Source: a virus
IMG/VR virus record: IMGVR_UViG_3300048836_001241
Location: 1-28,764 of that record
Reading direction: 5' to 3' (one strand)
Length of the DNA stretch: 28,764 nucleotides
Each line of letters begins with the position of its first letter. Within the stretch, counting starts at the first letter, position 1. The notes beneath the pieces were generated by a model that was not told the origin of the DNA, ran no database searches, and saw only the letters and a program-made list of their open reading frames with translations. Shown piece after piece: positions 1 to 28,764 of this stretch. The position numbers and the translations under genes were made by a program.

Positions 1-4
1 ATGC

Positions 5-30
5 AAAACGCCCGAGCCTAAGCCCGGGCG
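5..30 (-). terminator. Rho-independent terminator of the host tRNA-Lys gene
   Basis: Read on the minus strand, a GC-rich stem (outer 6 bp CGCCCG/CGGGCG, with a few inner pairs) is followed directly by TTTT. It begins about 10 nt after the CCA end of the tRNA fragment and points the same way. It most likely terminates the tRNA transcript and therefore belongs to the host chromosome side of the junction. Confidence 0.75.
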
Positions 31-40
31 TCTGATGCGG

Positions 41-89
41 TGGTGAGCCGGACAGGATTCGAACCTGTGACCCGCTGATTAAAAGTCAG
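41..89 (-). tRNA. Partial tRNA-Lys (anticodon UUU), 3' half only; probable att site
   Basis: On the minus strand the sequence gives the anticodon loop CTTTTAA flanked by CTGA/TCAG, then the variable loop, a perfect T arm (ACAGG-TTCGAAT-CCTGT), the acceptor 3' strand CCGGCTC, the discriminator A and an encoded CCA. The 5' acceptor strand expected to pair (GAGCCGG), the D arm and the outermost anticodon-stem pair are absent: the base at 90 would put C opposite C. The gene is therefore cut at about position 89. Many integrases recombine in a tRNA anticodon or T arm and leave this kind of 3' remnant at the far end of the element. The interpretation as attR/attL is inference; the integrase is not in the window. 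Confidence 0.85.
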
Positions 90-126
90 GTCAGGGCTTT
101 GCCTTTTCAATGGCTTGGCCCTGACC
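89..126. repeat. Inverted repeat abutting the tRNA break; possible late-operon terminator
   Basis: Perfect 9-bp arms GGTCAGGGC (89-97) and GCCCTGACC (118-126) enclose a 20-nt loop that has a further GCC/GGC pairing. On the minus strand the stem is followed by TGACTTTT, so it could stop late transcription before it enters the host tRNA remnant. Its position exactly at the point where tRNA homology ends also fits an element-borne part of the attachment region. Nothing else recognisable lies between 90 and 179. Confidence 0.5.
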
Positions 127-179
127 GAAAGTGCAAAATGCGGGGGTCGTTTTGGTGGTTTGCGTTATCCGCGCGGGGG

Positions 180-407
180 TCACGGCCCCTTGCGACTGAG
201 GTTTTTCAGCCAGGCGAAACCGGCCGTGCCGCTGGCGATCATGCCGGCGATCGAGCTGGCCAGAAGGGTCAGGTCAATCGGGCCGGGATCCAGCGTGTTG
301 GTCGCGGCGTCGTAGGTGGCCCAGCCGCGGGCGACGGCGATGGTGGCCAGGGTCGAGAAGATCAGGCCCAGGACGTAGATGATGATGCGGGTAGCAGACC
401 AGCTCAT
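180..407 (-). CDS. Candidate holin, two-TM small membrane protein
   Basis: This 75-residue protein has two hydrophobic segments, about residues 7-29 (RIIIYVLGLIFSTLATIAVA) and 44-67 (IDLTLLASSIAGMIASGTAG), joined by a short polar loop. It ends in a basic tail (KNLSRKGP). This is the size and shape of a class II-type holin, which opens the inner membrane so that endolysin can reach the wall. It is the last gene of the operon, 46 nt after the endolysin gene. A good ribosome binding site, AAAGGAG, lies 7 nt before the ATG. No family motif proves the role; the call rests on topology and position. It could instead be an antiholin or an unrelated small membrane protein. Confidence 0.65.
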   Translation of the reverse strand: MSWSATRIIIYVLGLIFSTLATIAVARGWATYDAATNTLDPGPIDLTLLASSIAGMIASGTAGFAWLKNLSRKGP

Positions 408-453
408 GTGCAGTCTCCTTTCGGGATAGGCCGGGCAGCCCGCCCGGCGGGGA

Positions 454-870
454 TCACTTGGGGTAGTCTTTCCAGGGCAGCTGCCAGTGCGGCCCGTCCT
501 TGAACGACCGCCAGTCGCCGCCCCATTCGATCGGGATGCCCTCGGCCTTGAAGGCGGCCTTCACGATCGGTTCAAGCTGGCGGATCAGCGGCCAGTTGAA
601 GAGCTCCTCCGTCTCCAGCTTGCCGTCGCGGTCCAGGTCGACCAGCGGCACGATGTCGACGGCATGGCCGGTCAGGTGGCGGCTGCGCATGGTGCGGGAT
701 GCACCGATGCGGACCAGCTCTTTCTGGCGGGCGATCGTGCGCAGGCCGTCGATCACGCGGAAGGGGAAGGGCGCTTCCTGCAGCGCGCGCGTCATGCCGC
801 GCACCAGGTGCGGATGAACACCCTGCAGCCGGGCGGTGCTGATGGTATCCCACTGACGGGTCTGGGTCAT
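454..870 (-). CDS. Endolysin, M15-family L-Ala-D-Glu / D-Ala-D-Ala peptidase
   Basis: This 138-residue zinc peptidase should cleave peptide cross-links in host peptidoglycan at lysis. The M15 signature SRHLTGHAVD is at residues 63-72 (zinc ligands His65 and Asp72). The third ligand is in GPHWQL (His128), and IEWGGDW at 114-120 carries the usual catalytic Glu region. The size matches single-domain endolysins of the phage T5 type. There is no signal peptide, so it should need a holin. The chosen ATG sits in an ATGA overlap with the upstream gene, and AAAGGAA precedes it. The same frame stays open to 1173, but that extension is Arg-rich shadow sequence lying over the neighbouring gene and was rejected. 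Confidence 0.92.
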   Translation of the reverse strand: MTQTRQWDTISTARLQGVHPHLVRGMTRALQEAPFPFRVIDGLRTIARQKELVRIGASRTMRSRHLTGHAVDIVPLVDLDRDGKLETEELFNWPLIRQLEPIVKAAFKAEGIPIEWGGDWRSFKDGPHWQLPWKDYPK

Positions 871-1166
871 GGCTTGGTTCCTTTCTCGAAGTAGCCTCGC
901 AGAAGCATGTTGGTGTCGCGGGCCTCGGACTTGATCTCGGCCAGGCTTTCGCTGATGCCGTCCAGGCGGGCCGACATGCTGGACAGGCTGTTCTCGGCCG
1001 ACCGCAAGCGGCTGTCGTCGCCCCGCGCGGCGGCCTCCATCGCGTCGAGGCGCGTGTCGATCGAGGCGACGGTGGTCGTCAGCTGCCCCCAGCCGACAGA
1101 GATCGCGACGGCCATGGCCCCAAGGGGGATCAGTGTGGCGAGGTTGGGTTCGAACTTCACGGCCAT
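867..1166 (-). CDS. Membrane-anchored coiled-coil protein of the lysis cassette
   Basis: This 99-residue protein has one N-terminal hydrophobic segment (about residues 9-27, LATLIPLGAMAVAISVGW). A long amphipathic helix follows (about 32-92) with heptad-like spacing (SIDTRLDAMEAAARG, SLSSMSARLDGISESLAEI). The single TM with a probably periplasmic coiled coil resembles an inner-membrane spanin, or an inverted version of XhlA-type lysis proteins. No outer-membrane lipoprotein partner is visible nearby. It overlaps the endolysin gene by ATGA and starts 6 nt after the tailspike stop, with no strong ribosome binding site of its own, so it is probably translated by coupling. The function is inferred from architecture and position only. 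Confidence 0.7.
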   Translation of the reverse strand: MAVKFEPNLATLIPLGAMAVAISVGWGQLTTTVASIDTRLDAMEAAARGDDSRLRSAENSLSSMSARLDGISESLAEIKSEARDTNMLLRGYFEKGTKP

Positions 1167-1172
1167 GCGGCA

Positions 1173-3890
1173 TTACCCCAGCAAGTTGATGTTGAAGAAA
1201 GTTTCGCCGTTGTCTCCGACCAGATCGGCGCTGTCGGTGCCAAGGCCGTCGACCCGGACGCGAAGCTCCGCGCGCTCGCCCGCCTCCAGGAAGAAGAACG
1301 CCGAGACCTGCCCGCGCCAGATGCCGGCAGTGTTGATCGCGCCGTTCGGGACCAGGTTTGCCACGGCCCGGTTGATCTGCGTGGTGGCAGGGGCCGCCGC
1401 GTAATGGACGATGCTCAGCTGAGCCAGGGTGACAGAGGCCCCCATGCCGTCCATGCGCACGCTTCCGGTGAAGGCGTAGACCCCAGAGGATGGTGCGGTG
1501 AAGACGCCTGCGCTGACGGTTCCATCGGTGTCGTAGAGGTCGCCCCCGTTGGCGAAGGGGATCACATACTCGGTCGCGTTCCCGGTCACGTTGTTCTGGT
1601 TCGGGCGCCGGCCGGCAAAGCGGGTGGCGGCGTTCATGTTGAGGGTAAGCGGCGATCGGGTCTGCACCTTGTCGACCGGGGCCATGTTGCCGGCGATGAT
1701 ATGGGGCAGTTCCGGCCCGGGCTCTGGGCGCTCGATGCGGATTGCGGTGGGGGAACTCTGGATCAGGTTCGACTGGATCAGCATCCGGCCCGACACTGTG
1801 CCGAACTCGGCTTGCCCGCCGCTAGTGTAGGCGGAAAAGCTGGAGGTGTTGAACCCGGTCAGATCCTTGCGGTTGGGGTTGGCATAAAGGGTCACCACGC
1901 CCGTCGCGACATTGTACTCGGTGTAGGCGATCAGGCCGTTGATCTGGGTCATGCCGCCCACGCCCGAGAAAGTGAGCGCTTCGCGGTTGAAGTTCGGGTT
2001 GCCTGTGCGGGTGAAGGGATGCGACAGCCGCGACGTGCCGACAGCCGCCCAGCTTCCGTTGCCGACAACAGGCTTTTCCAGATAGGCGTCCTCTTCCCAA
2101 AGGGCGAGGGTGTTGGCGTCAATCACCTCGACCTTGACCGGCTTCGGAAAGCCCCCGGCCGCCGTGAAAAAGCCGATGGCCGGGGTGCCGGTGATGGTGC
2201 GACGGTTGCCGCTGACCTGGCCATGGCTCGGGACAGTGATCCTGACCGGCGTCACCGTGCCGTTGATGGCAGTGATCGTGAGTTGCGGGAAGGTGATGGT
2301 GGGGATTGCCGCGCGGGTGATGTTGCTGATCGGCATGGTCGTGTAGTAGGCGCGGTGCTGGATGCCCCGGTCGCCATTGTCGCGCAGGACGTTGCCAAGG
2401 ATGCCCGAGAACAGGCTCTCGGTGTCGCCCTTGTTCCCGACGACAATGCCGCCGTTGTTCCCGTCATACCCATGGTTCAATGCCCACATGACACCGAGCA
2501 GCTTGTTGCCGCCGAAGTTCCCGACGCCGCCGCTTTCGGCGACATAGTTTCCGGCAATCAGGGTATCGGTGCCCTCGTCGCACTGGATGCCTTCGCCGCC
2601 GGATCTCAGAACCGAGTTGCCAAAGCAGAGCGCGGCCGTGCTCTTGCCGGTTGAGATCCCGCCGCCGTCCACGTCCCACAGGTCGCAGAAGAGCGTCCGG
2701 CTGCGGAAACCCTTGACCGCCAGGCCGCCGCTTCTGAACGTCTGGCAGTTCATGATCAGGCTGTAGTCGGACCCCAGCGAGATTGCCGCCTGGGTCAGGC
2801 CGTTGATCCCGTCCCAACCGCCGTCGATCTTGATGTTTGACACCGTGATGAACTCGGGCGTCGGCACGATCGGTCCGGCCGCGATGTCGAATTCGTCCGG
2901 CGACTGGAAGATGACCCCGCTGTTGGCCCGGGTAATGTAGCCCATGCCGTCGGCCGTGTGCGTCGTGCCGGGGGCAAGGATGTCGTCCAGCCCGCCGTTG
3001 ATGGTCCAGTTGCCGTCCCATTTGGCGGTCGGGCGGACCGAGGCGTTCATCCTGGCGATCATCGCGTTGGCGGCGGTCTTGTTCTGCGCTGCAGTGCGGC
3101 CTGATCCGTCCATGCCCACGCCGAACTGGGCGGGGTAGAAGATCGTGCGCTGCAGCTGCGCGACAAAGCCGCCCAGAAGGGTGTGGTCGCCGAATTCGTC
3201 AGGCGTCGCGCCGAACTCGGCCAGCGTGCGGACGCGGTAGGTTGCAGCTCCGCCGTCGCCCGGCGCGAAATAGCCGTTGGTCTGGATGATCTTGCCGCTG
3301 GCCAGGAACTGGACGGGCAGGGCCTTCATGTCGGCGACGGTCTGGCTGTCGTTCAGCGTCCCGGCAAAGGAGGCGGCGATGGCGGCCGATGCTGCGGCGG
3401 CAAGGGCGCTGGCCTGGGCGCTGGAGATCTCGGTCACCGTCGGGCCGCTGACCACGCGGCTTCCCTGGCGGACAGGCACGGTGTCATCATCCCAGATGAA
3501 GGGCGGCAGCTCGCCCCGGATGCGGATCGCGCCCTCGGTGACGGTGCGCACCTCCTGCACGGTCTGGACGGTACGGTCGAGCTGCGCCTCGAGGCCCTTT
3601 TCGCGCTCGCCCAGCACGCCAAGCCAACCCTGCTCGTCCGGGGTCACGCGGTCGATGAAGAGGGTGCGGCCGGCATGGGTGGCGGCGGCGGCGGGGGTCA
3701 GGAACAGGCTGCCGACGGTGTCGCTTTCGGTCGGGGTCAGGGTGAAATCGGACGGGTTGAGCTGCGTCTGCACATCGTCGATCACCACGAAGGCCCGGAT
3801 CGCGCCCAGGGCGTAGGGGTGGGTAATGCCATAGGGGCCGATGCCCGCCACGGTATATTCGGGTGTCACGACCCAGGCTTCGACAGTCAT
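1173..3890 (-). CDS. Tailspike: T7 gp17-like anchor, beta-helix, C-terminal jelly-roll
   Basis: This 905-residue receptor-binding protein starts with a T7 gp17-type virion anchor (about residues 1-115, with NPSDFTLTPTES and the RVTPDEQGWLG segment). An Ala-rich helix follows near 155-178. The middle (about 190-560) is rich in short Gly/Asn/Ser beta turns (INGGLDDILAPGT, SNIKIDGGWDGING, GNKGDTESLF), typical of a right-handed pectate-lyase-like beta-helix that often cleaves surface polysaccharide. The end (about 770-905) has the pattern SGVYAFTGSVRM ... ERAELRVRVDG of C1q/TNF-like trimeric beta-sandwiches. A strong ribosome binding site GGAGG (3897-3901) lies 6 nt before the ATG, which overlaps the upstream stop as ATGA. 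Enzymatic residues could not be assigned by eye. Confidence 0.85.
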   Translation of the reverse strand: MTVEAWVVTPEYTVAGIGPYGITHPYALGAIRAFVVIDDVQTQLNPSDFTLTPTESDTVGSLFLTPAAAATHAGRTLFIDRVTPDEQGWLGVLGEREKGLEAQLDRTVQTVQEVRTVTEGAIRIRGELPPFIWDDDTVPVRQGSRVVSGPTVTEISSAQASALAAAASAAIAASFAGTLNDSQTVADMKALPVQFLASGKIIQTNGYFAPGDGGAATYRVRTLAEFGATPDEFGDHTLLGGFVAQLQRTIFYPAQFGVGMDGSGRTAAQNKTAANAMIARMNASVRPTAKWDGNWTINGGLDDILAPGTTHTADGMGYITRANSGVIFQSPDEFDIAAGPIVPTPEFITVSNIKIDGGWDGINGLTQAAISLGSDYSLIMNCQTFRSGGLAVKGFRSRTLFCDLWDVDGGGISTGKSTAALCFGNSVLRSGGEGIQCDEGTDTLIAGNYVAESGGVGNFGGNKLLGVMWALNHGYDGNNGGIVVGNKGDTESLFSGILGNVLRDNGDRGIQHRAYYTTMPISNITRAAIPTITFPQLTITAINGTVTPVRITVPSHGQVSGNRRTITGTPAIGFFTAAGGFPKPVKVEVIDANTLALWEEDAYLEKPVVGNGSWAAVGTSRLSHPFTRTGNPNFNREALTFSGVGGMTQINGLIAYTEYNVATGVVTLYANPNRKDLTGFNTSSFSAYTSGGQAEFGTVSGRMLIQSNLIQSSPTAIRIERPEPGPELPHIIAGNMAPVDKVQTRSPLTLNMNAATRFAGRRPNQNNVTGNATEYVIPFANGGDLYDTDGTVSAGVFTAPSSGVYAFTGSVRMDGMGASVTLAQLSIVHYAAAPATTQINRAVANLVPNGAINTAGIWRGQVSAFFFLEAGERAELRVRVDGLGTDSADLVGDNGETFFNINLLG

Positions 3891-6433
3891 TGATCACCTC
3901 CAAGGGATCCGAGGGCATTGGAAAGATCGGGCAGGCGGGCGTCGCCGCCGGTGCCGCGTACGGGGATGAAGGGCTGGGTGCCGTAGTCCTTGGCCATCTT
4001 CTTGACCTTGCGGCGGAAGATCAGCTCGGCCTCGGGATCGAGGAAGGCCTGCAGGTTGTCAGCGACCAGGCGGCTGTAGGCGGTGCGAACGTACCAGGCG
4101 GACGAAAAGAACGGGGTGTTGCTGCGCACAAGGCCCGCGAGGTCGCGGCCGATCAGCGTGTCCTCGCCGTTCACCGCGCGGGTGATGTTGCTGGCGATGG
4201 GGCCGATGATGTCACCGGCAAGGCCGGCGACCGGGCCGGCCAGCGTCTCGCCGATGCCACCGCCCACGCGACTGGTTTCGGACTGGAAGAAATCCCCGAA
4301 GATGCCCAGGCCGCCGCCCTGGAAGAGGGCCGCCATCCAGAACTTGCCGGTGTCCATCGGGCGGGGATCGTTGCCCTTGACCAGCTCTTTCAGCTGGATC
4401 GCAAGGGCGCCGGTTACCAGAAGCATGCCACTGACCTTGGCGGCATAGCTCCAGCGGTTCATGCCCCAGCTGTCGGCCTCGGCAAAGCGGCGGTACTGGT
4501 TCAGCATCAGCGACAGGCTGAAGGACTTGTAGGCGGTCGAGCTGCGGGCAAGCTCGCCCAGGAAGGTGCCGGGGGCAGACGTGCCCTGCAACATGGCCTT
4601 GCCCTCAAGGCTGGCGCTGGGGATGGCCATTTCCAGCTGCTCCTGGATCGCCATCTGCCAGCGCATGGCCAGCCCCTCGGCCTCGACCCGTGGCATGGCG
4701 GTCTGGGTTTCCAGCCAGTAATGCGGGGTCATGAAGTCCGGGCCGTCCAGCGCGGGGCCGCCGTTGCCGCCCGGCGCGCTTTGCGCCTTGGGGTAGAAGC
4801 GGGTGGCGGGATCCCGCATCAGGTCCCAGTCGGCGGCGGTGATGCCGCGCCGTTCCAGCATCAGCCGCGTGCGCGGGTCGATCTCGGCAAAGCCCTTGCC
4901 GGCCATGTCGGCCAGGTGACCCGCGAATTCCATCTGGAAGGCGATCTTGCGCATGTCGGTGACAAAGCTCAGCCCGGTGGCGCGCAGGGTGAAGCTGGCC
5001 AGGCGATCGGGCAGGCCGGTGCCGAAGGTCTTCCCGAAATAGCGCGCCATGGTGCTGCCGCTGTCGGCCAGCGTCTCGGCGACATAGCCCATGCGGGCGG
5101 CGGTTTCGCGGGTGGCCTGGGATGCCATCAGCTGCACCGACCGGCTCATCACGTTCGTGCCCGACAGGCCGATGGTGGTTGCGGCGGCGCTGATCGTGGC
5201 GGCGTCGGTGACCGAGGACACGACCGCGCTGCCCAGCTGGATGCCGACAAGGGTCGACCGGACGCCGCCGAAGAACCGCGCCCAGCCGACGTGATGGGGG
5301 ATGTTGGCGCTGCCGTTCTGGTGGGCCAGCATGGCCATGGCGGTCTTGCCGGCGCGGGTCACCCGCTCGGCCAGCTTGCCGTCACCGCGCTCGGCCGCCA
5401 GCTTCTCGGCCACCTGCGTGGCGTATTGCAGCCCGGTGCGCGGGTTGGGCCCAAGGACCCGCATCAGCGCCACGTCGCCGGCCAGGCCGTGCAGCCCGCC
5501 GATCATGGCGCTGAAGGGGTCAGACGTGCCGAACTCGCGGTTGTAGTCGATCCAGGACGATCCGTCCTTGAAGTGCAGGACGCGGTGTTCGGCCCGCTGG
5601 TTGGCAAGCGCGCGCCCGCCCATCGACAGGCTGGGGTCACGGTCATCCCAGCCGCGCGTGATGATCCCGTCATAGACGTCCTGCAGGAAGGTCTGCACGT
5701 CGGCCCGGGCCGGGATGCTGCCCTTGGCGGCAAAGGGCTTGCCGGTCGCGTTGTCGATGATCCGGTCCCAGGCCAGAAGCGGGGTGATCTTCTCGGCCCA
5801 GGCGTCAAAGCCCTTCAGCCGCAGCTGGCCCGCGTCGTGGCTATGGCTCACGCCGAAGTCAGCCAGGTCGCCAATGTCGCCGCCGTAGCTGTTGAAGGCC
5901 CGGCGCATGCGCTGCTGCTGGGTGCGGATCGTGGCGGCCAGGGTCTTGGCCAGGGCGTCGCCGGTCGCCTCGTCATGCAGCTCGCGGATCAGGTTTTCCA
6001 GAAGGCGCGCGTTGCGGGAATTCGACAGGACGTTGGTGCCGGTCTCCTTCAGCACCTGCTCGATCGCGCCGTTGATCGTGCTGACATAGGCCTCGGTCAG
6101 GGACCGGACGCTCTCGGCCCTCGATCCGGCATTGGGGTTGTATTCCAGAAGGCCCTTGATCGCGGCGGCGGGATCTTTGGCGGTCAGGATCGTCTGCCGC
6201 AGCCGCGCCATGGCCTGCAGCTGGTTCAGCACCACATGGCGGCGGCGGGCGGTCTTCGCCTTGTTGGCCTCCTTCAGGTCGGCGGCGGCGCGGGCGCGGG
6301 CCTGGGCCAGTGGCATGGCCGTGCGGTAGCGGGCGACCAGCTGGTCGAACTCGGCAATCATCGCGATGCCCCGGGCGCGGTCCAGCTCGCCAAAGTCGAT
6401 CGCGCGCTGCAGGCAGTCGGCCATGTTGGTCAC
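3887..6433 (-). CDS. Large internal virion/polyvalent protein with LPD38-like C-terminus
   Basis: This 848-residue, mainly helical protein has an Ala/Arg-rich helical N-terminus (ARARAAADLKEANKAKTARR) and no enzymatic motif that I recognise. The last ~80 residues (from about 771: SNTPFFSSAWYVRTAYSRLV, then NLQAFLDP and RRKVKKM) match the pattern I know from the C-terminal LPD38 domain of large phage 'polyvalent' proteins (NTP..N-LWYTRAA..., ...P-GYLRRME-R-KK). Two amphipathic or hydrophobic stretches near 660-735 could be membrane-active. It follows the 1416-aa polyvalent gene with TGAGTG spacing, so the two may act together as injected core proteins. The start is GTG at 6433: GGAGG (6441-6445) is 7 nt upstream of the GTG but 16 nt from the in-frame ATG at 6424. 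Confidence 0.75.
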   Translation of the reverse strand: MTNMADCLQRAIDFGELDRARGIAMIAEFDQLVARYRTAMPLAQARARAAADLKEANKAKTARRRHVVLNQLQAMARLRQTILTAKDPAAAIKGLLEYNPNAGSRAESVRSLTEAYVSTINGAIEQVLKETGTNVLSNSRNARLLENLIRELHDEATGDALAKTLAATIRTQQQRMRRAFNSYGGDIGDLADFGVSHSHDAGQLRLKGFDAWAEKITPLLAWDRIIDNATGKPFAAKGSIPARADVQTFLQDVYDGIITRGWDDRDPSLSMGGRALANQRAEHRVLHFKDGSSWIDYNREFGTSDPFSAMIGGLHGLAGDVALMRVLGPNPRTGLQYATQVAEKLAAERGDGKLAERVTRAGKTAMAMLAHQNGSANIPHHVGWARFFGGVRSTLVGIQLGSAVVSSVTDAATISAAATTIGLSGTNVMSRSVQLMASQATRETAARMGYVAETLADSGSTMARYFGKTFGTGLPDRLASFTLRATGLSFVTDMRKIAFQMEFAGHLADMAGKGFAEIDPRTRLMLERRGITAADWDLMRDPATRFYPKAQSAPGGNGGPALDGPDFMTPHYWLETQTAMPRVEAEGLAMRWQMAIQEQLEMAIPSASLEGKAMLQGTSAPGTFLGELARSSTAYKSFSLSLMLNQYRRFAEADSWGMNRWSYAAKVSGMLLVTGALAIQLKELVKGNDPRPMDTGKFWMAALFQGGGLGIFGDFFQSETSRVGGGIGETLAGPVAGLAGDIIGPIASNITRAVNGEDTLIGRDLAGLVRSNTPFFSSAWYVRTAYSRLVADNLQAFLDPEAELIFRRKVKKMAKDYGTQPFIPVRGTGGDARLPDLSNALGSLGGDQ

Positions 6434-9400
6434 TCAAGCACCTCCATTGGGGGCGACGGCACAGGCCTGCGCCACGGCGTCGGCCGTGCGGTCAGCGTCG
6501 ATGTCGTCCAGGATGTCGCCGGCGCGCACGCGGGTGCCGTCGGGCAGGTCGATGTCCAGCGCCGCAAACTCGCCCAGGTCGCTGCGCGCCCGGTCGATGG
6601 CAAGGGCGGCGGTGTCGATGGGGGCCAGCGCTTCGTCAGCGGGGCGAGAAAGGGGCATGTCGGGGTTGGCGGCGGGAATGGTGCCCGGCGGGGTGTCAGA
6701 GGTGCCTTGGCGGCCCGCTCCTGAAGTGGGCGGTTTGCTGTTGAAATCGTCGACCCGACGCGCCATATTCAGGACGTCCTCTGCGGGGCGGATAGCCTTC
6801 GGCGAGGTGCCGGCATCGGCAACTGCGGCCGCGTCTACCCATTTGACCGCAGAGGATCCTTCCAGGAATTCGACGGCTTCGATCGTGTAAAGCGGGTTTG
6901 CCCGACCTTCGCGCGCATCCTGCTTGACGGTCATCTTGACCAGCGCAGGGCGTCCGTCCGGTGACTTCATCGGCACGAAATAGCGGTGCACGGCTGCGAT
7001 GTTGGGGTTCCCTGCCCGGTCCGGCTTGGACCAGCCCAACCGCGAGGCGGCAAAGAGCGTGTCGATGTTTGCAATGGCGCGGGTGTGCAGCTCCGGAGAC
7101 GTCGACTTGGCGACTGCAGACTGGCTCAACATCTTGTCCAGCGCGTTGCGTGAAACGGTGGCCTCGATCCCCGTTGCCTCGTTGCGAAGCGCTCGGCCCT
7201 GAAACTCCTTTACCGCCTCCCGTGCCTCGGCGAAGGTGCCTGCTTGCCGCGACACGGTGGGTTCGCCCAGCGACGGCCCCCGCAGCTCTGCCTCGATCTC
7301 GGCATGCACCGCCTCGGCCGCCGGGCTCTGTGCGCCCTGGTCGAAGTCGTCGCCCTGCCGGTCGGCCACGGCCTCGACCGGGGCTTCCTGGCCGGGGCGG
7401 GCGAAGGTGCGGGCGGTGCCGAAGTCTTCGGGCAGGTCCTTGAAGATCTCGGGGTCGATCGTGCGCAGGATGTCACGCGGACCGGGGGCGTCGAACATCC
7501 CGTCGCCGTCGGTCGGGACCTTGCGCGCCTCGTCGGCATAGCGCTTCAGGAAGCTGACGATCTTGTCGGTGGGGGTCGACCGGCCGTCGCGCCAGAAAAC
7601 CTTGACCAGGCGGACGGTCAGGGGCGAGATGGCACCTTCAAGCATGTCGGGGCTGTTGATGATGTCGCTGATGGCCTGGCCGATCCCGCCCTTGCCTTTG
7701 GCGGCCATTTCGCGCGCGTCGTCGATCAGGCGCACGGCGTCCTGGACGAAAAGGCTGATGTCCATTTCGGGCGGGACAAGCCCGGCCTCGATGTCGGACT
7801 TCAGGGCGGCCCAGTTGGGGGCGGCCTTGGCCAGCGCCTGGATCAGCGGGATCAGGTCGTCCTCGGTGATCTCGGTGTACTTGGCCAGGATGTCCGGGGC
7901 ATCCCAGGCGCGCGCGAACATCAGCTCTTGCAGGGCGCGCTCGCCGGATCCGTTCAGCTGGCCGCCCTTGCCGAAGAAGGCATTGCGCTCGCTGCGCGAC
8001 AGGGTGGCCATGGCGGCGCGGGCGAAGTCGGCATTGTCCGGGTGCGACAGGCGAAGGCCGGGCTTCAGACGGGCCAGCGTGGTGGAGGTCAGGCCGCCCC
8101 GATAGGCCAGCGCCATTTCGGTGGCGTTCATCCGGGCGATGCCGCTGTCCTGGGCGTCGACGACAAAGCCCTTGCGGGCGGTTTCGTCAAACTCGGTCTT
8201 GCGGCGGGCGATCAGGACCGGGCGTTCCATGCCTGCAGGCACCTCGAAACCGGCGGCCTCGATGGCACCGCGATACGCCTGGGCGCGGTCGGGGTGCAGC
8301 TCATAGGCGCGACCGATGGCCATGGTGCGGCCGTTGCCGCTTTCGATCATGTTGTCGGGCCCGACGATCGGCGTCCCGGTGGCGGCATTGGGCGAGGGCA
8401 TGAGCTGCGCCGGGTCCAGCCGGGCAGCGGTGGCGGCGACCCATTCGTCGCTGTTGATCCGGCTGCGGTCGCGTGGCTGGTAGTCGCCGCTGGCGCGGAT
8501 CAGCGACCGGTAGTCGACGACCTCGTAGTCGACGTCGATCCGCTTGTCGTCGCCATAGGCGATCTGGTTCTGCCCGGTGTAACCGCGCGAGGTGGGGCCC
8601 ATGGCGGGGGCCGGGCCGTCCGTACTGCCGGGGGTCCAGTCGCCGCGGGGGCCCTTGTAGCCCTGCCAAGCGCCGGTGCCCTGGCGGATGAAGATCTGCT
8701 GGGCCAGATACTCCTGGAACTCGGGCGTCATCACCTCGTCGCCCCGAAGGTTCAGGTCACGCTTCAGCATGGCCAGGGTGTCGCCGACGATCTGGTAGCC
8801 GCCCATGGGCGTGGAGACGCCGTTCTCCTTGTCGGGACGGTTGGCGGCGACCCATTGGCCGTAGGGGCCTTCAGGGCGCTGGAACTCCAGCCACTGGTCG
8901 ACCGTCATCTTGCTCGGCTTGATGTTGCTCCACTTGCCGCCGGGGCGGTTGGAGAAGCCGAAGAGCGCGTCGAAGTCGCCGCCGCTTTCGGTTGCAAGGA
9001 TCCCGCGCCGGACGGGATCGGTCCAGCCTGCAGGGGCGTCGGGGCCGATCTCGGGCAGGGTGACCGTCACGCCGGACCGCGCGGCCGGCGCGTATGTGGC
9101 ACCGGCCCGGCCGGCCTCGATGGCCTTGGCGAAATAGGGGTCAAGCGTTTTCGACGTGGTGTCCGGCCCCCAGCTGGAGACGCTGCCGCCGCCGACGTGC
9201 ACGCCCCAGGAATAGTGGCCGATGCCGGGATAGACCTTGGCAGCCTCATACAGGAAGCGGGCGTAAAGCTCCGGGTCCTCGGTCGGGGTGACGGGTCTGC
9301 CGTTGCGGGTCAGGACAACGTCGCCGGTGTGAGCGACGCCGTTCGCGTCGACGTCGTGGCGGGTGGACCCGATCGGGCGGTTGCTGCCCGGGATGCGGCC

Positions 9401-10684
9401 CGTGCGGTCCTGCCCACCCGAGACGATCATGACGCCGATGTCATCGCCCAGGGGGGCGACGGCCCCGCGCAAGTCGGCCTTGAAACTGTCACTGACGGGC
9501 AGGTTGCGGGTCTTGGACTGGTAGGCCTCGACGACCTTGACCGTGTCGGGGGACCGGGTCTTGCCCAGGATGTCGCCCATGGTGCCGGGGGCAGGCTGGG
9601 CCTCGGCGCGCGCGCCGCCTTCGACCCTGCCGCCCAGCCGTTCCTGCGGGGTCTGGTCGCCGCGCAGCGCGGCTTCGGCGGCCTCGACCCCGGCCTCGTG
9701 GTCGATCCGGTCAACGCCCGGGGGGATGGTCTCGACCAGGCTGGCGCGGCGGGCTTCGGCCCGGGCCTGCAGGGCACGGGCGCCTTTGCCCAGGCCGATG
9801 ATCGCGGCGGAGAAGCCGCCGCCGAAAAGCGCACCCAGGGCAATGCGGCTTCCTGCGCTTGGGTCGGGCAGGTCCAGCTCTTCGGCGACGCGGTATTCCT
9901 TGGGCAGGACGGCCGCTTCGCCAGCCGCGCCCAGGACGGCCTCACCAACGATTGTGCGCCAAGCAGATCCGCTGATCCCCAAGGGCAGAAGCATCAGGCT
10001 GGTTTCGTCAGTGATGGCCCGCGCGGCGGATCCGAAGAATTCGGCCACTCCTCCGCCGGGCTGATCAAGGACTGCCTGCGCCTCGTCCAGATCAGCGCGG
10101 CGGCCCTCGTCGACCTGGCGGTTGAAGTCCTCGATCGACAGGGGCAGGCCCGCCCAGACGCGCGCCACGTCGGGCGACGCGGCCGCCTGGCGACCGGCCT
10201 CGGCGGTGATCAGCTCTTCCATGCTGGCCCAGCCTCGGCGGATGCGGTCCTGCCAGACACGGTCGCGGCCGCCCTGGTCGAGGCGGTTCCACATCTCTTC
10301 GACCAGCGACTGGCGGCGGCTGGTGGTGTCGTTCCAGGCGTCGGTCTTGATCGTTTCCGCACGCCAAGCCGCACCGATCACGTCCCAGGTTCCTGCATCA
10401 AAGGACGGCGGGGGTTGCACCTCGATCTGCGACGGGGGCAGGCCAAGCTCTGCGTCGATCTCGGCGCGCGTCTTGGGCGGGGGTCCGGCCGGAACTGCGG
10501 GGGGCGGTGCTGCCGGCTGGGCTGCGGCCGGGTCGGGCGGCGGGACGGCGACGGGGGCAGTCGGCGCGCCGGGCGGCGGGGCAATGCCGGGGCTGAACGG
10601 GTCGGTGTAGAAGCCGGCTGGCCCCATGTCCGCCTTGGTGCGGTTGCGCTGATCCTGTTTCAGCTGATCCTGAAGCTCGGTCAT
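6434..10684 (-). CDS. Polyvalent virion protein: M15-like peptidase + lysozyme-like + DdrB/ParB-like + LPD/RelE-like domains
   Basis: This 1416-residue protein has several domains in order. A Pro/Ala-rich disordered start covers 30-70 and helices cover 95-345. An M15-like peptidase region follows at about 370-525, with STRHD (His443), GDVV (Asp455) and VHVGGG (His496) as likely zinc ligands. A lysozyme/transglycosylase-like region spans about 555-680, with ATESGG (Glu566 as the catalytic candidate) and STPMGGYQIV (624-633). A DdrB-like ParB superfamily domain spans about 715-865 (QPRDRSR at 736-742, IVGPDNMIESGNGR at 773-786). A helical region follows. Near 1170-1275 (VSRNALDKML, VHRYFVPM, LVKMTVKQDA) there is a domain resembling the LPD3/PBECR RelE-like folds of polyvalent proteins. 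Such proteins are packaged and enter the cell with the DNA. Position among the core proteins supports this. Domain names are by motif recognition, not search. Confidence 0.8.
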   Translation of the reverse strand: MTELQDQLKQDQRNRTKADMGPAGFYTDPFSPGIAPPPGAPTAPVAVPPPDPAAAQPAAPPPAVPAGPPPKTRAEIDAELGLPPSQIEVQPPPSFDAGTWDVIGAAWRAETIKTDAWNDTTSRRQSLVEEMWNRLDQGGRDRVWQDRIRRGWASMEELITAEAGRQAAASPDVARVWAGLPLSIEDFNRQVDEGRRADLDEAQAVLDQPGGGVAEFFGSAARAITDETSLMLLPLGISGSAWRTIVGEAVLGAAGEAAVLPKEYRVAEELDLPDPSAGSRIALGALFGGGFSAAIIGLGKGARALQARAEARRASLVETIPPGVDRIDHEAGVEAAEAALRGDQTPQERLGGRVEGGARAEAQPAPGTMGDILGKTRSPDTVKVVEAYQSKTRNLPVSDSFKADLRGAVAPLGDDIGVMIVSGGQDRTGRIPGSNRPIGSTRHDVDANGVAHTGDVVLTRNGRPVTPTEDPELYARFLYEAAKVYPGIGHYSWGVHVGGGSVSSWGPDTTSKTLDPYFAKAIEAGRAGATYAPAARSGVTVTLPEIGPDAPAGWTDPVRRGILATESGGDFDALFGFSNRPGGKWSNIKPSKMTVDQWLEFQRPEGPYGQWVAANRPDKENGVSTPMGGYQIVGDTLAMLKRDLNLRGDEVMTPEFQEYLAQQIFIRQGTGAWQGYKGPRGDWTPGSTDGPAPAMGPTSRGYTGQNQIAYGDDKRIDVDYEVVDYRSLIRASGDYQPRDRSRINSDEWVAATAARLDPAQLMPSPNAATGTPIVGPDNMIESGNGRTMAIGRAYELHPDRAQAYRGAIEAAGFEVPAGMERPVLIARRKTEFDETARKGFVVDAQDSGIARMNATEMALAYRGGLTSTTLARLKPGLRLSHPDNADFARAAMATLSRSERNAFFGKGGQLNGSGERALQELMFARAWDAPDILAKYTEITEDDLIPLIQALAKAAPNWAALKSDIEAGLVPPEMDISLFVQDAVRLIDDAREMAAKGKGGIGQAISDIINSPDMLEGAISPLTVRLVKVFWRDGRSTPTDKIVSFLKRYADEARKVPTDGDGMFDAPGPRDILRTIDPEIFKDLPEDFGTARTFARPGQEAPVEAVADRQGDDFDQGAQSPAAEAVHAEIEAELRGPSLGEPTVSRQAGTFAEAREAVKEFQGRALRNEATGIEATVSRNALDKMLSQSAVAKSTSPELHTRAIANIDTLFAASRLGWSKPDRAGNPNIAAVHRYFVPMKSPDGRPALVKMTVKQDAREGRANPLYTIEAVEFLEGSSAVKWVDAAAVADAGTSPKAIRPAEDVLNMARRVDDFNSKPPTSGAGRQGTSDTPPGTIPAANPDMPLSRPADEALAPIDTAALAIDRARSDLGEFAALDIDLPDGTRVRAGDILDDIDADRTADAVAQACAVAPNGGA

Positions 10685-12855
10685 TGGCGGGCCCCGCGCA
10701 TCAGGTCCTTCAGGCGGAAGCGATAGGCCCCGCCGCCGCCGGCCTCGGGCACAGCGTAGGTGCGGCCGTTCTGTTCATAGACCAGTTCGTAGACGTCGGT
10801 TTCGCCCACGCGGCGGGGGGTCAGCATGTCCCACATCTGCGTGGGGTTGGAACCAAGGTCAGGGACGCCGCCATACACGCTGGCGGCCTTGAACGGGGCA
10901 AGGCGCGCGGTGGCGGTGGGGGCGGATTTTAGGGCGGCGTCAGGTGCCTGAAACCCTTCCGGTGCAGCATAGACCCACTCGCCCTGGCCACGGCTCGTAT
11001 CCCAGACACCCCCGGCCAGGCGGTTGCCGATCGCGTCCCACTCGCTTTCGACCTGCGCGACCGAGACACCGACGGGCAGCACGGTCAGGCCGCCATTGAT
11101 CTCCTGCAGGCCGCCAACGGTCAGGCCGCCGTTTCGGTCCGGCTGCGCGCCAAGCAGGCGCTGCACCGACTGCTGATAAAGTTCATAGGCCGCGCCGTCG
11201 GCAATCCAGCCGTCGCTTCCAGTGGTCTCGCCGTCGATGCCGGCCGCGCTGTCGGCGTACAACGCCAGGGCGGCTTCCATGATCTCGGCCTTGACGGCGG
11301 GGGCATCGTCGAAGGCTCCGCCCGTCATGGCGTCGAAGGCGAGGATCTGCTCCTTCCGGCTGGGCGGGACGATGGTCTTGCCGTCCAGCTTCTGCTGGCC
11401 GCGCAGGATGCTTTCCGTCAGGGCGGGATCCTGCGTCATGCCCAGAACCTTCAGCGCACGGCGGCTGACCGGGTCAGCTTCAAGGGCGGTCAGGACCTCG
11501 CCCGCGTTGCCGCCTGTTGCGCTCTGGATGGCTGCCAATAGCGCGACTTTGGGTCCGGCCTCCGCGCCGGGGGCGAGGACGGCCTGCAGCTCCGCCTTCT
11601 GCGCTTTGGTGAAGATCGCGCTCTGGTCGCTATAGCCCTTCTGGCGCTGGAAGGCGTCGAAGCTTAGGCTTTCCTGCAGGGCGGCGGCAAAGGCCTCGGG
11701 GTTGGCGGGGTCGAAGGCCGGGATCTCGGGCGCGGGCAGGCCGGATGCTGCAAGCGCAGCCTTGGGGTCGGTGGCAAGCGCGGTGGCCTTCTTGTCGCGC
11801 ATCTCGATCAGGACGGGCAGACGCTCGTTTTCCCAGGGCTCGACGATGGTGCGGTCCTTCTCGGCCGCGATCAGTGCGTCAATCTGGGCAGGGGTCATCA
11901 GGTCAAGGTTGGGGATCTCCTGCCCCAGCTTCACGCGCGCCAGGGCACGGGGGTACTTGGGGTTAGCCTTGACCTCATCGGGGGCGTTCAGGACAAAGTC
12001 GACGTCGGCGACCTTGCGGCCGGCGACGGTCAGCTCGCCGATCGTGTCGAGGCGGTTGCCGATTTCGTCCTGCCGCTTCTTGGCTTCCGCCTCGCCTGCC
12101 GTAGCCGCCGCCGCCGCGCGGCGGTCCAGCTCGGCCTGGGCGGTGGCGATGCGCTGCGCCTTGGCTTCCGGGCCGATGGCGTCATAGGTCCCGGCCTGCA
12201 GCGCCTCTTTGGCGGCGGCGGGATCCTGGTCGATGGCCGTGATCAGCCGGGCGTTCATCACCTCGGCCTCAAGCGCCTGCTTTTCGATAACAGCCTTGTC
12301 GGGCAGGATCAGGCCGGCGGCGACCTGTGCGTCGATCCGGGCATAGCCTTCCTGCAGCAAGGTCTCCATCGTCACCGGGTCGGCGGTGGCGGCGGTGGTG
12401 GTCAGGTCGGCACGGGTTTCAAGCCAATCGGCGGTCTGCTGGCTTTGGTGCAGGGCGATGTTGCGCTCGCCCAGGGCCAGCGCCTGACGCTGGCCAAGGT
12501 CCATCGCATGCAGGCCCAGGGCGTCAGCCTCGTCGGGCCGCCACATCGGGCGACCGTTGGCGTCCTTCTGGTTGATGTACTGGTCGCGGATCCGCGCCTC
12601 GACCTGCGGCCATTCGGCGTCGATCGCGGCTGGGTCGCCCAGCTGGGACACGCGCTGGTATTCCTGCCCCAGCGCCTTGGTCATCTCGATCTTGGCGCGG
12701 CTCATGCGGACGGCGCGCTGTTCCTGGTCGATCTGCCCCATCTTCTGGGCGACGGCGGCCCCGGCCTGCGAAATGAAGCCGCCGATGTCGGGCGTCTCGA
12801 CGCGGATGTCGGCGGACCGGCCGGCGACGATGCCCCCTTCAGGAACCGTGATCAT
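10681..12855 (-). CDS. Internal virion (core) protein, 724 aa, helical
   Basis: This 724-residue protein is largely alpha-helical, rich in Ala, Gln and Glu (QAGAAVAQKMGQIDQEQRA; a strongly charged coiled-coil stretch near 225-255 with AEAKKRQDEIGNRL) and has no signal peptide or TM segment. The size and its place directly between a gp14-like protein and the giant polyvalent protein match the T7 gp15-type ejection protein, part of the channel that carries phage DNA across the envelope. I see no sequence motif that proves homology to gp15. Both ends overlap neighbours by ATGA (12852-12855 and 10681-10684), so expression should be tightly coupled. AAAGG lies about 9 nt before the ATG. The alternative is an unrelated structural protein with the same position. 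Confidence 0.75.
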   Translation of the reverse strand: MITVPEGGIVAGRSADIRVETPDIGGFISQAGAAVAQKMGQIDQEQRAVRMSRAKIEMTKALGQEYQRVSQLGDPAAIDAEWPQVEARIRDQYINQKDANGRPMWRPDEADALGLHAMDLGQRQALALGERNIALHQSQQTADWLETRADLTTTAATADPVTMETLLQEGYARIDAQVAAGLILPDKAVIEKQALEAEVMNARLITAIDQDPAAAKEALQAGTYDAIGPEAKAQRIATAQAELDRRAAAAATAGEAEAKKRQDEIGNRLDTIGELTVAGRKVADVDFVLNAPDEVKANPKYPRALARVKLGQEIPNLDLMTPAQIDALIAAEKDRTIVEPWENERLPVLIEMRDKKATALATDPKAALAASGLPAPEIPAFDPANPEAFAAALQESLSFDAFQRQKGYSDQSAIFTKAQKAELQAVLAPGAEAGPKVALLAAIQSATGGNAGEVLTALEADPVSRRALKVLGMTQDPALTESILRGQQKLDGKTIVPPSRKEQILAFDAMTGGAFDDAPAVKAEIMEAALALYADSAAGIDGETTGSDGWIADGAAYELYQQSVQRLLGAQPDRNGGLTVGGLQEINGGLTVLPVGVSVAQVESEWDAIGNRLAGGVWDTSRGQGEWVYAAPEGFQAPDAALKSAPTATARLAPFKAASVYGGVPDLGSNPTQMWDMLTPRRVGETDVYELVYEQNGRTYAVPEAGGGGAYRFRLKDLMRGARQ

Positions 12856-13406
12856 GCCAGCTGCCTTTCCCGAAAGAGGCCGGGCCAGACCTCCGGGCCC
12901 ATGGTCAGGAAGTCGCTGGCCGCGCCGATCGTGCCCTTCAGAAGGCCGGCGCTGGCGCTGGCGCTGGCGATGGCGGCCTGACTGGTCAGCTCGGCATTGC
13001 GCGCCTGGCCGGTGGACCGGATGGCCTGGCTGTCAAAGCTCAGCTCCTGTGCGGCGGTCTGGCCCAGGTAGACGGCGGTCGGGCTGGAAAGATCGACGCC
13101 GCGCGCCAGAAGCTCGGCCCCCTGCTGGCGGATCATGCCTTCCATCTTGCCGCGCTGGCGCTGGTCCTGCGTGGCGGTCAGCTGCGCCTCTGTCTTGGCC
13201 TGGTCGCGCAGGGCGGCTTCCTGCGCCTTGCCCTGCCCGTAGGCCTGCACGCCGGAATAAAGGCTGCCCGCGATGGTGGCGACGGTGGCAAGGGTCTGCA
13301 GCGCCCCGACCGCGCCGGCGCCGGCTGCTGCTGCACCGGCACCCGCGGCTGCTGCACCGCCGCCAAGCAATCCCGGCACCAGGGCTCCCAATCCAATGAC
13401 ACACAT
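12852..13406 (-). CDS. Internal virion protein, T7 gp14-like
   Basis: This 184-residue protein begins with a Gly/Ala-rich hydrophobic stretch (about residues 3-50). An amphipathic Gln/Ala helix follows (GQGKAQEAALRDQAKTEAQL), then the segment GAELLARGVDLSSPTAVYLG near 103-122 and a second Ala/Ser-rich hydrophobic stretch (AIASASASAGLLKGTIGAA). This layout, including the 'ARGVDxSSPTAVYLG' segment, is typical of the virion core protein T7 gp14 family, an ejected protein that inserts into the outer membrane during DNA entry. It sits right after the tail nozzle gene (TGATG one-base overlap) and before the 724-aa core protein (ATGA overlap). Confidence 0.8.
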   Translation of the reverse strand: MCVIGLGALVPGLLGGGAAAAGAGAAAAGAGAVGALQTLATVATIAGSLYSGVQAYGQGKAQEAALRDQAKTEAQLTATQDQRQRGKMEGMIRQQGAELLARGVDLSSPTAVYLGQTAAQELSFDSQAIRSTGQARNAELTSQAAIASASASAGLLKGTIGAASDFLTMGPEVWPGLFRERQLA

Positions 13407-15631
13407 CAGCGTCCAGCCTCCTGCACGATCGGGGTGACGGCGGTCACGGTCATCGGAGCGCCGCCAAAGGGGTAGAAGCGGATGGCCAGCTCGGTCGCGT
13501 GGCCGCTGGGTTCGGGGATCTGCAGGACGCCGGAATAGGCGTCCTCGCCCAGGGTGGCCGCCACCGGCTGCGGGACCATCAGGCGCTTGTCGCCAAGGCG
13601 CGGGGCCTGGGCGAAGTCGCGCTCCACGATCTGGATGTAGCCCTGCGCCGTGTTGTGCAGCCCGACGCCGAACTGGGCATGCAGCCGTTTCTTGCGGCCA
13701 AGGGTGTTGCCGTCGGCGGCCGACGCCTGCACGTCCAGCGTCTCGACATAGTGGGTGTCGTCGAAAAGGCCGATATAGGCGCGGGTGGCCTGGACCGGCA
13801 GGGTGATCGCGCCGCCCGGCGGGACGTCGATCGGGCCGAAGGCACCGACGTCGGTCCAGACGTAGACGGTTTCGCCGGCCAGGTGCGGCACGGAAAAGCT
13901 GTTGCTTCCGGGCTCTTGCGCAAAGCGGCCGGCAGCGAAGAAATGGCAGGCGTCCTTGATCGGCGTGGTCCCGGTCAAGAGGCCGAAGATCGGGGTCATC
14001 GTCTCGACGAAGCGCCTGGTCACCCCGTTGATCGTGCGGCGCACGATCATCATGACCTCGTCGCTGGTGCCGGTTGCATTGGGCGTGACGGCCAAGGCCT
14101 CGCAGAAGCCGCCGGCAAGGGGAACGGTGGCCCAGCCCAGGACTTCTTCGGACTGGTCGAATATCATGACAGCCAGGTCACCGGTGGCGCGGCGGATCCA
14201 TGCCATCGGCTCGGGCGTCGCCTGCCAGACGATCTGCTCGAACTGTTCGGCCCCGAGATGCTGGCTGGCGCGGCTCAGGGTGATCGGGCGGTTGGCGTCG
14301 GCCTCGAAGCTGTAGCTGATCATCACGACGCGGCGGCGGTCGCGGCTGATGAACATCGGGTTGCCCCCGGGCGCGATCGGGCGCGAGGTGTGGCTGCCGA
14401 AGGACGAGTTGTAGGTGAAGGTCGCGGTGGTGGGCCCGATCACCTGGGCGCGGTTGTCGGCACGGGTGGAGTATTCCTCGCCCAGGGCGAAGATGTGCAG
14501 GCCCGTCGCACCCCGGCGGAGGTTCAGGATCCGGTTGACCGTGTTGTCGCCCGCAATGGCATAGGCAAAGCTGCTGTCTGCCTCGACGCCCGGCGCGAAG
14601 TCACCGAAGTCGCCTGCCGTGGAAAACCAGATGGTGCGCGGCTCGGTCGGGGTGGCGGCAAGGCAAAGGCGCTGATCGAAGATCTCGATGGCCGACGGAT
14701 AGCCGTAGCGGTCCGACCAGGCCCCCTCTGACCAGCGGTAGGTCGGATCGTTTACGACCGCCTCGGGCAGGCGCTTCAGGACCTGGGCGGTGGCGGATGT
14801 GCCGCTGGCGACGGCGGTGATCCGCACGACGCCGGTGTCGTCGCTGATGAAGGTCCAGCGGGTGGGCTTGTTGTCGACCAGTTCCTGACCGACATCATGG
14901 ATCGGCGGGTTGGTCCCGGCATTGGTCCCGGCCGCCAGCTGATAGACGTTGCGGCCATAGCGGCGGCGGTCCCCGACGCTCAGCGCCTCGTTGGACGTCC
15001 AAAGGGCGACGGCGGTGTTGTCGGTGGGCTTCAGCTCCATCAGGCTGCCGACATGGCTGGCCGTGAACAGGCTGCCCCCGGCGGCCGTCAGGGTAACGGT
15101 GCCGATCTCGGCGCTGGCCTGCACGGTCCTGGCCTTGTTCAGGTTCTGCACCCGGAAGGGGCCGGTGTTGGGGTCGAAGTCGGCGATTGTCCAGTTGTCC
15201 AGCGCAAAGCGGGACAGGACCTGAATGGGACGAAGCCCGTCCGCCAGGTAGATCACGTCGGCAGACTGCACCCACTGCAGCTGGCCAAGGGACGCTGTGG
15301 GGTAAGGCGTGACAAGCTCGTAGGGCGCGTCCGCCCCGTCAAGGACCGGCTGGCCATAGCGCCAGACGCGCATCCGAAGGTTGGTGAACTCCAGCACCAC
15401 GGCGTCGTTCACCGCAAAGGTGAAGGGCAGAAGGATGCCTTGGGCGTTGCTGCGGGTCGATCCCAGGTGAAACGTGCCCGGCGCGCGGGTGAAGCCGCCC
15501 TGGGCCAGGGGCAGGAAGCCGCGGCACGCGGCAAGTCCGGTCTGGAAGCGCTGGTAGTCGAAACGGCGGTGCAGAAGCGGGTCGATCTCGCCGGACCCGA
15601 AGCTTACCTGCGGTGGGCTGGTTCGGGTCAT
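13406..15631 (-). CDS. Tail nozzle / tail tubular protein B (T7 gp12-like)
   Basis: This 741-residue, beta-rich protein starts MTRTSPPQVSFGSGEIDP. The N-terminus 'F.sGEisP.l..R.D...y..gl..c.NF.p...Gg..rRpGt' is the recognised opening of podovirus tail nozzle proteins: compare GEIDPLLHRRFDYQRF, CRGFLPLAQGGFTRAPG, RMRVWRYGQPV and IFDQRLCLAATP. It should form the hexameric tip of the short tail through which DNA leaves. Its length is close to that of T7 gp12 (~790). The ATG at 15631 lies in an ATGA overlap with the adaptor gene. The frame is open to 15967, but that part is Arg/His/Pro-rich shadow over the adaptor gene and is not included. Confidence 0.9.
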   Translation of the reverse strand: MTRTSPPQVSFGSGEIDPLLHRRFDYQRFQTGLAACRGFLPLAQGGFTRAPGTFHLGSTRSNAQGILLPFTFAVNDAVVLEFTNLRMRVWRYGQPVLDGADAPYELVTPYPTASLGQLQWVQSADVIYLADGLRPIQVLSRFALDNWTIADFDPNTGPFRVQNLNKARTVQASAEIGTVTLTAAGGSLFTASHVGSLMELKPTDNTAVALWTSNEALSVGDRRRYGRNVYQLAAGTNAGTNPPIHDVGQELVDNKPTRWTFISDDTGVVRITAVASGTSATAQVLKRLPEAVVNDPTYRWSEGAWSDRYGYPSAIEIFDQRLCLAATPTEPRTIWFSTAGDFGDFAPGVEADSSFAYAIAGDNTVNRILNLRRGATGLHIFALGEEYSTRADNRAQVIGPTTATFTYNSSFGSHTSRPIAPGGNPMFISRDRRRVVMISYSFEADANRPITLSRASQHLGAEQFEQIVWQATPEPMAWIRRATGDLAVMIFDQSEEVLGWATVPLAGGFCEALAVTPNATGTSDEVMMIVRRTINGVTRRFVETMTPIFGLLTGTTPIKDACHFFAAGRFAQEPGSNSFSVPHLAGETVYVWTDVGAFGPIDVPPGGAITLPVQATRAYIGLFDDTHYVETLDVQASAADGNTLGRKKRLHAQFGVGLHNTAQGYIQIVERDFAQAPRLGDKRLMVPQPVAATLGEDAYSGVLQIPEPSGHATELAIRFYPFGGAPMTVTAVTPIVQEAGR

Positions 15632-16326
15632 CGCATGGCCTCCAGTGCCCAGTCGCCTTCGCTGCCGTAGGTCAGGCCGCCGCCTTGCGCTTCGGACCAG
15701 GTGGCTCGGCTGGCCTGCAGGCCGTCTTCGCGCATCGCCTGCTTCAGGGTGGCAAGCGCGGCGTCCTCGATTCCCTGCGGATCGAAGCCCGACCCGGCAA
15801 AGCGGCCGCCAAGACGCAGGGCGATATGCAGGGCAAGGGCGGTGCGGAAGGTGGCGGGCAGCACCTCCTCGCGCGTGACGCGGGCGGTGTAGCGCAGGGT
15901 GACCGCGGCCGGGGCATCGTGGCGCATGATCTGCCCGTCGATCCGCCAGCGCGCGGTGTCGGGCCAAAGCTGACGAGGCCGGATCAGGGTGTCGGGCAGA
16001 AGCACGCAGACCGTCAGCCGATCATCCGACGCGACGCCTGGTGGCAGGGGCGATGGCTGCAGGATGATGACGGTGGACGCAAAGCTCCAGTCGCAGGCGG
16101 CCAGAAGGTCGTCGATCGCAATGTCGAAGGCCTCGGTCAGCGCGGGCAGAAGCTCGGACCCCGGATCGTGCCGCGCGACGGGTGCCAGGCGCATGAAGCG
16201 CAGCGCCTGGCCGATGACCGGGGAGGTCGCCAGGACCACTGGCGGGGCCCAGTCATAGGGCGGCACAAGAAGGCCCGTGTCGAAGAGCGCGTCATCGAAG
16301 ATGGCTGGGTCAAAGAGGACGGTCAT
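15628..16326 (-). CDS. Tail adaptor A-like protein (T7 gp11/TtpA fold), copy 1
   Basis: This 232-residue protein has the TtpA-type pattern: an N-terminal helix ALRFMRLAP (41-49), DWSFAST (79-85) after a run of helices, and the C-terminal helical hairpin RYTARVTREEVLPATFRTAL (145-164) followed by RLGGRF. Such proteins form the dodecameric ring (gatekeeper/adaptor) between portal and nozzle. It has a ~30-residue N-terminal extension with the short repeat FDPAIFDDALFDT that the paralogue at 18624-19226 lacks. It overlaps the nozzle gene by ATGA and starts 2 nt after the tail fibre stop. It is clearly paralogous to the other adaptor; which of the two is the true gatekeeper cannot be told from sequence alone. 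Confidence 0.8.
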   Translation of the reverse strand: MTVLFDPAIFDDALFDTGLLVPPYDWAPPVVLATSPVIGQALRFMRLAPVARHDPGSELLPALTEAFDIAIDDLLAACDWSFASTVIILQPSPLPPGVASDDRLTVCVLLPDTLIRPRQLWPDTARWRIDGQIMRHDAPAAVTLRYTARVTREEVLPATFRTALALHIALRLGGRFAGSGFDPQGIEDAALATLKQAMREDGLQASRATWSEAQGGGLTYGSEGDWALEAMR

Positions 16327-16328
16327 CG

Positions 16329-18614
16329 TCAGTAATCCGTCTCGATGTAGAGGCTGAAGAGGGTGATCCCGACCACGCTGGACGTGCCCCCGACCGAGCA
16401 GATCCCGTAGGGGTTAAGCCCCGTCGCCGTGGTCGGCAGGTTGGTCGTGATCGTGCCCGTGGCCTCGGCACCGGTCTTGAGGTTGCGGACGCGGTAGTCG
16501 ACGCGCTGGGTCGTGCCCGGCGGGCTGAAGAGGACGAGCTCATAGACGTTGTCGCGGTCGGTCGTCGGCACCGGGAAGCTGGCCCCGAGGTCGATCTTGG
16601 TGCAGGTGCCGCTGGCATCGTTGTGCATGATCTGGATGTTCGCGTCGGCGGCATCCCAGCCCATGCCGACAACGTTCGTCCGGGTGGAGTTCTCGATGTC
16701 CGTCGGCACCGAGACGGCGCCGATCAGCCCGGCGAAAGCCCGATGCGTGGCGACGGTCACCCCGGTTGCCGGTGCCCAGCGGCAGATGTAGTGGAACCCG
16801 CCAAGCTCGGCGGAAGGGCCACCCACCGTGAAGTGCTGCGAACCGCCCCGGAAGGCCGCGACGGCGGTCGCCGCCGCCGTGGTGACAAGATACTCAATCC
16901 CTCGCATGTAGGTGTAAAGGTTGGTCGAGGCCCAATTCTTCGCGGTGCCTGTGCCGGTGCCCGCAACGGTCAAGCCGAAGGTGCTGACGGTCGTGGAGTT
17001 GCCGATCGGTGCGGCCCAGGCCAGCTTGTTCAGGGCGAGGTGGGGTTGCAGCGGGCTATCGACACCGCTAGGGCCGATGGACGAGGGCAGGATACGCCCG
17101 CCAACGTCGCGCCCGAACAGCTTCAGTCCCCCCGCCGCCGGCGCGGTCGGGATGGCGATGGCCGGAAGCCGAAGCTGCCCGCCCTCGATCTCCACATCGG
17201 CCGCGCCTGCGAAGGCCCCGGCGTTGTTCCACTGGATTTCGCCGGAAGCGCCGCCGGGCGAGCCGCTGCCACCGCCTGCGATGGAGACTGTCGCCGTCGC
17301 CCCACCGGTGACGGTGACGCCCGGTCCGACAAAGTTCAGCGTCCCAAGGGCCGTGGTGATGTTGGTCCCTTCGTCCTGCACCGTGATGGGACTGCCACCG
17401 CCGGACGCGGCCCAGGTGCCGTCATCGCGCAGGAAAAGACCCGTCGCGGTGCCGGGCGGCGGGACAAGCCCCTTCAAGGTCGTGGTGAAGGTGTTCAGAA
17501 GGGCAGTCTGCGCGGCGGCCGTCGCGGCCGTCAGCATGGCCCGGCCGGCGGCCGTGCTGTCGCTGATCGCGGTCGCGGCAACGCTGATCGCGACGTTGGC
17601 GGCGGCGGTGATCAGGCCCTTGGCGTTCACCGTGAACTGGGCGACCGACCCGGCCAGCCCCCAACTGCCGGTGTTGGCGTTGACCGTCGCCAGGGTCTGG
17701 ACGGTGGATCCTGCCGGGGCCGTCACATCGCCGGTCTGGGCAGGCATCCGCGCGGCGGGCAGGGTGCCGGTGGTCAGGTCTGTCGCGCTGCCGCTGAACG
17801 CCACAGCGGCCAGGTCGGCGACCCATTTGCCCAGCTTGCCGAAGGCGTCCAGGATGCTGTCGGTCGCGGCCAGCGCCACGCGCGACCCGGCGGCGGCATA
17901 GCCCGTCAGCACGATCGACCGCACAGTCGCGCCGAAGTTCGAGATCGTGCCTGCCAGCTGCGTTCCGGTATGGTTGGCCCGGTCAAGAAGAACTGCATCG
18001 GTGCTGTTCGCGGTTGCGCCCGTCGCCACACCGTCGAGTTTCTGCTTGTCGCTGCCGGACATGAAGCCGGCGGCCCCGGCCGGGACGGCATTGGCATGCA
18101 GCGCGCCGCCCGCCCGGGCGCCGTGGGCGGTGTCGTCGAAGCGCGCCGCGGGCAGGATGCCGCCCGACAGGTCAGACGCGCTTCCGCTGGTCGCGACAGA
18201 GGCAAATGCCGGCTTGCCGTCGATGTCAGTCCAGGGGATCAGCGCGCCGGGCTGCAGGGCGGTCGACAGCGCAAGGAAGCTGGCCGAGGACATGAGCCCG
18301 GCATTGCTGCCATCGGCCAGGGTCAGGACCGCATCCGTGCCGGTGTCGCTGGACAGGGTGCGGGTCGCCGCATCCCAGGCAAGGTTGGTCGCGACAACGC
18401 CAAGGGGCAGCGTGACGCCGGCGCTGCGAACCTTCACCTCGCCGGTCGTGGTGTTCAGCCAGATGGTGCCGTTGGGCGGTGCCACGGGGTCTGTCGCAAG
18501 GTCGCCCAGCTGGAAGGTGCCGATGACGACGTGATCCTCGTTCCAGCGGTTGACGCTGATCTGCTTGTCCGGGTCGTTCGTGCCGGTGGCCGTGTGCTGG
18601 TGGCGGATGCCCAT
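16329..18614 (-). CDS. Tail fibre with repeat shaft and C-terminal lectin-like domain
   Basis: This 761-residue protein has an N-terminal attachment region (TGTNDPDKQISVNRWNEDHV, residues 10-29, a motif common in fibre and appendage proteins). The shaft, about 80-500, is rich in Gly/Ala/Ser/Thr and carries recurring fibre motifs: DLSGGILPAARF, DLTTGTLPAARM, NHTGTQLAGTISNF. A compact C-terminal beta domain follows (about 530-761) containing HFTVGGPSAELGGFHYICRW, FAGLIGAVSVP and VYELVLFSPPG. This layout suits a second receptor-binding protein beside the tailspike. The gene lies between the two adaptor paralogues, 9 nt after one and 2 nt before the other. AGGG, overlapping the upstream TAG stop, may serve as its ribosome binding site. 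Confidence 0.8.
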   Translation of the reverse strand: MGIRHQHTATGTNDPDKQISVNRWNEDHVVIGTFQLGDLATDPVAPPNGTIWLNTTTGEVKVRSAGVTLPLGVVATNLAWDAATRTLSSDTGTDAVLTLADGSNAGLMSSASFLALSTALQPGALIPWTDIDGKPAFASVATSGSASDLSGGILPAARFDDTAHGARAGGALHANAVPAGAAGFMSGSDKQKLDGVATGATANSTDAVLLDRANHTGTQLAGTISNFGATVRSIVLTGYAAAGSRVALAATDSILDAFGKLGKWVADLAAVAFSGSATDLTTGTLPAARMPAQTGDVTAPAGSTVQTLATVNANTGSWGLAGSVAQFTVNAKGLITAAANVAISVAATAISDSTAAGRAMLTAATAAAQTALLNTFTTTLKGLVPPPGTATGLFLRDDGTWAASGGGSPITVQDEGTNITTALGTLNFVGPGVTVTGGATATVSIAGGGSGSPGGASGEIQWNNAGAFAGAADVEIEGGQLRLPAIAIPTAPAAGGLKLFGRDVGGRILPSSIGPSGVDSPLQPHLALNKLAWAAPIGNSTTVSTFGLTVAGTGTGTAKNWASTNLYTYMRGIEYLVTTAAATAVAAFRGGSQHFTVGGPSAELGGFHYICRWAPATGVTVATHRAFAGLIGAVSVPTDIENSTRTNVVGMGWDAADANIQIMHNDASGTCTKIDLGASFPVPTTDRDNVYELVLFSPPGTTQRVDYRVRNLKTGAEATGTITTNLPTTATGLNPYGICSVGGTSSVVGITLFSLYIETDY

Positions 18615-18623
18615 GGCCCGGCC

Positions 18624-19226
18624 CTACCAGGTGGCCGACTGCGACCAGTCGCCGCTGTCGGCCAGGTCGTTGTCGTACCTCGCGCCGCTGGCGCTGCGGC
18701 TGTCCTGTTTCTTGGCTTGGGCAAGCTCCATCTCGAAGCGGCGGTCCAGCTCGCGCAGCTTGGTCGCGGTGCCCAGCCAGCGCGGGCCCAGAAGCGTGGC
18801 AAGGCGCAAGGCGACGGCAGTCTGGAAGGCGGCCGGCAGGATCGCCTCATTCGTCACCTCGGCGGTGTAGCGGATCCGCAAGGGGGCGGGTGCGTCGGCG
18901 CGCAGGCCGTCGCGGTCACGCCGCCACAGGGTGCCCGGCTCTCCGACCTCCAACAGGCGCACCAGGTCGCCGGGGACTTGGTAGAAATAGGCAAGCTCGG
19001 GATCTTCGGCCACGGTCGGGGGCAGTGTCGCCTCGGGCAGGTTGGCGATGGTCGAGGCAAAGGACCAGTCGGCGCGGGCCAGGCATTCGCGCAGCGCGTT
19101 CGGATACTGTTCCGTTGCGGACCGGGCCTGTTCGGTATCGTCGGCAAAGCTTGAGATCGGGCTCAGCTCCATGAAGCGCCAGGCCTGGGCAACGATGGTC
19201 GATGTGGCGATGGGGCTGGGCGGCAT
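18624..19226 (-). CDS. Tail adaptor A-like protein (T7 gp11/TtpA fold), copy 2
   Basis: This 200-residue protein shows the same signature as the gene at 15628-16326: AWRFMELSP (15-23), DWSFAST (53-59), then DAPAPLRIRYTAEV and TNEAILPAAFQTAVAL (125-140) followed by LLGPRWLG. It lacks the FDPAIFDD extension and is closer to the usual length of gatekeeper proteins (T7 gp11 is 196 residues), so this copy is the better candidate for the canonical portal-proximal ring. Its C-terminus (SASGARYDNDLADSGDWSQS) is a typical exposed tail. GGAAG lies 8 nt before the ATG. It follows a 74-nt hairpin-bearing spacer after the decoration-protein gene. Confidence 0.85.
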   Translation of the reverse strand: MPPSPIATSTIVAQAWRFMELSPISSFADDTEQARSATEQYPNALRECLARADWSFASTIANLPEATLPPTVAEDPELAYFYQVPGDLVRLLEVGEPGTLWRRDRDGLRADAPAPLRIRYTAEVTNEAILPAAFQTAVALRLATLLGPRWLGTATKLRELDRRFEMELAQAKKQDSRSASGARYDNDLADSGDWSQSATW

Positions 19227-19254
19227 GGGCGACGCTTCCGGGTTCGGGAAGGCG

Positions 19255-19274
19255 GGGGCCTGGTGTCAGGCCCC
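19255..19274. repeat. Intergenic hairpin downstream of the decoration-protein gene
   Basis: A perfect 8-bp stem GGGGCCTG/CAGGCCCC closes a GTGT tetraloop inside the 74-nt spacer 19227-19300. No U-run follows on the minus strand, so full intrinsic termination is unlikely. It may slow polymerase or protect the 3' end of a processed capsid mRNA. Confidence 0.6.
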
Positions 19275-19300
19275 GGCCGGGTTTCCTCGCACGGGGGCGG

Positions 19301-19759
19301 TCAGTGGTGGCGGTAGACGAGCTCGCCCCGAAGGTTGCCCGCGACGGTCGCGTTGGCGACGGTGCTGCAGATCAGGCGGATGTTGTTGTCCGCCGGGGCG
19401 GCGGCCAGGCCCAGCTGCTGCCAGGCCGGCAGGCCGTGGCGGGCATCGCCGATGGTGATCGGGTTGATGATGTTGGCCGACCTCAGGCCGCCGTTCACCA
19501 GCGCGGTCAGGGCACCGACAACGCCGATGTTGATCGTGGCATAGCCCCAGTTGGTGACGAAGAAGCTGGTCGCCCGGTCGATGATCGCGTCGGCCGGGAT
19601 GTCGCACAGCACGAAGGTCGACCCGCTGTCGTCGTCGATCAGGTTGGTGGCCGTGAAGGTCACGACGACGGCGCGGCCGCGCTGGCGGGCGGGGTCTTGC
19701 GGGTTCTGGTCCAGGCGCGGATCGGTGATCGCGTCGGAGACTTTGTTGCGGACGGGCAT
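19301..19759 (-). CDS. Putative capsid decoration / head structural protein
   Basis: I do not recognise this 152-residue family with certainty. It has a polar N-terminus (about 1-28, RNKVSDAITDPRLDQNPQ). A beta-rich body follows, with alternating hydrophobics (GRAVVVTFTATNLIDDDSG, FVLCDIPADAIIDRATSFF, GYATINIGVVGALTALVNGG), Gly/Ala/Asn turns and an aromatic, histidine-rich end. It is small, has no TM or catalytic motif, lies directly after the major capsid gene and has a strong ribosome binding site of its own (AGGAG 7 nt before the ATG). High expression beside the capsid suggests a decoration or cement protein; a minor head protein is the alternative. Confidence 0.6.
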   Translation of the reverse strand: MPVRNKVSDAITDPRLDQNPQDPARQRGRAVVVTFTATNLIDDDSGSTFVLCDIPADAIIDRATSFFVTNWGYATINIGVVGALTALVNGGLRSANIINPITIGDARHGLPAWQQLGLAAAPADNNIRLICSTVANATVAGNLRGELVYRHH

Positions 19760-19789
19760 GGAAGATGCTCCTGATGGTGGAAGGGGGAT

Positions 19790-19813
19790 GCCGCCCGGCC
19801 ATTGCCGGACGGC
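19790..19813. repeat. Hairpin downstream of the major capsid gene
   Basis: A 10-bp stem with one mismatch (left arm 19790-19799, right arm 19804-19813, CATT loop) fills the 71-nt spacer between the capsid stop and the next start. It lacks a downstream U-run on the minus strand and so is not a classical terminator. It may act in mRNA processing, stability or partial termination after the capsid gene. Confidence 0.6.
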
Positions 19814-19830
19814 GGGGGATCAGGTCAGGG

Positions 19831-20757
19831 TCAGGCGCACTCGATGGCGATGACGCCCTTGTCCTGCAGGCGCACCACATCGCGCCGGGTGCGCACCCGG
19901 ACGTAGGGCTTGTTGTCGGCGTGGGTGTCGTTCCAGACGTCGCCGTTGATCTCTTCCCAGACGCCTTCGACGATGTTGCGCTTGGTCCAGACCGGGCAGA
20001 CGTCGGCCGTGCCGGCGGTGTTCTTCGGCACGCGGTTCGACGTGATCCAGGTGATGCCCATCAGCATGCTGGGCTTGCCGTCCCGGATCTGCTCGATGTT
20101 GTAGGCGTTCAGGGGGGTGGTGGACGCCTGCGCGATGGCGAGAAGGTTGTCGCGCTGCTTTGGCGTGATCAGGCAGTAGAGGGGATCGTCTTCCTCCAGC
20201 CCAAAGTCGGCCTGCTGCAGCGTCAGGATGGCCAGGCGCATCTTGTCGATGGTCAGGCCGGTGCCGCCGGCCGGGATGATCTGGCTGCCCGGCAGGGCGA
20301 CGCCCGAAGTGCCGGGGCGCTTGCCCTCGATCGCGGTCCCGAGGATCCCGCCGTCGGTGACGGTATAGACCCCGTTGATCCGGCGGACGCCGACGATCCG
20401 GTCCATGCAGCCGCGCAGGACCGCGACAGTGTGGGCCTTGACGAAGTCCGACGTGGGATCCTTGATCATGTCGAGCTTGTCTTCTTCGTCGATGTACTGG
20501 CCGGTCTTGATCTCGGCCGGGCGGACAAGCCAGCGGCGGTAGCCGGTGACGTTGTTCTCGACGTTGCGGCGGGTGCGCTCTTCGCCGTACTGGTATTCCA
20601 GGGCGTTCAGGGCATCCATGGCCGACTGCGCCTCGCCCGTGGCCGGGATCGAGGTGACGGTCGACATGAGCGGGTTCTTCATCTGCTGTGCGACCATGAC
20701 GACGTTGTCACGGTAGGCAAGCTTGTGGTGCTGTTCCACTGCGGGTGCGATGGGCAT
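19831..20757 (-). CDS. Major capsid protein
   Basis: This 308-residue protein has the layout of the podovirus HK97-fold capsid family: an N-terminal helix (EQHHKLAYRDNVVMVAQQMK), the polar E-loop-like region (NVTGYRRWLVRPAEIKTGQ, then DEEDKLDMIKDPTSDFVKAH), the P-domain helix DKMRLAILTLQQADFG followed by PLYCLITPKQRDNLLA, and a C-terminal beta segment with VWTKRNIVEGVWEEINGDVW and VRTRRDVVRL. It lies directly after the scaffold and before the decoration candidate. It has the best ribosome binding site in the window, AAGGAGG (20764-20770), 6 nt before the ATG, as expected for the most abundant virion protein. Hairpins lie on both sides, suggesting separate mRNA control. Confidence 0.9.
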   Translation of the reverse strand: MPIAPAVEQHHKLAYRDNVVMVAQQMKNPLMSTVTSIPATGEAQSAMDALNALEYQYGEERTRRNVENNVTGYRRWLVRPAEIKTGQYIDEEDKLDMIKDPTSDFVKAHTVAVLRGCMDRIVGVRRINGVYTVTDGGILGTAIEGKRPGTSGVALPGSQIIPAGGTGLTIDKMRLAILTLQQADFGLEEDDPLYCLITPKQRDNLLAIAQASTTPLNAYNIEQIRDGKPSMLMGITWITSNRVPKNTAGTADVCPVWTKRNIVEGVWEEINGDVWNDTHADNKPYVRVRTRRDVVRLQDKGVIAIECA

Positions 20758-21038
20758 GGGGCCCCTCCTTTTGAAAAATCACGGGTGGTCTTGTGAGTTT
20801 TCGGAAGGGGTGCCCGATCGAAGCGGACCCGTCCTATGGGAAGCACTTGGCGCGTGCCGCTCCCCACTGGGAGGCCGTCTTTCCGGCTGTCGTCGGGACC
20901 GGAGGCAAGGCCGGGTGTCCGTCGACAATCAGAAAAGACACACTTCCCGTTGTGGGTCAAGAGGGGTCCGATACGACATCTGCCCGCGCCTTTACCGGGC
21001 GCGGGCAGATTTTCTGCTTCACAAGCGCTGCGAAACGG
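20758..21038 (-). promoter_or_regulatory. Scaffold-capsid intergenic leader (281 nt), probable regulatory region
   Basis: This is one of only two long spacers in the operon. In the minus-strand direction it holds the strong 13-bp hairpin at 20978-21010, then a TTGACC hexamer (20961-20966) without a convincing -10 element, and ends with the capsid Shine-Dalgarno AAGGAGG. No open frame with coding character was found. A promoter, an mRNA-processing site or a translational leader for capsid overexpression are all possible; the sequence alone does not decide. Confidence 0.45.
20978..21010. repeat. Perfect 13-bp stem-loop in the capsid leader
   Basis: The arms are 20978-20990 and 20998-21010, with a 7-nt loop (TTTACCG). 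A TTTT run follows on the plus strand, so it would act as an intrinsic terminator for plus-strand transcripts. On the minus (coding) strand the A-run precedes the stem and no U-run follows, so it should be read through. As RNA it would be a very stable 5' structure upstream of the capsid mRNA and a possible RNase III-type processing site. Confidence 0.75.
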
Positions 21039-22016
21039 TCAGCCGCCAGCGGCCAGCCGGGTCAGACGGTCGATCGTCGGCTGCAGGCGGGCGATCTCGG
21101 TCCGGTCGCCCGCCTTGACCGCTTTGGCATACTCTCCGTCCGGGCTGCGCAGGCGGGCGATTTCGGCACGGGCCTCGGCCGGTGTGGTGGTCAGGCCGCC
21201 GCCCTTGCCCAGGCCGACGGCGCTGTCGTCGCCCAGCATCTCGCCGATCACCCGGAAGGCGCGGATCGCATTGGCGTCGCCGATCTTGTCGGTCAGCACG
21301 TCCGACAGGTTGGCGATCGCCTCGGTGGTCAGCCCCGCCTTCTCGGCGATGAACTGCGCCCCGAGGCGCGCCTGGTGCAGGACCTTGGGCGTCTGGGTGC
21401 CATAGTCCTTCTCCAGCTCGGTCATGAGCTGGCGCTTGGCCGTCTCGCCCAGGGCGGCTGCGTCGTTCCAGGTCTGCATGGCATTGGCCGCCTGCAGGTT
21501 GATCATCTCCTGCAGCGCTTCCTTGGGGACGCCGTATTTGACAGCGATGGCCTTTGCGGCGGCTTCCGTCTTGTCGTCCCAGGGCGCGTCTTTCGGCCAG
21601 GTCTCGGGGCGGGCAACCTCATAGCCCGCCTCGTCCGTGGGCAGGCCCAGGGCCTCGCGGTTCTTGGCGACCCAGTCGGTGTAGGCCTCGCCCTTGGCGG
21701 GCTTGTCGAGGATGCTGTCAAGGCCCTTGCCGATGCGCTGCTCGGCCGCGCGGTGGCCCTTGATCATCTTCGGGATGGCCGCCATGGGGTCATCCTCGGC
21801 CAGGCCGCGCGCGGTCAGCCACTGGCGCTCCTCGTCGGTGATGTCCTTCGCCTCCCACCACTTGGGCGCGGGCGGGTCACCAGCGCCCCCGGCAGGCGGG
21901 GCGGACGGCGGCGGGTCGCTAGCCGGAGGCGGATCACCAGCACCGCCCGGCGGATCGTCCGCCGGGGCAAAGGCGCGGCGGTCGCGGGTGAAGTCAGTCA
22001 TCTTCGGGAAGGTCAT
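21039..22016 (-). CDS. Capsid scaffold protein
   Basis: This 325-residue acidic protein has a Pro/Ala/Gly-rich disordered N-terminus (residues 18-52, several GDPP and DPPP repeats) followed by a highly helical, charged body. The helices AAAIAVKYGVPKEALQEMIN, NDAAALGETAKRQLMTELEK and GAQFIAEKAGLTTEAIANLS are typical of scaffolds that assemble inside procapsids and then leave. The C-terminal helix-turn segment AEARAEIARLRSPDGEYAKA, ending TIDRLTRLAAGG, is a probable capsid-binding helix. It lies between portal-linked genes and the capsid, the standard place. The start at 22016 is favoured because AAGGAG lies 7 nt upstream; an in-frame ATG at 22001 has no comparable site. Confidence 0.85.
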   Translation of the reverse strand: MTFPKMTDFTRDRRAFAPADDPPGGAGDPPPASDPPPSAPPAGGAGDPPAPKWWEAKDITDEERQWLTARGLAEDDPMAAIPKMIKGHRAAEQRIGKGLDSILDKPAKGEAYTDWVAKNREALGLPTDEAGYEVARPETWPKDAPWDDKTEAAAKAIAVKYGVPKEALQEMINLQAANAMQTWNDAAALGETAKRQLMTELEKDYGTQTPKVLHQARLGAQFIAEKAGLTTEAIANLSDVLTDKIGDANAIRAFRVIGEMLGDDSAVGLGKGGGLTTTPAEARAEIARLRSPDGEYAKAVKAGDRTEIARLQPTIDRLTRLAAGG

Positions 22017-22329
22017 AGTCGGGCTCCTTGGCCATCTGGTTCAGCTGGTAGGGGGTCAGGTTCATCAGGGCCAGCAACTGCAGCGCCAGGTCGCGCCGCC
22101 CGGCCTCATAGGCCAGCTGCTGGGGGTCAGGCAGGGCGGGGCCGGGACGCCCGTCCTCGATCATCACGGGTTGCCCGGCCAGAACGCCGCCGATGCGGAT
22201 CAGATCTTCGGCCAGGCGCGGCTCGGCCGTGGCGGCCTTGCCCCAGCGCTTGGCCATGTGCAGCCCTTTGCGGCGGCTGGCAAAGGGGATGAAAGCCTGG
22301 ATGAGGGACAGGGGATGCCAGATGGTCAA
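21994..22329 (-). CDS. Small head-region protein, possibly Bbp19-like
   Basis: This 111-residue protein has a basic N-terminus (ASRRKGLHMAKRWGK) and two helical segments: RLAEDLIRIGGVLAGQP and YEAGRRDLALQLLALMNLTP. The second resembles the '...EGRR..gl.LL.lm...' core that I associate with the Bbp19-like phage domain found among head genes; this is tentative. The start is an unusual TTG at 22329 in a TTGA overlap with the preceding stop. It is supported by GGAGGA (22336-22341) 6 nt upstream; the next in-frame ATG at 22257 has no such site and would remove the N-terminal 24 residues. It overlaps the scaffold gene by 23 nt. Its role in the head is inferred from position. Confidence 0.7.
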   Translation of the reverse strand: MTIWHPLSLIQAFIPFASRRKGLHMAKRWGKAATAEPRLAEDLIRIGGVLAGQPVMIEDGRPGPALPDPQQLAYEAGRRDLALQLLALMNLTPYQLNQMAKEPDYDLPEDD

Positions 22330-22544
22330 CGGCAGTCCTCCGCATGAACGCGGCGGCTGATCAGGTGCCCCTCGTGCCAGTATTCGACCAGGTAGAACGG
22401 AGCGGCCATGTGGCGGCAGTAGATGATTTCCTCGATCGTGGCGGGGATCCCATCGCCGATCGTGACGCGGTCCCCGAGTTTGTGGTCTGGACGACCGATC
22501 GTGACGCGGTCCCCGGGGTTGCGGGCAGGACGACCGATCATCAC
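22326..22544 (-). CDS. Small SH3-like protein with 13-residue N-terminal repeats
   Basis: This 72-residue protein begins with two 13-residue repeats (IGRPARNPGDRVT, IGRPDHKLGDRVT) and a third partial IGDG. A compact beta-rich end follows: IPATIEEIIYCRHMAAPFYL, then VEYWHEGHLISRRVHAEDCR. The GDRVTI...ATIEEI pattern resembles SH3/KOW-like small barrels. The product lies directly after the portal (GTGA overlap, GTG start at 22544; an ATG one codon later is an equal alternative) and before the Bbp19-like gene (TTGA overlap). A weak AGGGGG precedes it. Function unknown; a head-completion or structural accessory role is only suggested by the neighbours. Confidence 0.65.
   Translation of the reverse strand: MMIGRPARNPGDRVTIGRPDHKLGDRVTIGDGIPATIEEIIYCRHMAAPFYLVEYWHEGHLISRRVHAEDCR
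22456..22541. repeat. 39-bp in-frame tandem repeat
   Basis: The 21-bp core CCGATCGTGACGCGGTCCCCG occurs exactly at 22456-22476 and 22495-22515 and restarts partially at 22534, a period of 39 bp. The repeat stays in frame with the 72-aa gene, giving 13-residue protein repeats. It lies right at the gene start, so duplication has extended the N-terminus of the protein. Confidence 0.85.
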
Positions 22545-24229
22545 GCCGGCACCCCCTGCCCTTCAGGCCCGGCCAAGGCGGCCTGCGCCCCCGCCAGGTC
22601 CTTCACCATGCCGGTCCCGGCCTGCATCATCTGCGCGGTCTGGGCGGCCTGCTGTTGCTGCTGGCGGGCTTCGGTCCGGGCGTCGGCTTCCTCGCGCGAC
22701 CGGATCAGGCGGGCCGGGGCCCCGCGCGCCTCGATCAGGATCTCCAGCGCGCCGTCCGGGTCGAGGCGGTCGCCCAACCGCTGCGCGGCCTCGGGGCTGA
22801 TCTGGGCCAGGGGCGTGATGTCCTGCAGGATCCGCAGGACGGCGTTCCCTTCGACGCTCCTCTGCGCGGCGGCGGCGGCGGATTTGTAGATCACCGTCAG
22901 CTCCTTGCCCGCCAGCCCCTTGGGCGGCGGCGGGATCTGGCCCGCCTTCCACAACATCGCAAAGCGCCGCGCGACCTTGGGCGCCAGGTATTCCTCCTGC
23001 ACGCGGCCCTGGTGCGGGGCCCAGAGGCGCTGGCGTTCCTCGGTGATCGCCATGACCTCGGTCGCGGTCATGCCGGTGCGGCCGGCAAGGTTCATCAGCG
23101 TGTAGTGGAAGGCGTCGCGGATCTCCTGCATCACCTCCTGCCGCTCCTGCAGGGTCAGCTGCAGCCTGCCCGCAACGTCCAGGGGCTGCAGCATCGGCTT
23201 GCCCTGGATGTTCATCGCGCCATAGACCACTTCGCCCGGCCGGATCTTGCCGTTCAAGGGCCAGTCGCCCCGGTCGGGGGCCATGATGGTCGGGTCGGCT
23301 GCGCGCTGTGCGGCCCGGATCGTGGCATCGGTCATCCGGTGGTGAAGGCGGGCCGATGCCAGGGCCGCAAAGGCCGGGCCGGTGCCGTAGGTGTGGCCGG
23401 TGTCCACGTCCCAGCGGGGGGCGTAGAAGGGCATTTCGTCATAGCCCTTGACCCTGATCAGGCTGGTCTCGCATTCGGTCGAATATCGGCTGTACCAGCG
23501 CTTGCCGTCGGGACCAAGGCGGCCCTTGCGGAACGTCTCGTTGCGCCCGACGCGGTGGTAGAAGGCGATCTTCGTGCGGTCGGACTTTTGCGCCAGCTCG
23601 GCCAGCTTCGGGGGCAGCTGGTCATCGGGGCGGTTGAACATGCGGACGGCCTGTTCCGGGGTCAGCATGAACTTGCGCACGACCTCGACGACCAGGCCGA
23701 AGGCGTCGATCTCCATCACGATCTCCGAGAGGCTGACCGTGATGTCCATGATCTTGCGCTCGTCAATCAGGATCTCGTCGTACTGGGCGGCGTTGCCGAA
23801 GGCGGCAAGGTCGCCGTAGATCTGCTGGGCGGCGGTGTAGAAGGTCGAAACCGACGGCTGAAAGCTGGCCAGCACCCGGGCGCTGGCGGTGTCCAGCCAC
23901 AGGCGATGCTCATGGTTCGCCATGTCGTCGGGGTCGTTGGTCGACAGGCCGCACCACTGGTTTGCCGGGTTCGTCAGGGTGCCGTAAAGCCCTGCGGCAA
24001 AGTTGTTGTGGGCATGGATCGGCGCGCTGGACAGCGGCTTTTCCAGCGTGCGGCCGGCGGGGTCGGTCAGCCCGAAACCGCCGCGCTGCGGGCGGATCAG
24101 GCGGGCGATGTCTTCCCACATCTGTTCGTGCTGGGACCGGTCGGTCTTCAGCTCGGTCCAGCGCTGGATATCGGCTTGCGCCCGGGTCTTGCTGTCCTCG
24201 AAGGCGGCGGCGGGGGAAAGCGCGTTCAT
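22541..24229 (-). CDS. Portal protein (head-to-tail connector family)
   Basis: This 562-residue protein is the podovirus portal of the Head-tail_con family. Typical segments are EQMWEDIARLIRPQRGGFG near 35-53, APIHAHNNFAAGLYGTLTNP (69-88), FQPSVSTFYTAAQQIYGDLA (122-141), FYAPRWDVDTGHTYGTGPAF, and the C-terminal RTGMTATEVMAITEERQRLW followed by PKVARRFAMLW. The end is a Gln-rich tail (ARQQQQQAAQTAQMMQ), common for the crown of such portals. It forms the dodecameric DNA channel at one capsid vertex and docks the terminase and the gp11-like adaptor. It overlaps the upstream 61-aa gene by ATGA and the following small gene by GTGA. Confidence 0.95.
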   Translation of the reverse strand: MNALSPAAAFEDSKTRAQADIQRWTELKTDRSQHEQMWEDIARLIRPQRGGFGLTDPAGRTLEKPLSSAPIHAHNNFAAGLYGTLTNPANQWCGLSTNDPDDMANHEHRLWLDTASARVLASFQPSVSTFYTAAQQIYGDLAAFGNAAQYDEILIDERKIMDITVSLSEIVMEIDAFGLVVEVVRKFMLTPEQAVRMFNRPDDQLPPKLAELAQKSDRTKIAFYHRVGRNETFRKGRLGPDGKRWYSRYSTECETSLIRVKGYDEMPFYAPRWDVDTGHTYGTGPAFAALASARLHHRMTDATIRAAQRAADPTIMAPDRGDWPLNGKIRPGEVVYGAMNIQGKPMLQPLDVAGRLQLTLQERQEVMQEIRDAFHYTLMNLAGRTGMTATEVMAITEERQRLWAPHQGRVQEEYLAPKVARRFAMLWKAGQIPPPPKGLAGKELTVIYKSAAAAAQRSVEGNAVLRILQDITPLAQISPEAAQRLGDRLDPDGALEILIEARGAPARLIRSREEADARTEARQQQQQAAQTAQMMQAGTGMVKDLAGAQAALAGPEGQGVPA

Positions 24230-24411
24230 GTTGCGGCACCCCCCAGCGTGGCGGTGGACGGGATGCCGCTCGGTCCGGTCAGGATGTTCGCGGCGGCCCC
24301 ACGGCGGCGGCGGCGCAGCATTGCCTCCTGGTCCGCCTGGGCCAGCGCCTCGGCGTTGTCATAGGCCGCGACCTGGACGGTCGGTGTGCGGGGAATTCTC
24401 GGCTTGCACAT
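24226..24411 (-). CDS. Conserved small head-region protein (61 aa)
   Basis: This 61-residue protein starts MCKPRIPRTPTVQV and contains a basic run LRRRRRGAAA followed by NILTGPSG. Small proteins with an N-terminal MC..., a central A/E-rich helix and an RRRG..ANILTGP-like end are common just upstream of portal genes in phages of proteobacteria; their function is unknown. The ATG at 24411 has an excellent AAGGAG 7 nt upstream. The frame is open to 24519, but that part overlaps the GNAT-like gene and has no coding character. There is a one-base gap after the GNAT-like stop and an ATGA overlap with the portal. Confidence 0.75.
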   Translation of the reverse strand: MCKPRIPRTPTVQVAAYDNAEALAQADQEAMLRRRRRGAAANILTGPSGIPSTATLGGAAT

Positions 24412-24412
24412 G

Positions 24413-24934
24413 TCAAGTCTCCTTCTGGGGTTGGGGGGAGGAAGGTCTGGTCCAGGCAAATTGGCGGAACGAGTGGGTGCCATCCCGGCCAAAGCCGGGC
24501 AGGTCAGCCTCATGGGCAAAGCCGATCGCGGTCAACAGGCGCGACGCGGTCGGGTGGCCGGCCCAGCTGCGGGCCTCGATCCGGTGGATCCCGGTCTCGG
24601 CCGTGAACTTGGGCAGGCGCTGGCGGATCGCCACGGCCAGCCGCGCCAGGGCAACGCGGTGGCGCATATGGTCAGCGGCCAGTAGGGCGCCCTCCGCCAC
24701 CCCGGCCTGACCGCTGTTGGCCAGGGCAAAGACGGCAAAGGGCCTTTGCGACGGTCCGGTGGTGGCGATCAGCGACACCGGGCCCTGCGCCTGGGCCATC
24801 CGCCATTCGGCGAACAGCCCAAGTGCCGTGTAGGGTGCACCCCTGACCAGCTCGACCTCGATGTGGTCATGCAGGTCCAGCCGGCTGAAGACGGCCATCG
24901 CGGCAAGATCCTCGAAGGGGTGCACGCGGATCAT
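24413..24934 (-). CDS. GNAT-like acetyltransferase-fold protein
   Basis: This 173-residue protein shows the GNAT layout: an N-terminal strand-helix (MIRVHPFEDLAAMAVFSRLD), central strands around VSLIATTG and RPFAVFALANSG, a helix VALARLAVAIRQRLPKF, and the C-terminal HRIEARSWAGHPTASRLLTA followed by IGFAHEADLPGFG, which is the 'rieA.....H..a.r.l..lGF..Eg' end of the fold. Podoviruses often keep such a protein near the portal; T7 gp13 has been assigned to a similar fold. No classical acetyl-CoA loop (Q/RxxGxG/A) is clear, so it may be catalytically dead. The ATG at 24934 is preferred (CGGAG upstream, ATGA overlap with the 47-codon gene) over an upstream TTG. Confidence 0.75.
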   Translation of the reverse strand: MIRVHPFEDLAAMAVFSRLDLHDHIEVELVRGAPYTALGLFAEWRMAQAQGPVSLIATTGPSQRPFAVFALANSGQAGVAEGALLAADHMRHRVALARLAVAIRQRLPKFTAETGIHRIEARSWAGHPTASRLLTAIGFAHEADLPGFGRDGTHSFRQFAWTRPSSPQPQKET

Positions 24935-25074
24935 GGGGTCAGGCTCCGCAAGGCGGTTGAGCAAAGCAGCTGCGACCGGACGGTGCAGGCGGCCGCAAGG
25001 AACTCGCGGCAGGCCTCGGCGGTCTCTGCCTCGCGGATCCGCTTCAGTGTGGCAGCATCAAGCAGGATGGCCAT
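24931..25074 (-). CDS. Small unrecognised protein (47 aa)
   Basis: The frame reads MAILLDAATLKRIREAETAE at its start and ends LLCSTALRSLTP. It exactly fills the gap between the coiled-coil gene (3-nt gap) and the GNAT-like gene (ATGA overlap), the junction style used throughout the operon. It is probably helical and contains two cysteines near residues 22 and 30 and another near 38. No clear Shine-Dalgarno precedes the ATG, so it would depend on coupling. I do not recognise the family. If it is not a gene, the GNAT-like gene would need another explanation for its 147-nt distance to the upstream stop. Confidence 0.55.
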   Translation of the reverse strand: MAILLDAATLKRIREAETAEACREFLAAACTVRSQLLCSTALRSLTP

Positions 25075-25077
25075 AGG

Positions 25078-25530
25078 TCAGGCCAGCGCCATGATCTGGC
25101 GGCGGGCTTCCATCGCCCAGTCGGCCAGCGTGCGGTCCAGCGTCGCCGCCCGGATCACGGTGATGTCGGCCAGGCTGAAGATGTCCTCGGTCAGCTCTGC
25201 CGCGTGTTCGACCTGCAGCACCTCGACGGTGTCGTCGCGCAGGGTGTCGAGGTTGTTCATCTCGACGGCGGTCAGAAGCTCGTTCAACAGGTCCAGCCGG
25301 CCCGCGCGGTCAGCCTCGGCCCGCTTGGCCGCGCGCTGCGCTGCCTTGGCATCCTTCTCGGCCTTGGCCTGCACCTTGCGCTGGTGGGCCGCGTCCGCGT
25401 CTGCCAGGGCGGCCGCCTTGGCCGCGGCTTCTGCCTCTGCCGCCTCGGCTTCGGCCTTGGCCTGCGCTTCCGCCGCCGCCTGGGCAGCGGCTTCGGCCTC
25501 TGCTGCGTCGGACTTGGGGGGTTTGCTCAT
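25078..25530 (-). CDS. Ala/Glu/Lys-rich coiled-coil protein
   Basis: This 150-residue protein has residues 8-78 that are almost entirely A, E, K, Q, D and R (AEAQAKAEAEAAEAEAAAKA and similar), predicting one long charged helix or coiled coil. Residues 79-150 form a less biased domain (LDLLNELLTAVEMNNLDTLR, ADITVIRAATLDRTLADWAM) that may oligomerise or bind a partner. No enzyme motif. The ribosome binding site AAAGGA lies 6 nt before the ATG. Position between the Tad2-like gene and head genes suggests a virion or assembly role, but no function can be assigned. Low-complexity sequence makes database matches to this gene unreliable. Confidence 0.7.
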   Translation of the reverse strand: MSKPPKSDAAEAEAAAQAAAEAQAKAEAEAAEAEAAAKAAALADADAAHQRKVQAKAEKDAKAAQRAAKRAEADRAGRLDLLNELLTAVEMNNLDTLRDDTVEVLQVEHAAELTEDIFSLADITVIRAATLDRTLADWAMEARRQIMALA

Positions 25531-25560
25531 GTCTTATCCTTTCGGGGGTTGGGGTGGATG

Positions 25561-26058
25561 TCAGGGAACGATCTGCCAGTCGTCGGCCAGCATGTCGGTC
25601 TGGCTGGCCAGCCAGCCGACGACCATGCAGCCATCCGCCGCGCGCATGTCGATGTGCGGCAGAAGCTCGATTTGGCCCTCTGGGTCGTCGAGCTCGACCG
25701 CGCGCTTTGCAGCTGCGTGACCGCATTTCGCGTGACGGGCCTCGAAAGCCGAGCCAGGCGTGAGCGCGATCCACATGCCTTTGCCGTTCCATCCGGCACG
25801 GGCGACTTTTGCTCCGGCCTTCAGGGCGGAAAGGGCCTGACCAAAGTTCATCGCGTTGGTTTGGGTGCGATCGCCGTGCAGTCGACTGACGTAACCGTCA
25901 AGCATGTGGATGAAACCAAGAAGCTCTCGGCGGTCCATTTCGCCTGCCGCAACGCCCATCCAGTTGATGCCCTGCGCTGCCTCGAAGTCGCTGTCCGACA
26001 CGCCAATTCGCCCTCTGGCAGCGGCAGTCTGCAAATGCGATGTATCAGGATCCTGCAT
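25561..26058 (-). CDS. Protein with C-terminal Tad2-like (DUF2829, Thoeris anti-defence) domain
   Basis: In this 165-residue protein, residues 69-165 carry the hallmarks of the DUF2829/Tad2 family: MNFGQALSALKAGAKVARAG, then WNGKGMWIAL, LLPHIDMRAADGCMVVGWLA, and SQTDMLADDWQIVP at the end. Characterised Tad2 proteins bind the cyclic ADP-ribose isomer made by Thoeris ThsB and so block the abortive signal. The pocket-type motifs ARxGWNGKGMW and WLASQTDMLAxDW are kept. An N-terminal stretch of ~68 residues (DSDFEAAQGINWMGVAAGEM, then LLGFIHMLDGYVSRL) is of unknown function. Between the halves of the core is a longer insertion with His and Cys (RHAKCGHAAAKRAVELDD). GGAG lies 7 nt before the ATG at 26058; the TTG two codons earlier is too close to it. 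Anti-Thoeris activity is inferred, not shown. Confidence 0.85.
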   Translation of the reverse strand: MQDPDTSHLQTAAARGRIGVSDSDFEAAQGINWMGVAAGEMDRRELLGFIHMLDGYVSRLHGDRTQTNAMNFGQALSALKAGAKVARAGWNGKGMWIALTPGSAFEARHAKCGHAAAKRAVELDDPEGQIELLPHIDMRAADGCMVVGWLASQTDMLADDWQIVP

Positions 26059-26060
26059 GT

Positions 26061-27758
26061 TCAATCTCCATAGGGGTTCATCGGGTCATACCGGGCGGAC
26101 AGCCCCCCGGCGGGCTCCATCGGGCGGCCTTGGTCGCCCTCTCTCCCCGTGGCCGCGCGGGCCCCGTGGGGGAAACTGATCGGACTTAAGCCGTTGCCCT
26201 TGTGCTGGCTAAGAAGCAGGTATTGCAGGGCGTCCATGACGTTCGCCTCGGTCAGCCGCTTGTCCGGGACCTTGCGCTTGTCGCCCGATGCGTCGACCTC
26301 ATCGGTCCAGACATAGCGGGCCTCGAAGCCCCGGATCAGGAACTTGGCACTCGGGTCGATGATCAGCCCAGGCCTGCCGCCCTGGACGAACTCCAGCGGC
26401 GCGCGCACGGCCTCCAGGCGGGGCTGCAGGCGGTTGGTGCCCAGGCGCTGCGGCCGCACGCGAAAGCCCGCCGCCTGCCCCACGATCTTGTTCCAGGTCG
26501 CGTTTTCGTCGGCAGCCTGGCTGGCCCCGTGTTCGCCCGCCATGTCGCCCCAGCCGTCGCCCTTCCTCAGGTGCGAAAAACGCCGCTCGATCAGCTCGTC
26601 CAGGCGACGGCCAAACTCGGCGGCCATCAGCCGCTCCTTGTCGAAATGCAGCTCGGCCAGGATGGTCCAGTGGAAGGGCGGGGCGAACTGGGCGATGACC
26701 GCCGCGCCCTTGAAGCCCTGGTCGAGGCCGAAAAGGAGGGGAAGCGACGGGTCAGGCTGGATCGTCGTCTCGGCCACATGGATCCGGCGGTTGAACTCGC
26801 GGGCAAAGACCGGGTCGCCGGCGCGCAGGTAGGTGGTCCGGTTGTAGACCATGCGGCTGGTCACGTCGGATTTGCCCGCCAGCTTGTTCAGCGCGATCTG
26901 CAGCTCGTAATAGCCGGGCGCGAGGTTGGCCATGTTTTCAAGGCCGGGCTCGCCATAGCCGGGCTGCCGGTGAAAGCTGATCTCGATCTTGCGCGCGCCC
27001 TCGGGCTGGCTGGCGGTCAGCTGCTTGGCGATCTCGGCACGGCCGGCGGTGTCGTGGAAAACCTTGTAGGTCCAGTTGTCCTCATCCGGGGCGTTGAAGT
27101 CGCAGTCGATCTGGCCGTAGCTCCGCACATCGTCGGCATAGCCCTCGAAGTGCTTGCGCCCCGGCCAGCGGTTGATCCGGCCGACCCCGAAGGTCAGGCT
27201 GTCCAGCGGGTTGGTGTCGGCTTCGCTGATGTCCAGGTCGGTGCATTCGAGGCCCCGCATGGATGCCGCGACGTCGTCACCGAAGGCCATGAACTCGGCG
27301 ATCCAGTCGATCTCGCCGTGTTCGTCGGCAAAGCGGATGTGGTGGCGCACCGGGTCACCCCGGCCGCCGGACCAGGTGCCCAGGGACTTCGGATAGGTCT
27401 CCAGGTAGGACGGGATGACCGTGGCCCAAAGCTGGCGATAGGTCTCGCGGGTGAAGAGAACCTTGTAATACCGGACCGCGTCGATCACCGATCGGGGCAT
27501 CATCACCGCCCGGCGCAGCTTCCGGCGCATCTTGGTGGTGGTCTTGCCGCTGCCGACCGGCCCCTGGATCGCGACCACGCTGGCATCGTCCCAGTAGTAG
27601 GCTTCGGCTACCGGGCCGGGGAATGTGAAGGCCCCCAGATCTGGCATCTTGCCATCGGCGAAGTTTCCGTCCAGGCTGTCGATCGCCTCGCTTGCCGACA
27701 GTCCTGCCAGCATCTCCGCGCGTGCATCGACATCATCGGCGTTCCGGGTTGCGGTCAT
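26061..27758 (-). CDS. Terminase large subunit
   Basis: This 565-residue packaging motor and nuclease has a Walker A GPVGSGKT (66-73), a Walker B with catalytic Glu in CTDLDISEAD (172-181), and the RNase H-like nuclease region with GLDQGF (Asp345), a central GWGDMAGEHGAS (Asp405 candidate) and EANVMDAL (Asp509). It cuts concatemeric phage DNA and pumps it through the portal. The start at 27758 is chosen because it sits in an ATGA overlap with the preceding frame and opens with normal coding sequence. The same frame stays open to 27971, but that segment is Arg/Pro/Gly-rich and non-coding in character. The stop lies 2 nt before the Tad2-like gene's ATG. Confidence 0.95.
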   Translation of the reverse strand: MTATRNADDVDARAEMLAGLSASEAIDSLDGNFADGKMPDLGAFTFPGPVAEAYYWDDASVVAIQGPVGSGKTTTKMRRKLRRAVMMPRSVIDAVRYYKVLFTRETYRQLWATVIPSYLETYPKSLGTWSGGRGDPVRHHIRFADEHGEIDWIAEFMAFGDDVAASMRGLECTDLDISEADTNPLDSLTFGVGRINRWPGRKHFEGYADDVRSYGQIDCDFNAPDEDNWTYKVFHDTAGRAEIAKQLTASQPEGARKIEISFHRQPGYGEPGLENMANLAPGYYELQIALNKLAGKSDVTSRMVYNRTTYLRAGDPVFAREFNRRIHVAETTIQPDPSLPLLFGLDQGFKGAAVIAQFAPPFHWTILAELHFDKERLMAAEFGRRLDELIERRFSHLRKGDGWGDMAGEHGASQAADENATWNKIVGQAAGFRVRPQRLGTNRLQPRLEAVRAPLEFVQGGRPGLIIDPSAKFLIRGFEARYVWTDEVDASGDKRKVPDKRLTEANVMDALQYLLLSQHKGNGLSPISFPHGARAATGREGDQGRPMEPAGGLSARYDPMNPYGD

Positions 27759-28084
27759 GTACGCACCCCCACGGTCAGGCCACCCCGGCAGCCTTTGCCG
27801 GGATAGGGCAAGGCCGCACCCCCCACCCCATTTGCGCCGCACCCCAGTCGCGCCCCTGACGGGCCGATCAGGCCGGAAATGCCGTATGGGGTCGGAGACA
27901 CGGCGAGAGAGACTGGGGCGCGGACGCCCCCCGGGGGGTCGCGGCGGGGGCGCGAAGGCCGGGAGGCGCAAGGGGGGGTGGCCCCGATCGGCCCGCCCAG
28001 GGCGCAGCCGATCGGCCCGTCTTGGTGGCGGGTCCGCTGATTTTTGATCAGCCGGTTGGGTGTGGATTGTGCCAAGGATTTCAA
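27755..28084 (-). CDS. Doubtful 109-codon frame in the terminase spacer
   Basis: The terS-terL spacer (27759-28080) carries an open frame that starts with TTG at 28084, in a TTGA overlap with the upstream stop, and stops in an ATGA overlap with the terminase start. AAGGGA lies ~7 nt upstream of the TTG. Both junctions follow the operon's rule, which argues for a real gene. Against this, the product is Gly/Pro/Arg-rich, low in hydrophobic core residues and unlike any family I know; it contains GPIGCALGGPIGA and GLIGPSGA repeats that reflect DNA repeats of GGCCGATC. The region could instead be the packaging (pac/cos) recognition region with an accidental open frame. Confidence 0.35.
   Translation of the reverse strand: MKSLAQSTPNRLIKNQRTRHQDGPIGCALGGPIGATPPCASRPSRPRRDPPGGVRAPVSLAVSPTPYGISGLIGPSGARLGCGANGVGGAALPYPGKGCRGGLTVGVRT
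27862..28052. repeat. GGCCGATC-type repeats and small hairpin in the terminase spacer
   Basis: CCGATCGGCCCG occurs at 27984-27995 and 28008-28019 (24-nt period). A related GGCCGATCAGGCC palindrome lies near 27863-27875. A 6-bp stem GCTGAT/ATCAGC is at 28036-28052. A cluster of short palindromic repeats between the terminase genes is a reasonable place for a terminase-binding or packaging site; no function is shown. Confidence 0.5.
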
Positions 28085-28764
28085 CGGCTTGTCCCTTCCG
28101 TCCGACTGGCGCTGTCCGACTGGACCGGCGCGGCCTCGCTAACCCCTTGATTTCGTTGGACCTGCGCAGGCATCGGCGGCGGACCGATCCGGGACGGTTG
28201 CGGGGTCACGTCGCGCGCCTGGTCGCCTGGTCTGCCGGTGCCTGCGGCCTGCGGACCGGCCACGTAGACCGGCACCGGGACCGCGATTGTCACGTCCTTG
28301 TCGACCTTGCCCAGGCCGTAGGGCAGCAGGGCCTCTGCAGCGCGCAGGGCGGCGGCGTAGATCGTCTGGAACGTGGCGACCCGCTGCGCCATCGTGGCGC
28401 TGGTGTCGAGCTGGACCTCGATCAGGCAGCCGTCGCGGATCACCTGGGCGGTTTTCCTTGCCCCGGCCTCGGCCCAGGCCAGCACCTGCTCGGTCCGCTG
28501 CATGGCGAAGACGAAGACGTCCTCGCGGCTGGCCATGCCGGCCATCTGGACCAGCTGGTCTTCGGGCAGGCTGTAGCCCTTCAGGGCGCACCAGTCGCGC
28601 AGCTGCGAGGTGATCTTGCCCTTGCCGCGCGGTGGGCGCTGGCCCTCGACCGGCTGGCCGGGATCCCCAGGCAACAGCGCCAGCTGCTCGCCCGCCGCCC
28701 GCGCCACGTCGATGTTGCGGGCGGCTTGCGCGGCCAATTCGTCAAACTGGGTGCCCTTCGGCAT
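28081..28764 (-). CDS. Probable terminase small subunit
   Basis: This 227-residue protein lies directly before the large terminase; its ATG is the last codon of the window, so upstream signals cannot be seen and a longer start is possible. The N-terminal half is helical: DELAAQAARNIDVARAAGEQ, then RGKGKITSQLRDWCALKGYS and a central helix FVFAMQRTEQVLAWAEAGAR. The region 140-175 (ALLPYGLGKVDKDVTIAVPV) is followed by a Pro/Gln/Ser-rich disordered tail. I do not see a textbook helix-turn-helix. The call rests mainly on gene order and on the basic PRGKGK segment before a possible DNA-binding helix. It could be another early head gene. Confidence 0.55.
   Translation of the reverse strand: MPKGTQFDELAAQAARNIDVARAAGEQLALLPGDPGQPVEGQRPPRGKGKITSQLRDWCALKGYSLPEDQLVQMAGMASREDVFVFAMQRTEQVLAWAEAGARKTAQVIRDGCLIEVQLDTSATMAQRVATFQTIYAAALRAAEALLPYGLGKVDKDVTIAVPVPVYVAGPQAAGTGRPGDQARDVTPQPSRIGPPPMPAQVQRNQGVSEAAPVQSDSASRTEGTSR

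Follow-up and report, generated by a model that had tools for sequence, protein, structure and literature searches.

Podophages pass enzymes and effectors, along with their channel proteins, through a portal that is narrow. The closest described systems to the locus studied here are the ejection cassettes of epsilon15 and its relatives. One review counts the epsilon15-type cluster as ejection proteins and states that epsilon15 forms a core stack (PMC8954989). In epsilon15, phiV10, BcepC6B and VP5, the genes of this cassette follow the order tail, gp14-like, gp15-like, gp16-like, gp17-like. In T7, the large helical gp16 (internal virion protein D) comes last in the internal-protein cluster, as does the tetrameric ejection protein of PhiM1, and T7 gp16 carries its own peptidoglycan enzyme on one chain without cysteine. 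Giant polyvalent proteins with the LPD38 domain are phage-encoded too; each is a single chain of 2342-3555 aa whose C-terminal module is large and mostly helical. The ddrB-ParB domain occurs in P1 DdrB and in Acinetobacter ddrB-ParB/lysozyme polyvalent proteins; its fusion to lysozyme near late genes is described by Iyer et al. (PMC5512222).

The window, that is, the whole stretch of 28,764 nucleotides that was analysed (IMG/VR record IMGVR_UViG_3300048836_001241), carries a cassette of the same order on its minus strand. The tail protein stands at the position of epsilon15 gp12 (13406..15967; phrog_376, E 3e-152 from residue 113), and its true start is probably internal. It is followed by a 184-aa gp14-like internal virion protein (12852..13406; phrog_418, E 3e-14), whose only cysteine is residue 2, and by a 724-aa protein without cysteine (10681..12855), which matched no Pfam or PHROG family and was assigned to the gp15 position by synteny. 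The gp16 position is occupied by a 1416-aa multi-domain protein (6434..10684), hereafter the cargo protein, and the next gene, an 848-codon ORF with a GTG start (3887..6433), encodes an 848-aa ejection (internal virion) protein, hereafter the partner. The preliminary description of this DNA had reported that these two genes are joined by TGAGTG. This was correct: the ORF is real and lies on the minus strand, and the stop of the cargo gene abuts the GTG start of the partner gene (TGA|GTG, 6431..6436). The sequence GGAGGTG, which we take to be a ribosome-site-like motif for the 848-aa gene, lies within the 3' end of the 1416-aa gene (6439..6445). In the relatives, a 4-nt overlap of the ATGA type is the usual junction (74 of 145 loci). 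The pair thus resembles gp16-gp17 of epsilon15 and gp19-gp20 of phiV10 in gene order, in full-length homology of the second protein and in the tight junction, and there too a lone cysteine lies at the C-terminus of the first protein and at the N-terminus of the second. The first proteins differ in size: 1416 aa with ddrB-ParB, LPD3 and a lysozyme-like stretch in the window, compared to 634 aa for epsilon15 gp16 and 600 aa for phiV10 gp19.

The profile phrog_684 matched the 848-aa protein over its full length (38-838 of 840, E 6e-145). A tblastn search found it in 111 phage records, 78 of them at a coverage of at least 80%. Among these relatives were phiV10 gp20, BcepC6B gp17 and VP5 gp18, and epsilon15 gp17 was reached via phiV10. 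Judged by this homology, the 848-aa protein is the orthologue of epsilon15 gp17 and phiV10 gp20, a known kind of ejection protein of short-tailed phages. Pfam and PHROG profile searches found no enzyme domain in it. Its AF2 model is all-helical (pLDDT 80.8, pTM 0.81), and the best viral structure match of the model was a VP2 internal virion protein (E 6e-32, TM 0.76/0.82). Foldseek gave no PDB match at E<=0.001, and a comparison of the family profile with the sequences of solved structures returned 7 unrelated chains, the best at E 0.099. When the model was compared with the PDB by VIA-align, core or ejectosome chains of T7, E1004 and PhiM1 took ranks 1, 3 and 4 of 883, with Z of 6.7, 5.5 and 4.5, which is modest for a helical protein; by the guidance of the tool, values below 13 may be due to chance.

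The cargo protein carries a ddrB-like ParB domain at residues 712-829 (8198..8551; PF18763, E 5e-34) and an LPD3 domain at residues 1153-1261, in a variable C-terminal payload slot (6902..7228; PF18798, E 4e-18). It is therefore polyvalent in the sense of having at least two effector or LPD domains on one phage polypeptide. Residues 565-677 (8654..8992) appear to be lysozyme-like, being 41-44% identical to the corresponding part of roseophage proteins; Pfam found no match in the window copy. In 38 cargo proteins, Pfam detected ddrB-ParB in 28, Phage_lysozyme2 in 6, PBECR1 in 6 and Zeta toxin in 3, and more rarely GH108 (2), LPD3 (1) and PBECR3 (1). Judged by this domain content, proteins in the epsilon15 gp16 slot are mosaic carriers, between which lysozyme, ddrB-ParB, LPD3, PBECR nuclease and zeta-toxin domains are exchanged. 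Unlike in P1 DdrB and the Acinetobacter proteins, ddrB-ParB is here one of several exchangeable domains, and the protein ends in a conserved tail with a cysteine. The coefficient of length variation is 23.7% for the cargo proteins and 3.7% for the 848-aa family, and a virus with a 90%-identical 848-type protein shares only patches of the 1416-aa protein (51%, 66%, 72%). The C-terminal tail of the cargo protein (DG...LDD.DAD...AC..., 6437..6559), a candidate docking tag, is kept while the internal domains are swapped. In its first round, the tail HMM matched 82 of 148 upstream proteins at E<0.01, and 81 of the 82 matches lay at the very end of the protein. The figure of 121/148 obtained by iteration was discarded because the HMM had drifted into the ddrB region.

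The sole cysteine of the cargo protein, Cys1408 (codon 6461..6463), is 8 residues from its end, and the sole cysteine of the 848-aa protein is Cys7 (codon 6413..6415). We counted such cysteines in 142 loci in which both genes are complete (118 clusters at 90% identity, 36 at 50%). A cysteine was present in the last 30 residues of the cargo protein in 141 loci and was the only one of the protein in 131. In the partner, the first 20 residues contained a cysteine in 138 of the 142 loci as called, and in 134 there was no other. The starts of the homologues had been called by a script, and inspection by eye showed that four were wrong: in all four apparent exceptions, the reading frame extends further upstream to another start codon and the extension contains the cysteine, so that the corrected count is 142/142. 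The exception among the cargo proteins is L141, where there is no cargo gene at the expected place. No apparent exception occurred, with the starts as called, in 35 (cargo) and 33 (partner) of the 36 clusters at 50% identity. From composition, a terminal cysteine would be expected in 4% of the cargo proteins and in 2% of the partners, and apart from the cysteine at the facing end both proteins are almost cysteine-free. All 17 phage records that were examined individually (15 named, 2 unverified) have the pair; the partner of TPWB-05 has a second cysteine. In an alignment of 16 diverse homologues, Cys7 is the only invariant residue among the first 150, and in an alignment of 38 cargo proteins no column other than that of Cys1408 is invariant.

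We also scanned the loci for ORFs of at least 300 aa with one cysteine, located no more than 15 residues from the end; the first 60 residues were ignored because the starts are uncertain. Such an ORF was found upstream of the 848-type gene in 143 of 158 loci, compared to 1 of 469 other ORFs on the plus strand and 0 of 572 on the minus strand. Among the 15 misses, five have cargo ORFs with cysteines in addition to that at the terminus; some of these ORFs may be over-extended at the start. Two loci (L141, L160) have an 848-type gene with the N-terminal cysteine and no recognisable cargo gene. In the other eight (L013, L014, L044, L045, L057, L083, L084, L105), the upstream gene is cut by the locus end or there is too little upstream sequence. 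Since all loci were found via the 848-type protein, its N-terminal cysteine reflects conservation within a family and does not count as a separate line of evidence. Divergence is much greater among the cargo proteins, 49 of 81 of which gave no blastp match to that of the window, and for this reason their terminal cysteine is the stronger half of the evidence. None of the nine large ejection proteins examined as controls (T7 gp15 and gp16, P22 gp7, gp20 and gp16, and two large internal proteins each of SP6 and phiKMV) contains a cysteine, and neither does any of 19 LPD38 giants. A locus with correlated loss of both cysteines was not found. Among open-licence papers, we found no such cysteine or disulfide link for epsilon15-type phages, which is a weak negative. 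The family of ejection proteins was already known; the new element is the rule of paired cysteines.

It is probable that the two genes encode separate proteins of the ejection complex, corresponding to epsilon15 gp16 and gp17, which are ejected together and coupled at their facing terminal cysteines. One of the two possibilities named in the preliminary description, two subunits ejected together, is well supported by the orthology and synteny with gp16-gp17 and by the cysteine pair. Both would be carried inside the capsid and would be the first to be ejected. The 848-aa protein would help to build the channel across the envelope, and the 1416-aa protein would bring the cell-wall lysozyme together with payload domains that are DNA-acting or toxin-like. 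The C-terminal tail of the cargo protein would dock with its cysteine on the N-terminus of the 848-aa protein at Cys7, and the docked pair would travel as one functional chain despite the free exchange of payloads. That a lone cysteine faces the partner across 36 clusters, despite the exchange of domains, points to a defined coupling site. Possibly, the two terminal cysteines are joined by a disulfide; it could form in the periplasm, and would restore a single chain fit to be threaded through the portal. We suggest tentatively, with somewhat less than even confidence, that epsilon15-type phages in general eject a two-piece protein whose pieces are covalently linked head to tail, such a disulfide bridging the C-terminal cysteine of the cargo protein and the N-terminal one of its partner. 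If so, the portal and the oxidising periplasm could be crossed by threading of any payload that ends in the tag, whereas single-chain ejection proteins and giant polyvalent proteins would need no such joint, and these are cysteine-free. A terminal cysteine may also mark injected phage cargo whose gene is not adjacent.

The same cysteines could serve the two proteins independently. In that case these would be ordinary ejection proteins without a direct link, and each cysteine would act in a homodimer, in a metal site of an oligomer or in contact with another virion protein, for example the gp14-like one. The gp14-like protein indeed has a lone cysteine at residue 2 in the window, epsilon15, phiV10 and T7. 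However, this cysteine is absent in BcepC6B, VP5, SI2, APEC, Skadi-3, SP6 and phiKMV, and the first five of these have the pair in the cargo and 848-type proteins. The alignments show no conserved second ligand near either cysteine, and the two termini concerned would adjoin each other if the proteins formed a single chain. We therefore consider independent roles unlikely, though far from negligible. A constraint at the level of DNA, with the cysteines as by-products of the overlap, the ribosome site or translational coupling at the junction, would agree with the tight junctions of most loci, the 4-nt overlaps described above included. But both cysteine codons are used (TGC/TGT 103/40 and 86/55), the cargo cysteine varies in position from 1 to 14 residues from the end, and both cysteines persist in loci whose two genes are separated by other ORFs (L006, L008, L107, L168, L170), at distances of up to ~2.9 kb (L008; ZCVPP1). 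These five are the loci relied upon from a list of 13 non-adjacent ones, several of which may have miscalled starts and one of which is degenerate. Retention of the pair in separated loci refutes the DNA-level explanation, to which we give almost no credence, and, together with the use of both codons, indicates that the constraint acts on the proteins. A split intein at the facing ends was rejected by reasoning, because a cargo cysteine so close to the end leaves no room for an intein half.

The other possibility in the preliminary description was that the pair is one ancestral giant protein divided into two, for which fused homologues were to be sought; none were seen. Among 163 loci, none of the 157 complete relatives (median 829 aa) is fused to the upstream gene, and the longest stop-to-stop frame has 1267 codons. 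Long frames in L028, L080, L101, L115 and L137 were rejected as fusions; they are read-through of a frame that stays open across the upstream gene, because a separate upstream ORF is called there. Three short homologues (L151, 681 aa; L155, 471 aa; L158, 533 aa) look degenerate and are included in the locus counts. In 754 genomes, the C-terminal profile of the 848-aa family, matched in 3 of 369 and 12 of 385 genomes, occurred solely on frames of 259-1041 aa. The pair may have come from one ancestral protein by division, or the change may have run the other way, by fusion. The ancestor could have been a protein like T7 gp16, divided into an N-terminal half with the enzyme and a C-terminal half that forms the channel. 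In the VIA-align comparison, residues 85-596 of the 848-aa model align to residues 525-1276 of the T7 chain, with similar results for E1004 and PhiM1, and T7 gp16 has an endolysin domain on the same chain, whereas in the window the enzyme and the putative channel protein are separate genes. Against this, the T7 alignment is modest (Z 6.7 over 323 residues at 6.6 A), no sequence relation was found, and epsilon15 gp15 bears an SLT annotation too. We regard a divided T7 gp16 as a possible origin, with the balance of evidence somewhat against it. This reading concerns origin and is compatible with co-ejection of the pair.

The divided giant had been proposed because the last ~80 residues of the 848-aa protein seemed to resemble LPD38. 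The motif cited for this (NTPFFSSAWYVRTAY ... NLQAFLDP ... RRKVKKM) is present and, being conserved among relatives, is no mere product of chance, but the resemblance to LPD38 did not hold: there was neither a profile match nor profile-profile homology. Pfam assigned no family to the 848-aa protein at E<=1. The 27-bit cut-off of LPD38 (PF18857) was exceeded in none of 21 related records, the window included, and LPD38 was absent from the 25 Pfam families listed for 40 relatives of the protein and likewise not listed for 10 relatives from named phages. As a reference, we took 34 LPD38 loci from viral contigs and aligned 23 C-terminal modules of ~1000 aa, all 23 of which match the LPD38 profile. 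The hhalign probability between the 40 relatives and these 23 modules was 0.2% (0.1-0.2% over all the LPD38 comparisons made), while with the same 848-type profile ten distant relatives from named phages scored 100% (E 6e-138, profile-profile). Genuine LPD38 occurs in proteins of 2.3-3.6 thousand residues, at a distance of ~130-150 residues from the C-terminus, and its sequence is quite unlike the C-terminus of the 848-aa protein. Both kinds of protein coexist in Salipiger marinus, where LPD38 is on a 4238-codon frame and an 850-codon relative of the 848-aa gene is on a different contig; an LPD38 protein was present in 4 of 385 genomes of its class. The model of the LPD38 module is of low confidence (pLDDT 65), and its top-50 viral matches, compared by eye, do not overlap with the top 50 of the 848-aa model. 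In the PDB, the matches of the LPD38 model were short, helical and mostly confined to its final 100 residues, and no ejection protein was among those listed. At the sequence level, an LPD38 origin of the 848-aa gene is refuted, and with no fusion in the complete loci or genomes surveyed, we consider it improbable that the gene is the broken-off LPD38 end of an ancestral giant. What speaks for this origin is the fold: the 848-aa model resembles C-terminal fragments of several proteins labelled as polyvalent (for example A0A6J5LZT3_2, E 4.5e-9, TMq 0.53; the suffix presumably marks a fragment of a longer protein), which would be a weak structural echo of the LPD38 idea. Among the 50 viral structure matches listed, eight bear the label 'Large polyvalent protein associated domain-containing', each being a second or third fragment of a longer protein, which makes a distant fold relation between the modelled 848-aa protein and the terminal modules of some giants plausible.

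In the place where the cargo, the 1416-aa multi-domain protein of the window (6434-10684, minus strand), has LPD3, a zeta-toxin domain was found in three of the 38 cargo proteins from the A6 loci and a PBECR1 nuclease in six. This suggests toxin-like effectors that are injected and target bacteria. When the window was compared with the related locus L011, the stretch at 8615-9517 (cargo residues about 390-690) had no match in the cargo of L011, a virus whose ejection protein is 90% identical to that of the window. By eye, the window copy of these residues contains an M15-peptidase-like motif.

Matches to an endolysin (457-1173), a major head protein (19834-20757) and a head-tail connector (22544-24229), together with a weak large-terminase match (26064-27971), are consistent with a short-tailed phage. 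Judged by eye, window positions ~40-110 resemble the 3' portion of a tRNA gene and are perhaps an attachment site; ARAGORN did not find a tRNA.

At loci L141 and L160, the gene for the epsilon15 gp17-type ejection protein is solitary, and the N-terminal Cys is present without a recognisable upstream cassette. These genes are possibly prophage remnants. One Salipiger marinus genome (G016, contigs C28 and C33) contains an epsilon15-type ejection gene in addition to, and separate from, a gene of 4238 codons for a giant polyvalent protein with an LPD38 domain.

The gp14-like internal virion protein was considered in the window (12852-13406, minus strand) and at loci L166, L002, L168, L170 and L225. 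A lone Cys at residue 2 (Met-Cys) occurs in the window protein and in those of epsilon15, phiV10, two Acinetobacter phages and T7; it is absent in BcepC6B, VP5, SI2, APEC, Skadi-3, SP6 and phiKMV.

What the first reader, a model, noticed from the sequence alone, without database searches (positions are those of the whole stretch)
6434..10684. Four-domain polyvalent virion protein: two wall hydrolases plus DdrB/ParB-like and RelE-like domains in one chain
The 1416-aa protein combines an M15-like peptidase (His443, Asp455, His496), a lysozyme-like domain (Glu566, GGYQIV), a DdrB/ParB superfamily domain (QPRDRSR, ESGNGR) and a C-terminal domain that looks like the LPD3/PBECR RelE-fold group. Two cell-wall activities would help entry, and the last two suggest action on DNA/RNA or host defence inside the cell. 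This specific order is a candidate for a new polyvalent architecture in a podovirus ejection complex.
Basis: partly seen in the sequence, partly recalled or inferred. Interest (0 to 1): 0.78.

Follow-up and report, generated by a model that had tools for sequence, protein, structure and literature searches.

The report
Modular phage ejection protein with lone cysteine
This is a large protein that a short-tailed bacterial virus probably injects with its DNA; it is built like a chassis with interchangeable wall-cutting and toxin-like parts, and it ends in one strictly conserved cysteine that faces a matching lone cysteine at the start of its partner protein, which hints at a chemical clasp between the two.

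Summary
One 1416-aa protein (minus strand, 6434-10684) carries an M15/hedgehog-fold domain with a conserved His-Asp-His triad, a lysozyme-like domain, a ddrB-ParB domain and an LPD3 domain. It sits in the gp16 position of an epsilon15-type ejection cassette and is a polyvalent protein, a published class (PMC5512222). This exact order was found only in this virus. Relatives show the protein is a chassis: constant N-terminal domain, ddrB core and C-terminal tail, with two exchangeable slots. Slot 1 carries wall hydrolases (seven arrangements seen). Slot 2 carries nothing, LPD3, PBECR1 or a Tas1-like RelA/SpoT domain; near-identical phages differ mainly in slot 2. The unexpected result concerns cysteines. 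All 50 proteins checked in this gene position (45,469 aa) have one cysteine, in the last 15 residues, and none elsewhere. The partner encoded downstream has its cysteine near residue 4-12 in nearly every case examined, usually the only one. T7 gp15/gp16 and P22 gp7/gp20/gp16 have none. I infer a disulfide joining the two ejection proteins end to end; this is untested. Activity of the M15-like domain and a RelE fold for LPD3 are not established.

The parts
6434..10684 (-). gp16-position polyvalent ejection protein, 1416 aa (P0001)
   Evidence: ORF; synteny with epsilon15/Piluca
9665..10411 (-). constant N-terminal domain, residues about 92-340
   Evidence: HMM built from relatives
9101..9535 (-). 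slot 1a: M15/hedgehog-fold domain, residues 384-528; triad His443, Asp455, His496
   Evidence: AlphaFold + VIA-align top 39 all M15/hedgehog; invariant triad; absent from L002-L004
8645..9040 (-). slot 1b: lysozyme-like domain, residues 549-680, Glu566 and TPMGGYQIVG
   Evidence: 182 relatives; annotated lysozymes; invariant Glu and TPMG..Q in 39 sequences
7433..8593 (-). constant core with ddrB-ParB (PF18763 at residues 712-829 = 8198-8551)
   Evidence: Pfam E 5e-34; conserved to residue about 1084
6902..7228 (-). slot 2 cargo: LPD3, residues 1153-1261
   Evidence: Pfam PF18798 E 4e-18; replaced by PBECR1, RelA/SpoT-like or nothing in relatives
6443..6574 (-). constant C-terminal tail, residues 1371-1414, with the only cysteine (Cys1408, codon 6461-6463)
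   Evidence: tail HMM; sole Cys
3887..6433 (-). epsilon15 gp17-like pilot protein, 848 aa, sole cysteine Cys7 (codon 6413-6415)
   Evidence: phrog_684 E 6e-145; BLASTP to epsilon15 gp17 E 2e-37; Cys7 invariant in 12 divergent homologues
10681..12855 (-). epsilon15 gp15-position protein, 724 aa, no cysteine
   Evidence: synteny; weak BLASTP to epsilon15 gp15, E 0.011; Cys counts
12852..13406 (-). gp14-like internal virion protein, 184 aa, sole cysteine at residue 2
   Evidence: phrog_418 E 3e-14

Best explanation
P0001 is the second of three long ejection proteins of an epsilon15-type podovirus of Rhodobacteraceae-like hosts. It is a chassis with two exchange slots. Proposed working: (1) it is packed in the head with its neighbours (inferred from homology and synteny); (2) on infection it leaves through the tail into the periplasm, where the lysozyme-like domain, perhaps helped by the M15-like domain, opens peptidoglycan (inferred from domains; the fold of the M15-like domain is shown by modelling); (3) the ddrB core and the slot-2 cargo (LPD3) reach the cytoplasm with the DNA and act on nucleic acid or early host defence (inferred); (4) its only cysteine, Cys1408, eight residues from the C-terminus, pairs with Cys7, the only cysteine of the gp17-like partner, so the two chains are clasped tail to head in the oxidising virion or periplasm (the cysteine pattern is shown; the bond is inferred). 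The confidence given covers identity, modular build and ejection role; the disulfide step alone I put at about 0.45.
For: Domains. Cassette. Modularity: slot 1 holds lysozyme-like, SLT, Phage_lysozyme2 (PF18013), an RNNNPGNI-type domain, VanY+PF18013, M15-like+lysozyme-like or M15-like+SLT; slot 2 holds nothing, LPD3, PBECR1 or RelA/SpoT-like. L060 and L061 are about 92% identical except that L060 has 142 extra residues with PBECR1 between ddrB core and tail; L014 and L015 differ mainly in slot 2. Cysteines: 50 of 50 gp16-position proteins, 20 clusters at 50% identity, 45,469 aa, have one Cys in the last 15 residues and none elsewhere; 1 of 56 neighbouring CDS has one in its last 14. gp17 partners: 15 of 15 named phages have exactly one Cys, at residue 4-12, and all 32 partners in the relatives' loci have one near the start; controls 2 of 37. 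Distant prophages show both Cys, in two cases with more than 300 bases between the gp16 stop and the gp17 frame. T7 gp15, gp16 and P22 gp7, gp20, gp16 have none.
Against: No virion proteomics or activity data. The M15-like domain lacks an acidic residue at the usual base position. No direct evidence for a disulfide; a complex could not be modelled. Two gp17-like genes with the N-terminal Cys (L186, L192) have no gp16-type neighbour in the stretches read. BLASTP does not link P0001 to epsilon15 gp16, so that equivalence rests on gene order and the tail.
Confidence: 0.75

Rival explanations
1. Ordinary polyvalent injected protein with no special assembly: cysteines are simply avoided in ejection proteins, and the terminal Cys has a local role such as docking to the portal core, metal binding or self-dimerisation of each protein.
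For: Cysteine avoidance is also seen in T7 and P22 ejection proteins, which lack terminal Cys. Two gp17-like genes keep the N-terminal Cys with no gp16 found nearby.
Against: Avoidance does not explain why exactly one Cys is kept, at the two ends that face each other, across phages that otherwise share little sequence.
Confidence: 0.4
2. The M15-like domain is a non-catalytic binding domain of hedgehog type, and only the lysozyme-like domain cuts the wall.
For: Best Z-scores are shared by 1lbu and the hedgehog proteins; position -3 from His496 is Trp, not Asp/Glu.
Against: The metal triad is invariant; in L037 the same position holds a clear VanY domain next to a lysozyme; in L055 the domain has a plain HxxGxAAD...HxD motif.
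Confidence: 0.35
3. The paired terminal cysteines reflect a constraint on the DNA at the gene junction (translation coupling, overlapping signal), not on the proteins.
For: The two codons flank the gp16-gp17 junction, and the genes usually overlap or abut.
Against: Both Cys persist where the genes lie more than 300 bases apart (L185, L190; L073). Cys is also absent from the rest of both proteins, which a junction signal cannot explain.
Confidence: 0.04
4. Slot-2 domains are relics or structural fillers rather than effectors.
For: Many relatives have an empty slot; LPD3 function is unknown (PMC5512222).
Against: Different toxin-type families recur at the same point, including PBECR1 above its Pfam cutoff and a Tas1-like domain (PDB 6ox6, E 1.6e-10).
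Confidence: 0.15

Closest known systems
Polyvalent proteins (Iyer et al. 2017, PMC5512222), in particular ddrB-ParB + lysozyme proteins of Acinetobacter prophages
   Same: ddrB-ParB fused to a wall hydrolase in late virion gene context; LPD3, PBECR and RelA/SpoT known together with ddrB-ParB in Helicobacter prophages
   Different: Here two wall-acting domains plus ddrB plus LPD3; fixed slots between constant parts and a conserved C-terminal Cys tail, not described in the parts of the paper read
Alcaligenes phage Piluca gp047 (QYW02396.1, L012)
   Same: gp16 position, SLT + ddrB-ParB, sole C-terminal Cys
   Different: No M15-like domain, no effector in slot 2, about 29% identity over the ddrB core
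Epsilon15 gp16 and gp17
   Same: Gene order; gp16 ends in a lone-Cys tail; gp17 is homologous to the window's 848-aa protein and has the lone N-terminal Cys
   Different: Epsilon15 gp16 (634 aa) has no recognised hydrolase, ddrB or effector; its hydrolase is annotated in gp15
T7 gp16
   Same: Ejection protein with N-terminal transglycosylase; T7 gp16 family (phrog_342) matches some short gp16-type proteins at about 214-437 and one gp17-type protein at 1053-1117
   Different: Single 1318-aa chain, no cysteine, no ddrB or effector domain
L055 (IMG/VR 3300035000_000013)
   Same: Same NTD + M15-like + lysozyme-like + ddrB + tail
   Different: PBECR1-like instead of LPD3; about 58% identity

Membership tests
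Polyvalent proteins | several domains of disparate activity in one chain, in phage late/virion gene context | tested here: met
Polyvalent proteins | protein carried in the virion and injected | not testable with these tools
   needs proteomics
ddrB-like ParB (PF18763) | Pfam match above gathering score | tested here: met
   117.5 bits against 27.6; QPRDR and ESGNGR invariant in six sequences
LPD3 (PF18798) | Pfam match above gathering score | tested here: met
   66.1 bits against 27
BECR/RelE-fold nucleases (for LPD3) | BECR fold | tested here: inconclusive
   model pLDDT 73; best Z 5.3 (CdiA toxin 6cp9), 4.9 (BrnT), 4.7 (7vd7), below a safe level
Peptidase M15 | M15/hedgehog fold | tested here: met
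   39 of the best 39 matches
Peptidase M15 | zinc ligands His, Asp, His | tested here: met
   His443, Asp455, His496 invariant in eight sequences; the five-residue longer His-Asp spacing is bridged by L055; geometry in the model not measured
Peptidase M15 | acidic catalytic residue three positions before the third ligand (as known for EndoT5, VanX; own knowledge) | tested here: not met
   Trp at that position in P0001, no acid conserved there in relatives; so filed only as an M15-like fold, activity unproven
Peptidase M15 | Pfam M15 match | tested here: not met
   none at E 10, nor in L055
Lysozyme-fold hydrolases | catalytic Glu and lysozyme core | tested here: inconclusive
   Glu566 invariant in 39 sequences; some relatives annotated lysozyme; profile hits in PDB weak (E 0.0013 and 1); lambda R pairwise E 0.0004-0.0008; model of this part low confidence
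Epsilon15-type gp16 ejection proteins | gene between gp15-position and gp17-like genes | tested here: met
Epsilon15-type gp16 ejection proteins | sequence similarity to epsilon15 gp16 (phrog_1145) | tested here: not met
   BLASTP E 0.26; phrog_1145 not among P0001 hits; so 'gp16 position', not 'gp16 homologue'
Epsilon15-type gp16 ejection proteins | single Cys in C-terminal tail (feature defined here) | tested here: met
   Cys1408 only
T7 gp16 family | homology along the chain | tested here: inconclusive
   matches of gp16-type proteins of L147, L150, L154 and gp17-type of L154 to phrog_342; weak hhalign; none for P0001 itself

The most novel reading that the evidence does not exclude
In epsilon15-type phages the long T7-gp16-like ejection chain is split into two proteins whose facing ends each carry the only cysteine. 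A disulfide re-joins them in the oxidising virion or periplasm, so they leave the head as one chain, and the reducing cytoplasm opens it again, freeing the half that carries ddrB and the exchangeable effector.
Probability: 0.25. Interest if true: 0.88.

Novelty: new variant of a known kind. Interest (0 to 1): 0.72.

Why it matters
How podovirus ejection proteins leave the head in order and assemble across the envelope is open. A cysteine pattern this strict gives a direct handle: two single-residue changes in a laboratory phage test it. The slot map also gives a way to find injected effectors in podoviruses: read what lies between the ddrB core and the Cys tail.

Tried and rejected
Whole-protein phmmer against PDB: no hit. 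NCBIfam: no hit. Profile of the M15-like domain against PDB sequences: only chance hits, so the fold search was needed. Plain Foldseek gave weak E-values (best 0.11, hedgehog) before VIA-align resolved it. Single-sequence LPD3 scan of viral contigs found only the same virus. Tail HMM against other ORFs of the loci: no hits, so the tail is not a general packaging tag of all virion proteins; against distant gp16-position proteins the HMM is too weak, and only the Cys and its position carry over. L081's 1626-aa frame looked like a gp15-gp16 fusion, but gp15 lies there in another frame. No gp16-gp17 fusion was found. Correlated loss of both Cys as proof of pairing: only one candidate (L179, neither Cys seen, gp16 neighbour not found), and two gp17-like genes with Cys but no gp16 found nearby, so not decisive. 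Literature searches for cysteine or disulfide in ejection proteins found nothing on point in the open library; that is not proof of absence.
Full report
What was checked. The gene at 6434-10684 is an open frame of 1416 codons on the minus strand with ATG start. The window is a 28,764-base virus record; an identical protein is in a 38-kb IMG/VR contig (L001).

Domains. Pfam gives ddrB-ParB (712-829, E 5e-34) and LPD3 (1153-1261, E 4e-18). The M15-like region has no Pfam hit. An alignment of the region and its viral relatives gave an AlphaFold model with pLDDT mostly 86-96 over the domain. VIA-align finds the zinc DD-peptidase 1lbu first (Z 7.1, rmsd 3.8, 109 residues), then hedgehog proteins, LysECD7, Ply500, MepA, LysB4, ChiX, VanX and EndoT5, with no unrelated chain before rank 40. 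His443, Asp455 and His496 are invariant, and L055 links the long His-Asp spacing here to the plain M15 motif. The acidic residue expected three positions before the third ligand is missing, so I call this an M15-like fold with a conserved metal triad, not a proven peptidase. The lysozyme-like domain is widespread in phage contigs (182 relatives; Ochrobactrum, Stappia and Lentibacter phage proteins annotated lysozyme, muramidase or endolysin); Glu566 and TPMG..Q are invariant in 39 sequences. Matches to known structures are weak. The LPD3 model (pLDDT 73) is nearest to CdiA-CT, BrnT and a Salmonella toxin at Z 4.7-5.3, suggestive only.

Cassette. Alcaligenes phage Piluca and epsilon15 show the gene order gp14, gp15, gp16, gp17. 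The window has the same order: 184 aa (phrog_418), 724 aa, P0001, and 848 aa (phrog_684; BLASTP to epsilon15 gp17 E 2e-37). P0001 is thus in the gp16 position, though it is not similar to epsilon15 gp16 by BLASTP. Relatives occur in Paracoccus, Seohaeicola and Tabrizicola genomes.

Chassis and slots. Relatives from viral and bacterial contigs share the N-terminal domain, a long ddrB core (absent in L008, L056 and L073) and a C-terminal tail. Between N-domain and ddrB lies slot 1: lysozyme-like alone, SLT, Phage_lysozyme2 (PF18013), an RNNNPGNI-type domain, VanY + PF18013, M15-like + lysozyme-like, or M15-like + SLT. Between ddrB core and tail lies slot 2: mostly empty (about 50-140 residues), or LPD3, PBECR1 (above cutoff in L060) or a RelA/SpoT-like domain that matches Tas1 (PDB 6ox6, E 1.6e-10), known as a secreted (p)ppApp synthetase (own knowledge). 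L060 and L061 are about 92% identical but L060 has 142 more residues, with PBECR1, exactly in slot 2; L014 and L015 differ mainly in the same place. The exact order M15-like, lysozyme-like, ddrB, LPD3 was found only in this virus; L055 has the same order with PBECR1 instead of LPD3.

The cysteine pattern. P0001 has one cysteine, residue 1408 of 1416. The same is true of every gp16-position protein in the main set: 50 proteins, 390-1397 aa, 40 clusters at 90% and 20 at 50% identity, 45,469 residues, no cysteine outside the last 15 residues and one inside in all 50 (for the relatives the start was taken as the last Met before the N-domain). They include phages of Vibrio, Salmonella, Escherichia, Yersinia, Pseudomonas, Acinetobacter, Stenotrophomonas and Pelagibacter, some with proteins of about 400 aa that have no ddrB core. 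Among neighbouring genes 1 of 56 has a Cys in its last 14 residues. The gp17-like partner has exactly one Cys, at residue 4-12, in 15 of 15 named phages, and Cys7 is one of 25 invariant columns among 12 sequences, 21-33% identical to the window's. All 32 partners in the relatives' loci have one near the start; several of these frames are cut by the locus end or have uncertain starts, and L040 has one more at 115. Controls: 2 of 37. Other structural proteins of these phages carry about 1% Cys (89 in 8683). gp15-like proteins have none in most cases. Distant prophages from two genome surveys show both cysteines (L177, L178, L180, L181, L183, L184, L185, L188-L191), L181 with further Cys in gp17; in L185 and L190 the gp17 frame opens more than 300 bases after the gp16 stop, which argues against a DNA-junction effect. 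L179 shows neither, and its neighbour does not look like a gp16; L186 and L192 have the gp17 Cys but no gp16 was found near. T7 gp15 and gp16 and P22 gp7, gp20 and gp16 have no cysteine; T7 gp14 has one at residue 2, as do several gp14-like proteins.

Reading. Cysteine avoidance fits proteins that must cross the oxidising periplasm unfolded (inference). Keeping exactly one at each of the two facing ends suggests that these two are meant to meet. The T7 gp16 family matches some short gp16-type proteins at about 214-437 and one gp17-type protein at 1053-1117, and weak hhalign matches are colinear (299-351 and 794-868 of T7 gp16). This fits, without proving, a split of one long chain into two. 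If so, a disulfide would restore the chain outside the cytoplasm and open inside it. No bond was observed; this is a hypothesis with a simple test.

What is known. Polyvalent proteins with ddrB-ParB, lysozyme, DD-peptidase, PBECR, RelA/SpoT and LPD domains are described (PMC5512222), as is the swapping of hydrolase domains between ejection proteins (PMC8954989). Neither, in the passages read, describes the slots with a constant tail or the cysteine pattern. The open library gave no paper on cysteines in ejection proteins, which is a limited search.

Noticed in passing
L024:10668-11186, L032:9701-10222, L056, L074, L083: RelA/SpoT-like domain related to Tas1 (PDB 6ox6, E 1.6e-10) sits in slot 2 of ejection proteins of alphaproteobacterial phages; Pfam does not call it.
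   Followed up: partly
window 12852-13406; L156, L141, L012, L145: gp14-like proteins of this virus, T7, epsilon15, Piluca and YeP4 all start Met-Cys, their only cysteine; Vibrio relatives lack it.
   Followed up: no
L156, L157, L160: T7 gp15 and gp16 (2065 aa) and P22 gp7, gp20, gp16 (1309 aa) contain no cysteine.
   Followed up: partly
L064:3743-6322: In this relative the lysozyme-like domain lies in the preceding (gp15-position) gene, so the module moves between ejection proteins.
   Followed up: no
L179:5115-7700: A gp17-like gene without an N-terminal cysteine and without a recognisable gp16 neighbour.
   Followed up: partly
window 15628-16326 and 18624-19226: Two similar-looking head-to-tail adaptor-like genes flank a 761-aa gene (16329-18614); may be a duplication.
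   Followed up: no
window 454-876: Separate small endolysin (phrog_465) at the end of the cassette, so the slot-1 hydrolases are probably not the lysis enzyme.
   Followed up: no
window 3863-6724 and 7244-10726, plus strand: Very long antisense open frames (953 and 1160 aa) opposite the ejection genes, probably a by-product of high G+C codon use.
   Followed up: no
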